A DNA stretch of 64,000 nucleotides from Candidatus Accumulibacter conexus (GTDB lineage: Bacteria; Pseudomonadota; Gammaproteobacteria; Burkholderiales; Rhodocyclaceae): positions 1-64,000 of the forward strand of contig JAGFNJ010000028.1 of NCBI GenBank assembly GCA_017592775.1, given 5' to 3'. Shown piece by piece: positions 1 through 64,000 of this stretch. The position numbers and the translations under genes are program-made. The notes beneath the pieces were generated by a model. That model had not been told where the DNA came from. It made no database searches and saw only the letters and a program-made list of their open reading frames with translations. The first letter of the stretch is position 1. Each line of letters opens with the position of its first letter.

Positions 1-46
1 GGCGTCGGCTAACGCCGCGAACTCGCACCAATGACGTGTCGGTCAT
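1..46 (-). CDS. possible first codons of an ABC transporter ATPase (partial)
   Basis: Reading leftward from an ATG, the last bases of the window encode MTDTSLVRVRGVSRR. This resembles the first strand of ABC transporter ATPases, which often read LVRVRGVSRRFG before the Walker A loop. Only 15 residues are visible, so the call is a guess from pattern. It matters because creD, the usual partner downstream of creBC, would have been expected here. If the call is right, the sequence after creC is a rearranged junction. Confidence 0.2.
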   Translation of the reverse strand, partial: MTDTSLVRVRGVSRR

Positions 47-60
47 CTCGGCGTCGCCGT

Positions 61-1308
61 TCACCTTGTAGCGCATCGTCGTTTCTTCAGGAACACCTGG
101 CCCGCGCGCGGGGTTGGGTTGCTCAGAGCGATTTCGATGCGAGCCCCGCTCGGCGAAAAGGCGATGGCGTTGTCGAACAGGTTGAGCAGCGCCTGCTGCA
201 GCAGGAAGGGGTCGCCACGTACGGCGAGCGGTTCGTCGATGGCGAGTTGGCAATCCAGTTGACGTGCCTGCAGCGCCAGACTCCGTTCGTCAACACAGCG
301 CCGCAGCAGTTCGCCCAGGTCGACCTGGATCGCCTCTTCCGGCGCCTGCAGTTGCTCGACCCGGGCCAGCATCAGCATCCGTTCGATGATTCCCTGCAGA
401 CGCCGCGCCTGCTCGCTGACGCTTGCGGCGAAACGCCGGCGATCGCCATCGGCGGGGCTGCCTTCAAGGATCTCGGCGGCGCCGACGATCGCCGACAGCG
501 GGCTTTTCATCTCGTGCGCCAGATTCTGGACGTAGCGCTCGACGTACTGCTTGCCTTCCAGTCTTTCGCGCATCAGCGCCAGGGCGCGCGCCAATTCGGA
601 AAACTGGCGGCCGCCGGAAGTCGGTGGGTCGGCCGGGCGGCCTTCCGAGACGTCGCGGGCGTAGTTCCGCAGCCGGTTGATCGACCAGCTGAGCCAGGCC
701 GAGAAAGCTACCCCGATCAGCGCCGAGGCCACCAGCAGGAAGTAGCCGGCGCGCTTCACGCGCTCCTCCGCGCGACCGATGTACGGCAGGACGCTGGACA
801 GCGGCTTGGCCAGCGACAGGACACCGATCAACTGGCCCTCGCGCAGGATCGGCGCGGCGACGTACATCACCGACGAAGTGGCATCGCCGGCCTGCTCGCG
901 CGTGCTGCGCGCCCCGTACTCGCCCTTGAGGACGCGCGCCACGTCGCGCCATTGCGAATAGTCGGCGCCCAGGGCCTGCGCCTCGGAATCGAAGATCACC
1001 CGCCCCTGCCGGTCGGTGATATAGACGCGAAAATCGATGCGCTCCTTCTGGACACCCCAGATGCTCGCCTGCGGCGAGCGCTCGCGAGCCGCCGCCAGCG
1101 CCCTGGCAAAGCCACCGTCGGCAATCTGCCCGGCAATCAGTTCCGGCGCTGCCAGTTCGGCCAGGACGTGCGCCGTGTCGACCAGCGTCTCCTCGGTGGC
1201 CTGGCGAATTCCCGGCTCGGCCTCGCGCATGAAGATGTTGAGCACAAACCACGCCGCCAGGCCGAGCATCAGGAAATAGCCGATGAAGAGGCGGACCGAA
1301 ACGTTCAT
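61..1308 (-). CDS. creC: CreC-like sensor histidine kinase, C-terminally truncated
   Basis: Membrane sensor kinase that would phosphorylate the adjacent CreB-like regulator. The start MNVSVRLF lies a few bases after the creB stop. The protein has an N-terminal membrane segment (about 8-25), a periplasmic sensor domain, a second membrane segment (about 195-215), a HAMP-like linker, the phosphoacceptor box LAHEMKSPLSAI and the N-box LLNLFDNAIAFSP. After the N-box the frame runs into FLKKRRCATR and stops. The G1/G2 ATP-binding boxes are absent. At 415 residues it is short of the roughly 470 typical of CreC. It cannot be an active kinase as read, so this is either a true truncation, a frameshift or a sequence join. 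Confidence 0.78.
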   Translation of the reverse strand: MNVSVRLFIGYFLMLGLAAWFVLNIFMREAEPGIRQATEETLVDTAHVLAELAAPELIAGQIADGGFARALAAARERSPQASIWGVQKERIDFRVYITDRQGRVIFDSEAQALGADYSQWRDVARVLKGEYGARSTREQAGDATSSVMYVAAPILREGQLIGVLSLAKPLSSVLPYIGRAEERVKRAGYFLLVASALIGVAFSAWLSWSINRLRNYARDVSEGRPADPPTSGGRQFSELARALALMRERLEGKQYVERYVQNLAHEMKSPLSAIVGAAEILEGSPADGDRRRFAASVSEQARRLQGIIERMLMLARVEQLQAPEEAIQVDLGELLRRCVDERSLALQARQLDCQLAIDEPLAVRGDPFLLQQALLNLFDNAIAFSPSGARIEIALSNPTPRAGQVFLKKRRCATR

Positions 1309-1315
1309 CGGCCGC

Positions 1316-1996
1316 TTACCGCAGCGCGATGCTGTAACCCAGACCGCGATGGGTCGCGATCGGCTCCTCGTCGGCGCACACCGCCCGCAGTTTGCCGCGC
1401 AGCGTCTTGACGTGCGTGTCGACGGTACGTTCCAGACTCTCGCCGCTGTCCTGCCAGACGCTTTCCATGATCTGGCCGCGACTGAGGATGCGTCCCGGGC
1501 GTGCCAGCAACAGCGCCAGCAGGAGGTATTCGTAACGCGTGAGATTGAGCCAGACGCCGTGGTAGGCGACGCGCAGGCCGTCACCATCGACCGTGAAGCG
1601 CGGCGGCGCGCTCGTGCCGGCGCCGCCGCGCAACTCGGATCGGCTGCGGCGCAGGATGGCGCGGACGCGCGAGACAACTTCGCGCGGACTGAAGGGTTTG
1701 GCGACGTAATCGTCGGCGCCCAGTTCGAGACCGACGATGCGGTCCACCTCGTCGGAACGGGCGGTGAGAAAGATCACCGGTACGTCCGAACTGCGGCGCA
1801 GCAGCCGGCAGACGTCGAACCCGCTGATGTCCGGCAGACCGACATCGAGCACGACCAGGTCGTGCCCGCCGGCATCGATCCGTGCCAGCGCCTCGGCTCC
1901 GAGCGTGCAGCAGTCGCTGGCAAAGCCGTCGGCCTGCAGGGCATACGCCAGGGTATCGGAGATCGCGGGCTCGTCGTCGACGATGAGGATTCTCAT
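1316..1996 (-). CDS. creB: CreB-like OmpR-family response regulator
   Basis: Two-component response regulator of 226 residues, close to the length of E. coli CreB. The receiver domain shows the acidic pair in ILIVDDEP, the phosphoacceptor Asp in LVVLDVGLPD (about 51), the conserved Thr in FLTARSDE and the Lys in YVAKPFSP. A winged-helix DNA-binding domain follows, with LTRYEYLLL and the ending HRGLGYSIAL. The start was set at MRILIVDDE, because the 16 upstream residues in frame do not match the family. It is the first gene of a pair with creC, 7 bp apart. CreBC in enterics responds to carbon source and cell-wall stress. The stimulus here is unknown. Confidence 0.88.
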   Translation of the reverse strand: MRILIVDDEPAISDTLAYALQADGFASDCCTLGAEALARIDAGGHDLVVLDVGLPDISGFDVCRLLRRSSDVPVIFLTARSDEVDRIVGLELGADDYVAKPFSPREVVSRVRAILRRSRSELRGGAGTSAPPRFTVDGDGLRVAYHGVWLNLTRYEYLLLALLLARPGRILSRGQIMESVWQDSGESLERTVDTHVKTLRGKLRAVCADEEPIATHRGLGYSIALR

Positions 1997-2071
1997 GGCC
2001 GGTATGGTAATCCAATCCTCGCCTGCCGGCGCGCCGGCCGACACCGCACGCCAGCGGCCGGGAAGCCCGCG

Positions 2072-4087
2072 TCAGCCGACGCGGAAGCGGCCAAGCACCT
2101 GGTCGAGCCGCGTCGCGAGGTCGCGCAACGCCTGTGCCGCGTGCTCGGTGTCGCGTGAGGCCGAATGGTTGGCCTCGGCCATCTGGGCAATCTGTTCGAC
2201 GCCGCGGGCAATCGTCTGGCTGGCGACGCTCTGCTCGCTGATCGCCTCCGAGATGCTGCCGACGGCGGCGATGACTTCGCGCGTGCTGGCGTCGATCCGG
2301 CCGATGGCCTGGCCCGCGCGATCAGCCAGGATGGCACCCTCGGCGACCTGGGCAACGCCATGCTCCATCTGTTCGACGGCTGCCCCGGCACCGTCCTGGA
2401 TACCCGTGATCATCTCGCCGATCGAGCGCGTCGACTTCGCCGTCCGCTCCGCGAGTTTGCGCACTTCGTCGGCAACGACCGCGAAGCCCCGTCCCTGCTC
2501 GCCCGCGCGCGCCGCCTCGATGGCAGCGTTGAGCGCCAGCAGATTGGTCTGCTCGGCGATTTCGCGAATCACCTGCACGACTTCCGAAATATCCTGCGAA
2601 CGGCGTCCGAGTTCGCCGACCGTCGTCGACGCCTGGCGGACGAAACCAGTGATCTGGCCCATCGCACCGCCCGCCTGCTGGATGACTTCGGCACCGTTGT
2701 TCGCCGCCTGCCCGGAACCGCTCGAGAGCCGCTGCGCATCGCGGGCGTGTTGCGCCACCTGTTCGATGCTGACGCTCATCTCCTCGACCGAGGCCGCCAT
2801 GCCGGTCGCTGCGTCACGCTGGACTTCGGAACTGTGGCTGACCTGTTGCGCCGAACTGACCAGCGCTGTCGACTGCTCGAGCATGGTCGCCGCGGCGTGG
2901 CGGACATCGCCGATCGTCGTCTTCAGGGTCTCGGCCATCGTGCCGATGGCACGCTTCAGGGAACCGATCTCGTCTGCGCCATCGGCAACCAGCCGGTTGC
3001 TCAGGTCGCCGCCGGCGATCCTTTCGGCCCCCAGGACGATCTCGTGCAGTGGCCGGCTCACCCAGGCGCGAGTGGCGAGGAAACCACTGGCCAGGGCCGC
3101 GAGGATGATCGCCACCGCCATGATGGCAATGTCGCGGACGGCCGCATCGGCGCCGCGGCTGATCTCTTCGACATAGCTTGTGGACACGACCACCCAGTTC
3201 CAGGCCGGATAGTGGTCGAACACCGCCACCTTGCGGCGAGGGCTGCTCTCGCCGGGATTGGCCCAGTCGTAACGGATGACGCCGGACTTCCTGTCGAGCA
3301 TCTCGCGAACGAACTCGACGCCCCGGCTGTCCTTGGCAGCCAGCAGGTTGGCGCCTTCCTTTGCCGGATGGATGGTCGCGACGCCTTTCTGGGGGCCGGC
3401 GTCGAGCGCTGCGACGTAGCCCGTTTCGCCGACCTTGATGGCCAGAATCCCCTGTTTCAATGCCTTCAGCCCTTCGGTCAGCTCGAGTCCGACGAAGAAG
3501 ACCGCGACCACTTGGCCTGCGGCATCGCGCACCGGGATGTAATGGGTGATGAAGTCGCGACCGAACATCGTCGCCTTGCCGGTGTAGGTATTGCCGGCGA
3601 GCAGCGCCGGGCGCGCCGGGTGATCGGCACCGAGCGGGGTTCCGCTCGAGCGGTTGCCGTCCTCCTTTTTCAGCGAAGTCGCCGTACGCAGAAAATCGTC
3701 GCCCTGGCGAACGAGAATCGTCGCCACGGTTCCGGATTTCGCGGTGAAGGCGTCGACCACATCAAAGCGGTCGTTGAGCGACGTCCCCTTCTGCAGCAGG
3801 CGCGGCAGCTCGCCAGCCGTGTGCAGTTCCAGCGGCTGGTCGAACATGCTGGCAAAAAGGCGGCCGCTACGTTCGATGTCGCTGCGCAGGCTGCGATCGT
3901 AAGCCTCGAGCATCGAGACGACGAGGCGGTTGGTCTGCCCGAGGTCATGGACGGCCGTTTCCTCCAGTTGCTGGCGCAGATGCCAGGCGGTGGCCAGCGC
4001 CGCGGCGACGATGATCGCCAGCAGGACGGTGCCCTGGACGAGATTGAGCTTGAGGGCGATCGAAAGACTGCGGAAGTGGCGATACAT
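2072..4087 (-). CDS. methyl-accepting chemotaxis protein with Cache sensor
   Basis: Transmembrane chemoreceptor of 671 residues. The start MYRHFRS has an AAGGGTG ribosome site just upstream. In order it has one membrane segment (about 12-33), an extracellular double-Cache type domain (about 40-290, with [13 protein letters not shown] and [10 protein letters not shown]), a second membrane segment (about 310-330), a HAMP domain ([12 protein letters not shown]) and the cytoplasmic signalling domain. The hairpin tip [19 protein letters not shown] and the following [13 protein letters not shown] are intact, so coupling to CheA/CheW is expected. No che genes are in the window. The ligand is unknown, since Cache domains bind small acids or amines. 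Confidence 0.92.
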
Positions 4088-4643
4088 TCGGGCACCCTTG
4101 CACGTTTGGTCGGAAAGCGGACGGTCCATGGTAGACAACGGCAGCCGACCGGCAACCTTGAGTGGCGATCGGCCTTGGCGCTCACCGGAATTGGCCCTTT
4201 CTGCTCACCAGAACTGACCCACTGCGCAGGGCTGACAAGATCAACAGTCCCGCCAGTCCGGCGCCGGTCATGGCGGGACCTGCAGCAACCGACGCTGCTG
4301 GAAGCGGCCCAGCAATTGCGCCACTTCGCTCAGGATGTTCATGGGGACACCGACGCTCGGCAGGCGCGCCACCCTCGTGCGGTGGGTATCCCGGCGGATC
4401 GCGGTGCGCACTGGCCATGAGCACCGCATCGATCCGCTCGACGTCCAGTCGGGGTTTCATCTGCTTCAGGCTGGCTTCGCCGCGGCCGGCATAGACGCCG
4501 TGCTGGAGCAGCCGGCTGCCGGCCCGCACCGGCAGTCGACCAGCTCGAAGCGTGATTGCGCTGCCGGGGGCGGAGAGTACGCCGCCGGATCGGCGAGCGA
4601 TGGGATCGGCATGCTGCAGCCGGCAAAGCGGGGCAAGGTCTTG
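4088..4643. other. intergenic stretch without a supported gene
   Basis: About 550 bases separate the chemoreceptor from the phosphofructokinase. Several frames stay open because of high GC, but none has a recognisable protein family or a convincing ribosome site. The left end contains a pair of similar 17-bp blocks, listed separately, that look like the tip of a lost insertion sequence. Confidence 0.5.
4180..4219. repeat. two tandem GCTCACC-type blocks, possible insertion sequence end
   Basis: The motif GCTCACCGGAATTGGCC is followed 23 bp later by GCTCACCAGAACTGACC. The two are similar direct repeats. Such multiple short repeats occur at the tips of IS21-type elements. No transposase reading frame follows, so this would be a solo remnant. 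Family assignment is from memory of similar ends only. Confidence 0.25.
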
Positions 4644-5918
4644 TCAGACGGGATCAGGATTCTCACCGAAGGTCTGGCCCGTCGCGGCAAGCACCGCACG
4701 CCACCCGGCACCGTTCAGGTCGAGGCGCTTCGTTTGGCTGACCAGCAGCTCGATCGGCACGTGGATGAAGACATCGTGCAAGAGGCCGATGACCAGACCG
4801 GTCTTGCCGGCCATGGCGGCGTGCACGGCGTTGCGGGCGAAGAAATCGCAGAGAATGGCGTCCTCGGCGTCGGCCGGGACGCTTCGAATCAGGTAGCTCG
4901 GGTCGAAATAGCGCAGCGTGACCGGGATCCCCTCTGACGCGAAGTAACGCTCGATCCGTTCGCGCAGAAAAAGGCCGATGTCCTGGAGCCTGACGTTGCC
5001 GGAGGCGTCTCGGGCCGCGCCGCTGGCCGCCAGCAGTTCCTGGCCGGCGCCTTCGGCCACCGCAATCAGCGCGTGCGGCCGCCGCAGGATGCGCTGCTTC
5101 AGCGCTGCCAACAGTCCGTTCTCGCCGTCAAGCCGGAGCGGAACTTCCGGCACCAGGACGAAGTTCACGTCCTGGCTGGCCACCGCCGCTGCAGCTGCGA
5201 TGAAGCCGGAGTGACGGCCCATGAGCTTGACCAGTGCGATGCCGTTGTGGACGCTGTGCGCCTCGGTGTGGGCACACTGCAGGACGTGCGCCGCCCGCTC
5301 GACCGCCGTCAGGTAGCCGAAGCTGCGCGCAACGAAGGGTACGTCGTTGTCGATGGTCTTCGGGATGCCGACCACCGCCAGTGCGTGGCCGCGCCTGCGG
5401 GCTTCCTCGAACAGTGCATTGCCGCCGCGCTGAGTACCGTCGCCGCCGATGGTGAACAGGATGTTCACCTCGCGCCGAATCAGGTTGTCGACAGCAATTC
5501 CGACATCCACCGGACCGCGGGAGGTGCCCAACACCGTCCCGCCGATGTCATGGATGTGGTGGACGAATTCGGGCGTCAGCACGAAGGGTTCCCAACCGCT
5601 CGCCGGGTCGAGACCCTGGTAGCCGCCGCGAAAGCCGAGCACCTCCTTGACGCCGTAGCCGTGGTGGAGTTCGAGAAACAGCGAGCGGATCACATTGTTC
5701 AAGCCGGGGCACAATCCGCCGCAGGTGACCATGCCGGCGCGAGTCCGCTGCGGATCAAAGAACAAGCGACCGCGCGGACCGGCCAGTTCGAACAGCGATT
5801 CATCCGCCGGCGGTGCGTCCGGATCGAGAATCAGACAGGAAGACACGCGGGCCTGGTCGCTGACCGTGCGTTGCTGGGGCGAGGCAAAGCGGGCTTCGCC
5901 CAGGGTCGTGATGTTCAT
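4644..5918 (-). CDS. 6-phosphofructokinase (PfkA superfamily, ATP-type)
   Basis: Glycolytic enzyme that phosphorylates fructose 6-phosphate to the 1,6-bisphosphate. The 424-residue protein shows the nucleotide loop GGLCPGLNNVIR (about 67-78), the ATP-signature GGDGTQRGG (about 158), the catalytic GIPKTIDNDVP (about 190) and the sugar-phosphate motif MGRHSGFIA. Gly in GGDG, rather than the Asp of pyrophosphate enzymes, combined with Lys in PKTIDND is the pattern of the long bacterial, plant and trypanosomatid ATP-dependent clade. The start MNITTLGEARF was chosen because the in-frame upstream residues look non-coding. It stands alone, without other glycolytic genes nearby. Confidence 0.9.
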   Translation of the reverse strand: MNITTLGEARFASPQQRTVSDQARVSSCLILDPDAPPADESLFELAGPRGRLFFDPQRTRAGMVTCGGLCPGLNNVIRSLFLELHHGYGVKEVLGFRGGYQGLDPASGWEPFVLTPEFVHHIHDIGGTVLGTSRGPVDVGIAVDNLIRREVNILFTIGGDGTQRGGNALFEEARRRGHALAVVGIPKTIDNDVPFVARSFGYLTAVERAAHVLQCAHTEAHSVHNGIALVKLMGRHSGFIAAAAAVASQDVNFVLVPEVPLRLDGENGLLAALKQRILRRPHALIAVAEGAGQELLAASGAARDASGNVRLQDIGLFLRERIERYFASEGIPVTLRYFDPSYLIRSVPADAEDAILCDFFARNAVHAAMAGKTGLVIGLLHDVFIHVPIELLVSQTKRLDLNGAGWRAVLAATGQTFGENPDPV

Positions 5919-6211
5919 GGCTGCGCCTCTGGGGCTGGAAGGATCGTAGTTTACTCGTGGTGATGGAGAGCAGGACAAGGAGTCCACAGGCACCGTCGGT
6001 GAGCATATGAACCCCAGTGAAGCAGCGTCAATCCCGGGTTGGCGCGCACGGCACCGGCGTCCTGCCGAAGGCGACGATACGCACCTCGCCGCCGCCGGCG
6101 ATCCCGATATCGCTTCGGAATCGACATCGGCAGACATCGTCTTCGTTCGCACCGACTCGAATCGGCGTGACGGGTCTGCGGCGAGCCGACGCACTGCACT
6201 CCACCCCTCCC

Positions 6212-7414
6212 CTACGGTCGCGTGCCGCCGACGAAGGATGAAAGATCCACCGCAGGCCCGGAGGCACATGGGCCCGGGCTGCGGCACCGGTGACCCGGTG
6301 CAACTCTGCCGCTGCGAGAGCCTCCTGCAATCGGACTCTCGTTGCCCCAGCGCGGATCAAACCAGCCACCCCGGAAGAGGCCGTGCCGCAAGCCGACGGT
6401 GTCGGCGTGCCGGGCGTGGGCGATCCACGCCCCGAGGCGCTGTCGCACTTCGTCGGGCGACACCGTCCCTGCCCGCCAGCGGTCACGCAGACTGCGCAAC
6501 CGCCCGCGCACGCGGATCAGGTTCTCCTCCGGCAAGCGGCGCCGTGAACCTGGCCCAAGAACATGGCCCAGGAACTGCGCCGGCAAGCGGGTTTCGCTGA
6601 TCTGCGTCTTGAGCGGATGCAACAGGAGCCGCCGCCGCTCCAGAAAACGGGCGATCTGCTCGCGCCAGCGCGCCAGACGCGCGGGATCGTCGGCAAACAG
6701 GGCGAAATCATCGAGGTAGCGCAGGTACGGTGCGCGCAACACCTCGCTGACGTAATGATCGAGGGGGTCGAGGTAGATGTTGCCGAACCACTGGCTGGTG
6801 AGATTGCCGATCGGCAATCCGCGCCGCCGTTCCCACGGCGTAAACAGCTCGTCACCGGGAAAGTAACGGTTGACCGGCTCCTGCGGGTTTGAACCGTCGA
6901 TGATCGCATCGCACAGCCAGGGCGTCGGCACGCAGGCGATGCGGCGGCGGATGTCCTGCTTCAGAACGGCGTGGTCGATGGCCGGAAAGTGGCGGAAGAC
7001 GTCGGCCCGCAGCACATGCCGATGGCGGTCGCGCAGCGTCTCATAGGCGGCGACGGCGCGATGGGTGCCCCGGCCCGGCAGGCTGGCATACGAGCGGGCG
7101 ATGAAAGCGCGCTCGAACAGCAGCGCGATGACGGCACACAGCGCGTGGTGCACCATACGGTCGCGAAACGGCGCGGCGGAGATCAGGCGCGGCTTGCTCT
7201 CGCGAACCATCCACTCGGTGTAGCCGTCCGGCTGCCAGCGCCCCTCGAGCAACTCGCGCTGCAAGCGCAGCCCCTCGGCTTCGAGGCCGGCAAGGAACTG
7301 CGCCACCCTCAGCTTGTGCCGTTTGCCCCGGTTGCGCCCCTCAGCCCGGCTTGCCCGCGTCGTCGTCTGCGGTCGCTGCGGGCAGAGCGTTCGCGTCCTG
7401 CCCGGAAGTGGCAT
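6212..7414 (-). CDS. reverse transcriptase of the diversity-generating-retroelement type, 5' end replaced
   Basis: RNA-directed DNA polymerase with all core motifs: KPRLISAAPFRDRMVHHALC, the ERRRGLPIGNLTSQWFGN block typical of DGR-type enzymes, the catalytic RYLDDFALFADD, and LHPLKTQ with FLGHVLGP. Family members normally begin with 20-30 further residues before the basic RRARRGKR segment. Here the frame before NRGKRHKLRVAQFL overlaps the end of the next small gene and looks non-native, with no clear start or ribosome site. After the thumb region the frame runs through FRGGWFDPRW into unrelated sequence. No template repeat, variable repeat or avd-type helper gene was found nearby. It is probably an orphan or decaying copy. 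Expression is uncertain. Confidence 0.82.
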   Translation of the reverse strand: MPLPGRTRTLCPQRPQTTTRASRAEGRNRGKRHKLRVAQFLAGLEAEGLRLQRELLEGRWQPDGYTEWMVRESKPRLISAAPFRDRMVHHALCAVIALLFERAFIARSYASLPGRGTHRAVAAYETLRDRHRHVLRADVFRHFPAIDHAVLKQDIRRRIACVPTPWLCDAIIDGSNPQEPVNRYFPGDELFTPWERRRGLPIGNLTSQWFGNIYLDPLDHYVSEVLRAPYLRYLDDFALFADDPARLARWREQIARFLERRRLLLHPLKTQISETRLPAQFLGHVLGPGSRRRLPEENLIRVRGRLRSLRDRWRAGTVSPDEVRQRLGAWIAHARHADTVGLRHGLFRGGWFDPRWGNESPIAGGSRSGRVAPGHRCRSPGPCASGPAVDLSSFVGGTRP

Positions 7415-7568
7415 CCGGCAGACTCTTGACAGCGAGGTCGCGCAGGCGCTTCTCCTCCTGCTTTCTCTTCTTCTCCAGCTCTCGCTGGCGCTTTTCGAAC
7501 TGATAGTTTGGTTTGACCAAGGGTAGAAAATCCAACGACGGCAGGGGAGTATATCGGCGCCGATGCAT
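7341..7568 (-). CDS. small basic coiled-coil protein of unknown function
   Basis: A 75-residue protein whose middle reads KPNYQFEKRQRELEKKRKQ, a charged helix found in short conserved proteins of Betaproteobacteria. It has no signal peptide or membrane segment. The drawn start is MHRRRY, and a TTG codon just before VKPNYQ is an equally possible start. Its 3' end overlaps the artificial 5' end of the reverse transcriptase frame, which suggests that the retroelement fragment landed against this gene. Confidence 0.5.
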   Translation of the reverse strand: MHRRRYTPLPSLDFLPLVKPNYQFEKRQRELEKKRKQEEKRLRDLAVKSLPDATSGQDANALPAATADDDAGKPG

Positions 7569-7681
7569 GGCGGTCAAGCTGCTTCGATCAGCTTGCGGGA
7601 ACGCCGGGAAGAGCAGCCGGCAACCGGCGCGGACACGTGCCGTTGGTTGGCAGTCGAAACCTCCGCCATCCGCGGCGTTGC

Positions 7682-8551
7682 TCACCAACGATTCGCGTCG
7701 GGCGACCGCCCGGCCGCCCGCCGGCGCAGGGCCTTGATCCACGCCTTCTGGCAGAGAGCCTGGCGTTGCCCTTGGAGATGCTCACGGATCGTCTGGCGGG
7801 CTTCCGCGAAACGCAGCAGTCGTTCGTGCTGGATGGCTTCGCAGCGGAGCAGGTGGTAGCCGAGTTCGCTCTCGATCACCGCCGAGACCATCCCCTCGGC
7901 GAGGGCAAAGGCCACCGCATCGAGTTGCGGATAGAGCTGGCCGCGCGGCACGCGACCGAGCAGGCCGCCGTGGACCGCCGTTGGGCATTCGGAGTGCTTC
8001 AGCGCCTGTTCGGCGAAGCGCTGCGGCTCCCTCAGCAGTCGGGCACGAATGGCGTCGATGCGGGCGTGCGCGGCCTGCCGTTCGCTGCCCGCGAGGTCCT
8101 CGTTGATGGTTACCAGCAGGTGCCGCAGGAGGCGCGTTTCGCCCTGGCGAAAGCGATGCCGGTTGACCTGCCAGAAGATCTCGACGTCGGTATCGCTGAC
8201 CGGCGCTGATCTTGCCGCAGCCCTTTCCAGAGCCGCCTCCACCACCAGGTCGCGCGTCACCGCCTCGCGCAACGACGACGCAGCCAGGCCGAGTCGTTCG
8301 AGTTCGGCGTGATACGCGTCATCGTCGGCGTAGCGTCGGCGGATCTCCATCAGGCTGGCGTCGATCAACGCCGCCGGGAGCATCACGCTGGCCGCTTCAG
8401 GTGTCTCCAGGATCAGCGTCTCGATCTCCTGCTGCCGGGCAGCGACAAGGGTCACCCGGCGCCGCTCCGCCGCTGCGAGAGATTCCAGCGGCCTGCCAAA
8501 CAACTGCGCGGCGAGCTTGATCGAGCGGTAGATGCCACCCGCCTCAGGCAT
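7682..8551 (-). CDS. nifM: NifM, nitrogenase peptidyl-prolyl isomerase
   Basis: Parvulin-type prolyl isomerase that helps the nitrogenase iron protein NifH reach its active form. The 289-residue length matches Azotobacter NifM. The N-terminal helical chaperone part is followed by the rotamase domain, with LLRHLLVTINED, FAEQALKHSECPTA and GGLLGRVPRGQLYPQLD. The start MPEAGGIYRS overlaps the end of nifZ by 8 bp, indicating translational coupling. It is the last gene of the reverse-strand nifV-to-nifM series. Confidence 0.9.
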   Translation of the reverse strand: MPEAGGIYRSIKLAAQLFGRPLESLAAAERRRVTLVAARQQEIETLILETPEAASVMLPAALIDASLMEIRRRYADDDAYHAELERLGLAASSLREAVTRDLVVEAALERAAARSAPVSDTDVEIFWQVNRHRFRQGETRLLRHLLVTINEDLAGSERQAAHARIDAIRARLLREPQRFAEQALKHSECPTAVHGGLLGRVPRGQLYPQLDAVAFALAEGMVSAVIESELGYHLLRCEAIQHERLLRFAEARQTIREHLQGQRQALCQKAWIKALRRRAAGRSPDANRW

Positions 8552-9005
8552 CGCCTGACCGCCGCCACTCGCCGAGCGCCGCCTCGGGTACCCACACGGG
8601 GACGCCCGCGAGGCAGTCGAAGTGCGTCCGATAGACGACGCCATGGATCTCCGATTTTTCGAGATGCAGGATCTCGCCGCGACTGCCGGCCGGTACGCGG
8701 ACCTTCCCGTCAACGGCCAGAGGGCGCAGCGCGCGCACCCGCTGGCGAACCTCGAAACGACTCTCGATCCATGCCTCGTTGACGCCGACCAGCTCGTCCT
8801 CGCGACAGCCAACCAAGCGTCCCTCGTCGAGGAAATGCACGGAGTAGATGATCTGGTCCTGGAGAAAGGTGCCGACATCGCGCACGTGCCCGATGCGCCC
8901 GCGTCGCACCAGCAACCTGCCGGTGGGCACGCCCGGGAAGGTGCCGTCGTTGCGCACGTTGCGCTTCAGCCGTACCGCATCGCCGTAGTTCCAGCGCGGC
9001 AGCAC
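8544..9005 (-). CDS. nifZ: NifZ, MoFe protein P-cluster maturation factor
   Basis: Accessory protein for forming the second P-cluster of nitrogenase MoFe protein. The 153-residue sequence has the family start WNYGDAVRLKRNVRNDGTFP and the characteristic SH3-like segments GRIGHVRDVGTFLQDQIIYSV and GSRGEILHLEKS. It lies between nifW (4 bp gap) and nifM (overlap), as in many diazotrophs. Confidence 0.92.
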   Translation of the reverse strand: MLPRWNYGDAVRLKRNVRNDGTFPGVPTGRLLVRRGRIGHVRDVGTFLQDQIIYSVHFLDEGRLVGCREDELVGVNEAWIESRFEVRQRVRALRPLAVDGKVRVPAGSRGEILHLEKSEIHGVVYRTHFDCLAGVPVWVPEAALGEWRRSGDA

Positions 9006-9009
9006 GGGT

Positions 9010-9324
9010 TCAGTCCGTCAGCGAGGAGAGGGGAACGAAGGACGACCCCTCGGCCCTCTGGAAGACGGCAAAGACCTTTTCGCCCTGCGCGCTGGAGCCG
9101 ACGAAGTCGGTGTAGGCGCGCGCCAACCAGTGACGGTAGGCGAGATAGTCCGGCGCCTTGCCGGCTTCCTGCCTGGCCAGATAATCGTGAAAGCGTTGCA
9201 GGATGTGCAGGCGATTGACCTGCACCACCGGCACGGAAAAGTCGATGCCGAAGTAGTCGAGGAATTCTTCCGCCGAACCCAGCTCGGCGAGGTCGTCCTC
9301 AAAGGTGTCGTTGGCGCAAGCCAT
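9010..9324 (-). CDS. nifW: NifW, nitrogenase stabilising protein
   Basis: Small protein thought to protect or help mature the MoFe protein. The 104 residues include LAELGSAEEFLDYFGI, DYLAYRHWLARAYTDF and EKVFAVFQRAE, all typical of NifW. The start was set at MACANDTF, which has an AGAGGAGA ribosome site. Longer upstream reading is unsupported. Confidence 0.92.
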   Translation of the reverse strand: MACANDTFEDDLAELGSAEEFLDYFGIDFSVPVVQVNRLHILQRFHDYLARQEAGKAPDYLAYRHWLARAYTDFVGSSAQGEKVFAVFQRAEGSSFVPLSSLTD

Positions 9325-9338
9325 GGCTTTCTCCTCTG

Positions 9339-9872
9339 TCAGTCCAAAGTTTCCGTGAGCGGTGCGTACTGGCGATCGACGACCTCGAGCAGCGGCCGAG
9401 CGCCGAGGGCATCGCGCTGGTCGACGCCGGCAATCGTCCGCAGGCGCGTGCAAGCCTCGCCGATTTGGCCGAGGCGCAGCAGGATCACCGCCGATCCCTT
9501 GAGCGCCAGCAGATGAAAGCGCAGCATGCCCATCGAGCGCATTGCCGCCTCGCCGAGCGTGCGTGGTCCGAGGTTGCGCCAGCCTCCGGCCAGTTGCAGG
9601 CGGCGCGCACTGACTTCCAGCGCCCGTTCGGCGACGAGCAGCGCATCGTCGAGGCGATGCTGATAGAAGTAGTAGCGGTACAGCGCAACCAGGACCGATA
9701 ACTGCTCGGGCGCCAGGAAATAGGCAAAGAGCAGCCGTTGCTCGGCCGCCGGCTGGCCGTAGTCGTGCGCCGCGGCGTCGATCTGGGCCGCGACGCGCGG
9801 CGGGCACGGCTCGTCGAAATAGAGCACATCGTCGCCAAGTTCCAGCAGTTCGAGTCGGTCAGCCATCGTCAT
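9339..9872 (-). CDS. helical TPR-like protein of the nif cluster, function unknown
   Basis: A 177-residue, mostly alpha-helical soluble protein with repeats reminiscent of tetratricopeptide units (YFYQHRLDDALLVAERALE, then FHLLALKGSAVILLRLGQI). Similar short proteins are seen between nifV and nifW in other diazotrophs. No catalytic motif is visible. It probably acts as an adaptor in nitrogenase maturation, but that is inferred from location only. Confidence 0.72.
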   Translation of the reverse strand: MTMADRLELLELGDDVLYFDEPCPPRVAAQIDAAAHDYGQPAAEQRLLFAYFLAPEQLSVLVALYRYYFYQHRLDDALLVAERALEVSARRLQLAGGWRNLGPRTLGEAAMRSMGMLRFHLLALKGSAVILLRLGQIGEACTRLRTIAGVDQRDALGARPLLEVVDRQYAPLTETLD

Positions 9873-9889
9873 CGTCCTTGACCATTGGC

Positions 9890-11014
<1,125 letters not shown>

Positions 11015-11028
11015 GGCACTCATCAACG

Positions 11029-11044
11029 TGCAATTCCAGTGCCA
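11029..11044 (-). promoter_or_regulatory. sigma-54 -24/-12 promoter of nifV
   Basis: On the reverse strand the sequence is TGGCACTGGAATTGCA, a full match to TGGCAC-N5-TTGC with the invariant GG and GC at correct spacing. It would drive nifV and the genes to nifM under NifA control. The predicted start of transcription falls only a few bases before the nifV ATG. Confidence 0.75.
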
Positions 11045-11093
11045 GCAATCAAGCCATTGCAAATCAGTGTGTTGCAGATTCGGATCGGAGAAT

Positions 11094-11109
11094 TGTCGGG
11101 TTTGCGACG
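11094..11109. promoter_or_regulatory. imperfect NifA upstream activator site
   Basis: Reads TGT-CGGGTTTGCG-ACG, one base off the NifA consensus TGT-N10-ACA. The same core recurs as a perfect site before iscA. It lies about 50 bp above the nifV -24 box, which is closer than usual. Confidence 0.4.
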
Positions 11110-11157
11110 CAATTGTCGGCCTGCGCCACGGCGGTGCGCGCGGCGGCTCGCGCGCGC

Positions 11158-12228
11158 TCAGCCGACCAGCGCCACCGCCTTGATCTGAGCCCATACCTGC
11201 TGCCCCGGTGCGAGTTCGAGGCGCGCAGCTGAGTGCCGGGTCAGGCGTGCCAGCATGGGCGTGTCGCCGACGCGCAACTGCAGCAGCGCGACCGCTGGAT
11301 GGTCTTCAGTAACATGGCTGACCACCGTCGCCGGCAGCAGGTTCATGATGCTGGCGTCGTCATGACGGCTGCGCGCGATGCTCACGTCGCGCGCCAGGAT
11401 GCGCAGGCGCACGCGTCGCCCGACGGCGGCACCGCCGTCGCGCACCCAGACTTCGCCGCCAGCAAAGACAATCCGGGCGAGATGCCACTCGGCGTCCCGT
11501 TCGACCACCATGCCGGAGAAAACGACACCGGCGTCGTCGCCGAGGCGCAACGGTCGGTCGACCCGCGCCAGGATCTCGGCCAGTGGGCCCTGCGTGACGG
11601 CGCGGCCATGGTCGACGACCACAATATGGTCGGCGAGTCGCGCCACCTCGTCGGGGGCGTGACTCACGTAGAGGACAGGGATCTCCATCTCGTCGCGCAA
11701 TTGCTCCAGGTACGGGAGAATCTCCTGCTTGCGCGCATGGTCGAGCGCCGCCAGTGGTTCGTCCATCAGCAGCAGGCGTGGGCTGGTGGCGAGCGCGCGT
11801 GCAATGGCCACGCGCTGACGCTCGCCACCCGACAGGCGATCACACCGCCTGTCGAGCAGGTGGCCAATGCCGAGCAGCTCGACGGCCCGTTCGAGTGACA
11901 CGCGGCGCTGATGCTCGGCGATGCGGCGGCGCCCGAAGTCGAGATTGGCGGCGACGTCGAGATGCGGGAACAGTCGCGCCTCTTGGAAGACGTAGCCGAG
12001 CGGGCGGCGATGCACGGGTAGCCGGCGTGCGCCGTCCTGCCAGATTTCGCCATTGACCGCAACGAAGCCGCCGGCGGCTTTTTCGAGCCCAGCGATGCAG
12101 CGCAGCAGTGTCGTCTTGCCCGATCCGGAGCGTCCGAACAGGGCGGTGATGCCCTGTCCCGGCAGATCGAGATCGACGTCCAGCGTGAAGGTTGGGTACG
12201 GCAGACGGAAGCGCGCCCGGATGCTCAA
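11158..12228 (-). CDS. modC: ModC, molybdate ABC transporter ATPase
   Basis: Cytoplasmic ATPase energising molybdate uptake. The 356 residues show Walker [11 protein letters not shown]-loop [12 protein letters not shown], signature [15 protein letters not shown], Walker [13 protein letters not shown] and the switch His in [11 protein letters not shown]-terminal Mop/TOBE molybdate-binding domain follows ([31 protein letters not shown]). It overlaps modB by 4 bp. With nifQ at the head of the same strand it supplies Mo for FeMo-co. Confidence 0.95.
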
Positions 12229-12896
12229 CGGAGCCGCTCCGGTTTCAGCGCGTTGAGCAGCAGCAGGACGGTGAACGAGAAAGCCAGCATGCCGGCAGCC
12301 AGCCGATGCGCGGCCTCGTACTCGAGCGCTTCGACATGGTTGTAGATGGCCATCGACAGCACCTGTGTCTTGTCCGGGATGTTGCCGCCGATCATCAGGA
12401 CCACGCCGAACTCACCCACCGTGTGCGCAAAGCCGAGGATTCCCGCGGTCATGAAACCCGGTCGGGCGAGCGGCAGCACCACTGCGAAGAAGGTATCCCA
12501 AGGATTGGCACGCAGCGTCGCTGCCGCCTCCAGCGGCTGCTCGCCGATGGCTTCGAAGGCCTGTTGCAGCGGCTGCACGACGAAAGGCATCGAGTAGATC
12601 ACCGAAGCGACGACGAGGCCAGCGAAGGTGAAGGGCAGTGGTTGCAGCCCACCCGCCGCCAGCAGGCGGCCGAAGATTCCATCCGGCCCCATCAGCACCA
12701 GCAAGTAGAAGCCGAGAACCGTTGGCGGCAGCACCAGCGGCAGCGTGACCAAGGCGCCGATCACTCCTTTCGCCCAGTGCCGCGTGCGCGCCAGCCACCA
12801 GGCCAGCGGCGTGCCGAGCAGGAGCAGCACAGCGGTGGCCGTCCCGGCCAGCTTGAGCGTCAGCCAGACCGCCGCGAGGTCGACCGGGTTCAGCAT
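12225..12896 (-). CDS. modB: ModB, molybdate ABC transporter permease
   Basis: Inner-membrane channel of the molybdate importer, 223 residues, with about five membrane helices. The permease EAA loop, [20 protein letters not shown], contacts Mod[19 protein letters not shown] is a typical ModB segment. It lies between modA (92 bp gap) and modC (overlap). Confidence 0.94.
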
Positions 12897-12987
12897 GACT
12901 CTCGAACCACCGCGATGTCGCGCTGCGGCAGGGAAAGTGGCGCGGTGGTGACCACGAGATGGGCTTCGGCCGCGGCTCCGGTGATGC

Positions 12988-13731
12988 TCACAGTTCGTAA
13001 CCGTAGGACTTGATGATTGACCGGGCCTTGTCGCCGCGCAGGTAGTTCAGCAGCGCTGCCGAACCCGAGCTGCTCTTGCCTCTAGTGAGTAGTAACGCAT
13101 CCTGGCGGATCGGCTCATGCAGCTTCGGCGGCACGATCCAGCCCGACCCTTCAGCGATGCGACCCTCCCGATAGACCTGCGAGAGCGCGACGAAACCGAG
13201 TTCGGCGTTGCCGGAGGCGACGAACTGATAGGTTTGGTTGATGTTCTCGGCAGTGACGAATTTCGACCGTAGCCTGTCGAGCAGGCCAAGCGCCTGCAGT
13301 GTCTGGATACCGGCTGCGCCGTAGGGCGCGAGCCTGGGGTTGGGCAGCGCGAGGTGCTGGAAGTCGTTCCTTCCCAGCACTGCACCCTTGGCGTCAACGA
13401 AGCCCTCTTTCCGGCTCCAGAGCACGAGTCTGCCGACAGCGTAGGTGAAGCGGCTGCCGGCAACGCCATCGCCTTCCTTCTCGAGACGCACCGGGGTTTC
13501 CTCGTCAGCCGCCAGCAGCACTTCGAACGGTGCGCCGGCCCTGATCTGGGCGTAGAACTTGCCTGTGGAACCGAACGACGCAACGATCGTGTGACCGCTG
13601 TCCTTTTCGAATTCGGCAGCGATCTTCCGCATCGGCGCGGCGAAGTTTGCCGCGACGGCGATGTTGATCTCGTCCGAATGGACCGATGCCGCTGTCAATA
13701 GGACAACGGCGAGAGAAAGCTGACGGAGCAT
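12988..13731 (-). CDS. modA: ModA, periplasmic molybdate-binding protein
   Basis: Captures molybdate in the periplasm. A cleavable signal peptide ([19 protein letters not shown]) precedes the mature start [15 protein letters not shown]. The oxyanion-binding loops are seen in [11 protein letters not shown] and [11 protein letters not shown]. The 247-residue length is normal. The start was chosen at the signal peptide Met, since upstream frame is the 3' part of nifQ in another phase. The 76 bp gap to nifQ shows no clear separate promoter. Confidence 0.93.
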
Positions 13732-13808
13732 GGGAAGTCCTTGTGTCAAGGCCGAAGCGGCGAGGATGCTGTGCCCAGTACAGAATGCACGCAAGAAGAA
13801 GGCCAGCA

Positions 13809-14357
13809 TCACGCTGAGCCTTCCTCCGGCCCGAAGCAGAGCACGCGGTCGCAGCACTCGCCACAGTGCGGTGCCCTGCAGATCGGCACACCAGCGCGCT
13901 CGCAGAGCTGCCGGTAATAGAACTTCTTCCACTTCATGTCGCCGATGTTCCTCGCCGCCAGCACGGGGAAGTTGTCGCGCAGCAACTCCGAGAGGGCCCG
14001 GCGGTCGGGCAGCCCCATGTCCTGCCAGAGGTGATTCGCGCCCATTGCCGCCGTCGCGATGGCATGGCACAGGCAGGTGCCCGCTTCGTCGGGCAGCGCC
14101 AGGTGTTCGAGCAACAGGTCGAGGAGATCGGCAAACTCGTCGCCGCCATCGTCGGGAGTCCTCACCCCGGGGGCCGCCGCGAGCGTCTCGCCGGGGAAAA
14201 GGTCCGCCAGGACCGCTTGCAGACGCTCTTGCGGGAGGCCCCGGATCAACGGCTGGCGGCCCGCCTTCAGCGATTGACCGACGACGCCACGCAAGGCGAG
14301 TGCGCGCAGTTCATCGCCGCGACGCACGCTTGGCAGCTTGTCGGTCGGGTTGGGCAT
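13809..14357 (-). CDS. nifQ: NifQ, molybdenum donor for FeMo-co
   Basis: Fe-S protein that passes Mo to the NifEN/NifH cofactor machinery. The diagnostic C-x4-C-x2-C-x5-C cluster motif is present as [15 protein letters not shown] near the C-terminus, and [18 protein letters not shown] precedes it. The start was set at MPNPTDKL (182 residues), since the longer in-frame upstream stretch covers the divergent promoter region. It heads the reverse-strand nifQ-modABC group. Confidence 0.92.
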
Positions 14358-14391
14358 GCAGGACTCCCAGGTGGCGGACGATGGAGTTAAA

Positions 14392-14406
14392 GCAGGATCC
14401 ACGCCA
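14392..14406 (-). promoter_or_regulatory. weak candidate sigma-54 promoter of nifQ-modABC
   Basis: On the reverse strand TGGCGTGGATCCTGC keeps the GG and GC dinucleotides at the right spacing but departs from the consensus at three other places. Position would give a leader of about 23 bases. The NifA site between nifQ and nifE could serve both directions. Confidence 0.35.
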
Positions 14407-14513
14407 AGCTGCCGGGCAGTCGCACCGCATCCCGGCTGATCCACGGGCGCTGGCCTGCCGCGCCCGTGCCTTGACCGGCCGGTGGCGCTCCGCCGCTTCG
14501 TTCGACGCGACAA

Positions 14514-14529
14514 TGTTGCGAACACGACA
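14514..14529. promoter_or_regulatory. NifA upstream activator site between nifQ and nifE
   Basis: TGT-TGCGAACACG-ACA is a perfect TGT-N10-ACA site. Its centre is about 80 bp above the predicted nifE transcription start, the usual distance for NifA looping to sigma-54 polymerase. Confidence 0.7.
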
Positions 14530-14573
14530 AAGCCGCGCTCAGGGACAAGCATGCGGAATCAGGCTTTTAGCGG

Positions 14574-14588
14574 TGGCACAGCACTTGC
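14574..14588 (+). promoter_or_regulatory. sigma-54 -24/-12 promoter of nifE
   Basis: TGGCACAGCACTTGC matches TGGCAC-N5-TTGC exactly. The predicted start of transcription is about 18 bases before the nifE ATG, and an AGAGGAA ribosome site lies between them. Confidence 0.85.
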
Positions 14589-14617
14589 GTCATGAGCGGG
14601 TACAGAGGAATGACGCC

Positions 14618-16042
14618 ATGAAGACAGCCGAAATCGCCCAACTGCTGAACGAGCCCGCCTGTGCTCACAACAGGAACGAAAAATCCGGCTGCGCGCGCAC
14701 CAAACCGGGCGCGACCGCAGGCGGCTGCTCGTTCGACGGCGCGCAGATTGCGCTGCTGCCGATTGCCGACGTCGCCCACATCGTGCACGGGCCGATCGGC
14801 TGCGCTGGAGCTTCCTGGGACAACCGCGGCGCGCGCTCGTCGGGCCCGACACTCTACCGTATCGGCATGACCACCGACCTCACCGAGCAGGACGTGATCA
14901 TGGGCCGGGGCGAGAAACGCCTGTTCCTGGCCATCAAGCAGGCGATCGACGACTACGCGCCGCAGGCCGTCTTCGTCTACTCCACCTGTGTCCCGGCGCT
15001 GATCGGTGACGATCTCGAGGCAGTGGCCAGGGCGGCGAGCGCCCGCTGGGGTGTGCCGGTGGTGCCGGTCGACTGCGCCGGCTTCTACGGCACCAAGAAT
15101 CTCGGCAATCGCATCGCCGGTGAAGCCATGTTCAAGTACGTCATCGGCACGCGCGAGCCGGCGCCGGTCGCGGCGTCGGCACACCGGCCGGGCATTCGGG
15201 TGCACGACGTGAACCTCATCGGCGAATACAACATCGCCGGGGAGTTCTGGCATGTGGCGCCGCTGTTCGACGAACTGGGTTTGCGCATTCTTTGCACGCT
15301 CTCGGGCGACGCACGCTTCCATGAGGTGCAGACCATGCATCGCGCGCAGGCGTCGATGGTGGTCTGCGCCAAGGCACTGCTCAATGTCGCGCGCAAACTC
15401 GAAAGCGACTTCGGCGTGCCCTTCTTCGAGGGCAGCTTCTACGGCATCAGCGATACCTCGCAGGCCTTCCGCGATTTCGCCCGCCTGCTCGGCGACGACG
15501 ATCTCGCGGCGCGTACCGAGGCGATGATCGCCCGCGAGGAGCGCTCCGTTCGCGCCGCCCTCGAACCCTGGCAAGCGCGGCTGGCCGGCAAGCGGGTGCT
15601 GCTCTACACCGGCGGCGTCAAGAGCTGGTCGGTGGTGTCGGCGCTGCAGGACCTCGGCATGACCGTGGTTGCCACCGGCACCAACAAATCGACCGAGGAG
15701 GACAAGGCGCGCATCCGCGAGATCATGGGCGAGGCGACGAAGATGATCACCGACGGCAGCCCGAAGGCACTGCTGCAGGCCTACAAGGACCATCAGGCGG
15801 ACATCCTGATTGCCGGTGGGCGCAACCTGTACACCGCCCTGAAGGCCCGCATCCCCTTCCTCGACATCAACCAGGAAAGGGAATTCGGCTACGCCGGCTA
15901 TGGCGGCATGCTGGAACTGGTGCGCCAGCTCGCGCTCACGCTGGAATCGCCGGTGTGGCGAAAGGTGCGGGCACCAGCGCCGTGGCACGCCGCGGCGGCC
16001 GCGGGCGACGCGCTGGCGGTTGCCGGAGCGCCCGATGCCTGA
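14618..16042 (+). CDS. nifE: NifE, FeMo-co scaffold subunit
   Basis: Alpha subunit of the NifEN scaffold on which the FeMo cofactor is completed. The 474-residue protein has cluster-ligand cysteines in [36 protein letters not shown] and [12 protein letters not shown], then [13 protein letters not shown] and [19 protein letters not shown], all NifE signatures. It ends with an Ala-rich tail and overlaps nifN by 8 bp. The first gene after the sigma-54 promoter, it leads a forward operon reaching fdxB. Confidence 0.96.
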
Positions 16043-17438
16043 AATCCTCAAGCGCGCCAAGCCACTGGCGGTGAATCCGCTCAAGGCCAGTCAGCCAATT
16101 GGCGCCGCCCTGGCCTTCCTCGGGCTGCGGCGGACGATTCCGATGCTGCACGGCTCGCAGGGCTGTACGGCTTTCGGCAAAGTGTTCCTGGTACGCCATT
16201 TCCGCGAGCCGATCCCGCTGCAGACGACGGCGATGGATCAGGTGTCGAGCATCATGAGTGCCGACGAAAACGTCATCGAGGGGCTGCGTGTGCTCTGCGA
16301 GAAGAGTCGGCCGGAGATCATCGGCCTGCCGACCACCGGGCTCTCGGAGACCGAAGGCTGCGACGTGCCACGCCTGGTGCGCGAGTTCCGCCACCGGCAT
16401 CCGGAGTTTGCGAGCACCGCCGTGGTGCCGGTTAACACGCCGGACTACAGTGGTTGCCTCGAGTCCGGCTTTGCCCTCGCCGTCGAGGCGATCATCGACA
16501 CGCTGCTCCCTGCCGGCCCCGGGCCGGCGCCGGCCGCGAGCCGCAGCAGGCAGGTCAACGTCCTCGCGTCGTCGATGCTGACACCGGGAGACATCGAAGC
16601 GATCAAGGAATGGATCGAGGCTTTCGGTCTGCAGCCGGTGGTCCTGCCCGACCTCGGCGATTCACTCGACGGTCATCTGATCGATCAGGACAGTACGCCG
16701 CTGACGCTGGGGGGGACGCCGAAGGCCGCCATCGCCGCGCTCAGTGGAGCCGCCGCCACGGTCGTCATTGGTCGTTCGCTGCACAAGGCGGCCGACCTGC
16801 TGCGCGCGCGCAGCGGCGTACCGGATTGCCGTTTCGATCATCTGCTCGGCCTCGACGCCTGTGATGCCTTCACCCTTGCACTGTCTGAAGTCTCGGGCCA
16901 GCCGGTACCTCCGGCGATCGAGCGCCAACGGGCGCAACTGCAGGACGCGATGGTCGACACCCATTTCATGACCGGCTTTCTGCGCATCGGCATCGCCGCT
17001 GACCCCGATCTGCTGCTGGCGCTGGGGCAGTTTCTCGCCGGCGTCGGCGGCGAAATCGTCGCCGCGGTGGCGTCGACGCGTGCCGAGGTGCTCGCCGATC
17101 TGCCGGCAGCCTGCGTGCGCATCGGCGATCTCGAGGACCTGGAACATGCCGCACGCGCGCAGCGCGCCCAGCTCATCGTCGCCAACTCGCACGCCGCGCC
17201 CAGCGCGCAACGCCTGCAGGTGCCTCTGTTGCGCGCCGGCTTCCCCCAGTATGACTGGGTCGGTGGCTATGCACGGGCGTGGGTCGGCTATCGCGGCGCG
17301 CGGCAGGCCTTGTTCGATATCGCCAACCTCGTCCTCGGGAACCACCATGACCTTCCGGTCTACCGATCGATCTACCGTGTCGGCGACGTCGACACGCTGG
17401 CGCGGGCGCCGTCTGGCGCTGGCCTGGTCCGCCAATAG
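16035..17438 (+). CDS. nifN: NifN, FeMo-co scaffold subunit
   Basis: Beta subunit of the NifEN scaffold, 467 residues. The family start [20 protein letters not shown] is followed by [15 protein letters not shown] and the [15 protein letters not shown] segment. The start is fixed by homology and by the overlap with nifE. Next is nifX, 13 bp away, suggesting one transcript. Confidence 0.96.
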
Positions 17439-17451
17439 CGAGGCGCCGGGC

Positions 17452-17871
17452 ATGCTCAGGGTAGCCTTCGCCAGCAGCGACCGCAGCACGGTGAACCAGC
17501 ACTTCGGCGCCGCCGAGGGCTTTGCCGTCTATGCGTTGGACGGTGAGCGGGCGCGACTGGTTGAGATTGTCGAGTTTCCGCCGACTGCCCTGGATGCCAA
17601 CGAAGCCAGACTGCCGGCACGGGTTGCTGCCCTGGCAGGTTGCGGCGCCGTCTACTGCCTGGCCGCCGGCGCTTCGGCGGTGAAGCAGCTGCTGGCTGCC
17701 GGCGTGCAACCGATCCGGCTCGACGACGAGACGGGAATCGACGTCCTCTTGTGGCAGATCAGCCGGGCGATCCGCGCCGGCGGCATCGGCTGGGTCGACA
17801 AGGCGAGTCGCCGCCGCGCCGGTGACGACACCCGCTTCGATCGCATGCTCGACGAAGGCTGGGAGGAATGA
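17452..17871 (+). CDS. nifX: NifX, FeMo-co carrier protein
   Basis: Small carrier that holds the cofactor precursor (NifB-co / VK-cluster) on its way to NifEN. The 139 residues show the NifX/NafY fold: LRVAFASSDRSTVNQHFGAA, the Cys in LAGCGAVYCLAAGASAV and the RAGGIGWVDK end. The stop overlaps the next start by 4 bp. Confidence 0.93.
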   Translation: MLRVAFASSDRSTVNQHFGAAEGFAVYALDGERARLVEIVEFPPTALDANEARLPARVAALAGCGAVYCLAAGASAVKQLLAAGVQPIRLDDETGIDVLLWQISRAIRAGGIGWVDKASRRRAGDDTRFDRMLDEGWEE

Positions 17872-18305
17872 TGGCGGACCCTCTGGAAGCCCGCGGCCGG
17901 GTGGTCGCGCTGCATGGCGACGTGGCCGACGTACGCATGGCCGTTGCTTCGAGCTGCCAGGGCTGCAGGGCACGCGCCGTCTGCACTGACGGTGGCGGGC
18001 AACTCATCCGCATCGTCGCACCGCCGAACGCCTCAGTCGACGACCCGGTGCTGCTCGAACTGGATCAAGCGAACTTCGCGCTCGGGGTGGCGATCGGCTA
18101 TCTCCTCCCGGCCCTGATGCTGCTGCTCGGCGCGGCCGTCTCGTCCTTCGCCGGCGACGCAGCCGCCGCGCTCGGTGCCGCCATCGGCCTGGCCACCGGC
18201 CTGTTGCTGGTCCGACTGCTGCACCGCCGGCTGCTTGCCGAACGCCTGCAGCCAACCGCTTCCGTCACCTGTCCAAGCCAGCCTGTTTCCGGAGAACGCC
18301 CATGA
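17868..18305 (+). CDS. RseC/MucC-family membrane protein within the nif operon
   Basis: SoxR-reducing/RseC-type protein of 145 residues. It has an N-terminal cysteine cluster SSCQGCRARAVC and two central membrane helices (about 70-90 and 97-115). RseC in E. coli works with the Rnf-like Rsx complex in keeping SoxR reduced and affects sigma-E. Here it is coupled by 4-bp overlaps to nifX and the DUF269 gene, so a redox role linked to nitrogen fixation is likely. That role is inferred from position. ATGATG at the start leaves two possible start codons. Confidence 0.82.
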   Translation: MMADPLEARGRVVALHGDVADVRMAVASSCQGCRARAVCTDGGGQLIRIVAPPNASVDDPVLLELDQANFALGVAIGYLLPALMLLLGAAVSSFAGDAAAALGAAIGLATGLLLVRLLHRRLLAERLQPTASVTCPSQPVSGERP

Positions 18306-18787
18306 CCGCCGGTCTTGCCCTCGTATCCGCCATCGAACCCGCGGATGCGCCAATCCATGCCACCGACTTCATCCGGGAAATGCTGCGCCAAACACGGGCG
18401 CTCGACAGCTATGGCCAGTGGGACGGCAAGCCGGCGGCGTCGATCCTCGCCGGCTACGTCCTGAGCAAGGCGCAGAAGCGCGCGCTGCCGACCGTCGGCG
18501 ACCCCGACGAGCTGACGCTGGCCCGCGTCAGGGCCTTCCACAACGCGCTCGCCGTGTTGATCGAAAAGGAATGTGGACAGATGGCGGTGCCCTTCGTACA
18601 GATCACCCACGAAGGTTTCGGCCGCGCGCTGATCACCGTCGGCAAGCTGGTGGTCATGGATCGGACGCTGCGCGACGTACATCGCTTCGGCTTCGAGTCG
18701 CTGGCGAAGATGAAGAGCGAAGCCGACAAGCATCTCGCCGTGGCGCTCGGCATCATCGGCCGATTCCCCGAAGTGGCCGCGATGTGA
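18302..18787 (+). CDS. NifX-associated protein (DUF269 family)
   Basis: A 161-residue conserved nif-cluster protein, typified by FIREMLRQTRALDSYGQWDG, LVEKECGQMAVPFVQI-like residues and GFGRALITVGKLVVMDRTLRD. It is nearly always found beside nifX. Its biochemical role is not established; involvement in FeMo-co delivery is inferred from association. It overlaps the preceding gene by 4 bp. Confidence 0.9.
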   Translation: MTAGLALVSAIEPADAPIHATDFIREMLRQTRALDSYGQWDGKPAASILAGYVLSKAQKRALPTVGDPDELTLARVRAFHNALAVLIEKECGQMAVPFVQITHEGFGRALITVGKLVVMDRTLRDVHRFGFESLAKMKSEADKHLAVALGIIGRFPEVAAM

Positions 18788-18797
18788 GGGCAGGACG

Positions 18798-19007
18798 ATG
18801 AGCGAAGACGAAATCAGGGAACTCGATCGGCAGGTGAAGAAGCTGAAGCGCCTCGCCGCAGAGCAGGCGGCGAGGCTCCACGATCTGGTCGAGGACGGAT
18901 TGCCTGCTGCCTGGCAGGAGCTTCCGGAAGCCTCACAGGCAACGATCTCGGCATGCCAGGCTTGGGCGGAAGCGAATGCCCGCCTGCAGGCGGCAGTGAA
19001 AGGATAG
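18798..19007 (+). CDS. CCE_0567-type small nif protein
   Basis: A 69-residue helical protein of the CCE_0567/DUF683 family found in nif operons between the DUF269 gene and fdxB. It starts EDEIRELDRQVKKLKRLAAE and forms a helical hairpin in family members, where metal binding has been reported. It is 10 bp after the previous stop and 4 bp before fdxB. Confidence 0.88.
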   Translation: MSEDEIRELDRQVKKLKRLAAEQAARLHDLVEDGLPAAWQELPEASQATISACQAWAEANARLQAAVKG

Positions 19008-19011
19008 GCGC

Positions 19012-19308
19012 ATGGGCATCATCACCGGACGCACCCGCGGCGGGGACGAATGGATCCCGCAGTTCGTCAGTTGTCTCGATCCGAAGAAGTGCATTGGCTG
19101 CGGCCGCTGCTACAAGGTCTGTCCACGCAATGTTCTCGATCTGGTCGAGCGCAGCGAGCAGTTGCTGGCCGAGGCGGACGATGATGCCGATGACGATGAC
19201 GAAATGATGGTGATGACCATCGTCAACGCCGGCGACTGCATCGGCTGCGGTGCCTGCGGCCGCGTCTGCCCGAAGGACTGCTACACCTACGAAGCTGCAG
19301 GCGGCTGA
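19012..19308 (+). CDS. fdxB: FdxB, nif-specific ferredoxin III
   Basis: Two-cluster 4Fe-4S ferredoxin. The motifs CIGCGRCYKVCPRNVLDL and CIGCGACGRVCPKDCYTY each carry the C-x2-C-x2-C-x3-C pattern. An acidic run, EADDDADDDDEMM, sits between them. Likely supplies electrons during nitrogenase cofactor assembly or to nitrogenase itself. It ends the nifE operon. The gap that follows contains the next NifA and sigma-54 sites. Confidence 0.93.
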   Translation: MGIITGRTRGGDEWIPQFVSCLDPKKCIGCGRCYKVCPRNVLDLVERSEQLLAEADDDADDDDEMMVMTIVNAGDCIGCGACGRVCPKDCYTYEAAGG

Positions 19309-19359
19309 GTTCGGCGCGGCTGCCGGGGTGGTCGCCGGCGATCGTGTCGCAGTCCGGCG

Positions 19360-19375
19360 TGTCGGGTTTGCGACA
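19360..19375. promoter_or_regulatory. NifA upstream activator site of iscA-nifUS
   Basis: TGT-CGGGTTTGCG-ACA, a perfect TGT-N10-ACA site sharing its entire core with the imperfect site above nifV. It is roughly 100 bp above the predicted transcription start. Confidence 0.75.
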
Positions 19376-19443
19376 TCCTCCAGACCCCGGTTGAGATCGA
19401 ATGAGTCGTTCAAATTCATGGTGTTGCGCGTCCTCTACCGGGC

Positions 19444-19458
19444 TGGTACGAAGCTTGC
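19444..19458 (+). promoter_or_regulatory. sigma-54 -24/-12 promoter of iscA-nifU-nifS
   Basis: TGGTACGAAGCTTGC has the invariant GG and GC with correct spacing and one change from TGGCACG. Predicted transcription starts about 34 bases before the iscA ATG, with a strong AAGGAGA ribosome site between. Confidence 0.78.
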
Positions 19459-19503
19459 GGTAATCGCCTCAGGGAACCCGCCCTTTCTCAAGGAGAGCAC
19501 CTC

Positions 19504-19830
19504 ATGATCCACCTGACCCCTGCCGCGCTGAAGGCAATCGGCCGCTTCGTCAAGGCCACCGAGACTCCGGTTGCCGGCCTGCGCATTTTTGTCTCCGGCG
19601 GCGGTTGCGCCGGCCTGCAATACGGTCTTCGCCTCGAGCAGGACAAGGCCGATGACGACCTGGCACTCGACGTTGGTGCCGCTGCCCCCCTGCTGGTTGA
19701 TCCGCTGAGCCACTCGCTGCTCGATGGCCTGAGCGTCGATTTCGTCGATAGCCTCACCCGCACCGGCTTCCAGTTCAACAATCCGAATGTTGCCGGCGCC
19801 TGCGCCTGCGGGCAGTCGTTCACCGCCTGA
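19504..19830 (+). CDS. IscA/HesB-type Fe-S carrier of the nif cluster
   Basis: A-type carrier of 108 residues that receives Fe-S clusters from NifU/NifS. The three ligand cysteines are in [12 protein letters not shown] and the C-terminal [10 protein letters not shown]. Location directly before nifU marks it as the nif-dedicated IscA. Confidence 0.92.
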
Positions 19831-19840
19831 GGAGACCGTC

Positions 19841-20725
19841 ATGTGGGACTACTCCGACAAGGTGCGCGAGCATTTCTTCAATCCGAGAAACTCCGGGCCG
19901 CTCGACGACGCCAACAGCATCGGTGATTTCGGTTCGATCAAGTGCGGTGACGCGCTCCGCCTGATGCTCAGGGTCAATCCGGAAACCGAAGTGATCGACG
20001 ATGCGCGCTTCCAGACTTTCGGCTGCGGCTCGGCGATCGCCTCGTCGTCGGCGCTGACCGAGATCATCAAGGGAAAGACGCTGGATGAAGCGCTGCAGGT
20101 CAGCAACCAGGACATCGCCAATTATCTCGATGGACTGCCGCCGGAAAAGATGCACTGCTCGGTGATGGGGCGTGAGGCGCTGCAGGCCGCTGTTGCCAAC
20201 TATCGTGGTGAGAGCTGGAAGGATGATCACGAGGAGGGCGAACTGGTCTGCAAGTGCTTCGCCATCGATACCGTGATGATCGAGGACACGGTGCGCGCCA
20301 ACAGCTTGCGGACGATCGAGGAGGTGGCCAACTACACCAAGGCCGGGGGTGGCTGCTCGGCGTGTCACGAGAAGATCGAGGACATCCTGATTGCCGTCAA
20401 TGGTCGGCTTTACGCCAAGGAGGTGAAACCGACCCAGGCGCCTGCGGCGACCAACGGTGCGCCCGGCAAGCCCAAACTGACCAACTACCAGCGAATCCGC
20501 AAGATCGAGGAGACCCTGGAGGCGATCCGCCCCCTGCTGCAACGTGACCACGGCGATGTCACCCTGGTCGAGGTCGATGGCAGGAACATCTACGTCGAAC
20601 TCACCGGTGCCTGCCAGGGATGCGCGATGCAGGCGGCCACCCTCGGCGGCGTACAACAGAAACTCAGCGAAACGCTGGGCGAACTGGTGCAGGTGCTGCC
20701 GGTCGCCGCCCTGGTCCGCGCGTAG
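19841..20725 (+). CDS. nifU: NifU, Fe-S cluster scaffold
   Basis: Scaffold that builds Fe-S clusters for nitrogenase, 294 residues in three parts. The N-terminal IscU domain has ligands in [15 protein letters not shown] and MHCSVMG. The central 2Fe-2S ferredoxin-like domain has VCKCFAI and [11 protein letters not shown]. The C-terminal Nfu domain has the [10 protein letters not shown] motif. A short linker rich in Pro and Ala separates the last two. The start [12 protein letters not shown] is canonical. Confidence 0.96.
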
Positions 20726-20749
20726 CGGCATCTATCCACGGGAGAAGCC

Positions 20750-21958
20750 ATGCAACCGATCTACATGGACAACAACGCCACGACCGCCTGTGATCCAGCC
20801 GTCGTGGCAGCGATGCTGCCCTTCTTTACCGAGCAGTTCGGCAATGCTTCGTCGATCCACAGCTTTGGATCGCGCGTCGGCAAGGCGATCAAGGAGGCCC
20901 GCGTGCAGGTCCAGTCGTTGCTCGGCGCGGCGCACGACAGCGAAATCGTGTTCAACTCCTGTGGCACCGAGTCCGACGCGACCGCCATCCTCTCGGCGTT
21001 GAAAGCCAATCCGAAACGGCGGACGGTGATCACGACGGCGGTCGAGCACCCGGCGATCCTCAGCCTGTGCCAGTGGCTCGAGAAGGAGGACTGCGTCGTG
21101 CATCGCCTGCGCGTCGACCGCCAGGGGCGGCTCGATCTCGACGAGTATGCTTCCCTGCTCAACGATCGCGTGGCAATCGTTTCGGCGATGTGGGCGAACA
21201 ATGAAACAGGTACGCTCTTTCCGGTCGAGGAGATGGCGGAGATGGCGCACGCGCAGGGCATTCTCTTTCACACCGACGCCGTACAGGCAGTCGGCAAGGT
21301 TGCCATCGACCTCAAGAAAACGAAAATCGACATGCTCTCGCTCTCCGGGCACAAGCTGCACGCACCGAAGGGTATCGGGGTGTTGTATGTGCGCCGCAAT
21401 ACCCGTTTCCGCCCACTCCTGCGCGGCGGTCACCAGGAGCGGGGGCGACGCGCTGGTACCGAGAACTCGGCTTCGATCGTCGGCCTGGGGGTTGCTTGTG
21501 AACTCGCCCAGCAGTACATGACGGAAGAGAACACGACCGTCAAGCGCCTGCGTGACCGCCTCGAACGGGGCATTCTCGGCAGCGTCAGGAACGCCTTCGT
21601 CAATGGCGACACGCTCTACCGTCTGCCGAACACGGCGAGCATCGCCTTTGAGTATGTCGAAGGCGAAGGCATCCTGCTGCTCCTGAACCAGCAGGGCATC
21701 GCAGCCTCGTCGGGATCGGCCTGCACCTCGGGATCCCTCGAGCCGTCGCATGTCCTGCGGGCGATGGCAATCCCCTATACAGCCGCCCACGGGACGATAC
21801 GTTTTTCGCTCTCACGCTACAACACGGCAGAGGAAGTGGACCGGGTCATCGCCGCCGTCTCGCCAGTGATCGCGAAGTTGCGGCAGCTCTCTCCGTACTG
21901 GAGCGGTGACGCACCGCTGGCCCACCCCGAAGAAGCCTTCCAGCCGGACTACGCATGA
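20750..21958 (+). CDS. nifS: NifS, cysteine desulfurase
   Basis: PLP enzyme taking sulfur from cysteine for NifU. The 402-residue sequence has MDNNATTACDP at the start, the cofactor-binding LSLSGHKLHAPKGIGV (Lys near 205) and the active cysteine in SSGSACTSGS (near 325). It directly follows nifU, 24 bp downstream, and closes the operon. Confidence 0.96.
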   Translation: MQPIYMDNNATTACDPAVVAAMLPFFTEQFGNASSIHSFGSRVGKAIKEARVQVQSLLGAAHDSEIVFNSCGTESDATAILSALKANPKRRTVITTAVEHPAILSLCQWLEKEDCVVHRLRVDRQGRLDLDEYASLLNDRVAIVSAMWANNETGTLFPVEEMAEMAHAQGILFHTDAVQAVGKVAIDLKKTKIDMLSLSGHKLHAPKGIGVLYVRRNTRFRPLLRGGHQERGRRAGTENSASIVGLGVACELAQQYMTEENTTVKRLRDRLERGILGSVRNAFVNGDTLYRLPNTASIAFEYVEGEGILLLLNQQGIAASSGSACTSGSLEPSHVLRAMAIPYTAAHGTIRFSLSRYNTAEEVDRVIAAVSPVIAKLRQLSPYWSGDAPLAHPEEAFQPDYA

Positions 21959-22044
21959 CCCCGTCGAACGATGGCACGCCCACCGACGCCGGCGAGGTCC
22001 ACTCGGCGACCGCGGATATCGCACCGGACCGATGGTGGCGGCCC

Positions 22045-22078
22045 GCAGACGGCGTCGCAGTCAGCGGCCGCCGTCTGC
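22045..22078. terminator. stem-loop between convergent nifS and rRNA methyltransferase genes
   Basis: A perfect 10-bp inverted repeat, GCAGACGGCG and CGCCGTCTGC, with a 14-base loop. It sits where the two transcripts converge. There is no T-run, so an intrinsic terminator is not proven. Confidence 0.35.
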
Positions 22079-22861
22079 CGCCGGATGCCGTCGCCTGACC
22101 GTCTCGAACAGGCAAACGGCAGCGGCGGCGGCGACGTTCAGCGATTCGCAGGCGCCGGGCATCGGGATGCGCACCTGCAGACGCGTCGCTGCCAGCACCG
22201 CGGCGCTCAAGCCCTGCCCTTCGCTGCCAAAGACCCAGGCGACCGCTGGCGCCAGTCCGGCCGAGTAGAGGTCGGCGGTCGCGCCGACGGCGGTGGCGAT
22301 GCTCTGCCCGTGGTAGGCGGCGAGAAACGCGGGCAGGTCGCCGCCTTCGTGGATGTCGAGCTGGAAATGGGCCCCCATGCCGGCACGCAGCGTCTTCGGC
22401 GACCACGCCTGGGCGCAGTCTGCCGACAGGAGGACCTGGCGAAAGCCGGCCGCCGCCGCGCTGCGCAGGATCGAGCCGACGTTGCCGGGGTCCTGAACGC
22501 CATCGAGCGCCACCGTATCGGCCGCCAGGTCGATCGCCGTTGCCGGCTGCGGCCAGGCGGCGACCGCCATGATGCCGCTCGGCGTATCGACCAGCGCGAG
22601 TTCGGCCCACAGGGAATCGGGCAACTGGATCATCGGCATGGCTGGCGGGCAGCGCGCCAGATAGTCGACGATCTCCGCGCGCGCGGCGCCGCTGTCGCTG
22701 AGGACGATCTCGGCCGGGCTGCCGCAATGCTGCTCGTAGGCACTGATCAGGTGCATGCCGTCGAGCAACAGGCGTCCGCTGCGGCGCCGCTCACGGGCGC
22801 TCGCGTGCAGTCGCAGCAGCTCGCGGTAATGCGCATTGTCGCGCGAGCTGATCCGCTTCAT
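22061..22861 (-). CDS. SpoU/TrmH-family RNA 2'-O-methyltransferase
   Basis: SAM-dependent RNA ribose methyltransferase of 266 residues. An N-terminal substrate-binding region ([18 protein letters not shown]) precedes the knotted SPOUT domain, with [32 protein letters not shown] and the closing [19 protein letters not shown]. The target is probably 23S rRNA, but the exact nucleotide is not evident. The start overlaps the rnhB stop by 4 bp. Confidence 0.9.
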
Positions 22862-23457
22862 GCCCGCAGCAGGCGGGCGACCGGCGCAAAGCTGCGCCGA
22901 TGATGCGGGCACGGGCCGTTCTCCTGCAGCGCCCGCAGATGCGCTGCCGTCGGGTAGCCCTTGTGGCGGTCGAAGCCGTACTGTGGATAGGTGGCGTGGA
23001 GTTCCTGCATGCCGGCGTCGCGCACGGTCTTCGCCAGGATCGATGCGGCAGCGATCTGGCAGATGCGGCCGTCGCCGCCGATGACCGCCTGCGCCGGAGC
23101 GGCGAAGACCGGACAGTGCGTGCCATCGACGAGGATTTGCCCGGGCAGCAGGTGGTACTGCGCGATCAGGCCGCTGACGGCCCTTTGCATGGCGAGCAGG
23201 CTCGCCTGCAGGATGTTGAGGCGGTCGATCTCGTCGACCGATGCCTCGGCGACGGCCCAGGCAAGTGCCTGGCGACGGATCTCGCCGGCAAGCCGCAGCC
23301 GCCGTTCGGGGCTGAGCTTCTTCGAATCGTCGAGGCCGGCGATCGGCCGCTGCGGATCGAGGATCACCGCTGCGGCCACGACCGGCCCGGCCAGCGGGCC
23401 GCGCCCTGCCTCATCGACGCCGCAGGCAAGTCCCTCAGCCTGCAGCAGGGCCGGCAT
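22858..23457 (-). CDS. rnhB: RNase HII
   Basis: Cleaves RNA in RNA-DNA hybrids and at single ribonucleotides. The 199 residues show the catalytic [37 protein letters not shown] and the [12 protein letters not shown] segment. The start overlaps the end of lpxB by 23 bp. The lpxA-lpxB-rnhB order is common in proteobacteria. Confidence 0.94.
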
Positions 23458-24622
23458 GCTCGCGAACCGCAACCGGCAGGCAGCCGATGACGGCCTGGGC
23501 GGCCTTGTCGGCGGCATTCTGCCGCAGTTGCAGGTGCAATGAATGAAAGAGCGTCTGCAGAGCGGCGCGGACGCCCCGGTCCGCGTACAGGTTGACAACG
23601 GCCTGGGCGAGGTTCGCCGGCGTCGCGTCGTCCTGGATGAACTCGGGAACGACGAACCTGCCGGCAAGGACGTTCGGCAGGCCAACGTAGGGCAGGTAGC
23701 CACCGATGCGGCGCATCAGCCAGGCGGAGAACGGCGCCATCTTGTACACGATGACCATCGGCCGCTTGAGCAGCGCCGCTTCGAGAGTGGCCGTGCCGCT
23801 GGCGACAAGGACGACGTCGGCAGCCATCATCGCCTGGTGCGCGTGACCGAAGAGCAGGCGCAGCGGCAGGTCCTCGGCGGCGCATCGCTGCCGCGCAGCC
23901 TCGAACATGCTGCGCGTCTCGCGCGTCGCCAGCGGTACGAGGAAGGCCGCGTCGGGGATCGCATCGTGAATCCGGCGCGCGGTCTCGATGAAGGTGTCGG
24001 CCATGTACTGCAACTCCGACTGCCGGCTGCCCGGCAGCAGGGCGAAGATGGCCTGGTGTTCGGGAAAGCCGAGGAGTTCACGCGTCGCGTCACGCGCATC
24101 GGCGAGCGGCAGCATGTCGGCCAGCGGATGGCCGACATAGCTCACCGGAATTCCCTGCCGCTCGTAGATCGCCGGTTCGAACGGGAACAGCGCGAGGACA
24201 CGGGAAACCGCTGCGCCGATCTTGTGGATGCGCTCGCCACGCCAAGCCCAGATCGACGGACTGACGTAATGGACGGTGGTCACTCCGCGCCGCTTCAGTG
24301 CCCGCTCCAGGCCGAGGTTGAAATCGGGCGCATCGACGCCGATGAAAACGTCCGGCGGGTCGGCGAGCAGGCGCCGCCGCAGACCGCGGCGGATGGCAAC
24401 GATCTCGCGAAAGTGGCGCAGGACCTCGGCGTAGCCGCGCACCGCCAGCTTCTCGAGCGGATACCAGGCGTCGAAACCCTTGCCCAGCATCCGCGGACCG
24501 CCGATGCCGAAGAACACCGCCTGCGGCAGTCGGCCGCGGATGGCCTCGATCAACTGGCTGGCCAGGAGGTCGCCCGATGCCTCACCGGCCACCAGCGCGA
24601 TCCGGACCACGCCAGCGGTCAT
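23435..24622 (-). CDS. lpxB: LpxB, lipid-A-disaccharide synthase
   Basis: Glycosyltransferase joining UDP-diacylglucosamine and lipid X in lipid A synthesis. The 395-residue protein has [20 protein letters not shown], the [15 protein letters not shown] motif, [11 protein letters not shown] and the donor-site [18 protein letters not shown]. Overlaps lpxA by 4 bp. Confidence 0.95.
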
Positions 24623-25389
24623 CGGATGATGCCGCGCCTCGAAACAGCGAGGAAGTCGAGCAAGGGCTGTATCTCGGGATGAGCCTTCACCTCATCCTGC
24701 AGCCTGGCGCGCGCTTCTTCGAGCATCAGGCCCGACTTGTAGATGGTGCGGTAGGCACGCTTCAGTATCAGCAGTGCCTCCGGCGAGAAGCCTCGCCGCT
24801 TCAGGCCCTCGGCGTTGATGCCGTAGGGGCTGGCGCTGTTGCCGGCAGCCATGACGTAGGGCGGAACGTCCTGGATGACGATCGATCCGCCGGCGATCAT
24901 GCTGTGTGCGCCAATGCGACAGAACTGGTGCACGCCGGTAAAACCGCCGAGAATCGCCCAGTCACCGACATGCACGTGACCCGCGAGCTGCGCGTTGTTG
25001 GCAAGGATCGTCCGGTTGCCGACCTGGCAGTCATGCGCGATATGGACGTAGGCCATGATCCAGTTGTCGTCGCCGACGCGGGTGATGCCGACATCCTGCG
25101 CCGTGCCGATGTTGAAGGTGCAGAACTCGCGGATCGTGTTGCGGTCACCGATCTCGAGACAGGTCGGCTCGCCGCCGTACTTCTTGTCCTGCGGCACCTC
25201 ACCGAGTGACGCGAACTGGTAGATCCGGTTGTCGCAACCGATTCGCGTCCGCCCGGTGACAACGACGTGCGGCCCGATGGTCGTGTTGTCGCCGATCTCC
25301 ACGTCCTCACCGATGATTGAATAGGCACCGACCGCAACGTTCGCCCCGAGTCGCGCGCCGGCATGGATGATGGCTGTCTGGTGGATCAT
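24619..25389 (-). CDS. lpxA: LpxA, UDP-GlcNAc acyltransferase
   Basis: First acylation step of lipid A. It is a left-handed beta-helix built from hexapeptide repeats ([21 protein letters not shown] and onward), with the catalytic His in [14 protein letters not shown] and the C-terminal helical part. The start was set at [12 protein letters not shown], as in homologues, with GGAAG upstream. A Met six residues earlier is possible. Confidence 0.95.
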
Positions 25390-25408
25390 GGCGGCTGCTT
25401 CCGGCATC

Positions 25409-25855
25409 TCAGACGATGTTGCTCTTGGCGCACATCAGCTCGGCCTCGGCGACCGTCTCGCCATCGACCACCGCCCGCGCCTCGAACTTCCAGATGTTGC
25501 GAAACTGACGCTGGATGCTGACGTGCAGATGGAGCTGGTCGCCCGCCGTCACCGTCTTCTTGAAGCGCGCCTTGTCGATGCCGACGAAGAAGAACAGCGA
25601 GTGCAGGTCGGGCTTCTCGCCGAGACTGCGGAACGACAGGATGCCGGCGGCCTGCGCCAGCGCCTCGGTGATCAGCACACCCGGCATCACCGGGTGATGC
25701 GGGAAGTGCCCCGGAAAGAACGGTTCGTTGATCGTCACGTTCTTGTACGCATGGATCGACTTGCCCGGCTGGCAATCGAGCACACGATCCACCAGCAGGA
25801 AGGGATAGCGATGCGGCAGGTGCTCGAGAATTTCCTTGATATCCATTGCGTTCAA
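25409..25855 (-). CDS. fabZ: FabZ, 3-hydroxyacyl-ACP dehydratase
   Basis: Hotdog-fold dehydratase of fatty acid synthesis, 148 residues. [13 protein letters not shown] and the catalytic-site [20 protein letters not shown] are intact. The start may be MNAMDIKEI or MDIKEI, three codons later. The former overlaps lpxD by 4 bp. Confidence 0.95.
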
Positions 25856-26883
25856 GACTTTATCTCCATCAGTTTGATCTTCTTCTCAAGTTCGGCAACA
25901 CGCTCGACGAGCCTGGCCAGGCGTCTGAGCTGTGCCGCATTGTGCAACCACTCGGCATGTTCATCGAGCGGGAAGACCCCTGTGTACTGCCCCGGTCGGC
26001 TCAGACTGCGGGCTACCAGCGTGCCGCCGGAGATGTGCACGTCGTCGCCGAGTTCCAGGTGGCCGCTGATCATGCCGGCGCCGCCGATGGTGCAGCGCCG
26101 ACCGATGCGCGTGCTGCCGGCGATGCCGACGCAGCCGGCCATGGCGGCGTTCTCGCCGATGCTGCAGTTGTGACCGACCTGGATCTGGTTGTCGAGCTTG
26201 ACGCCGTCGGCAATCAGCGTGTCGTCGAGCGCGCCACGGTCGATCGAGGTGTTGGCGCCGATCTCGACATCATCGCCGATCACCACGCGGCCGATCTGCG
26301 GGATCTTGACCCAGCGCTCGCCCTCCTTGGCAAAACCGAAGCCGTCGGAACCGATCACCGCCCCGGAGTGAATGATCGCCCGCCTGCCGATCACGCAGCG
26401 ATCGTAGACGACGACGTTCGGATGCAGCAGCGAATCGTCGCCGATCGCCACCCCGTCGCCAATCACGCAACCGGGCTGCAGCGTCACGTTGTCGCCGAGT
26501 TGCACCCCCCTGCCGACGACGACATTCTCGCCGATGCAGGCCGATGCCGGCACCGGCGAGTGCACCACGGCACCGCGATGGACACCCGGCCGGCGGGCTG
26601 CCGGCGGATTCAGCAGGGCAACGACGCGCGCGTAGTAGGCGTACGAATTCTGGTGCACGATCCGCGGCAGCTCGGTCTCGGCGGCAAACTGCGGCGGCAC
26701 GATGACGGCCGATGCCAGCGTCGTCTGCAACTGCGCGCGGTACTTCGGATTGGCGAGGAAGGCGATCTCGCCCACCCGCGCCGACTGCAAGGTGCCGACC
26801 TGCGACACGACGAGCGACCCGTCGCCTTCCAGCACACCGCCGAGACGAGCGACGATCTCGTCCAGTCGCAAACCGGCCGCCAT
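25852..26883 (-). CDS. lpxD: LpxD, UDP-3-O-acylglucosamine N-acyltransferase
   Basis: Third step of lipid A synthesis. The 343 residues comprise an N-terminal uridine-binding domain, a long hexapeptide-repeat helix ([20 protein letters not shown] onward) with the catalytic His in [16 protein letters not shown], and a C-terminal helix. It lies 20 bp after ompH. Confidence 0.95.
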
Positions 26884-26903
26884 CGGTGGCGCTGGTGTGG
26901 GTG

Positions 26904-27422
26904 TTACTTCGCCGCGTCCCTGGATTCCGACAACGCCTTGATGACCTTGTCGGTGATGTCGAGCCGCGGACTGACCCAGACGACGTCCTGCACGATCAGG
27001 TCGTACCGCTCGCTGTCGGCAAGCTGCTTGATCGCCTTGTTGGCCTTCTCGATGATCGCTGCGTTTTCCTCGTTCTGGCGCAGGTTGAGATCCTCGCGGA
27101 ACTCGCGCTGCTTGCGTTGGAACTCGCGCGACAACTCGGCGAGATCCTTCTCCTTGGCGCGTCTCTCCGACTCGGCCATGGTCGGACCGCCCTTCTCGAG
27201 CGACTCCTGCAGACCCTGAACCTGCTTCGCCAACCGCTGCAGATCCTGGTCACGCTTGGAGAACTCCTGTTCGATCTTCTTCGCCGCCTTGACCGCTGCC
27301 GGCGCATCGCGGAACAGCCGCTGCGTGTTCACGTAGCCCACCTTCAGCTCGGCCGCCGAGATACCGGCAAAGGGCAGCGCGGCAAGCAGGACTCCGAGCA
27401 GCGTGGCAATCGTTCTCTTCAA
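26904..27422 (-). CDS. skp: OmpH/Skp periplasmic chaperone
   Basis: Trimeric jellyfish-shaped chaperone for unfolded outer membrane proteins. A signal peptide ends near AGISAAE, followed by LKVGYVNTQRLF and a long charged coiled coil (about residues 45-125). The 172-residue length fits. Located between bamA and lpxD, as is standard. Confidence 0.93.
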   Translation of the reverse strand: MKRTIATLLGVLLAALPFAGISAAELKVGYVNTQRLFRDAPAAVKAAKKIEQEFSKRDQDLQRLAKQVQGLQESLEKGGPTMAESERRAKEKDLAELSREFQRKQREFREDLNLRQNEENAAIIEKANKAIKQLADSERYDLIVQDVVWVSPRLDITDKVIKALSESRDAAK

Positions 27423-27437
27423 GCTAGTTCTCCCGCA

Positions 27438-29723
27438 TCAAAAGGTCGTACCCATCTGAAACTGAAACTTCTGGATTTTATCATTCTTCTCGATGCCCAT
27501 AGGCTGCCCGTAACTGAATTTCAACGGTCCAAGCGGCGAAATCCAGGCTGCGGTCAGTCCGACCGACCAGCGCAGGCCACCTTCCGAGATGGTGTAACCG
27601 GTTTCGTTGAAGACGTTGCCGGCATCGACGAAGGGCCCGAGGCGCAGTGCCTTCTCGAAACCCGGGAAAGGCATCAGCAGTTCCGCGTTGAGGACGACCT
27701 TGCGCGTACCGCCGAGGCGCGTATCGGGATAGAACGGGTCCACCGGCCCCAGACTTGCCGTCTCGAAGCCACGCACCGAGCCGACACCGCCGGCGTAGAA
27801 GTTCTTGTAGAACGGCAGCGTCTGCCCCTCGAGCCCCTCCGCGTAACCGAGCTCGCCATAGAGCATCAGGATCAGATCCTTGGTCAACGAGAAGAACTGC
27901 TGATTGGAATAGGTCAGGCGATAGAACGAAAGATCGACACCCGGTATCGCGACCTCGACAGCCGCCTTCTGGACGCCACCACCGGTGGTGTAGATCGCGC
28001 TGTTGCGCGTGTCCCGGGTCCACGACACGGTCGCCGGCAGGGTGATGTTCGAGTCGCCGTGCTCCCTCTGGAACTGGATGTACTGGATCGGCGTCGCGAG
28101 GGTAATCGGTGTGATGTCGATCGTCGTCTGGTCGATCGCCAGCCCGACGTTGAGCATGTCCTTCTCGTCGAGCGGGAAACCGAAGCGGATGCCGCCGCCG
28201 TACGAGGTCGACTGGAAGGCGTAGCCGAGCGAGGTCGGGTTGAGCGTGCGGTAGTAGAGGTCGAAACCCTGGCTGATGCCATCGACGGTGAAATAGGGGT
28301 TGGTGTAGTTGATTCCCAGCGTGCGGTTCAGCTTGCCGGTATTGATCTGCAGACCGAGGTGCTTGCCGCTGCCGAAGATGTTGGTCTGCGAGATCGATCC
28401 CGAGAGAATCACTTTCTCGGCCGTCGAATAGCCGGCGCCGATCGAGATGTTGCCGGTCGACTTCTCGGCCACGTTGACATTGACGTCGACCTGGTCGATG
28501 GTTCCCGGCACCGGCGGCGTTTCGACGTTGACTTCGTTGAAGTAGCCGGTGCGATCGATCCGCTCGCGCGACTTGGCGACCCGGTCGGCATCGTACCAGG
28601 CACCCTCCATCTGCCGCATCTCCTGCCGGATCACTTCGTCGCGCGTCTTGCTGTTGCCGGTGATATTGACGCGGCGGACGTAGGTACGCTTGCCGGGATC
28701 GACGAAGATGGTGAAAGCCACCTGCCGCTTCTCCTTGTCGAGTTCTGGCGCCGCATTGACGTTGGCGAAGGCGTAGCCCTGATGGCCGAGCTTGTCGGTG
28801 ATCGCCTTGGTGCTCTCGTTCAGTCGCTCGCGCGAGAACACCTCGCCCGCCCGGATCTTCACCAACTTCCTGAACTCCTCTTCCGGCAACGTCAGGTCGC
28901 CGGCCAGCTTGACCGAGGAGACGAGATAGCGCTCGCCTTCGTTGATGCTGATCGTGATGTAGATCTCTTTCTTGTCGGGCGTGATCGACACCTGGGTCGA
29001 CTCGACGCTGAACTCCAGGTAGCCGCGATCCAGGTAGTACGAGCGCAGCGTCTCGAGGTCCGCCGACAACTTCTGCCGCGAGTACTGGTTGTCCTTGGTG
29101 TACCAGCTGATCCAGCCACCCGTCTTCTGCTGCATGACGGCCAGCAGGTCCTTCTCGCGAATGGCATTGGCGCCGACGATGTTGATCTGCCGGATGCTCG
29201 CCGGCTCACCCTCATCGACGGTGAAGTTGATCGCCACCCGGTTGCGCTCCAGCGGTGTGACGGTCGTCGTGATCGTCACCGCATACCGGCCGCGCGTCAG
29301 GTACTGTCGCTTCAGCTCCTGCTCGGCCTTCTCGAGCGTTGCCCGGTCGAAGGTCCGCGCGACGGCGACGCCCACTTCCTTCAGGCCCTTGATCAGTTGG
29401 TCCTTGTCGAACTCCTTCAGGCCGACGAAATCGATCTGTGCGATCGCCGGACGCTCTTCGACGACGACGATCACCACCCCGCCGTCCATCTCGATGCGGA
29501 CATCCTTGAAGAAGCCGGTGGCGAACAGCGCCTTGATCGCCTGCGCCGCCTTCTCGTCGGTCATCGTCTCGCCGACCTTGACCGGCAGATAGCTGAAGAC
29601 CGTGCCGGCCTCGACGCGCTGAATTCCCTCGAGGCGGATGTCGCGCACCGTGAACGGCTCGACCGCCGCCGCTGCGGAGGCAAGGAGAGAGGCCAACAGA
29701 CCTGCGAGCAGGTTTTTCTTCAT
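27438..29723 (-). CDS. bamA: BamA, outer membrane protein assembly factor
   Basis: Core of the BAM complex that inserts beta-barrel proteins. The 761 residues comprise a signal peptide (to about 20), five POTRA domains (about 23-420; the first begins FTVRDIRLEGIQRVEAGTVF) and a C-terminal barrel with VRGFETASLGP, the conserved loop-6 VRGF motif. It ends FQFQMGTTF with the aromatic C-terminus of outer membrane proteins. Confidence 0.96.
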   Translation of the reverse strand: MKKNLLAGLLASLLASAAAAVEPFTVRDIRLEGIQRVEAGTVFSYLPVKVGETMTDEKAAQAIKALFATGFFKDVRIEMDGGVVIVVVEERPAIAQIDFVGLKEFDKDQLIKGLKEVGVAVARTFDRATLEKAEQELKRQYLTRGRYAVTITTTVTPLERNRVAINFTVDEGEPASIRQINIVGANAIREKDLLAVMQQKTGGWISWYTKDNQYSRQKLSADLETLRSYYLDRGYLEFSVESTQVSITPDKKEIYITISINEGERYLVSSVKLAGDLTLPEEEFRKLVKIRAGEVFSRERLNESTKAITDKLGHQGYAFANVNAAPELDKEKRQVAFTIFVDPGKRTYVRRVNITGNSKTRDEVIRQEMRQMEGAWYDADRVAKSRERIDRTGYFNEVNVETPPVPGTIDQVDVNVNVAEKSTGNISIGAGYSTAEKVILSGSISQTNIFGSGKHLGLQINTGKLNRTLGINYTNPYFTVDGISQGFDLYYRTLNPTSLGYAFQSTSYGGGIRFGFPLDEKDMLNVGLAIDQTTIDITPITLATPIQYIQFQREHGDSNITLPATVSWTRDTRNSAIYTTGGGVQKAAVEVAIPGVDLSFYRLTYSNQQFFSLTKDLILMLYGELGYAEGLEGQTLPFYKNFYAGGVGSVRGFETASLGPVDPFYPDTRLGGTRKVVLNAELLMPFPGFEKALRLGPFVDAGNVFNETGYTISEGGLRWSVGLTAAWISPLGPLKFSYGQPMGIEKNDKIQKFQFQMGTTF

Positions 29724-29727
29724 AAGC

Positions 29728-31095
29728 TCAGCCGGAGAACAAGCGGTTGATATCGTTGTAGAAGGCGAACGCCATGAGCATGAGCAGCAAGGTCAGCCCG
29801 ATCTGTTGGCCGATCTCCATCGTGCGCTCGGAAAGGGGCCCGCGCTTGATTATTTCCACCAGATAATACAGCAAATGCCCGCCATCCAGAATCGGGATCG
29901 GCAGCAGGTTGAGGACGCCGAGGCTGATGCTCACCAGTGCCAGGAACTTGAGATAGTAGTCAACCCCGAGCTTCGCCGACTGGCCGGCATAGTCGGCGAT
30001 GGTCACCGGCCCACTGAGGTTGCGCCACGAAACCTCGCCGGTGATCATGCGACCGATCATCACCAGGGTGAATGCCGACTTGTCCCAAGTCTCGGCGAAC
30101 GCCTTCCCCAGCGCCGACACCGGTCCGTAGCGAACGGTGACCATCAGTTGCTCGCGGGTCTGCCCACCGTCGCGCACCGCGGCACCGATGCGCCCGATCT
30201 CCCGCCCCTGTTCGTCGACCGCAGACGGCTGCACCGTCAGCCGCTGCGGCAATCCGTGGCGGAGAATCTCGACCTGCAGCGTCTTTCCCGGTGACTGGCG
30301 AACGACGCGGACGAGATCGGCCCAACTGTGGATCGGCTCACCATCGATGTCCACGATCTCGTCACCGGCTTGCAGCCCGGCGGCCTCGGCCGCGCTCCGG
30401 GCGCCGACGCTGCCGATGATCGGCGGCAGGCGCGGCCGGTGGAGGCGCAGGCCCAGCCTCTCGAGCGCATCCCCCTGCCAACCCGACTGCCGCACGGCCG
30501 CCAGATCGAGGCGACGAACGATGATCTCCTGCCGCTGGTTGAGCAACTCGAGATCAACCTGATCGTCATCGACCGCCCTTTGCAGCAGCAACCAGCGCAT
30601 CTCCTGCCAGGTCTGCACCTTGTCGCCACCAACCCGGAGCACCAGTTCGCCGTCGTCGAGTCCGGCGGCTGCGGCCGGACTCGACAATACGGGCGAACCG
30701 AGAATCGGCCGGAACTCCTCGCTGCCGTACCAGAACAGGCCCCAGTAGAGCAGCACGGCAAGGAGGAAGTTGGCCGCCGGTCCGGCGGCGACGATCACCA
30801 TCCGGCGGGCGACCGGCTGCCGGTTGAAGCTGCGGTGCAGTTCGGCGGGCGCCACTTCGCCTTCACGCTCGTCGAGCATCTTGACATAGCCACCGAGCGG
30901 AAAGGCGGCGATCGCCCATTCGGTGCGGTCGCGACCCCAGCGTCGCACGAACAGTGGTCGCCCGAAGCCGACCGAAAAACGCAGTACCCGGACCCCCGCC
31001 CAGCGCGCCGCGAGATAGTGCCCGAACTCATGCACGACGACCAGGATGCCGAGCACGACGGCGAACGCGACGAGATAGTAGAGAAAGCCGCTCAT
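29728..31095 (-). CDS. rseP: RseP, site-2 intramembrane metalloprotease
   Basis: Cleaves anti-sigma factor RseA within the membrane in the envelope stress response. The zinc site [14 protein letters not shown] is in the first helix, with two PDZ domains in the periplasmic region (near [20 protein letters not shown]) and the second catalytic motif [16 protein letters not shown]. The start MSGFLYYL gives 455 residues and overlaps dxr by 4 bp. Confidence 0.95.
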
Positions 31096-32279
31096 GCGCA
31101 GACGCCTGCGACCAGGCACTGCTCGGCGGCCCGGCGCGCCGCCCGGTCGGCTGCCAGCACCTCGGCCAGCGAAGCGGGCTCACGTCCGGCCGGCAGGTGG
31201 TCCATGACTTCCTCGATCAGCCGCGGGATCGCGGTGAAACCGATACGGCCCGCGAGGAAGGCATCTACCGCCACCTCGTTCGCCGCGTTGAGGGTGGCCG
31301 ACGCCGTACCGCCTGCCCGCAGTGCGCGATACGCCAGCGCCAGGCAAGGACAGCGCGCGAAATCCGGGCGCTCGAAGTGCAGGCCGGCGATGGCGCAGAG
31401 ATCGAGCGGCGCGACGCCGGCGGCAATGCGCCGCGGATACGCCAGCGCGTGCGCGATCGGCGTCCGCATGTCCGGATTGCCGAGTTCGGCGATCACCGAG
31501 CCGTCGGCATACTGGACCAGCGAATGGACGATGCTCTGCGGATGGATGATGACCTGGATCCGCTCGGCCGGCAGATTGAACAGCCAGCGGGCCTCGATCA
31601 CTTCGAGCCCCTTGTTCATCATCGTCGCCGAATCGACGGAAATCTTCCGGCCCATGACCCAGTTCGGGTGCGAACAGGCTTCGTCCGGGCCGACGGAGTC
31701 GAGATCGGCCAGCGGACGGCCACGAAACGGCCCGCCCGATGCCGTCAGGCACAAACCGAGCACGCCGCTCGCCTGCGGATCACCCGCATAATCACCCGGC
31801 AGCGACTGGAAGATCGCATTGTGCTCGCTGTCGATCGGCAGCAGGGTGGCGCGGTTGTCGCGCACGGCACGCATGAAGACGGCGCCGGCCATCACCAGCG
31901 CCTCCTTGTTCGCCAGCAGGATCTTCTTGCCGGCGACTGCCGCCGCCAGCGTCGGCGGCAGCCCCGCAGCGCCGACGATCGCCGCCATGACGGCATCGAC
32001 CTCGGGTAGCTCTGCCATCCGCACCAGTGCCGCCGGCCCATGGCTGACGGCGGTGGCGCAGCCGGCAGCCCTGAGGCGCTCGGCCAGTTCGGCCGCCAGC
32101 GCTGCGTCGCCGACCACCGCGTGCTGCGGCCGAAACTCCAGGCATTGCTCGTAGAGGCGGTCGCTCTGCCGATGCGCACAGAGCGCCACCACCCGGTACA
32201 GATCGGGATGGCGCCGCACCACATCCAGCGTGTTGACGCCGATCGAACCGGTCGAGCCAAGGATCGTCAGCCGCTGCAT
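31092..32279 (-). CDS. dxr: Dxr, 1-deoxy-D-xylulose 5-phosphate reductoisomerase
   Basis: Makes MEP in the non-mevalonate isoprenoid pathway. The NADPH loop [15 protein letters not shown], the [12 protein letters not shown] motif, the metal-binding [14 protein letters not shown] and SCHPNWVMG-type segment ([18 protein letters not shown]) are all present. The start MQRLTIL gives 395 residues. Confidence 0.95.
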
Positions 32280-32296
32280 GAAGGTGCCGCCGCCGC

Positions 32297-33133
32297 TCAA
32301 CCCTTGGTCACCAGCCAGACCAGCGCGACCAGCGGCATGGTCGAGGTGAGGCTGTCGATCCGGTCGAGCACGCCGCCGTGCCCGGGCAACAGGTTGCTGC
32401 TGTCCTTGAGGCCTGCCTGTCGCTTGAGCAGGGACTCGAACAGGTCGCCGACGACGCTGATCGCCGTCAACAGCAGCAGAACGGGCACCAGCAGCAGCAG
32501 GTTCCCGGCCAAAGCGACCGGCAGGCGCGACGACAACAGCAGACCATAGGCGAGCACCAGCACGCCACCGCCGACCGCTCCTTCCCAGGTCTTCCCGGGA
32601 CTGATTGCCGGCGCCAGCTTGTGCCTGCCGAAGCGGCGGCCGCTGAAGTAGGCGCCGATGTCCGCCAGCCAGACCACGGCCATGATCGCCAGGACCGCCA
32701 GCGGACCAGCCTGCCGCAACTGGACCAGCGCCAGCCAGAGCGGCAGCAGCAGGACGGCTCCGGTCGCCAGCGCCGGGATCGTCCGGGCAAGAGGCCAGCG
32801 CCGCTGCAGCCAGACCGGTGCCAGCAGCAACCAGAAGACCGCCGCCGGCAGGTAGAAGGAGACGCCGAGCCGCCACGCCGACTCGGCGAATCCCTCCGCC
32901 AGGCCGACCGCCGCCGGTTCGGCCATCGCCACCAAGAGGCAGACCGTCGCCAGAGCGATGCCGAGCGCGATCCTGGGCGCGCCCGCGAGCTGCATCAATG
33001 CCCCCCACTCCCAGGCCGCCAACGCGGCGACGGCGGTGACGAAAAGCAGCCAGCCGAGTGGGGGCAGATAAAACAGCGCCAGCAGGAAAGCCGCAAGCAG
33101 GACGACCGCAGTGAGCACCCGCGTCCTAAGCAT
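32297..33133 (-). CDS. cdsA: CdsA, phosphatidate cytidylyltransferase
   Basis: Integral membrane enzyme making CDP-diacylglycerol. The 278-residue protein has about seven membrane helices and the C-terminal CDP-alcohol signature [20 protein letters not shown] followed by [13 protein letters not shown]. The start MLRTRVL overlaps uppS by 8 bp. Confidence 0.95.
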
Positions 33134-33920
33134 CGACTCGCGGACCCGTCGCCGGCGCCGATGCCGGCGGGGCACTCAGCAACTGCTCACTGGTGCGCCC
33201 GAAACGGCGCTCGCGCTGCCGATACCACGCCAGCGCGGCGTCGAAAGCGAGCGCGTCGAACTCCGGCCACAGCACCTCGGTGAAGTAGAGTTCGGAATAG
33301 GCCAGTTGCCAGAGCAGGAAGTTGCTGATCCGCTGCTCACCGCCGGTACGGATGAAGAGATCGGGTTCCGGCGCATAGCTCATCGCCAGGTGCGGCGTCA
33401 GGTCGGCCTCGTCCCAATCGCCCCTGCGTTCCGGGTTCGCCAGCAGCATGCGCCTGGTCGCCTGCAGGATGTCCCAGCGGCCGCCATAGTTGGCGGCGAT
33501 CGTCAGGACGAGGCGACTGTTGGCTGCCGTTCGTTGCTCGGAGGCGTCGATCAGCGCCTGCAGGTCGGGCTCGAAACGCGCCAGATCACCAATCACCCGC
33601 AGGCGCACGCCATTGCGATCAAGCTTCCTGACCTCTTCCTTGAGGACACGGACGAAGAGCTGCATCAGCAGCGAGACCTCGTCCTGCGGTCGGCGCCAGT
33701 TCTCCGAACTGAAGGCGAACAGGGTCAGGTACTCGATGCCACGTTCGAGGCAGCAGCGGACCATCGTCCGCACCGTCTGGACACCGCGGCGATGACCGGC
33801 GAAGCGCGGCAACAGGTGCTTCTTCGCCCAACGCCCATTGCCATCCATGATGATCGCCACATGCCTGGGAACGGCCAGTGCTGGCGGAACATCGCGCGTC
33901 GAGCTGGCAAAACGCTGCAT
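33126..33920 (-). CDS. uppS: UppS, undecaprenyl diphosphate synthase
   Basis: cis-Prenyltransferase that makes the C55 lipid carrier for cell wall. [19 protein letters not shown] holds the catalytic Asp, followed by [27 protein letters not shown] and [19 protein letters not shown]. The start MQRFASST gives 264 residues, 23 bp after frr. Confidence 0.95.
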
Positions 33921-33943
33921 TCTGATCACCTCGTCGGCAGCGG

Positions 33944-34504
33944 TCAGATCGCCATCAGCTCGGTTTCCTTGTGGCTGAGCTGCTTGTCGATCTCCGCCAC
34001 GTAGCGGTCGGTGAGCTTCTGGATCTCGTCCTGGGCGCGGTGCTCGTCGTCCTCGGAACACTCCTTGTTCTTGAGCATTTCCTTCAGCGTCGCGATCGCG
34101 TCACGGCGGAGGTTGCGCACCGCCACCTTGGCTGCCTCGCCCTCGCCCTTGACCACCTTGATCAGGTCACGACGGCGTTCCTCGGTCAACGGCGGCATCG
34201 GCACGCGGATCAGATCCCCCTGTGCCGAAGGATTGAGACCAAGGTCGCAGTCCCGCACCGCCTTCTCTAGCTTGGCCAGCATGTTCTTCTCCCACGGCTG
34301 GACGCCGAGCGTCCGGGAGTCGATCAGGGTGACGTTGGCCACCGTGTTGATCGGCACCGAGGAGCCGTAATACTCGACATGCACATGGTCCAGCAGGCCG
34401 ACATGGGCACGCCCGGTACGCACCTTTGCCAGGTCCACCTTGAGTGTCTCGACCGTTCTCTGCATCTTGTGCTCAGCCGTTTTCTTGACTTCTGCTATCG
34501 CCAT
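33944..34504 (-). CDS. frr: Frr, ribosome recycling factor
   Basis: Splits post-termination ribosomes with EF-G. The 186-residue length is standard, with [38 protein letters not shown] and [20 protein letters not shown]. It is 12 bp after pyrH. Confidence 0.96.
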
Positions 34505-34516
34505 TTGCCACTCCCC

Positions 34517-35239
34517 TCAGCAATAGACCAGGGTGCCTTCGTTGTCGCCCATCGTGACCCGCTGCAGCGCCCCCGGATTGAATATCGAGAAGACGTTGAT
34601 CGGCAGCTTCTGGTCACGACAGAGAGCGAATGCCGTCGCATCCATCACCGCCAGATTGCGCGCGATCGCGTCATCGAAACTGATCCGGTCATAACGGACG
34701 GCATGCGGATCCTTCTTCGGGTCGGCCGAGTAGATGCCGTCCACCTTGGTCGCCTTGAGAACGATTTCGGCGCCGATCTCCGCCCCGCGCAGAGCCGCCG
34801 CGGTGTCGGTGGTGAAGAAGGGATTGCCCGTTCCACCGGAAAAGATCACCGTCCGCCCCTGCTCCAGATAGCGGATGGCCTTCGCCCGAATATACGGCTC
34901 GACCACCTGCTCGATGTTCAACGCCGACTGCACGCGCGACACCATCCCCGCCGAACGCATCGCATCGTGCAGTGCGAGACCGTTCATCACGGTCGCCAGC
35001 ATGCCCATGTAGTCGGCCTGCGCGCGGTCCATGCCGCGCGCCGCCGGCGCAACGCCGCGGAAGATGTTGCCGCCACCGATGACCACACCAACCTGCACGC
35101 CGAGGTCGACGATCGCCTTGATCTCCGACACGATGCCGGTGATGGTCTGCCGATTGATGCCATAGGCGTCGCCACCCATGAGCGCTTCGCCGGAGAGTTT
35201 GAGGAGAATGCGACGGTACCTCGGTGACTGGGCTGACAT
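34517..35239 (-). CDS. pyrH: PyrH, UMP kinase
   Basis: Phosphorylates UMP to UDP. The 240 residues show [25 protein letters not shown], the [18 protein letters not shown] segment and [16 protein letters not shown]. Lies between tsf and frr in the conserved order. Confidence 0.96.
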
Positions 35240-35266
35240 CGGCTTCTGGCTCCTGCGGTCAGGCTG

Positions 35267-36163
35267 CTACCTCTGGGCAGCAGCGGCGGCCTGCGCCGCC
35301 ACTTCGGCGGCAAAGTCGTTCGAACGCTTGGCGAGACCCTCGCCAACGACAAAAAGCGTGAAGCCGGCGATCGACGCCCCCTTGCTCTTCAGCAACTGGG
35401 CGATCGTCTGCTTGCCATCCTCGGCCTTGACGAAGACCTGCCCGAGCAGGGTCACCTCGTTCAGGAACTTCTGTACCGAGCCGTCGACGATCTTTTCGAT
35501 CATCGCCTCGGGCTTGTTCGCTTCGCGCGCCTTCTCCGCCGCAATCCGGCGTTCGCTGTCGATCAGTTCGGCGTCGATGCCCGAGGCATCAAGTGCCTTC
35601 GGCTTCGCAGCCGCGATGTGCATCGCCAGATCCTTGCCCAGTTGATCGTCGCCGCCGCTGTAATCGACGAGGACGCCGATCTTCGCCCCGCCATGGACGT
35701 AGGCACCAAGCCTGCCGCTGGCGGCGACGCGGACGAAACGACGGACCGACATGTTCTCGCCGATCTTGCCGACCAGCGCCGTACGCGTCGATTCGACGGT
35801 GCCGTCGCCCATCGGCAGCGACGAGAGGGTGGCGACGTCAGCCGGGTTCTCGCGCAGGACGAGGCCGGCACAGTCGCTCGCCAGGCGCAGGAACTCGTCG
35901 TTCTTGGCAACGAAGTCGGTCTCGCAGTTGATCTCGATGATGGCACCGAGCTTGCCATCCGGCGTCCGCTCGATCGCCACGACGCCCTCGGCAGTGATGC
36001 GGCTGGCTGCCTTGCTCGCCTTCGACCCGAGCTTGACGCGCAGGATCTCTTCCGCCTTGCCGATGTCGCCGCCGGCTTCGGTCAACGCCCTCTTGCACTC
36101 CATCATCGGCGCGTCGGTTCTCTCGCGCAACTCTTTCACCATGCTTGCGGTAATTTCCGCCAT
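35267..36163 (-). CDS. tsf: Tsf, elongation factor Ts
   Basis: Nucleotide exchange factor for EF-Tu. The 298-residue sequence has the N-terminal UBA-like part [33 protein letters not shown] and the dimerisation region near the C-terminus. The start MAEITASMV was chosen by homology. A 138-bp gap separates it from rpsB. Confidence 0.96.
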
Positions 36164-36301
36164 TTCATTCTCCACTTGCAGGCGCCGGCCGGCTGGCCGC
36201 AGCACCCGTCATCCAGTACAGTTGCAGCGCCCGCGGCGGTGCCGCCGGGGGCGCACCTGCCAGTCGGCAAGAACTGCCGCAGGCAGGGCCTTCGGGCAGG
36301 A

Positions 36302-37045
36302 TCAGTCGCCCGCCTCTTCCTCGAAGAACTCGTCGCCGGCGACGACATCGATCAGCTCCTCGACGAACTGACTGCGGCCTTCGAGGACGGCATCGGCAAC
36401 ACCGCGGGCATAGAGACGGATCGCGCGCGAAGAGTCGTCGTTGCCAGGGATGACGTAGTCCACGCCATCGGGCGAGTGGTTGGTATCCACAACCGCGACC
36501 ACCGGGATACCCAGCTTGACGGCCTCGGTGATGGCGATCTTGTGGTAACCGACGTCAATCACGAACAGCGCATCGGGCAGCGAGGCCATGTCCTTGATGC
36601 CGCCGATCGACTTGTGCATCTTGTCCAGCTCGCGCGTCAGCATCAGCGCCTCTTTCTTGCCGAGCCGGTCGAGCGAGCCGTCCTCGCACATCAACTCCAG
36701 TTCCTTCAGGCGCTTGAGCGATTGCTTGATGGTCTTGAAATTGGTCAGCATGCCGCCCAGCCAGCGCTGGTCGACATACGGGGACGCGCAGCGGGCCGCC
36801 TCTTCGGCCATGATCTCGCGCGCCTGGCGCTTGGTGCCGACGAAGAGGATCGTTCCCTTGTTGGCCGACAGCTTGCGCACGAAGCTCATCGCTTCGTTGT
36901 ACTTCGCCAGCGTCTGCTCGAGGTTGACGATGTGGATCTTGTTGCGGGCGCCGAAAATGTACGGCGCCATCTTGGGGTTCCAGAAGCGTGTCTGATGACC
37001 GAAGTGAACACCGGCCTCCAGCATCTGGCGCATCGTTGTAGACAT
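36302..37045 (-). CDS. rpsB: RpsB, 30S ribosomal protein S2
   Basis: Ribosomal protein of 247 residues. The start [48 protein letters not shown] and [20 protein letters not shown] are canonical. It is the first gene of the reverse-strand translation and envelope series. A sigma-70-like promoter is seen upstream. Confidence 0.96.
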
Positions 37046-37233
37046 GGTTCCAGGCTTTCTCTATCAGGGTTGGACCACCATCCGCCCAGCTACAGCCTGC
37101 CCTGATCGACTTCGCGGCAGACACCCTTGAACAGGCGGATGTGCGTATTGGGGCGGGCCACCTCGGCCACCCCGGCGTACCGCGAACGGCACGCACTTCC
37201 TTCCTTGCCGGCACGGGCCAGCAAAGGCCGTGG

Positions 37234-37263
37234 ATGGTACCACCAAGACGAGGATGATTTCAA
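37234..37263 (-). promoter_or_regulatory. candidate sigma-70 promoter of rpsB-tsf
   Basis: On the reverse strand, TTGAAA and TACCAT are separated by 18 bp. The -35 matches five of six bases, the -10 four of six. It is about 190 bp above the rpsB start, leaving room for an untranslated leader such as the S2-regulated one known elsewhere. Confidence 0.35.
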
Positions 37264-37310
37264 TTCGGTCAGCGCAGCGGCAGCGGCTTTTTCTGCATTG
37301 CCGGCGACGA

Positions 37311-37329
37311 TTGCCCGTTGATCGGGCAA
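37311..37329. repeat. short perfect stem-loop between rpsB and map
   Basis: TTGCCCG and CGGGCAA flank a 5-base loop in the divergent intergenic region. It could be an operator or leader hairpin. No partner protein is indicated. Confidence 0.3.
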
Positions 37330-37393
37330 ATTGCCTAAGCAGGCCGCTTCCTTTATCCTTCGCTCCTCCCGATCCCGCCGCCGAGCGACAAGA

Positions 37394-38203
37394 ATGAGCG
37401 TCAGCCGCAAGACCCCGCAGGAAATAGCCAAGATGCGCGTCGCCGGCCGGCTCACGGCCGAAGTGCTCGACTACATCACGCCGCACGTGCGGGCGGGCAT
37501 CACCACCGCCGAACTGGACCGCCTCTGCCACGACTACATCGTCGGCGTGCAGGGTTGCATTCCCGCTCCGCTCAATTACGCACCACCTGGCTACCGGCCC
37601 TATCCCAATTCGATCTGTGCCTCGATCAACCATCAGGTCTGCCACGGAGTGCCGGGCGAGCGACCGCTGCGCAACGGCGACATCGTCAACCTCGACATCA
37701 CGGTGATCAGCGACGGCTATCACGGCGACAGCAGCCGCATGTTCCAGATCGGTGAAACCTCGCTGCAGGCCCGACGACTGTGCGCGGTGAGCTTCGAGTG
37801 CCTGTGGCTCGGCATCGTCCAGGTACGCGCCGGCGCACATCTCGGTGACATCGGCCATGCGATCCAGAAGCATGCGGAGCAGAGCGGTTACTCGGTGGTG
37901 CGCGAGTTCTGTGGCCACGGCATCGGCGCCAGGTTTCACGAAGAGCCGCAGGTCCTGCACTACGGCCGGCCGCACACCGGCATCACCCTGGAAGCCGGAA
38001 TGATCTTCACCATCGAGCCGATGATCAATGCCGGCAAGGCGGCCGTGAAAACCATGGCCGATGGCTGGACGATCGTCACCAAGGATCACAGCCTCTCCGC
38101 GCAGTGGGAGCATACCGTTCTCGTCACCGACAGCGGTTACGAGGTCCTCACCGTTTCTTCGGCCACGCCACCGCAGCCGGACTGGATCGGTCAGCCGGGA
38201 TGA
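37394..38203 (+). CDS. map: Map, methionine aminopeptidase type I
   Basis: Removes N-terminal Met from nascent proteins. The 269 residues carry metal ligands in VNLDITVISDGYHGDSSRMF, the catalytic FCGHGIGARFHEEPQVLHYG and GMIFTIEPMIN, and the closing QWEHTVLVTDSG. It faces away from rpsB and overlaps glnD by 4 bp. Confidence 0.96.
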   Translation: MSVSRKTPQEIAKMRVAGRLTAEVLDYITPHVRAGITTAELDRLCHDYIVGVQGCIPAPLNYAPPGYRPYPNSICASINHQVCHGVPGERPLRNGDIVNLDITVISDGYHGDSSRMFQIGETSLQARRLCAVSFECLWLGIVQVRAGAHLGDIGHAIQKHAEQSGYSVVREFCGHGIGARFHEEPQVLHYGRPHTGITLEAGMIFTIEPMINAGKAAVKTMADGWTIVTKDHSLSAQWEHTVLVTDSGYEVLTVSSATPPQPDWIGQPG

Positions 38204-40782
38204 TCGCTGCCGAGACCAGCCGCCAGTCTCTGGTCGAGCATTGCCGTTCACGGCTGCGTGAAGGCCAGGCCGAGCTGCGGCAGAGCTTTCTGGTCAAGGA
38301 AGATGCGCCGCACCTGTTGCGGGCGCGCTGTGCCCTGGTCGACGACGTGCTCGGCGAACTCTGGCAGGCGCTTGCCCTGCCGCCGACGCTGACACTGCTG
38401 GCCGTCGGCGGTTATGGCCGCGGAGAACTCTATCCCGCGTCCGACGTCGATATCCTGCTCCTGCTGCCGGCGACCCCGGACCCGGAGCTGACGAGCCAGG
38501 TCGAGTCTGCCGTCGCGCTGTTCTACGACATCGGCCTCGAGATCGCCCCCAGCGTGCGCACGGTCGCCGAGTGCGCACAGGCCGCCGCCGGCGACCTGAC
38601 GATCTGCACCGCCCTGCTCGAAGCCCGCCTGCTGAGCGGCGACGGCGGGCTGTTCACGGAAGTCTGCCGGCAGCTTCGCGCTGGGCTCGATGCGCAGAGC
38701 TTCTTCGACGCCAAGCGGATGGAACAGGAGGAGCGCCACCGCCGCTACCAGGACTCGCCCTACAATCTGGAACCCAACTGCAAGGAAGCTCCCGGCGGCC
38801 TGCGCGATCTGCAGACCATCCTCTGGATCACCCGCGCTGCCGGCTTCGGCGACTCCTGGGAGGATCTCGCACGGCACGGCTTCCTCACCCGCGATGAAGA
38901 AGAGCAGCTCCTGCGCAGCCTTGGCTTCCTGCAGCGTCTGCGCTGCCACCTGCACCTGCATGTCGGCAGGCGCGAGGACCGCCTGCTCTTCGACCATCAG
39001 ACCGCGCTCGCCGGCCGCATGGGTTTCGTGCCGACCGCAACCCGTCTGGCCAGCGAGCGGCTGATGCAGCAGTACTACCGCACGGCGAAGATGGTGACGC
39101 AGCTCAACACCATCCTGCTGCAGAACATCGGCGCCGCCATCTCGCCAGCGGCGGACCACGAACCGTCGCCGATCAATGAACGCTTCCGGAAAACGCACGA
39201 GTTGCTCGATGTCGTCGCCGACAATGTTTTCCAGAACAGGCCGGCGGCGCTGCTCGAAGCGTTCCTGCTGATGCAGCAGCATGCCGATCTGCAGGGAATG
39301 ACGGCACGCACGCTGCGCGCCCTGTGGCATGCGCGGACGCTGATCGATGACGAATTCCGCCACGACCCCGACAACCGCCACTGCTTCCTGGCCATCCTGC
39401 AGCAACCGCGCGGCGTGCTGCACGAACTGCGGCGGATGAACCAGTTCGGCCTGCTCGGTCGCTACCTGCCGAACTTCGGCAAGATCGTCGGCCAGATGCA
39501 GCACGACCTGTTCCACGTCTACACGGTTGACCAGCACACCCTGCACGTGCTGCGCAACCTGCGCCGATTCCTCTCCGACGAGTTCACCCACGAGTATCCG
39601 CTGTGCAGCGAGCTGATGAGTGATTTCCCGCGACAGTGGGTGCTCTATGTCGCCGCCCTGTTCCACGACATCGCCAAGGGGCGCGGTGGCGACCACTCCG
39701 AACTCGGTGCGGTCGATGCCGCCCAGTTCTGCGCCGCGCACGGCGTCGCCGCCGAAGACGGCGAACTGGTCGTCTGGCTGGTCCGGCATCACCTGCTGAT
39801 GTCGAGCGTCGCCCAGAAACAGGATATCGCCGACCCGGAAGTGGTCGGCACCTTCGCCGCGACGGTCGGCGACGAGAGAAAACTGGTTGCCCTCTATCTG
39901 TTCACCGTCGCCGACATTCGCGGCACCAGTCCGAAAGTGTGGAACACCTGGAAGGGCCAACTGCTCGAGCAGCTGTTCCGGAGTACCTGCCGGGCACTGC
40001 TCGGCGGTGGCCAGGCACCGGTCCGGCAAGGCCTGATCGAAGAGCGACAGCAACACGCCGTGCGGCTGCTGCGCTACTTCGCGCTGCCCGACTCGGTTCA
40101 CCAGCGGCTGTGGAAGCAGCTCGACGCAGTGTACTTCATGCGCCATTCGGCGGAAGAGATCGCCTGGCACACACGCGCCCTGTACTACCGGATCGGTCGC
40201 GAGGAGCCGCTGGTCAAGGCACGCCTGAATCCGCAGGGCGAGGGTCTCGAGGTACTGGTCTACACCCGCGACCAGCGCGATCTGTTTGCGCGCCTGGTCG
40301 GCTTCTTCAGTCGCTCCGGCTACACCATCGTCGACGCCAAGATCCACACCACGCGGCATGGCTACGCGCTGGACACCTTCATGCTGCTCGACCTCGGCGA
40401 CCGCGGCAGCGATCGCGACATGATCAGCTATGTCGAGCACGAACTCGGCGACCGCCTGCGCCGGCAAGGGCCGCCGGAAGGCCCGGGCAACGGGCGGCTG
40501 TCGCGCCAGGTGAGGCACTTCCCGGTGCAGCCGCTGGTGACCATCGAGGAAGACGAGAAAGGCGCGCATTACGTCCTTTCGGTCAGCGCGACCGATCGTC
40601 CCGGGCTGCTGTACACGATCGCCCTGACCCTGGCGGCGCATGGTGCCAACCTGCACACGGCGAAGATTTCCACCCTCGGCGAGCGCGTCGAGGACACTTT
40701 CCTGATCAGCGGCGGCGACCTCCGCGAGACGGCCAGCCGCATCAGGCTGGAAACCGAGCTGATCGAACGTCTGAAGCTCTGA
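38200..40782 (+). CDS. glnD: GlnD, PII uridylyltransferase/uridylyl-removing enzyme
   Basis: Nitrogen sensor that uridylylates PII when glutamine is low and removes UMP when it is high. The 860 residues have the nucleotidyltransferase motif VGGYGRGELYPASDVDILLL (about 68-87), a helical linker, the HD hydrolase domain (ALFHDIAKGRGGDHSELG near 490) and two C-terminal ACT domains (near 685 and 795) that bind glutamine. Though separate from the nif genes, it would feed the same regulatory chain (PII to NtrB/NifA). Confidence 0.96.
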   Translation: MIAAETSRQSLVEHCRSRLREGQAELRQSFLVKEDAPHLLRARCALVDDVLGELWQALALPPTLTLLAVGGYGRGELYPASDVDILLLLPATPDPELTSQVESAVALFYDIGLEIAPSVRTVAECAQAAAGDLTICTALLEARLLSGDGGLFTEVCRQLRAGLDAQSFFDAKRMEQEERHRRYQDSPYNLEPNCKEAPGGLRDLQTILWITRAAGFGDSWEDLARHGFLTRDEEEQLLRSLGFLQRLRCHLHLHVGRREDRLLFDHQTALAGRMGFVPTATRLASERLMQQYYRTAKMVTQLNTILLQNIGAAISPAADHEPSPINERFRKTHELLDVVADNVFQNRPAALLEAFLLMQQHADLQGMTARTLRALWHARTLIDDEFRHDPDNRHCFLAILQQPRGVLHELRRMNQFGLLGRYLPNFGKIVGQMQHDLFHVYTVDQHTLHVLRNLRRFLSDEFTHEYPLCSELMSDFPRQWVLYVAALFHDIAKGRGGDHSELGAVDAAQFCAAHGVAAEDGELVVWLVRHHLLMSSVAQKQDIADPEVVGTFAATVGDERKLVALYLFTVADIRGTSPKVWNTWKGQLLEQLFRSTCRALLGGGQAPVRQGLIEERQQHAVRLLRYFALPDSVHQRLWKQLDAVYFMRHSAEEIAWHTRALYYRIGREEPLVKARLNPQGEGLEVLVYTRDQRDLFARLVGFFSRSGYTIVDAKIHTTRHGYALDTFMLLDLGDRGSDRDMISYVEHELGDRLRRQGPPEGPGNGRLSRQVRHFPVQPLVTIEEDEKGAHYVLSVSATDRPGLLYTIALTLAAHGANLHTAKISTLGERVEDTFLISGGDLRETASRIRLETELIERLKL

Positions 40783-41293
40783 GGCAGGGCGCGTCGCTGG
40801 TCGGTGCGCTGTCAGTGAGTCCAGGGCGCGGCCCCTTTGCGACCTCTGCCTGCCGTTCGCCGACCCGCCTGTCCGGGATTTTCTGTCGCTCGTGGCGCCC
40901 ATCCTCGCCTGCTCACGCTAGTCTGTTCACCAGCTCGGCGAGCGCGCGTGCAGGCGCCGCGCGAAGCGGCAACCGCCTGCCCGCAGTGCCGGGCAGCGAA
41001 GGAAGCACGGCTGCAGGTGTCGGTTTTTTTTACACTTCCTGCCACCAGAACGGGCCACGGCCGATTCAGGATATGCTACGACAATGATTTACTGCAAGAT
41101 TGTCTCGTCCCAAAAGCCGTGGCACATAACTTGCTTGAATCGGAGAAGAAAGGCAGAGGGTCACCGGCGGCGACGCCCGAGTGGCCGTCATTGCGGGCTT
41201 TCCCGGCGAAGCGTGATGTAGTGGGCAAACATCTGTGAGCCGGAACGTCTAAAATGAGTTTGCTCACGCCGAAATCGACACCAAGGAAAGCAC
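40783..41293. other. intergenic region ahead of the HPr-rel-A cassette
   Basis: About 510 bases with no convincing gene. It contains an eight-T run near 41024-41031 without a clear stem before it, and a TGT-N11-ACA arrangement around that run. The sigma-54 promoter of the next cassette is in its right part. Confidence 0.5.
41120..41134 (+). promoter_or_regulatory. sigma-54 -24/-12 promoter of the HPr-rel-A cassette
   Basis: TGGCACATAACTTGC is a perfect match to TGGCAC-N5-TTGC. Predicted transcription begins about 150 bases before the first gene. In PEP-CTERM organisms the sigma-54 activator PrsR controls exopolysaccharide and sorting genes, so PrsR rather than NifA is the likelier activator. 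That is inference. Confidence 0.75.
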
Positions 41294-41674
41294 ATGTCAG
41301 AGACCTCAAACGAGAGAACCGAGCAGCGGCGCAAGCTGCTCAAGAAGGCCGCGGCCGTGCCGGCGATCTTCGTTCTGCCATCCACCGGCAGGGCCGTGGC
41401 GAGCAGCAGTCTGCACGCCTGCGTGGAGAAGGGCCTGATAGCGAACAACAACAACCCGATTCCGCCGATCCTGCCCAAGGACCAGACGGACCAGTGGGTG
41501 CGGCAGTACCAGACAGGCATTGACCAGGGAGCGGACACCACGGTCTCAGGCAACGTCCTGCAGTACGACTACACCACCGGCACCGTACCAAGGCCGGTGG
41601 CGCACGCGTCGTGCTGGAACTCGATCAATCCGACCGGACCACAGGCGGATCCGAATACCAACCTGATCCCGTAA
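41294..41674 (+). CDS. small exported-looking protein heading the HPr-rel-A cassette
   Basis: A 126-residue protein of unknown function. The N-terminus is basic with RRKLLKKAAAVPAIFVLPS, resembling a twin-arginine or simple export signal but with a short hydrophobic core. The mature part has only two cysteines (SSLHACVEKG and ASCWNSINPTG) and is rich in Asn, Gln and Pro. It is the first gene after a sigma-54 promoter and precedes a PqqD-like gene. PqqD-like proteins commonly present peptides to modifying enzymes, so this may be the cassette's substrate. That role is inferred from order only. Confidence 0.7.
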   Translation: MSETSNERTEQRRKLLKKAAAVPAIFVLPSTGRAVASSSLHACVEKGLIANNNNPIPPILPKDQTDQWVRQYQTGIDQGADTTVSGNVLQYDYTTGTVPRPVAHASCWNSINPTGPQADPNTNLIP

Positions 41675-41719
41675 TCGGCCACGCGCGGCAAGCCCCGGAC
41701 CGCGTACGCCCGCAGCCTG

Positions 41720-41971
41720 ATGCAACCCCTTTTTCGCCGGCTCGGCGAAGGTGCAGTCGCTTTTGATCAGAGGAACTGGCAGACGCACATTCTCACCCCG
41801 GCTGCCGCGGTCATCTTCGAGGCACTGGGCGAGATCGGCGACGGCGAACAGCCACTGCCCCTGAACCGGGCGCTGCGCTTCCTGCGCGACGAACTCGAAG
41901 TCGACACCGACACCCCGGAAATCCGCCAGGTGTTGCGTTCTCTGCAGGAGATGGGCATGCTTGGCGGATGA
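41720..41971 (+). CDS. PqqD-like peptide chaperone of the HPr-rel-A type
   Basis: An 83-residue PqqD-superfamily protein. ILTPAAAVIFEALGEIGDGE and the C-terminal EIRQVLRSLQEMGMLG fit the small winged-helix fold that binds leader peptides in RiPP-like systems. It overlaps the HprK-related gene by 4 bp. The name reflects the family found together with HprK-related kinase A. Confidence 0.78.
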   Translation: MQPLFRRLGEGAVAFDQRNWQTHILTPAAAVIFEALGEIGDGEQPLPLNRALRFLRDELEVDTDTPEIRQVLRSLQEMGMLGG

Positions 41972-42912
41972 CTGCCGAGCCGCTCCGACTGCGCAACTTA
42001 TCTCCCGTCATCCTCCGCCAGCGTCTTGCCAGTGCTTCGGTCGCGCTCGACTACGGCGCAGCGGTGGTGCGCGTCGGCTCCGACCTCGGCGGCTTCGTGA
42101 CCGATCTGCAGCGCGTCTATGGCGCCTTTTCGCTGGTCGACGCCGACTTCGCCGACTTCCATACCCAGGTCCGCCGCGGCAAGGGAGTACGCGCCTACCT
42201 GCGTCCGCAGTCCCGTTTCCTGATTGACGGCGTGCAGCCCTTCGACCCCTTTCCCCAGGAGCAGGCGCTGGCGCACTTCGAGTGGGGCGTCAACTGGTGC
42301 TTTGCGCAGCGCTTCAACCAGCACGTCCTGCTGCACGCCGGTGCCTTGGCGCTCGCCGACCGCGGCATCATCATGGCGGCGCCGCCCGGTTCCGGCAAGA
42401 GCACGCTGACGGCGGCGATGATGCTGCGCGGCTTCCGCCTGCTGTCCGACGAATTCGGCGTCCTCTGCCCGCGCAGCGGCCAGTTGTGGCCAATGCTGAA
42501 GCCGCTGGCGCTGAAGAACCGCTCGATCGACATCATCCGCGACTATGCCGACGACGTCATCCTCGGCCCCGTCTACAAGGGCACCCGCAAGGGCGACGTG
42601 GCACACCTCGCTCCCGGTGAGGAAAGCGTCGACGCGCGTCGGCAGCCGGCGCGCCCGCAGCTGGTCATCTTCCCCACCTTTCGCCCGGGTGCAGCATTGG
42701 CCGCCCGCCGCCTGCCGCCCGAACAGGCCTTCGCCCACCTCGCCTTCAACAGCTTCAACTACGAGTTGCTCGGCGCCACATCCTTCAACGCCGTGGCCGA
42801 TGTCATCGACAACTGCCCTGCCTTCGCGCTCGAGTACAGCCGCCTCGATGAGGCGATCGAAGCGGTCCGCATGCTGCTTGCCGACGCGACGGCGACGGGG
42901 AACGCCGCATGA
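41968..42912 (+). CDS. HprK-related kinase A
   Basis: A 314-residue relative of HPr kinase/phosphorylase. The P-loop is AAPPGSGKSTLTAAMMLRGF (about 135-154), followed by the metal-site LLSDEFGVL and a conserved KPLALKNRSIDIIRDY. The HPr-binding K4 loop of true HprK is not obvious. Family members occur beside PqqD-like and nucleotidyltransferase genes, frequently in PEP-CTERM genomes. The phosphorylated partner is unknown. It overlaps genes on both sides by 4 bp. Confidence 0.85.
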   Translation: MTAEPLRLRNLSPVILRQRLASASVALDYGAAVVRVGSDLGGFVTDLQRVYGAFSLVDADFADFHTQVRRGKGVRAYLRPQSRFLIDGVQPFDPFPQEQALAHFEWGVNWCFAQRFNQHVLLHAGALALADRGIIMAAPPGSGKSTLTAAMMLRGFRLLSDEFGVLCPRSGQLWPMLKPLALKNRSIDIIRDYADDVILGPVYKGTRKGDVAHLAPGEESVDARRQPARPQLVIFPTFRPGAALAARRLPPEQAFAHLAFNSFNYELLGATSFNAVADVIDNCPAFALEYSRLDEAIEAVRMLLADATATGNAA

Positions 42913-44015
42913 GCAACCAGCAACCCGCTGCCGACCCGTTCTCCCTGTTGCAACTCCTGCGTGACCCCGGACGGGTGCGTGACCTGCAGTTGCACGACTG
43001 GGATGCGCTGATCCGCCTGGCACGCCGGGCGAGGCTGCTGGGCGTGCTCGCCCATCGCATCCAGTCGCAAGCCGAGCACCTGGCTGCCGTTACCGACTGC
43101 GTTCGTGGCCACCTCGATTCGGCGACCATCTATTCGGCGCATCGCGTCCACCTGCTGCGCATGGAGTTGGCTGCGCTGGCCCGCGTGCTGCCCGCCGACG
43201 TGCGCGTCGCCGTCCTCAAGGGCGGTGCCTACATCCTCCAGGACCTCGTGACGGCACGCGGTCGGCTGCCGAACGACGTCGACCTGCTGGTCAGCCGCGA
43301 CGACCTGCGGCGCTGCGAAGCGGCCCTGCTTGCCGCGGGATGGGAGTCAGAAGCGGTGGACGACTATGCCGACCGCTATTACCGCGAATGGAGTCATGAA
43401 CTGCCGCCGCTGCGCTTTCCCGGGCACCCGATGGAAGTCGACCTGCATCACACGATCAGCCCGGTCACCGGTCGCCTGCGGCCGGACCGGGCTCTGCTCT
43501 TCGCCGACCTGCAGGAAGTTGCCGGGCAGCGCTTCCTGGTGTTGCATCCACTCGACCAGATCCTGCACGCCGTCATCCATCTCTTCCAGGACTCCGAGCT
43601 GGTCGACAACCTGCGCGACCTCGTCGACATCGACAGTCTCCTGCGGACCCACCTGCAGTCGAACGAGGACTGGCTGGCACTGACCAGGCGCGCCAGCCGA
43701 CACGGCGTCGAGCGTCCATTGTGGTACGCCCTGCACTACTGCCGCCTCTGGCTGGCGACGCCGGTGCCCGACGGACTGCCGCTGCGCCCGCCGCCGGTCG
43801 CCATGGTGCGTCTGATGGACTGGCTCTATCCGCGCTGCACGCTGCCCCGACTGCCCGACCGGTCGCCGACGATCGCCCGCCGAATCGCCGTCCGCCTCGG
43901 CCTGGCCCGCTACCAGTGGCTGCGCATGCCGCCCGGACTGCTGCTGCGCCATCTCGGTCACAAGAGCGTGCAGGCGCTGCGCTGGCGCCCGGCGGCGCAA
44001 CGCGGGGCCGACTGA
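42909..44015 (+). CDS. nucleotidyltransferase-fold protein of the HPr-rel-A cassette
   Basis: A 368-residue protein of the uncharacterised nucleotidyltransferase family (NTP_transf_5). The core reads VAVLKGGAYILQDL, then RLPNDVDLLVSRDDLRRCEA, giving the D-x-D metal pair, followed by MEVDLHHTISP. The rest is helical. Family members often accompany sugar or peptide modification systems. The substrate is unknown. It overlaps the HprK-related gene by 4 bp, so all four genes probably form one operon. Confidence 0.85.
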   Translation: MSNQQPAADPFSLLQLLRDPGRVRDLQLHDWDALIRLARRARLLGVLAHRIQSQAEHLAAVTDCVRGHLDSATIYSAHRVHLLRMELAALARVLPADVRVAVLKGGAYILQDLVTARGRLPNDVDLLVSRDDLRRCEAALLAAGWESEAVDDYADRYYREWSHELPPLRFPGHPMEVDLHHTISPVTGRLRPDRALLFADLQEVAGQRFLVLHPLDQILHAVIHLFQDSELVDNLRDLVDIDSLLRTHLQSNEDWLALTRRASRHGVERPLWYALHYCRLWLATPVPDGLPLRPPPVAMVRLMDWLYPRCTLPRLPDRSPTIARRIAVRLGLARYQWLRMPPGLLLRHLGHKSVQALRWRPAAQRGAD

Positions 44016-44636
44016 GAGGGAGTCGCGCACGCGGATGACCCCGTGCGTCCGCCGCCGCGGCGATCGCGAGCTTCGCGGCGCGCGGCGAGGATCGCTCTCG
44101 CCGTCCGCTGCCGCCCACCGCCAGGACCGGCATCGATCGGCAGCCCCGACTCGCGGCGCGTGCCAGGCGGCGGCGCTCCTGGTCAGCCCGCGGCCGTCCT
44201 GAACCGCCCAGCCACGGCCCGCCCCAGCGACCGCCCGCTGCCAGCACCGCTAGCGCGACCCCACGGAAGTCCACCGCCTCGCCGCGACCGTTGCTGCGCG
44301 CCTTGCAGCTTGCGATCCGCTGCCGCCAGCGCAACGGACCAAGTGCCGGAAAGCACGTCCTGCCGTGCGGTAGTTCATAACAGCCACTCGACTTGCAGGC
44401 AGATACTCCACCTGCAAGTCGAGTCGCTCAAACACGGTCGTCATTGCCGCAGAAGACTCAGCCAGCCGCCTTCCCCGCCTCGCACGCGGGTTGGGACAGC
44501 CTGCACGCCGGGCCTGGCACTGACCTCGTCACTGCCCTGACCGCCGTCGCCTGGCTTGCTGCACTTCACCACCAACCATGGAACTGACCACCGAATGGAT
44601 GACATCACCGAACAGGCCCCTCGCAAGGATCGAGCC
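44016..44636. other. intergenic region before the PEP-CTERM gene
   Basis: About 620 bases with no full gene. It holds a striking 14-bp inverted repeat, listed separately. On the reverse strand around 44330-44444, MTTVFERLDLQVEYLPASRVAVMNY resembles the start of a GyrI-like effector-binding domain but soon breaks down, so it may be a remnant. Confidence 0.4.
44386..44424. repeat. perfect 14-bp inverted repeat
   Basis: Arms ACTCGACTTGCAGG and CCTGCAAGTCGAGT flank an 11-base spacer. There is no T-run, so a terminator is unlikely. It lies about 210 bp upstream of the PEP-CTERM gene and could be an operator or a mobile-element scar. Confidence 0.7.
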
Positions 44637-45536
44637 ATGACACGCCGTCGCGCCGGCACCGGTGTCGTCCGGCGCTTCCTGCCGGCCATGCTGGTCGGCC
44701 TGGCCGGCATCGCCGCCGTCGCAACCGGTGCCGGAAACGCCAACGCCGGCGTGCTGCACAACGGCTGGAACTACGCCATCGACTCCTTCAACGATGGCTC
44801 TGGCGGCAGCGGTTTCGAGGAGCGCGGCCTCGCCTTCCGCCAGATCGGCCAGACAGGCCACTTCGCCATCAGCGGTGACATACCGTTGACGGGCACGCCA
44901 TACGCCTCCGCCCGCAACGGCAGCGTCGCGCTGGGCGACCTGTTCATCAACTTCTCGTCCAACAAGCTCGACGCACAGGGCAAGTTCACCGACCCCGCGG
45001 TCTTCGGCATCCGCTTCAGCGACAGGAACGATTCGTTCGGCAACATCAACGGCAGCAATACCACCCTCGGCCTGTTCCGCAACATCACCGTGGTGGACCT
45101 GGCCGCGCCGCAGAATGGCGGCTACAACACGCTGCAGGCCTACTACAACGCCGGCTTCGGCCGCCCGACCCGGAGCATGGGCGACCGTGACACGACGACC
45201 GACGTCATCAGCTACCTCGGCAACGGCGACATGTACGCCAACATGGCGAGCGGCACGCTCGTCGCCGGCATCACGTCGCTGAGCGCCGCCGACCTGGGCA
45301 ACCTCGGGCTCGACTTCGCCCATTTCGGGTCGGGAGCAGTCGGCACCGCGCCGCTCATCGGTTTCTCGGTCGACCTGTCGGCACTGCCACGCGGGCAGTT
45401 CGCGGCCCACTTCTTTGAGGAATGCATCAACGACGGCATCGCGCTGCGCGGGCAGGTCGTGCCCGAACCAGGCAGCTTCACGCTGCTGGGCATCGCGCTC
45501 GCCGGCGTCACAGCCTGTCGCCGGCGCAAGGGCTGA
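44637..45536 (+). CDS. PEP-CTERM sorting domain protein
   Basis: Exported surface or exopolysaccharide-associated protein, 299 residues. The signal peptide (MTRRRAGTG through GNANA) has an AAGGATCG ribosome site. The mature part is a beta-rich domain with repeated NG/DG loops. The C-terminal sorting signal reads VPEPGSFTLLGIALAGVTAC followed by RRRKG: the PEP motif, a hydrophobic helix and a basic tail recognised by exosortase. No exosortase is in the window. An upstream ATG at 44595 is possible but has a weaker ribosome site. Confidence 0.9.
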   Translation: MTRRRAGTGVVRRFLPAMLVGLAGIAAVATGAGNANAGVLHNGWNYAIDSFNDGSGGSGFEERGLAFRQIGQTGHFAISGDIPLTGTPYASARNGSVALGDLFINFSSNKLDAQGKFTDPAVFGIRFSDRNDSFGNINGSNTTLGLFRNITVVDLAAPQNGGYNTLQAYYNAGFGRPTRSMGDRDTTTDVISYLGNGDMYANMASGTLVAGITSLSAADLGNLGLDFAHFGSGAVGTAPLIGFSVDLSALPRGQFAAHFFEECINDGIALRGQVVPEPGSFTLLGIALAGVTACRRRKG

Positions 45537-45863
45537 CAGGAAGGCGCGGGCAGCACCACCACGCCGGCGTCGCGGGATGCCGTGAGCAGGGCAAAGCGCC
45601 ACGCCGCGAGGCAGTCGCTGCCGACCAGCCCTAGCCATTGCCGAGCAGGCTGCGCAACCTGTCGCAACCCGCCGGGTCGCCAACCGCGCTGTCAGCAGTG
45701 CCTGCGGCCAGCTCGTCCGCCACCGCCTGCTCGCGGTTGAACAGGCGGGCACGGTCGACGGCGCCGATGTTGCGAACGCTGCTGCCTGCAGAAATTGCAG
45801 TCCCGTGAGGTCCATCCGGGAACCCCTGCGGGCGGACTGGCCGGGTAGTCGCCGGCGCCAAGT
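45537..45863. other. intergenic, no gene recognised
   Basis: About 330 bases between the PEP-CTERM gene and a toxin remnant. Open frames here lack family resemblance and ribosome sites. Confidence 0.5.
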
Positions 45864-45992
45864 CCAGGTCTCCTGGATCAGGGGCGCGGCGAGCTGCGCG
45901 CAATGCCGGCGACTCCTGTTGGTGACGAGGACCGCGCCGGCGGACCGGCCGGCGATCATCCCGTCCACTTCGCCGATCGCCCGCCCCCGTTC
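45864..45992 (-). pseudogene. C-terminal remnant of a VapC-like PIN toxin
   Basis: The reverse frame reads RGRAIGEVDGMIAGRSAGAV, then LVTN and, shortly after, LIQETW. This matches the end of PIN-domain toxins, which have a conserved Asp after IG, a small-residue helix, LVTNN and a final W. The N-terminal half with the other catalytic acids is missing. The large STAND gene ends just beside it, at the position where the missing half would be, suggesting insertion of that gene into an older toxin locus. Confidence 0.4.
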
Positions 45993-46027
45993 TGGTGAGT
46001 TGGTGACGGATTGCGGCGGACCATTTG

Positions 46028-49000
46028 CTACTTCAGCGTACCAGGAAGCCAAGGCGCGATGGCGTACTCAAGAACTCTGCCACCGAATAAGCGCTGCGAC
46101 ATGTCTCTGGTCCACTCTGAAAGCTGCCTCGAATGGCCGTGGCAGGGAGGCAATCTCCCGACTCTTGCAAGCTCGATGCCCTCATGGTCCTGGCTGTCGA
46201 TCATTCGTTCCAGATCCTGAAACCCTCTCGGGTGACTCAAGTACTCGAACAGAAATGCGCCACGTGCTCTGGCGACGGGGTTCTCAGAGCGGACCGCATC
46301 CGCTAGCCAGTGTCTCTGATCCCGTCCGCGATTGAGGTACTGCCACGACATTTCAGCCAGCTGGTGGTACCACGATTGGCGGTGGCCGCACACGCGACTC
46401 TCCATCTCGGCGAGCCCGACACCGTTGTCGTCGAGTGCAGACGTCATGAGCAGGGCAATGGCTCGTCCCCTCGGCGAGTTCGATGCAAACTCTTTCTTCG
46501 CTTCCTCCAGCAACCAATCGCTGTTGACCACTGCAATCGCGTTCAGCACTCGGTACAGATCGAGGTCACTCTGCTGCGCCCCGATCAATCGACGCCACCG
46601 GCGCTGTATCTCGGAGCCGGGTCGGGCCTTGGCAAGCGCGGCGTGTCTGCGAAGAAGCCTCGTGCTGCTGTCCCAGTACCGTACCACAGGGGCCGCTTCT
46701 TCCAGCTGATCGAACCACTGCAACGCTGGCGCGCAGCCTGCCGAAAGCCCCCATTCGAGGGCGGCTTCGACAAGCGCCGAGATCGCGGGCAGCTTCCCGC
46801 ACCTTGCCGCCCGGCTGAACAGGCAAGCAAGGTCTGACAGAGCAGACGGCACTGCCTCTATGAGCAATCCGATCGCCTCGCCGGGGATGTACGCGCCATA
46901 GAGCCACACCCCTGATGCGTGTGCCTCGGCGAGAGCTGCATCAAGTGTGTCGCGCTCCGTCGCGCTTGCGTAGTCATCGTCGGAGAACAGTGCCCGGAGG
47001 TCTCCGATGGGGAGACCTCCCCAGATGGATAGCGGACTGACCATGGAATAGCGTCGCCTCTCTCGCCTGGGGGCCGAGACGCGGATCCAGGGGGCATCGA
47101 ACCTGTCTCTCAGAACGTCCATTGCAGCTGATGGCGATTGATTTTGGGCAAGTGCCCCCGTCGCCGCTCCATGGAGAAGCTCAGCGAAAAAGGGAACCCA
47201 CCGGCGAGCCATGGCGCGCGGAACCGCAACCAAGGCCTGCCCCATGAACGCGGGCGACACGAAAGTCTGCGCCTGTGCGGTCGGCGATTCGTCGCGGATG
47301 GTGGCGAGTGTCCGCCAGTATCGCTCCAACTGTGTCTCCTGACACTGCCAATCGATCTGGTGCATGCCTACGAGTCGCATGCCTTCGCTCTTTTCCAGCC
47401 GAAGTGCGACCTTCAGTGCCAGCCCACGAGTAGCCGAGTCACTGCTCGCCATGGCCGCCTCTGCCAGAAAGAAGGCGGTGCTCGGCTCCAGCTCTCGCTG
47501 AGCGCTCAGGAACCAGAGTGCGAGCTGCAACGTTCCAGCGTCACCCCTCCAGCATTTCAGCGCCTCTTGCTGCACCGGCGCCAGTTGCTTGAAGTGCAGC
47601 GACATCGCACGGGGCTGGGCAGCCTTTGCCCCTCGCCAGCGCAGGAATTCCAGTTGCTCGGGCCCGGACAGGTGCTCTAGCAGAGCCTGAGCGAACTGCG
47701 ATTCGACGAAACACGCGTCCGGCAGGTCGGCCACGAGGCTCTGGCAGATTCGGCACCACGTCTCACGGACTGCCGAAAGTGCGTTGGCATCAAGCAGCGT
47801 AGAGAACGCCTGAATGCCGAAGGACGCTTGTCGGAGAGGCAGCCCAGAGCGATTGCGGCAGTCGAGCGCGATACGGCGAACGAGGCGAGCGACTGCGTCG
47901 GGTGCCAAGCGAAAACCGAGTGGCAGCAATTGCTCGAGCTCGCAGTCGGCGTCACCTTTGCCCATGTCCCGCCACAGACGCGAAGCGTCGATAGCGTCGA
48001 GGGCTGTCGCTATCTGGGCTGCAAACACGTCCGGAAAGGGGAAAGTGCGATCGGCTGCGAATACTCTGCCACGGCTGACTTTCAGGTATTGCGGTACATC
48101 CTCGCGCGCGAGGCAGCCGGGAAGCTCGCGGACGCTTGGAGCGCGAAAGAAGGCCCTGCAGGAGTCCATCTCTTCCTCGATGCTCGCCAGCCGGTTGACC
48201 GGGAAGTGCTCCTTGGCGATCGCGTCGAGCCTGGGTAGCAGCGCTTGACTGCCAAGGATGGAGATCATGCGCTGGGCCGCGCGACAGCAAACTGGGTCCG
48301 TATCGGCAAGCAGTGCAGAGGTGGTTCGATCCACCAAGTCATCGATGGGCTCGTGGGCCCCGCGAATGAGCCAGGCCAGCAGTTCGGTTCTGGGCCCTTC
48401 CAACGCCTGGTCTGCCACGAACGCCGTCACGACGACGTGCCAGTACGCTCGAAGGCTGCACGCGGACACGGCCGCAATGGCCAGCCTGCCCAAGCGCAAC
48501 GCGGGCTGCCGCTCCTCGCGCGCCAGAGTGACCTTCGAGACCGGGAAGTCGCACTTTGAGGAGCCACACAATCGGTTGACATCCGGAACAACCGCGCAAG
48601 GCCTGTCGCCAGCGTGATGCTCGGACTCGCCGTTTTCGTGCACCAAGCCGGCCCACTGGACGAGACGATCCAAGCACACCGGCAGATCAGCCTCCGCGCG
48701 CATGATCCGGACAAGAGCCGACAGGACGGCTTGCTCCATGACGTGGGCGCTCCCGCCGTGGCGCCAGTGGTAATCGGCAAATCCCAGCAGCAGTTCGGCC
48801 GTGATCTGCAGTCGTGGCAGCGACTCACCCAGCTCGTTTGCCGAGTTGAGCGTGTTTGCCCACACGCTCAACAATGCAACCTGGGCATCCTGGCTGTACG
48901 GCGGGTCCGAAAACAATGAATGGAGCAAGGCATGCTGGAAGACACTTGTTGTGAGGTCCACCGCCACCGTGTCCGCGAGGACACCTTCGGCTGCTGCGCA

Positions 49001-50710
49001 GCGAGTTTCAACAGTTCCTTCCTCCTGCTCAACTCGATCAGCCAGGTACATACCCAGCCCGAGTGCGAAATACTCGCGCTTGAGACGCCAGCCATCGGCC
49101 ACACGTTCGATAATGCCGGTAGAGGCCAACTCCTCCTGCCGCTGCGCGAACTTCTCGACGCCAAGTGCGGCTTCCATATGCGGCAGGAGAATGTGGTGGC
49201 TGACGCGCTGGTCCCTCGCAAGACTCCGAATGGCGTCGGCGAACCCGGTGCCATCGATCGCCATGCCACGCTTCAGGGACTCCCGATGCTGCCAGTCGAA
49301 GTAGTAGAGCGTTTCGGCGGTCAGCTCTTCGCCAGGCGGGAGGCTGGCTACTTGCTGCAGCGCCAGGTGAAAGAAGCGTGGTCTGCGTACCAGAGATCCA
49401 GCCGATCGAATGGCCTGCTGATGCGCTCGGGGCAACTCACTTATCGCCTGCTCGAATTCCGCTTCGCTGAAGTCACCCACCTCAATGGGGGAGAACTTGA
49501 AGTGGAGTTGCCTGCTGAAGCGGTCTTTCCAAGTCTTCGACCGACATGTGACGATCAGGAAGACGGTCGCCAGACGACTTGAATTCAGCTCTTCGATGAG
49601 ATCTGCCCACAGAGCAGCTTCGGGCCTTTCGTTGATACCATCAAGCACGACCACCGCCCGCTTGCTACTTGCAGGGACACCGACATGCAACCAGCGCTGA
49701 AGCTTCCTCTGCACCGACAGGTCTGTTGACCGTGCCAAGACGAACTGCCGCGCGTGCTTGGTTAGCACGTGCATGACTTCTTTCGAATCTGGCTCCCCTG
49801 CCGGGATGAAGAACACGGCAGGAGCGTTGCCGGTCTTGACAAGCCCACGTATCCAGTCGGATACGACCCAGGACTTGCCAGTCCCTTCGTCGCCGAGAAC
49901 CAAGACTGCGCCAACCGCGCCGTCGGCGTCAGAGGCGTGCCACAACGCCTGCAGTTGACGAAGGCTCTCACCACGTCGCTGCGGGATGGTTGGTGCATGC
50001 AGCGCAGCAGGTGTCAACGCGCAGCGAAACCGCCGCTTGCACGCTGCCGGATCGCTGGAATCCTCGACGAAGCATTCGTTGAGCCGGTCGACAAAGGGCC
50101 GAAAGCCGATGTCGGCGCTGCACAACTCGCTCTTGAGCGCATCCAGGGTTTGCCCGTACTGTCCACGAGCCCTGACCTCAGACACCGCCTGTCGAAAGTC
50201 GGCAACGAGCACACCGTTGCCTGCCTTTTCGAGGTAGGCTACCGCGCTGTCCTCGTAGGCAGCACAAAGCACGTCAAGGTATCCGAAGCTCGGAGATTGC
50301 ATGGTCGCGAGACTCAGGTATGCAATGCCGCGCTCGTTGCAGGCTTGCGAAAGGGTGTCATCCGCCTGCGTCGTGATCTCGCGACTGGTGACCAGGACCC
50401 AGCAGTCCAGTTCGGCGTTGCGCGAGCACGCCACCTCAATCGCGGTTCTCAAGGACTGCTCGCTCAGTGGCGTCGAATCGCCATAACGCTTGCATTCGAC
50501 AGCAACTTGAATGTCATCGCGTCTCAACGTAGCCGCATCAAGGCCCCCCTGCAACCCTGAGGCTGCAAGCGCAAGTCGTAACCCCGTGGCTTGTCGCAGC
50601 AGTGTTACAACCAGCCCCTCAAAGCCGTCCCATCCAGTGGGGCGCAGGCGCTGGAGAACCATCTGCAGGCTCTTGCCCGAAGGCTCACTTGTATTCTTCG
50701 TCTTGGACAT
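46028..50710 (-). CDS. giant Mrr-nuclease / STAND NTPase protein, candidate Avs-type antiviral defence
   Basis: A single 1,560-residue protein. Residues about 15-130 form a restriction-endonuclease-like domain: GWDGFEGLVVTLLRQ, then GGLDA with Asp 58, and VAVECKRY with Glu 72 and Lys 74, the D...ExK catalytic set of Mrr-like nucleases. Residues about 240-560 form a P-loop NTPase with Walker A LGDEGTGKS (273-280) and Walker B RAVVVLDGINER (Asp 357). The remaining thousand residues are alpha-helical with no known domain, consistent with a repeat-type sensor. This order (effector, STAND, long sensor) is that of antiviral STAND proteins. The start MSKTKNTSE was preferred over upstream frame. It has no operon partner. 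Confidence 0.82.
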   Translation of the reverse strand: MSKTKNTSEPSGKSLQMVLQRLRPTGWDGFEGLVVTLLRQATGLRLALAASGLQGGLDAATLRRDDIQVAVECKRYGDSTPLSEQSLRTAIEVACSRNAELDCWVLVTSREITTQADDTLSQACNERGIAYLSLATMQSPSFGYLDVLCAAYEDSAVAYLEKAGNGVLVADFRQAVSEVRARGQYGQTLDALKSELCSADIGFRPFVDRLNECFVEDSSDPAACKRRFRCALTPAALHAPTIPQRRGESLRQLQALWHASDADGAVGAVLVLGDEGTGKSWVVSDWIRGLVKTGNAPAVFFIPAGEPDSKEVMHVLTKHARQFVLARSTDLSVQRKLQRWLHVGVPASSKRAVVVLDGINERPEAALWADLIEELNSSRLATVFLIVTCRSKTWKDRFSRQLHFKFSPIEVGDFSEAEFEQAISELPRAHQQAIRSAGSLVRRPRFFHLALQQVASLPPGEELTAETLYYFDWQHRESLKRGMAIDGTGFADAIRSLARDQRVSHHILLPHMEAALGVEKFAQRQEELASTGIIERVADGWRLKREYFALGLGMYLADRVEQEEGTVETRCAAAEGVLADTVAVDLTTSVFQHALLHSLFSDPPYSQDAQVALLSVWANTLNSANELGESLPRLQITAELLLGFADYHWRHGGSAHVMEQAVLSALVRIMRAEADLPVCLDRLVQWAGLVHENGESEHHAGDRPCAVVPDVNRLCGSSKCDFPVSKVTLAREERQPALRLGRLAIAAVSACSLRAYWHVVVTAFVADQALEGPRTELLAWLIRGAHEPIDDLVDRTTSALLADTDPVCCRAAQRMISILGSQALLPRLDAIAKEHFPVNRLASIEEEMDSCRAFFRAPSVRELPGCLAREDVPQYLKVSRGRVFAADRTFPFPDVFAAQIATALDAIDASRLWRDMGKGDADCELEQLLPLGFRLAPDAVARLVRRIALDCRNRSGLPLRQASFGIQAFSTLLDANALSAVRETWCRICQSLVADLPDACFVESQFAQALLEHLSGPEQLEFLRWRGAKAAQPRAMSLHFKQLAPVQQEALKCWRGDAGTLQLALWFLSAQRELEPSTAFFLAEAAMASSDSATRGLALKVALRLEKSEGMRLVGMHQIDWQCQETQLERYWRTLATIRDESPTAQAQTFVSPAFMGQALVAVPRAMARRWVPFFAELLHGAATGALAQNQSPSAAMDVLRDRFDAPWIRVSAPRRERRRYSMVSPLSIWGGLPIGDLRALFSDDDYASATERDTLDAALAEAHASGVWLYGAYIPGEAIGLLIEAVPSALSDLACLFSRAARCGKLPAISALVEAALEWGLSAGCAPALQWFDQLEEAAPVVRYWDSSTRLLRRHAALAKARPGSEIQRRWRRLIGAQQSDLDLYRVLNAIAVVNSDWLLEEAKKEFASNSPRGRAIALLMTSALDDNGVGLAEMESRVCGHRQSWYHQLAEMSWQYLNRGRDQRHWLADAVRSENPVARARGAFLFEYLSHPRGFQDLERMIDSQDHEGIELARVGRLPPCHGHSRQLSEWTRDMSQRLFGGRVLEYAIAPWLPGTLK

Positions 50711-50860
50711 TGTTGTGTCGGATGTGCTGGAGGATACGGTTCGGGGACGCAGATAACAGGATACTCCCGCCACATGGCTGAGGCACTCTGACCAACATGT
50801 GCCTCCACGACCCGGCAGGCCAAGAGGTTGCGCCGGCCTGCTTCTGGTCAAGTTTCCGTT

Positions 50861-51763
50861 TCAGCTCGACCCCGGCGGCAGCAACCCGCGCAGCGTGGCT
50901 CCGCCCGGATAACGCAGGTCGTCAACCCGCCAGTTGGAACCCTCGCGCAACAGCAGCACCTCCACCTCCCAATCCCGCGAGCCGTCGCCGAACCGGATGG
51001 GAACGCTGGCGCGCGTGCCATCGATGCGCGCACGTCCCGCTACGAAGCGTTCGGGGTATTCCTGCGAATCGGTGAAGGGGTCGCCGTTGATCGGCGGCGC
51101 CTCGTCCTGCGGCCGCGGCCGCTTGAACCAATCGGCGATGGCGCCGCGCAGGCCAGCCGTCAGGTAGGCGCGCTTGCGCGCGACCGAGGCGGGATTGAAA
51201 GCCATGTCGCCGGTCATGTGGCGACGCAGCAGGTCCACCGTCGTCGCCTCGGGCGAGTCCGCTGCCGCGGCGCGGGTCAGCGTCCACACCACGTTGTCGA
51301 GACCGAGCAGCGCCCTGCCGGATGCGATCAGGTGGTAGTCGAAGATTCCACCGTCGCAGCTCACCCGCAGGCTCAGCAGCGGCAGATGCGCGATCCCGAG
51401 CGCGCGCGCGGCCTGCTCGGCGGGCGGCGGCAGGCTGCCCTGGAACAGACCCGGCGCCGGCGTCAGGACGAATTCGTAGCGCGCCACCGCACAGGCGAGC
51501 GGCTCAGGCCCTTCGACCCGCTTCGCGGTGAAGCGCAGCGACTTGCCCGCCAACCCGCGATCCGGCGGCAGGCTGGTCTTCGCCGGCGCCCAGGGCGCGA
51601 CCACGCCGCGCTCGATGTGCCACTCCGCCTGCGGCGGCCAGGCCTCGAAAGCCCCGACGCCGTGCGACGCCAGGAACAGGAATGACGCCACGACCGTGCA
51701 CCGGACGCCACGCCAGCGCCGCGGCAACGCACGCGGCAGTGCACCGCCTCCGCCATTCCTCAT
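50861..51763 (-). CDS. exported protein of unknown function, DUF3828-like end
   Basis: A 300-residue protein with a signal peptide (basic start, then TVVASFLFLASHGVGAF) and an AAGGAG ribosome site. The mature part has paired cysteines (ACAVARYEF, RVSCDGGIFDY). The C-terminal 100 residues, with PFTDSQEYPERFVAGRARI and WRVDDLRYPGG, resemble DUF3828 lipoproteins. Probably periplasmic. Its function is unknown. Confidence 0.72.
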   Translation of the reverse strand: MRNGGGGALPRALPRRWRGVRCTVVASFLFLASHGVGAFEAWPPQAEWHIERGVVAPWAPAKTSLPPDRGLAGKSLRFTAKRVEGPEPLACAVARYEFVLTPAPGLFQGSLPPPAEQAARALGIAHLPLLSLRVSCDGGIFDYHLIASGRALLGLDNVVWTLTRAAAADSPEATTVDLLRRHMTGDMAFNPASVARKRAYLTAGLRGAIADWFKRPRPQDEAPPINGDPFTDSQEYPERFVAGRARIDGTRASVPIRFGDGSRDWEVEVLLLREGSNWRVDDLRYPGGATLRGLLPPGSS

Positions 51764-51976
51764 CGTCGGACTCCTTTCGCCATCCCCATCGAGCAGCGGA
51801 TAATAACCCGGACGGTTCCGGCTTCCGGCGCCGTAAAGCCGGCGCACTGCCGGGCCAGCCCCCCTCCCGCGGCGCCGCATCACCGCACGGGGATGTTGCG
51901 GCACGGACAAGCGGCCGGCCCGATGATCCACATTCGACTGCATTCCGGGCAGTCTGCTCGGGTAGCGGGAGACGCC

Positions 51977-52858
51977 ATGCTGGACAAGAACCTGTTGTTC
52001 GTGACCCTCCCCCTCCTGCTCGTTTCGGGGCTGGCGCTGGTGAAGGGCATCGCTCGGCTGATCGCGGCATCACGGGTCGACGAGCTGGCGAAACTGCCGC
52101 TCGCCAGCGGCGGGACGGTGGACATCCGGGAAGCGGGAGAAGTGGTTCTTTCGCTGCGTGGCAAGATCGGCAGCACGGCCTTCGCCGGGGCATCGTTCGC
52201 CTTGCACGACGCCGCCGGCAAGGCGGTGCCGTCACGCATGATCGTGGCCCGTTCGCTGCGCTCGGGCCTGGACGGCGAAACCACCCTCGCCGTGCGCCGC
52301 TTCGCGATCCCCGCGCCGGGCCGGCATCGGCTGCAGGCCTCGGGCTTCGACCCGGAACGGATCGACGGCAACAACCGCCTGGTGCTCGCCAGGCCCGGCG
52401 GCACGCCGCTGATCCTGAGCGTGCTGTGGGTGGTGACCGCCGCGATCGCGTTGCTCGCCAGCCTCGTCTTCTCGGCCTTTTCGGCCTTCGCCCAGCCGGC
52501 AGCGGCCGGCGTTTCGGTGCCGGCCGTGGGCAGCCCCGCGCGCACCGCGATCCTCGACGCGGTGCGGAGCGAACTGCGACTGGCCAGCGACGGCGGTAGC
52601 CGGTTCAAGGTCTTCCACCTGAAGACCGCCGGCGCCTGGGCCTACTTCGAAGGCAACGAGATCGTCCACGTCGCGGGTCGCGAGTGGCAGGAGACCGATC
52701 TGACGGTGAAGGCCCTGCTGCGCGAGGAGGACGGGCGCTGGCGGGTGCGCGCACTGTGGAGCCTGCCCGGCAACGAACGCCTGCCGCTGCGGCAGTTCGA
52801 GCGCCGGATCGGCGACTTGCGGGCGCGCTGGCAACTGCCGGCAGGGCTGCTTCCGTAG
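51977..52858 (+). CDS. membrane protein of unknown function
   Basis: A 293-residue protein with an N-terminal membrane helix (LLFVTLPLLLVSGLALV), an extracytoplasmic beta domain (about 30-150), a second helix (LSVLWVVTAAIALLASLVFS near 155) and a C-terminal soluble part ending in an Arg/Leu-rich stretch. The last part (FKVFHLKTAGAWAYFEGNE, WQETDLTVKALLREEDGRW) looks like a small DUF3828/NTF2-like module, similar in style to the divergent neighbour. A GGGAG ribosome site supports the start. Confidence 0.7.
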   Translation: MLDKNLLFVTLPLLLVSGLALVKGIARLIAASRVDELAKLPLASGGTVDIREAGEVVLSLRGKIGSTAFAGASFALHDAAGKAVPSRMIVARSLRSGLDGETTLAVRRFAIPAPGRHRLQASGFDPERIDGNNRLVLARPGGTPLILSVLWVVTAAIALLASLVFSAFSAFAQPAAAGVSVPAVGSPARTAILDAVRSELRLASDGGSRFKVFHLKTAGAWAYFEGNEIVHVAGREWQETDLTVKALLREEDGRWRVRALWSLPGNERLPLRQFERRIGDLRARWQLPAGLLP

Positions 52859-52904
52859 GCGATCATGCAAGCGGGCGAGCGGGCGACGGATGGAGGGCGA
52901 GGCG

Positions 52905-53705
52905 ATGAGGGCAGCAGGGCAGCGGCATTCGCGGGGCATGCGGGCCAGCGACCGGTGGCGCCGCGGAATGGCGGCGGTGGCGATGTGGATGGCGGCGGTG
53001 GCGATGTGGATGGCGGCGGTGGCGGCACTGGCGGCTGAACCGAGCGTGCAGCAAGCCCTCCTCAAGGCGATCGCCGCGGGCGACGTGGACGCGGCGCGTG
53101 CGGCGGTGACGCGCGGCGCCGACCTCAACGCCGCCGGCCCCTTCCAGCGCACGCCGCTGCACGCGGCCGCCAAGGGTGTGGCCACGCCCCTCCTCGAATG
53201 GATGCTGGCGCAGGGCGTGAACCCGGACGCGCGTGATGGCGATGGGCGAACGCCGCTGCATCTCGCCAACCAGACATCGGCGGTGATTCTCCTGCGCCAC
53301 CAGGCGGACGCACGCCTCACCGACCGCCAGGGCAACACCGCCCTGCATGTCGCCGCCGAAGACAGCCGGGGAATGTGCCGGCTGCTCGTCCAGGCCGGCG
53401 TGCCGGTGAACGCCCGCAACGCGTCCGGCCTCACTCCCCTGCATTTCGCCGTACTGGCGGGCAAGACGCAGGTCGCCGAAGAACTCGTCGCCCTGGGCGC
53501 CGACGTCAACGCGCGGACGGTCGCCGGGTACTCGTACAAGCCGTCCTTCGTCGGCTGGGACGTGCAGGGCATGGAGAGCGGCGTGCCCGCCGGCGCGACA
53601 CCGGTCTCGCTGGCGCATCAGCAGCACCGGAAGAACCGATGGGTGAGTGGCGACCGCTACGCGGAACTGGCCGAATACCTGATCAGCAAGGGCGCCGTGG
53701 AATGA
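52905..53705 (+). CDS. exported ankyrin-repeat protein
   Basis: A 266-residue protein with a signal-like hydrophobic N-terminus made of a repeated MAAVAMW unit. It is followed by about five ankyrin repeats (RTPLHAAAKGVATPLLEWML, RTPLHLANQTSAVILLRH, NTALHVAAEDSRGMCRLLV, LTPLHFAVLAGKTQVAEELV). Likely periplasmic and involved in protein contacts. A GGAGGGCGAGG ribosome site favours the drawn start; Met codons lie 15 bases upstream and inside the hydrophobic part. Confidence 0.78.
   Translation: MRAAGQRHSRGMRASDRWRRGMAAVAMWMAAVAMWMAAVAALAAEPSVQQALLKAIAAGDVDAARAAVTRGADLNAAGPFQRTPLHAAAKGVATPLLEWMLAQGVNPDARDGDGRTPLHLANQTSAVILLRHQADARLTDRQGNTALHVAAEDSRGMCRLLVQAGVPVNARNASGLTPLHFAVLAGKTQVAEELVALGADVNARTVAGYSYKPSFVGWDVQGMESGVPAGATPVSLAHQQHRKNRWVSGDRYAELAEYLISKGAVE
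52968..53030 (+). repeat. three tandem 21-bp units inside the ankyrin gene signal sequence
   Basis: The unit ATGGCGGCGGTGGCGATGTG(G) occurs twice exactly and a third time with changes at its end. It encodes MAAVAMW repeated. Copy number changes would lengthen or shorten the signal helix in steps of seven residues without shifting the frame. Confidence 0.75.
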
Positions 53706-53783
53706 AGCGCGTTCGTGCGCGACGTGGAGACCAATGCTTGCACGCGATATCGGGCCCTGCTACGCTTCTGGTCACACAGATGA

Positions 53784-54034
<251 letters not shown>

Positions 54035-54035
<1 letters not shown>

Positions 54036-54073
54036 TGCTGTACCTCGAGCGCGGGCGTTTGCCACCCCGCTGA
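54035..54073 (+). pseudogene. remnant of the cognate toxin start
   Basis: The frame MLYLERGRLPPR begins at an ATG overlapping the antitoxin stop, in the usual toxin position, then stops. MLYL is a common VapC start. No further PIN motifs were found in the following 150 bases. Confidence 0.35.
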
Positions 54074-54184
54074 CCACATGTCCCGTTGGCAGTTGCCAAC
54101 ACGGATCGCTGGACCTGGCCGGAGATCCTGCCGCGCCGGCCCATCCTCCTGCCTGGACACCCCTGCCGCCGCCAGTGATTCCGC

Positions 54185-54592
54185 TCAAGCTCCTGCAGCA
54201 CGCCGCCGGCGCGCGGCCCACCATGCCAGCGGCGCGGCGAGGAGAAAGGCCACTCCCTGCAGGACGGGTGTCAGGACGACGCCGATGGCGCTCTGCGCGT
54301 CCGGGTGCCAGTAGATCGCATCCACCAGCACGTAGAGGCCGCCGACGACCACCAGCGCGACGGCAACACACCACGGCAGCACGGGTTGTCCGCGGCGCTG
54401 CAGGGCGAGCAGCAGCCCCGCCAGCGCCGCATGCGGCACCGTCAGCCAGAGCACCAGGAACGCAAACGCGCCGGCGCTGGTCGGCTGCAGCTTGACGACG
54501 AAGAAAAGCGAGACGCCGACGCCCGCCAGGAGCACCAGCAGGGTCAGCCGCAGCGGCCCGCTTGCCGACCGCGCCGCCCCATCAGCCGCCAT
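54185..54592 (-). CDS. four-helix membrane protein of unknown function
   Basis: A 135-residue protein with four predicted membrane helices (about 15-35, 42-63, 72-92, 103-125) and a basic C-terminal tail WWAARRRRAAG. It overlaps the end of the following META-like gene by 11 bp, suggesting that the two are co-transcribed. No family is recognised. Confidence 0.65.
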   Translation of the reverse strand: MAADGAARSASGPLRLTLLVLLAGVGVSLFFVVKLQPTSAGAFAFLVLWLTVPHAALAGLLLALQRRGQPVLPWCVAVALVVVGGLYVLVDAIYWHPDAQSAIGVVLTPVLQGVAFLLAAPLAWWAARRRRAAGA

Positions 54593-55718
54593 ACACCAGC
54601 GGCTCGGGAATCTCGAAGTGCTCCTCGCCGTTGAAGCTCACCCGCCAGCCGCGTTCGTTGCGTGTGAAGCTCATCGCCTGCGGTGCGTCCGCCGCCTTCG
54701 GCTCGCCCTTGACGAAGAGGATGCGCCGCTGGCGGTCGCCATCCCAGCGCAGCTCGACCGTCGCCGTGCCGTCGAAGCCGCGCCGCACGACCAGAGCCTC
54801 GCAGGTGCGCGCCTGCGAGTACAGCGGTTCGCATGGCGTCGTCGTACTGGCGTGATGGCGGGTACCGGGCAGCACGGCATCGGTCGCCGCCGGCACCGGC
54901 TTGAGCGGTGTTCCGGTGACGCCGATCGACAGCGTGAAGTCGCTCGCCTCGTTGCGGCGCGCGGCTGCGCGGTACAGGAACACGCGAATCGTGTAGACGC
55001 CGTCATCCGGCAACAGTCCGTCGAAGCGGTTGCCGATCTGCTCGCCGATCGCCATCGCTGCATCGCGCGACGCGGGCGGCAGCAGGTTGAAGTAGGTCGC
55101 GCCGTTGCTGGCCTTGAGGCTCACCGTCATGCGCTGGCCGGCACCGGCGAGCAGTTCGTGGTCAATGTACTGGCGGCCGACGATGCGCTCGCGAAGCACG
55201 GCCGAACTGCTGCCCTTGCCAAACTGCACGCGCCTGACGATGCGCTCGCTGTCCCCGGCGGCGGCGGCGCCGGTCATCGGTCGCAGCGGCGCCCACTCGT
55301 AGATGCCGCCGTCGGCCAGCAGCGAGAGGTAGAGCTTGCCATCCTTGAGCAGGTACGAACGGACATGCACCAGGTCGCGCGCGATGCGCTCGTCGAGATG
55401 CGGCGGCGGGCACATCGCGCGCGTCGCGGCGATCGGGCCAAATGTCAGCGCGCCGGACGACCCGTCGCCGGCCGCTTGCACCTGGTAAGTACCGTTGCCG
55501 CGGTTGCAGTCGAGGCGCAGTGCGGCACGCCCGTCGCGCCCGAACTCGAGCCTGAATCGGCCCGGCTCGTGCACGCGGGTGGTGCCCTGTGCGTCATCCA
55601 TCGACTGGATGGCGAGCAACTGCCACGACGTTCCCGCCAGTTCGTAGCCGCCCGCGATGGCGACCGCCGGCAAGGCGGCCAGCAGCAGCCCGCCGATCAA
55701 CGAATGCCGGCCGCTCAT
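54582..55718 (-). CDS. exported protein with META/HslJ-like domain and a shared C-terminal domain
   Basis: A 378-residue exported protein. The signal peptide ends near AVAIAGG. Residues about 25-140 (LAGTSWQLLAIQSMDD, LRLDCNRGNGTYQV, MCPPPHLDERIARDL) match the META/HslJ family. A middle beta domain (GQRMTVSLKASNGATYFNLL) resembles inhibitor or pre-peptidase domains. The last 85 residues, from CEPLYSQARTCEALVVRRG to FEIPEPLVYGG, are similar to the end of the next upstream gene. It overlaps that gene by 4 bp. Confidence 0.75.
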   Translation of the reverse strand: MSGRHSLIGGLLLAALPAVAIAGGYELAGTSWQLLAIQSMDDAQGTTRVHEPGRFRLEFGRDGRAALRLDCNRGNGTYQVQAAGDGSSGALTFGPIAATRAMCPPPHLDERIARDLVHVRSYLLKDGKLYLSLLADGGIYEWAPLRPMTGAAAAGDSERIVRRVQFGKGSSSAVLRERIVGRQYIDHELLAGAGQRMTVSLKASNGATYFNLLPPASRDAAMAIGEQIGNRFDGLLPDDGVYTIRVFLYRAAARRNEASDFTLSIGVTGTPLKPVPAATDAVLPGTRHHASTTTPCEPLYSQARTCEALVVRRGFDGTATVELRWDGDRQRRILFVKGEPKAADAPQAMSFTRNERGWRVSFNGEEHFEIPEPLVYGG

Positions 55719-56353
55719 CCGCCGAAGATCGCCGCTTCGGGAATCTCGTAGCGCTCGTGGCCGGCGCGGATCCTGAACAGGTCGGCTTCCTTGCTCGCCT
55801 TGAAAGTCATGTCGCCGTCGGCCTGGCTCAGGTCGGCACCGATGGCCTTGCCTTTCTCGAAGAAGATGCTGCGCTTGCGTCCATCGGGCAGGCTGACCGT
55901 GAGGGTCGCCGTTCCCTGCCCCGCGCGCTCGACCGAGAACGGGCACTGCCCCATCGGCTGCCCCTTGGCCTGGGCACAAGGAATGCTGCCGGTAGCGGTG
56001 CCGCCGGCATGGGCTGGCTGCCCGCCAGCGGCGCCAGCGCCGCTGGCGTTCTCGAAACCGGTCACCGTGCACACGCCGTTGGCCCTGCCCTTGCCCGTAT
56101 AAAGGACATCGGGCGCCCGACCGGGGTTGTTGGTCACCGAGATGGTGATGTAGCCGGCCTTGAAGTCGTAGGCATTGTCGTCGTACTTCTTGACCCGGGC
56201 TTTCTGGCCGTTGATGTAAACCACGCCGCTGCGACCGGCATCGACGTTGATGTCGGTCGGGCAGGTGGCGACGAACACCGGCATCGCCGCATGGGCCGAG
56301 GTAGCCACCGCGGCGGCGGCGATGGCGAGCAGTTGGCGGATCATCGAAGTCAT
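55715..56353 (-). CDS. exported protein sharing its C-terminal domain with the next gene
   Basis: A 212-residue protein with a signal peptide (LLAIAAAAVATSAHA) and a mature N-terminal beta domain. A Gly/Ala linker leads to a C-terminal domain starting near IPCAQAKGQPMGQCPFSVER and ending YEIPEAAIFGG. That domain matches the downstream neighbour in spacing (Cys pair, GTATL, FF-KG, F-K, YEIPE, GG). Its function is unknown. Confidence 0.7.
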   Translation of the reverse strand: MTSMIRQLLAIAAAAVATSAHAAMPVFVATCPTDINVDAGRSGVVYINGQKARVKKYDDNAYDFKAGYITISVTNNPGRAPDVLYTGKGRANGVCTVTGFENASGAGAAGGQPAHAGGTATGSIPCAQAKGQPMGQCPFSVERAGQGTATLTVSLPDGRKRSIFFEKGKAIGADLSQADGDMTFKASKEADLFRIRAGHERYEIPEAAIFGG

Positions 56354-56378
56354 GGATGTTCTCCCGGTCGATTGTGGT

Positions 56379-57197
56379 TCAGGTGCAGTTGCCTGCGGTG
56401 AGGTTCTCGATGCGCTTGATGCGGCCCTCCTTGGTCACCGATTGCACGCACTGGCGGGTGTTCACGTTCCACCAGGTGACGAAGGACTTGTCGTCCCTCT
56501 TGTAGCCGCCGGTGTCGGTGAAACCGCGCGCGCGCAGTTGCGAATCGGCGCTGGCCGCATTGACGCCGATCAGGTCGTCGAGCGACACGTACGACTGGTA
56601 GCCGCTGTGGTAGCCGCTGTTCGAGCGATACCTCGTCTCCTCGTCACGCTTTCTCTGCCCGGTGTTGTAGCCGTCGGAGTAGGCGCTGCTGTTCTGGTAG
56701 TTGTGGTAGCGCTCGTGGTGCAGGCCGTCGCGATAGCCACGCTCGAATTCCGCCGTGCTCCTTTCGTCCTGGCCGTGCTTCTCGTCGCGCTGGTGCGACT
56801 TGCTGGCGAGCAATGCGATGCCGATGAGCGCCGCCGCACCGATGGCGACCGCAGCGCCCGTGCTCATGCCGGAGTCCTTGTCAGCGGGCTCCTTCTGGTT
56901 GCAGTCCATCGCCACGGTCGTTGCCACCGCCAGCACCTTGCGGTCGTCGTCCTGCATCCGGATGCAGGTCTTCGACGACTGTTGCCACCAGTACGACCAG
57001 CTCCGGTTGTTGTGCCAGTCGCTCTGGATCAGCGTGTAGCCGCGCAAACCCATCTGCTCCCTGGCCCACTCGGCACTCTGGTAGTTCAGGTCGGCCAGGT
57101 CGCCGGGCGCCGGTCCGGCCATCACCGGGCCGCAGGCCAGCGTGAACGCGACGCCGACGGCAATCGTCCGGCGCACGAAGCTTTGCGATTCTCTCAT
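56379..57197 (-). CDS. exported protein with duplicated WW-Cys module
   Basis: A 272-residue protein with a signal peptide (TIAVGVAFTLACGPVMAG). Residues about 33-100 (LADLNYQSAEWAREQMGLRG, SYWWQQSSKTCIRMQ, AMDCNQ) and 205-272 (LDDLIGVNAASADSQLRARG, VTWWNVNTRQCVQSV, AGNCT) are two copies of one module. Between them lie a membrane helix (AAVAIGAAALIGIALLAS) and a Tyr/Asp/Arg-rich spacer. It appears anchored with one module on each end of the helix, or with the helix acting as a hairpin. No known family. Confidence 0.7.
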   Translation of the reverse strand: MRESQSFVRRTIAVGVAFTLACGPVMAGPAPGDLADLNYQSAEWAREQMGLRGYTLIQSDWHNNRSWSYWWQQSSKTCIRMQDDDRKVLAVATTVAMDCNQKEPADKDSGMSTGAAVAIGAAALIGIALLASKSHQRDEKHGQDERSTAEFERGYRDGLHHERYHNYQNSSAYSDGYNTGQRKRDEETRYRSNSGYHSGYQSYVSLDDLIGVNAASADSQLRARGFTDTGGYKRDDKSFVTWWNVNTRQCVQSVTKEGRIKRIENLTAGNCT

Positions 57198-57394
57198 GAG
57201 GGTCTCCGGGTTGGTTCGCTGCGCCCGCCGGGTCTGGCGCCACGTAGGGAATGAATGGGCGCGCCATGATACCGCGGGTCATCCTGCGGATGAAGACTGC
57301 GGCACCGCGGTGGGCGAACAACAGCGTGACCCCCAGACCGGAACGACGCCGGCCTCCTGATGAACGGCGCACGCCACCAGGCCAACATCCGGCG

Positions 57395-57889
57395 TCAGTT
57401 GCCGATGTGCATCTGGTACTTCGCCCCGTTGGCGAAGGAACAGGTACCGGCACCCTTGTACGGTGTGCTCATCTGGTACTCGCACGACATGTACATGCCG
57501 CGCGGCGAGTAGGCGCTGGCAACACCGCGGCGGTCGTCGTCCGAGACACGCGTCGCCTCGCCATTCAGGACTTCGCCTTCGTAGTCCACCACGAAGCGGC
57601 CCTTGCCGGTCATCATGTTCGTCACGCTGCCACTGACGACGCCCGTCCTGGTGGCCATGTCATTGGCCGGATAGAGACGTACCGACAGGGTTGCCGGGGC
57701 ACCGGGCTTGCCCGCCGCGGTAGCTGGGACCGAACCGGGCGGTGGCGCCACCGGGTAGTAGCCATAGTAGGTCGTTCCGTCAGGCGCCGTGGCGGGTACC
57801 ACGTAACACGCTGTCACGAGCAGCGAGCCGACGGTGACTGCCACCACCGCGACCGCGCATCGACGGTTGTCGCCTCGTCCATTCATCAT
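57395..57889 (-). CDS. small lipoprotein of unknown function
   Basis: A 164-residue lipoprotein. The signal VAVTVGSLLVTAC ends with a good lipobox (LVTAC). The mature part is Pro/Tyr-rich at first (YYGYYPVAPPPGS) and then a beta domain with RLYPANDMATRTGVVSGSVTN and a Cys pair (MSCEYQM, GTCSFANG). A GGAGGAACAG ribosome site fixes the start. Outer or inner membrane placement cannot be told. Confidence 0.72.
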   Translation of the reverse strand: MMNGRGDNRRCAVAVVAVTVGSLLVTACYVVPATAPDGTTYYGYYPVAPPPGSVPATAAGKPGAPATLSVRLYPANDMATRTGVVSGSVTNMMTGKGRFVVDYEGEVLNGEATRVSDDDRRGVASAYSPRGMYMSCEYQMSTPYKGAGTCSFANGAKYQMHIGN

Positions 57890-58033
57890 CTGTTCCTCCA
57901 AGGAGAGACGGTCACCCGGATGCGGCGACCGAAGTCGGCATCGTAGCATGATGCACGGGAGCGCTCGCGCCACGCCTTCTCCGGCCTCGCTGGCCTTCTC
58001 TGGCCGTCTCTGGCCGTCTCTGGCGGCAGCGGC
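57890..58033. repeat. spacer with short tandem TGGCCGTCTC units
   Basis: The decamer TGGCCGTCTC occurs about three to four times with small changes around 57991-58024. No gene is seen. The units stand directly before the dnaE2-like remnant. Confidence 0.4.
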
Positions 58034-58228
58034 GCCGTACCGGACTGCCTGGCGCTCTGGGTCGCCGAGCCGGGCGACAGCGCCGACGATGGTCGCTGGC
58101 TGGCGCAGTGCTTTCCGGCGCGCGCCTGGCTCGCCGTCGGGCTGCATTGCGGCGCCGATGACGCGCAGCGGCTGGCCGACCTGCTGGCACTGGCGAGCGC
58201 CAGCGGCCTGCCGGCGGTCGCCGCCGGT
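58034..58228 (+). pseudogene. fragment of an error-prone DNA polymerase (DnaE2/ImuC)
   Basis: Sixty-five codons read VPDCLALWVAEPGDS, RWLAQCFPARAWLAVGLHCG and DDAQRLADLLALA, ending GLPAVAAG. This matches the PHP-domain region of DnaE2 polymerases, where the next residues are normally DVHMHVRRRR. The frame has no start and diverges afterwards, so it is a small relic of a mutagenesis gene. Confidence 0.5.
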
Positions 58229-58397
58229 GTCAACAGCGGCCAAGAGCCGCGGAGATCTGGCGCGCCAAGAAATCGGGCACGAAAACTGCCGGCCTGGAGC
58301 CGGGTCAAGGGCGGGCGCCAGGCCGGCACACCAAACCCTTGACGCGGCGGAATGACGGGTACGCTGCGGCAAGGCTGCGAGCGCGGCACTTTCGCGC
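58229..58397. other. short unassigned spacer
   Basis: Sequence between two gene remnants. No coding signal was recognised. Confidence 0.4.
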
Positions 58398-58664
58398 TTA
58401 CAGCCATGCTGACCCGCGCTGTTCGCCGCCAGAATTCCGCGGTTCTTCACCGCCACCAACAAGGCCTGCATCCTTGGCGACCTGGCTCATGCCCTTGGCC
58501 CGGGCAATGTCTCCGAGTGCCTTGGCGATACCTGCTGCATCATCCGGCGCCTCCTCGAGCCAGGCGTCGAGGTACGCTGCCATCTCTTCGGGTGTGCGCA
58601 GATGTTCAGCGACATCGTAGGGCGTCGCGCGTGTCTTGGTGGACTTGCTTGCGGCACGGGGCAT
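58398..58664 (-). CDS. addiction-module antidote of the HigA-like type, truncated
   Basis: The first 68 residues, including TPYDVAEHLRTPEEMAAYLD, DDAAGIAKALGDIARAKGMS and QVAKDAGL, match the putative addiction-module antidotes paired with RelE-like toxins. Normally the helix-turn-helix continues with SREGLY-type residues. Here the frame turns into VGGGEEPRNSGGEQRGSAWL and stops. The DNA-binding part is therefore incomplete and the product is probably non-functional. Confidence 0.65.
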   Translation of the reverse strand: MPRAASKSTKTRATPYDVAEHLRTPEEMAAYLDAWLEEAPDDAAGIAKALGDIARAKGMSQVAKDAGLVGGGEEPRNSGGEQRGSAWL

Positions 58665-58670
58665 GGCGTA

Positions 58671-58766
58671 CTACTCCTTGAAATTCCTGGCCAGCTTGAT
58701 GGCCAACCGGATGTCCTTCGACTGGCTTGACTTGTCGCCCCCGAACAGCAGAAGCAACAGCCTGGT
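58671..58766 (-). pseudogene. C-terminal fragment of the RelE/HigB-like toxin
   Basis: The frame GTRLLLLLFGGDKSSQSKDI then RLAIKLARNFKE equals the end of RelE-superfamily toxins that precede such antidotes. The N-terminal two-thirds is missing and is replaced by the attC-like palindrome. The stop is 6 bp before the antidote start, the normal arrangement. Confidence 0.6.
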
Positions 58767-58776
58767 TCCGTGCGAG

Positions 58777-58872
58777 GCCTGACATAGAGGTGAGGGGCAA
58801 CCGAAGCGCGAAGCGCGGAGGGAACCAAAAAGCGCAGCTTCTTGGCTGTCCCGCTCGACCGCCATGTTATGC
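58777..58872 (-). mobile_element. attC-like recombination site of an integron cassette
   Basis: On the reverse strand the 96-bp element begins GCATAAC, ends GTCAGGC and folds as an imperfect palindrome. The left arm, ATGGCGGTCGAGCGGGACAG, pairs broadly with the right arm GGTTGCCCCTCACCTCTATG. Both outer boxes are one base off the RYYYAAC/GTTRRRY core sites. It overlaps the stop codon of the acetyltransferase, exactly where a cassette attC sits. Confidence 0.6.
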
Positions 58873-59274
58873 ATTTGCAAGCCTCATAAGCTTGATTTCG
58901 CCAACATTGGCGGAGAAGCCGTGCTTTTCGTAGAACGATAACATTTCGGGAAAACAATAAAGCTCAAAGTGCCTAACCGATTTTAAGTGCTCGTGATTCT
59001 TGACGAGTGAGAGCATTTTATTGCCAAGCCCTTTGCCCCTTTCGGATTGCGCAACTATCACGTCGAAAATGAGTGCTTTGAATGTGAAATCAGTCAGTAC
59101 GCGCACGAAGCCAATCAAGTCATCGTTTTCTGAGGCGATGCCAATGCAAAGTTGAGAACCCAAAACGCACTTTTTTGTGTCTTCAAGAGAGCGTCCACGA
59201 GTCCACCATTCACCTTGATACAGAACGTGTAGCTGTTCAATGTGTTTCTCGCTGAATTCACAGATGACTTTCAT
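58867..59274 (-). CDS. GNAT-family acetyltransferase, probable gene cassette
   Basis: A 135-residue N-acetyltransferase. The acetyl-CoA loop is IVAQSERGKGLGNKML, preceded by GFVRVLTDFTFKALIFDV and followed by the ending FYEKHGFSANVG. Base composition is far more AT-rich than all neighbours, a clear sign of transfer. It is followed by an attC-like site, so it looks like a mobile cassette. The substrate is unknown. The start MKVICEFSEKH was chosen because upstream frame enters the group II intron remnant. Confidence 0.88.
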   Translation of the reverse strand: MKVICEFSEKHIEQLHVLYQGEWWTRGRSLEDTKKCVLGSQLCIGIASENDDLIGFVRVLTDFTFKALIFDVIVAQSERGKGLGNKMLSLVKNHEHLKSVRHFELYCFPEMLSFYEKHGFSANVGEIKLMRLANA

Positions 59275-59298
59275 GTGGCCAAGCGTTTCAAGATGCAC

Positions 59299-59742
59299 TA
59301 ATCGAGATGGGAGAAAGCCTCGCGGCATCCCCCACACCACCGGACGAACGGGTCACGTATCCGGCGGTTCGATGAATTGAATTCCTGCCGCGGCGCAAGG
59401 CTCGGGAGCCCCATTTTTTCGAAGAAGCGCAAGGGTAGCACGATCGACAGGGCCGGCGTCTGCGACACCCGCCATGGACCGTCTGCGGACTTGCCGGTAT
59501 GCCACGCTGCACGCACAGACACGCCGCGTTTGCGCAGTTCCCGATAGCCCGCTCGACCCCATTGTCTCCACAGATGGCAGCGCAACTTGCGTCGTACGCA
59601 CTCGTCGAGGTCGCGCAGAGGGCTCAGCACCTCGGCGATTCCGGAGTACGTTTTCCAGCCAAGCCCGGTTTCTCCAGGCTCTGCGACGACGGCGGCGAAG
59701 GTGGTGCCTCTCGTCCGACGGGTCCGCTCCCGCACGCCTCCC
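59299..59742 (-). mobile_element. 3' remnant of a group II intron (copy A)
   Basis: The reverse strand encodes the end of an intron maturase: VRERTRRTRGTTFAAVVAE, VLSPLRDLDECVRRKLRCHL, WRQWGRAGYRELRKRGVSVR and GLPSLAPRQ. It then runs into a domain V-like hairpin (CCGGATACGTGACCC with GTCCGGTGGTGTGGG) and a domain VI stem. This resembles class C introns. The 5' part with reverse transcriptase and domains I-IV is missing. About 85-90% similar to copy B by eye. Confidence 0.7.
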
Positions 59743-59845
59743 AAAGCCACCAACGTTGTGGTTCAGCCGCAGGAGCCAGCGGACGAAGGCCGCTGGTGAA
59801 TGTCGGCTGCAACCACCCGTCAGGCCGCAAGCGAGTAGCGCCAGA

Positions 59846-60715
59846 TCAGCCGGATCGCTTCCAGATTGGCGGTACGACCAGCCCGCGCCGGTGCGCCATG
59901 ACCAGCATCACGATCCCGGTCGATGTGCACAGGAGCAGCGCCAACACCGACGACTCGACGCCGAAGTTGCCCCCGGTCAGGTAGTCGGGACCCTTGATCG
60001 TGGAACGGATCCAACCCGGTGCAGCATCGTTGCCGGAGACGATGCTCGAAAAGATGGCCTGCTGAGTGTAGTTCCACGCCACATGAAAGCCGATGCCCAG
60101 CCACAGCTTGCGCGTCAGCATGACCGCTGCGCCCAGCAGGATGCCCGCCTCGACGGCAATGAACAGCGCGCCCTCGAGCGTTGCCTGCGGGTTGGCCATG
60201 TGGCTCAGGCCAAACACGAGCGACGACACCACCAGCGCCACCCAACCGCCGAACCACTTCTCCACCGAGAAGAACAGGACGCCGCGGAACAACAGTTCCT
60301 CGAATACGCCCGAGCTGACCGCCATCGCGACCGCCGGAATCAGATAGCTCCATGGGTTCAGGCCGTCGATGCGGTAGATGCCCATGGCCATGAGGATCAC
60401 CTCGCAGGTTGCGTAAAGGCCGGCACCCACCAGCAGCCCGATGCCGAGTTGGCTGCCCATGCCTTGCGTCCCGACTTCCGGCGCGGCACGCTGCTCGACG
60501 AAGTGCGCATGTGCGATGTAGATGGCAAAGCCTGCGATGGCCAGCGCGATGACGTGAGCGGCCGCCTTGACGGGGTCAGCGGCGAAGCCTTTCATCACGT
60601 CGTCGCTGAGGCCCATCATCACCAGAAGGACGAACCCGAGCAACAGGATGCGAGCGGGGGGCGAAGCGAGAATGCGGCGTGCAAGAGTGGGCGGTGTTGG
60701 TGTTGTCATCTTCAC
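59846..60715 (-). CDS. CPBP-family intramembrane metalloprotease
   Basis: A 289-residue protein with seven or eight membrane helices. The three CPBP motifs are present: FEELLFRGVLFF with the catalytic EE-x3-R, SLVFGLSHMAN and IGFHVAWNYTQQ. Related enzymes process prenylated proteins or provide bacteriocin immunity. It lies 28 bp after a TraB-like membrane protein on the same strand, so the two may be linked. The start could be MKMTTP or MTTP. Confidence 0.88.
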   Translation of the reverse strand: MKMTTPTPPTLARRILASPPARILLLGFVLLVMMGLSDDVMKGFAADPVKAAAHVIALAIAGFAIYIAHAHFVEQRAAPEVGTQGMGSQLGIGLLVGAGLYATCEVILMAMGIYRIDGLNPWSYLIPAVAMAVSSGVFEELLFRGVLFFSVEKWFGGWVALVVSSLVFGLSHMANPQATLEGALFIAVEAGILLGAAVMLTRKLWLGIGFHVAWNYTQQAIFSSIVSGNDAAPGWIRSTIKGPDYLTGGNFGVESSVLALLLCTSTGIVMLVMAHRRGLVVPPIWKRSG

Positions 60716-60743
60716 GTTCTCCGATTGGCATCAATTCCAGGGG

Positions 60744-61895
60744 TCATTTTCCGAGGCCCTGCAGCTTTCCCTCGATGTGTTCGGGGTGCTCGATCGTGCG
60801 CATCCATTTCACCGAACCCACCGTCCATTTCGAATCCAGCTTGCGAAGCTCCGCGACAAGGCCCGGCAGGTGCGCCGACCCGTAGGTGATGAAGATCTTG
60901 TCGTCTGCCGAAAGCATGATCTGCTTCGCGAGGGCACGGTTGCGGAAATCCAGGATCACCGGCTCCATCCGACCAGGAGTGCTGTCTTGCGCAGGTTGGC
61001 TCAGGGTGAACAGCCCCCGGCACGCAACGCCGCCGAGCGTCTTCTGTGCCTCACTCCCGTTCTTCAGCCAGTCGACCACCTGCAACATGAATGCGTTGTC
61101 GTTCGTCGCGGGTTTCGGCTGGAAGTCGTTCGCATGCGCCTTCGCGAAGGCCGGATCCTCCCGCATCAGGCGCTCGTACTCCGCCTTGAGCTCGATGGCA
61201 TCGACGTCGGCAATGACGTGGCGCTTCGGGTGCTCGGCCTTGTCGGCATCCAGCAGGCCGAAGTAATCGAGCTGGAACTTCATCCCGCAGACCCCGCCGA
61301 TCGACTTGTAGGTTCCGCTCAGGTCGCTTCCGCCCACGAGCTCGTGTGACAGTTTCTCGAAGAAGGCTTTCGATTCCGGCGTGGGTGTCTGGACGCCCTC
61401 GTAGTAGATGACGTAACCCTCCGACAAGGCTTTCTCGATGTCGTAAATGACGGCCTTGTAGAAGTGCTCGGAGCCGATGTGCTGCATGCCCTGGAAAACC
61501 ACGCGCTTCGAGCCGTTCGTCAGTGCCACCTGCGGAACCGTGGCCGGACGGGTATCGGTGACGACCATCAGGTAATAGAAAGGCGCCGCAACCAGGACCC
61601 CGAGAATCAGTGTCCACCCCAGCAGGTTGCGCAGCCAGGCCCCGGCGAACGGTCGCGCCGTGTCGGCAGCGGAGAGTCGTCGAAAAACCCAGGCGCTGGC
61701 GACGGCGAGCACCGCTGCGAGCAGCGCCAGCAGGGCGAGCAGACCATAACCCCAGCCCAGCAGGATGGGTAGTCCGAGCACGAACGCGACAACCATCACA
61801 AACCAGGCGATCGCCTGCAGGCGGATGCGCCAGAGTGGTGGGGGCGGCGCAGCGGACGTGGCGGGACGTGCTTGCGTGTCTGACGATGTTTTCAT
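60744..61895 (-). CDS. membrane-anchored TraB/GumN-like protein
   Basis: A 383-residue protein with three N-terminal membrane helices (about 27-50, 53-75, 92-113) and a large extracytoplasmic domain of TraB/Tiki type. QGMQHIGSEHFYKAVIYDIE carries the first conserved His/Gly region. GYVIYYEGVQTPTPES has the Glu after a hydrophobic strand. The closing IFITYGSAHLPGLVAEL carries the second conserved His. A metallohydrolase role is proposed for the superfamily. An AGTAGGAACG ribosome site supports the start. Confidence 0.75.
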   Translation of the reverse strand: MKTSSDTQARPATSAAPPPPLWRIRLQAIAWFVMVVAFVLGLPILLGWGYGLLALLALLAAVLAVASAWVFRRLSAADTARPFAGAWLRNLLGWTLILGVLVAAPFYYLMVVTDTRPATVPQVALTNGSKRVVFQGMQHIGSEHFYKAVIYDIEKALSEGYVIYYEGVQTPTPESKAFFEKLSHELVGGSDLSGTYKSIGGVCGMKFQLDYFGLLDADKAEHPKRHVIADVDAIELKAEYERLMREDPAFAKAHANDFQPKPATNDNAFMLQVVDWLKNGSEAQKTLGGVACRGLFTLSQPAQDSTPGRMEPVILDFRNRALAKQIMLSADDKIFITYGSAHLPGLVAELRKLDSKWTVGSVKWMRTIEHPEHIEGKLQGLGK

Positions 61896-62013
61896 GTTTG
61901 CGTTCCTACTGGCGATGGGTCGTAGAACTCGAGAGTCGTGGGCCGCATGCGTTGAACACCAGCCGGCCAATGGACGAATTGTAAGGCCGCCACCGGACCA
62001 CTGAGATGCCGAA

Positions 62014-62376
62014 CTATGCCGGTCCCCGGCCATCAAGGCGCCGCATGAAGCGGCGCACCAACAAGAACGCTGCAACGGGAATGATCAGCACCACGCATGC
62101 CGCGGCGAGGAGAGCGAGTGGTGTCGGCAGTCCCAAGCCCCAGCCCAATACGAAAGCCAGGCGTTCGACTGCTTCTACCAAATCGATCGACTCGATGATG
62201 CTCGCGTTTCCAGGTGCGCGAGACAGGAAGCAAGGTAACAAGACGAACACTGCTACTGGAGTTGCTCTTGGAAACCCCGCTTCCACCCTCCGCACCTCGC
62301 CTCGCGGCGACGCACTTGCCCTTCTCCTTGCCTTCGGCTCTGCGTAGCGGGGTAAGACGCACCGCAGGTGCGGCAA
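62014..62376 (-). CDS. possible small membrane protein
   Basis: The last 55 residues, VEAVERLAFVLGWGLGLPTP then LALLAAACVVLIIPVAAFLL and RRFMRRL, form one or two convincing membrane helices with a basic end. The preceding part (RYAEPKARRRASASPRGEV) looks like translated non-coding sequence. The true start may be a TTG near 62181. No family is recognised, and it may be a remnant. Confidence 0.3.
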   Translation of the reverse strand: MPHLRCVLPRYAEPKARRRASASPRGEVRRVEAGFPRATPVAVFVLLPCFLSRAPGNASIIESIDLVEAVERLAFVLGWGLGLPTPLALLAAACVVLIIPVAAFLLVRRFMRRLDGRGPA

Positions 62377-62496
62377 AACCTGGCCATAGGACTCGCACCT
62401 ATGAAGTAACGCGCCATGCCCGGCGCACAGGTGGAGTTGAGGCGCCTGCGCGGCTTTTTGCGCAGGTCGCTTCGAACGCCGGGTTGGGCACCACGA

Positions 62497-62712
62497 TTAC
62501 AAGGCCGCGATGAATTCGTCGGGTGACACATCGGCTTGGCGCAAGACGCCTGCCAATGTGCCGACTTTGACCTCGCTGTGCATGGGTACGACGCAACCTT
62601 TGGAACCACGGCGCATGATGACGTGACTTCCAGATTGGCGCAGCTTCTCGAAACCCAGCCGCTCCAACGCCCGTACGACGTTAGCGCCCGAAACACGAGG
62701 CAGCTTAGGCAT
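62497..62712 (-). CDS. hicA: HicA toxin
   Basis: A 71-residue mRNA interferase. SGANVVRALERLGFEKLRQS and GSHVIMRRG include the catalytic His in the double-stranded RNA-binding fold, and PMHSEVKVGTLAGVLRQADV follows. It overlaps hicB by 8 bp. Confidence 0.93.
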   Translation of the reverse strand: MPKLPRVSGANVVRALERLGFEKLRQSGSHVIMRRGSKGCVVPMHSEVKVGTLAGVLRQADVSPDEFIAAL

Positions 62713-62911
62713 GCGCGGGAACGCTGAACGTTGTTACCAGCGGATGCCCTGGCGCAGGGATGGGAAATTCCGACAGATACAGTTCCGTAGCCTCTCGCAG
62801 GTTGGCGATAGCCTCCTCAACGGTTTCACCTTGCGTAGTGGTACCGGTCTCAGGATTCAGGGCAACGTAACCGCCTTCTTCGGCGGGAGTAAGTACCGCG
62901 ATCAGTTCCAT
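62705..62911 (-). CDS. hicB: HicB antitoxin
   Basis: A 68-residue antitoxin with the partial RNase H fold: LIAVLTPAEEGGYVALNPE, TTTQGETVEEAIANLREATE and LYLSEFP. No extra DNA-binding domain is seen, as in the short HicB type. It precedes hicA on the same strand and the pair looks intact. The start is set at MELIAVL, right after the end of intron remnant B. Confidence 0.9.
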   Translation of the reverse strand: MELIAVLTPAEEGGYVALNPETGTTTQGETVEEAIANLREATELYLSEFPIPAPGHPLVTTFSVPAHA

Positions 62912-62968
62912 GGTTTGACTCCGGTGGGGAAAGCGCAATTCTCGCTCATTCCGGTATAGGGGTGCCCA

Positions 62969-63540
62969 ATCGGGATAGGAGAAAGCCTGGCTGCCTCCCC
63001 CTGCCACATCACCGGACGAACGGGTCACGCCTCCGGCGGTTCGATGAATTGAATTCCTGCCGCGGCGCAAGGCTCGGGAGTCCCATTCTTTCGAAGAAGC
63101 GCAAGGGTAGCACGATCGACAGAGCCAGGGTCTGCGACACCCGCCATGGACCGTGTGCGGACTTGCTGGGATGCCACGCTGCACGCACAGACACGCCGCG
63201 TTTGGGCAGTTCCCGATAGCCCGCTCGACCCCATTGTTTCCAGAGATGGCAGCGTAACGGGCAAAGGACCCACTTGTCGAGGTCGCGCAGAGGGCTCAGC
63301 ACCTCGGCGATTCCGAAGTACGCTTTCCAGCCAAGCCCGGTTTCTCCAGGCTCTGCGACGACGGCGGCGAAGGTGCTGCCTCGCGTCCGACGGGCTCGCT
63401 CCCGCACGCGGCCCTTGAGGTTGTCGAGGGCCTTGTCGGCCAGCTTGAGCTTGGCACCGTTGCGGCTGACCGTGAAGCCCAGGAACTTGCGGTTGATGGG
63501 CCGATCGAGCGCGCTTTTCGCCCTCCGTGCGCCGAACACA
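62969..63540 (-). mobile_element. 3' remnant of a group II intron (copy B)
   Basis: A longer copy of the same intron end: NRKFLGFTVSRNGAKLKLAD, NLKGRVRERARRTRG, FGIAEVLSPLRDLDKWVLCP and GLPSLAPRQ, followed by the domain V-like GTGACCCGTTCGTCCGGTGA and a domain VI stem ending near ATCGGGATAGG. It begins abruptly within the zinc-ribbon gene to its right. It has the same orientation as copy A, about 3.7 kb away. The catalytic reverse transcriptase region is absent. Confidence 0.72.
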
Positions 63541-63706
63541 ATCCCGCCCAGAGCTCCTGATATGGCATGACCTGTTCATGTCTCGCTCGCCAATGTGCGT
63601 CGATACCGTTCCACCCGTTGCCCTGGAAGACATGACCGCACTGTGGGCAGACGCGCGGTGGCTCAGTCTTGAGCTCTTTCTCGCAGCAAAGACAGGACCT
63701 CTGCAT
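63520..63706 (-). pseudogene. zinc-ribbon protein cut by intron remnant B
   Basis: The frame starts MQRSCLCCEKELKTE, continues with VCPQCGHVFQGNGWNGIDAH and ends WAGLCSAHGG. Two C-x2-C pairs form a likely zinc ribbon. The GWxGIDAHW-x3-H stretch is typical of a small conserved protein whose natural end is near this point. After GG the frame enters the intron remnant and continues to a stop at 63296. Probably only the last few residues are lost or replaced. Confidence 0.5.
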
Positions 63707-63801
63707 TGTGATCTCCCAAAGCCCCCAACGCTCGAGTTCAGCCGCGTTGCGGAGCGTAGCGTAGCGTAGCAACGTCGGCTGTAACCCTTTTTGGGCCTCA
63801 G

Positions 63802-64000
63802 TCACACGATGTGCGAAACCTCAACGTCGCCCCAATGCGACTTGAGGTACTCGGCGACCAGCCGCCGGTGACAGTAATGCGGCTTGTCCTCGCTGCAGAG
63901 CAGGCAGCCGTCCGCGATCACGGCCGGGTCAATCTTCTTCTCGATCTCGCGCTTGCGCATCAACTCCAGAAACTTCTGCTCGTACACGCCCCAGTCGCCC
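63802..64000 (-). CDS. DUF488 family protein, partial at window edge
   Basis: C-terminal 65 residues of a DUF488 protein. The hallmark LLCSEDKPHYCHRRLVAEYL carries the conserved Cys, Glu, Cys and His-Arg, and the end SHWGDVEVSHIV is typical. The rest continues past the right edge. Family function is unknown, with a nucleotide or nucleic-acid processing role suspected. Confidence 0.88.
   Translation of the reverse strand, partial: GDWGVYEQKFLELMRKREIEKKIDPAVIADGCLLCSEDKPHYCHRRLVAEYLKSHWGDVEVSHIV

What the first reader, a model, noticed from the sequence alone, without database searches (positions are those of the whole stretch)
46028..50710. Single-gene Mrr-STAND giant, candidate new antiviral STAND (Avs) defence protein
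Seen: an N-terminal D...ExK nuclease domain (Asp 58, Glu 72, Lys 74), a P-loop NTPase (GDEGTGKS; VVVLDG) and about 1,000 residues of helical C-terminus, in one 1,560-residue protein. Known: Avs proteins pair an N-terminal effector, often a Mrr-like nuclease, with a STAND NTPase and a long C-terminal domain that senses phage terminase or portal. Inference: this is a solitary Avs-like defence gene, possibly with a novel sensor domain, placed beside a broken toxin.
Basis: partly seen in the sequence, partly recalled or inferred. Interest (0 to 1): 0.88.

Follow-up and report, generated by a model that had tools for sequence, protein, structure and literature searches.

The report
Undescribed Avs-like phage-defence receptor family
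The window carries one intact gene for a large protein built like a bacterial immune receptor (DNA-cutting part, switch part, long sensing part); its relatives in other bacteria often sit near antiviral genes, and what it senses is unknown.

Summary
In detail: window 46028-50710 (-) encodes 1,560 residues with D58, E72-x-K74, Walker A (K279), Walker B and a ~1,080-residue C-terminus. It belongs to a real family: in 49 aligned rows (P0001 and 48 relatives, several phyla) K279 is kept in 49, D58 in 47, K74 in 45. Relatives sit near defence genes more often than controls: 2 of 10 randomly drawn neighbour ORFs match PADLOC at 1e-10 against at most 4 of 100 controls, and 4 of 54 loci hold an Avs4-like gene nearby. 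One relative carries a TIR domain in place of the nuclease on the same core; another lacks the nuclease. Two near-identical pairs differ mainly in the effector end or in two sensor stretches. Nuclease and NTPase are related to Avs2; the C-terminus matches no Pfam family, PDB sequence, or the Avs2 and Avs4-like sets tested. Here the gene is a solitary insertion, unmatched in 24 congeners. Best reading: an Avs-like STAND receptor that degrades DNA after sensing a phage protein, outside the Avs models tested.

The parts
46028..50710 (-). gene of the 1,560-residue nuclease-NACHT-sensor protein (ATG at 50710, stop included)
   Evidence: open frame; start agrees with relative L030; relatives of similar length
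50201..50683 (-). N-terminal Mrr/PD-(D/E)xK-like nuclease, residues about 10-170 (E31, D58, E72, K74)
   Evidence: conserved residues; profile match to the Avs2 N-terminus, 70.5%, E 3.9e-5
49271..49927 (-). NACHT/STAND NTPase, residues about 262-480 (Walker A 273-280, Walker B 353-358, P444-R445)
   Evidence: Pfam NACHT 1.3e-6; K279, W281, D357, W368, P444, R445 in 49 of 49 rows; hhalign about 97% to Avs2 and to Avs4-like proteins
46031..49270 (-). long C-terminal region, residues 481-1560, inferred sensor
   Evidence: kept in relatives incl. a TIR-bearing one; none of 38 rows covering 440-1560 has a Pfam match at E<=0.01; no PDB sequence match at E<=10
46811..47830 (-). fast-changing part of the C-terminus, residues about 961-1300, candidate ligand-contact region (inference)
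   Evidence: among the lowest identities between P0001 and L030 and in a 27-row clade, and overlaps the two diverged stretches of the pair L045/L072; pairs L046/L047 and L063/L064 show no special drop there
45231..50860 (.). stretch containing the gene that is missing in two congeners; right edge at 50861 against G1128
   Evidence: G1128 (L090) matches window 38001-44043 and resumes at 50861, with 1.2 kb of other DNA between; G1136 (L091), whose locus is eroded in many places, matches up to 45230 and again from 51095 with nothing between

Best explanation
It is a STAND-type innate immune receptor that works like an Avs protein: the C-terminal region binds a phage protein made during infection (inferred), the NACHT NTPase binds ATP and oligomerises (inferred from known STAND proteins and the invariant Walker residues), and the clustered N-terminal PD-(D/E)xK nuclease degrades host and phage DNA so that the infected cell dies or stops before phage release (inferred). 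Shown here: domain order, conserved catalytic and nucleotide-binding residues, purifying selection in related pairs, more defence neighbours than controls, replacement of the effector in relatives, and presence/absence of the gene between congeners.
For: Conserved nuclease and Walker residues. Nuclease and NTPase related to Avs2, NTPase also to Avs4-like proteins. Neighbours: 2 of 10 randomly drawn neighbour ORFs match PADLOC at 1e-10 (L038 PDC-M19B, L054 Gabija GajA); in all 7 of 21 singly reported neighbours match (also L005 HamA, L048 Dsr1, L036 MkoC, L040 DrmMI/type IIG, L043 PDC-M68A; part of these chosen for size or order); 100 control ORFs match 4 families with one ORF each, so at most 4 ORFs. 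Avs4-like genes within four ORFs in 4 of 54 loci (P0006 of that group matches NCBIfam Avs4 at 2e-33, far under its cut-off). L026 has TIR_2 (3e-13) where P0001 has the nuclease, while NACHT and C-terminus align (E 1e-29); L025 lacks the nuclease though its sister L013 has it. dN/dS 0.06-0.37 in most regions of five pairs. Gene inserted relative to two congeners and unmatched in 24 of 24; GC3 0.71 against 0.84-0.88 in six nearby genes.
Against: No phage-protection or ligand data. The window is not a defence island: 41 other window ORFs match 5 PADLOC families, one ORF each, and the two ORFs flanking the closest relative L030 have no match. Eight of the ten random neighbours have no match either. 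No curated Avs model covers the protein. GC3 is also low in some other window ORFs (0.50-0.64 at 58398-59250, 0.58 at 26712), so it is weak evidence of recent arrival. Fold of the C-terminus untested. Only 2 of 49 rows show another effector end, and L025's N-terminus is unidentified.
Confidence: 0.72

Rival explanations
1. An NTP-dependent type IV-like restriction enzyme: the Mrr-like nuclease and ATPase act directly on foreign or modified DNA, the long C-terminus recognising DNA.
For: Mrr-like nuclease with a P-loop NTPase; restriction genes among neighbours of relatives.
Against: A TIR domain replaces the nuclease on the same core in L026, hard to reconcile with a DNA-cutting enzyme; the NTPase matches NACHT.
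Confidence: 0.1
2. A STAND receptor of conflict other than phage infection, for instance plasmid or other mobile-element exclusion, or a death switch answering to host damage.
For: Relatives occur on plasmids (10 records, several near-identical) and one in an IMG/VR contig; nothing here identifies the trigger.
Against: Named neighbours are anti-phage types; Avs1-4 are phage sensors by the literature (PMC12931631 passages).
Confidence: 0.14
3. By classification rather than mechanism: an ordinary member of the described bacterial NACHT (bNACHT) set, such as the nuclease-NACHT proteins bNACHT25/32. Not exclusive with the best explanation.
For: Pfam NACHT above cut-off and a PD-(D/E)xK N-terminus, as in bNACHT25/32 (PMC12169576 passages).
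Against: bNACHT25/32 carry NCH1 C-termini; no Pfam model matches any of 38 C-termini here (whether Pfam holds NCH1 was not checked); of four further relatives scanned only L028 has a NACHT match, under the cut-off.
Confidence: 0.2

Closest known systems
Avs2 (AVAST type 2; PADLOC PDLC02164/02161/02163)
   Same: N-terminal Mrr-like nuclease (hhalign 70.5%, E 3.9e-5), central STAND NTPase (97%), similar length (1,384-1,493 residues in the eight compared)
   Different: C-terminus not alignable (0.6%); the PADLOC match covers only NTPase residues 268-421
Avs4-like proteins (P0006, L107-L110; only P0006 was scanned, NCBIfam NF041815 Avs4 2e-33, under its cut-off)
   Same: giant STAND proteins of 1,668-1,809 residues; NTPase related (97%); found near family members in 4 of 54 loci
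   Different: N-terminus (0.2%) and C-terminus (0.3%) not alignable
bNACHT25/bNACHT32 (bacterial NLR-related, clade 6)
   Same: PD-(D/E)xK nuclease at the N-terminus, central NACHT, C-terminal sensing region (PMC12169576 passages)
   Different: their C-terminus is the described NCH1 domain; no Pfam domain is recognised here
Avs5 (Sir2-STAND)
   Same: tripartite effector-NTPase-sensor plan (PMC12931631 passages)
   Different: NADase effector, nSTAND3 NTPase, repeat-type C-terminus by that paper; no NCBIfam match to P0001

Membership tests
STAND NTPase superfamily | NACHT/STAND P-loop NTPase with Walker A and B in the middle of the protein | tested here: met
   Pfam NACHT 28.8 bits vs cut-off 26.7; K279 and D357 in 49 of 49 rows
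STAND NTPase superfamily | variable N-terminal effector on a conserved core | tested here: met
   of 49 rows, TIR in L026 and an unidentified end in L025; L044's nuclease end lies in a separate frame piece; the rest carry the nuclease motif with single changes in L028 and L039
Avs (AVAST) types 1-5 | match to a curated whole-length Avs model | tested here: not met
   PADLOC: only the Avs2 NTPase segment, 5.6e-6, besides a chance-level Cas11 match at 0.15; NCBIfam: none up to E 1
Avs (AVAST) types 1-5 | C-terminal sensor homologous to a known Avs sensor | tested here: inconclusive
   hhalign 0.6% to Avs2 and 0.3% to Avs4-like; but Avs2 vs Avs4-like is also 0.3%, so the test has little power; Avs1, Avs3 and Avs5 C-termini were not compared
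Avs (AVAST) types 1-5 | activation by phage terminase or portal, nuclease-dependent protection | not testable with these tools
   needs experiment
Avs (AVAST) types 1-5 | occurrence among defence genes | tested here: met
   for relatives: 2 of 10 random neighbour ORFs vs at most 4 of 100 controls, Avs4-like gene in 4 of 54 loci, a small sample; the window itself no
bNACHT proteins | NACHT module by Pfam | tested here: met
   P0001 above cut-off; of four further relatives scanned only L028 matches, under the cut-off
bNACHT proteins | placement in a described bNACHT clade / known C-terminal domain (NCH1, SNaCT) | tested here: inconclusive
   no Pfam match in 38 C-termini; clade sequences not available, and whether Pfam holds these domains was not checked
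Mrr-type type IV restriction | catalytic D...(E/Q)xK of PD-(D/E)xK nucleases | tested here: met
   D58, E72, K74
Mrr-type type IV restriction | DNA-modification recognition domain | tested here: inconclusive
   no such domain matched in Pfam; no structure

The most novel reading that the evidence does not exclude
The ~1,080-residue C-terminus is a sensor unrelated to those of Avs1-5 and recognises a phage protein other than terminase or portal, and the family changes its killing mode and its target by exchanging effector and sensor cassettes between gene copies; residues about 961-1300 carry the recognition surface.
Probability: 0.33. Interest if true: 0.78.

Novelty: new variant of a known kind. 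Interest (0 to 1): 0.6.

Why it matters
If right, it adds a widespread receptor family, with members in several phyla, to the known phage-sensing STAND proteins, with a sensor that none of the profile libraries tested recognises. The mosaic pairs (L045/L072 for the sensor, L048/L054 for the effector) give natural, nearly isogenic comparisons that could show which residues decide what is sensed.

Tried and rejected
PDB search with P0001 alone: nothing up to E 1; the N-terminal profile gave only weak matches, best 0.0044 to a 'Gene 2 protein', a 1,523-residue 'AAA family ATPase' 9n00 at 0.03 and DARK at 0.17. Phage records: no match. Viral contigs: one relative only, L013, in four scans; L138 of the last scan is the same contig. 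Matches in 24 congeners: none. A toxin next to the gene: no Pfam or PADLOC sign in the ORFs scanned there. Search for an Avs5 model in 185 genomes of the class: two weak partial matches only. I did not find this family described in these searches, which does not exclude a description elsewhere.

Counts and rows. PADLOC lists families matched, not ORFs matched: 181 families by 97 neighbour ORFs and 250 by 91 against 4 by 100 controls. Neighbour ORFs were picked by a longest-ORF rule, not a gene finder; 188 of 283 listed ORFs were given, from 53 of 54 loci (L042 left out). Controls: 20 regions of 13 genomes; 8 of the 20 regions are from five genomes that hold family members, one of them on the same contig as L026. 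L037 and L053 were dropped as duplicates of L012 and L009; L041, L049, L051, L052 (split), L067 and L071 (cut at contig ends) were left out of the 49 rows; L044 entered with its longer frame piece only; L010 was not used. A6 left out L044. L117 was fetched and not used. The effector labels on the tree were set by me, not computed. One search had wrong coordinates for reverse-strand loci and was replaced.

Full report
What is there. The minus-strand frame 46028-50710 encodes 1,560 residues. Pfam finds NACHT at 269-425 (E 1.3e-6, above the curated cut-off) and, just above its own cut-off, NPHP3_N in the same region. PADLOC finds the NTPase segment of Avs2 (best 5.6e-6) and a chance-level Cas11 match, NCBIfam nothing up to E 1, the PDB sequences nothing up to E 1. 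The start at ATG 50710 fits the 55%-identical relative L030.

The family. tblastn with P0001 found 10 plasmid records, of which three Manganitrophus and four Sphingobium records look like copies of one another, no phage record, and 3 of 369 genomes of the class including its own. An 8-row alignment (A1) showed E31, D58, E72, K74, the Walker residues, D357, N360, P444 and R445 invariant. With A1, 7 of 399 genomes of the order matched at E<=0.001 (own, two long matches, one 213-residue piece, three short matches) and 6 of 398 of the phylum (own, three long, two short). One scan of one genome per species gave 44 loci, from Pseudomonadota, Thermodesulfobacteriota, Planctomycetota, Myxococcota, Spirochaetota, Chloroflexota, Nitrospinota and Latescibacterota among others by record title and tree label; L005 is on a Nitrospirota plasmid. 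Of these 44, L041, L049, L051 and L052 are split, L044 probably too, and L067 and L071 end at contig ends. In 49 aligned rows (P0001 and 48 relatives, 1,423-1,632 codons stop to stop) G273, G276, G278, K279, W281, D357, W368, P444 and R445 are invariant; D58 is kept in 47, E72 in 45, K74 in 45. The exceptions are L025 and L026 (other effector ends; L026's D at 58 is fortuitous), L044 (row lacks that end), L028 (R74) and L039 (Q72). Part of this set was retrieved by patterns around these motifs, so the counts are biased upwards; A1 was not.

Relation to known systems. Local hhalign comparisons used 8 Avs2 proteins (two found with the PADLOC Avs2 model in G046; six plasmid relatives) and 5 Avs4-like proteins (P0006; only P0006 was checked against NCBIfam Avs4, E 2e-33, 115 bits against a cut-off of 1,500). 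The nuclease end matches Avs2 (70.5%, E 3.9e-5) and not Avs4-like (0.2%); the NTPase matches both (about 97%); the C-terminus matches neither (0.6% and 0.3%). The Avs2 and Avs4-like C-termini also fail to match each other (0.3%), so a shared fold is not excluded. No Pfam family matches any of 38 rows covering residues 440-1560 at E<=0.01, and that profile finds no PDB chain at E<=10.

Modularity. L026 carries TIR_2 (E 3e-13) at the N-terminus, while P0001 268-1467 aligns with its NACHT and C-terminus (1,258 columns, 22.8% identity, E 1e-29). In the FastTree it joins P0001 and L030 (support 93), but the program warns of long branches there. L025 has no nuclease, and tblastn with five nuclease ends found none elsewhere in its 9.7-kb contig, although its sister L013 (41% identity over the shared part) has one; L025's own N-terminus shows no Pfam match that would explain it (only a weak DUF6133 hit at 159-180, E 0.054) and no PADLOC match.

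Selection and mosaics. dN/dS is 0.06-0.37 in most regions of the pairs L048/L054, L045/L072, L046/L047, L063/L064 and L059/L060; exceptions are 0.66 and 1.09 in the last two regions of L048/L054, where dS is only 0.01-0.02, and saturated regions (one in L063/L064, three of five in P0001/L030). L045 and L072 are 93-100% identical (nucleotides, 90-base bins) over P0001-equivalent residues ~270-790, fall to 52-61% in bins starting ~966-1058, return to 95-97% at ~1118-1146, fall to 68-71% at ~1294-1323, and are 96-100% from ~1444 on; in amino acids 168 of 267 match in 840-1110 and 106 of 157 in 1180-1420, against 67 of 71 and 141 of 144 in the stretches after each. L048 and L054 are 93-100% identical from residue ~190 to the end but 64-96% before it, and their flanks are 21-55% identical apart from the first bin behind the gene (92%), that is unaligned, so the gene sits in different places. 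Against a general rule: L046/L047 and L063/L064 show no special drop in 860-1310 (80% and 74% identity, about the gene's level). The stretch ~961-1300 is among the least conserved between P0001 and L030 (38-51% in bins 976-1300) and in a 27-row clade (31-47%), but residues 1501-1560 of that clade are as variable (32%). Reading the two pairs as exchange of effector and recognition cassettes is inference; three of the four genomes (all but L054) are MAGs, so assembly chimerism is not excluded.

Neighbourhoods. Of 10 neighbour ORFs drawn at random from the 188 used, 2 match PADLOC at 1e-10 (L038, L054). Of 100 control ORFs at most 4 match (4 families, one ORF each). The difference is in the expected direction but the sample of 10 is small. 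Over all, 7 of 21 singly reported neighbours match, nine of these 21 chosen by size or list order and two because they flank L030. The family tallies (181 for 97 ORFs, 250 for 91 ORFs) point the same way but are inflated by redundant models. Types seen include HamA, a SAVED/endonuclease effector, a reverse transcriptase, DrmMI/type IIG, type I specificity, AbiLi, MkoC, GajA, Dsr1 and four ORFs matching mad3. With my own profile, Avs4-like genes lie near the family member in L009, L034, L064 (same strand) and L047 (opposite strand), 4 of 54 loci. Plasmid records: L005 next to a SAVED protein, a DEAD/DEAH helicase and XamI restriction; L008 and L010 next to VapC, an AAA ATPase and RloB; L006 shows no such neighbour among its annotated genes.

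The window locus. Congener G1128 matches window 38001-44043 and most of 50861-57960 at 86-97%, with 1.2 kb of other DNA in place of 44044-50860. G1136 keeps pieces of the PEP-CTERM gene region (to 45230) and resumes at 51095 with no giant gene; its locus is eroded elsewhere too. None of 24 congeners has a match. GC3 is 0.71 in the gene and 0.84-0.88 in six nearby genes, though other window ORFs are lower still. L030's flanks do not match the window. The one tRNA of the window is at 26037, not near. The window itself is not a defence island: 41 other ORFs match five PADLOC families, two of them DndA/SspA, which I take, from recall, for an ordinary cysteine desulfurase.

Mechanism. Shown: architecture, conserved catalytic and NTPase residues, purifying selection in related pairs, more defence neighbours than controls, effector replacement, presence/absence between congeners. 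Inferred from known STAND proteins (tripartite plan and nuclease-driven cell death of Avs1-4, PMC12931631 passages; nuclease-NACHT bNACHT25/32, PMC12169576 passages): ligand-driven oligomerisation and DNA degradation. Unknown: the ligand, the fold of the sensor, and whether this copy protects.

Verdict. Real, intact, not chance; works most likely like an Avs protein; not a member of Avs1-5 by the curated models tested; a new variant of a known kind.

Noticed in passing
window 58398-58664 (-) and about 58674-58772 (-): A HI1420-type addiction-module antidote gene (Pfam 3.6e-13) preceded by what looks by eye like the C-terminal remnant of its toxin partner (the resemblance is recalled, not tested).
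   Followed up: partly
L009:2475-7679, L034:14701-19944, L064:4592-9715, L047:12826-17997: Avs4-like giant genes beside members of this family, on the same strand in three of four: a recurrent pair of STAND receptors.
   Followed up: partly
L027:12640-16326 and L026:2304-7739: Other giant neighbours: one with a weak match to RT-Protease models and weak similarity to this family's NTPase, and an alpha/beta-hydrolase-CHAT-TPR-S protein beside the TIR-bearing relative.
   Followed up: no
L043:1282-5754: A 1,491-residue neighbour a few bases upstream of a family member, whose first ~110 residues match PDC-M68A and HNH effector/SAVED_HNH models.
   Followed up: no
L029:836-1474 (+): A stand-alone 213-residue piece of the nuclease end (45% and 49% identical to L027 and L009) near a contig end, about 5 kb from genes that read like glmS and glmU (names recalled from their sequence).
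   Followed up: no
L028:7790-12493 (-): A full-length relative with Arg in place of the catalytic Lys (EARRY instead of ECKRY), possibly inactive; L039 has Gln for Glu72.
   Followed up: no
window 41968-45536 (+): A run of genes with a weakly HPr-kinase-like protein, an NTP_transf_5 nucleotidyltransferase and a PEP-CTERM protein; the first two lie in DNA kept in congeners G1128 and G1136.
   Followed up: no
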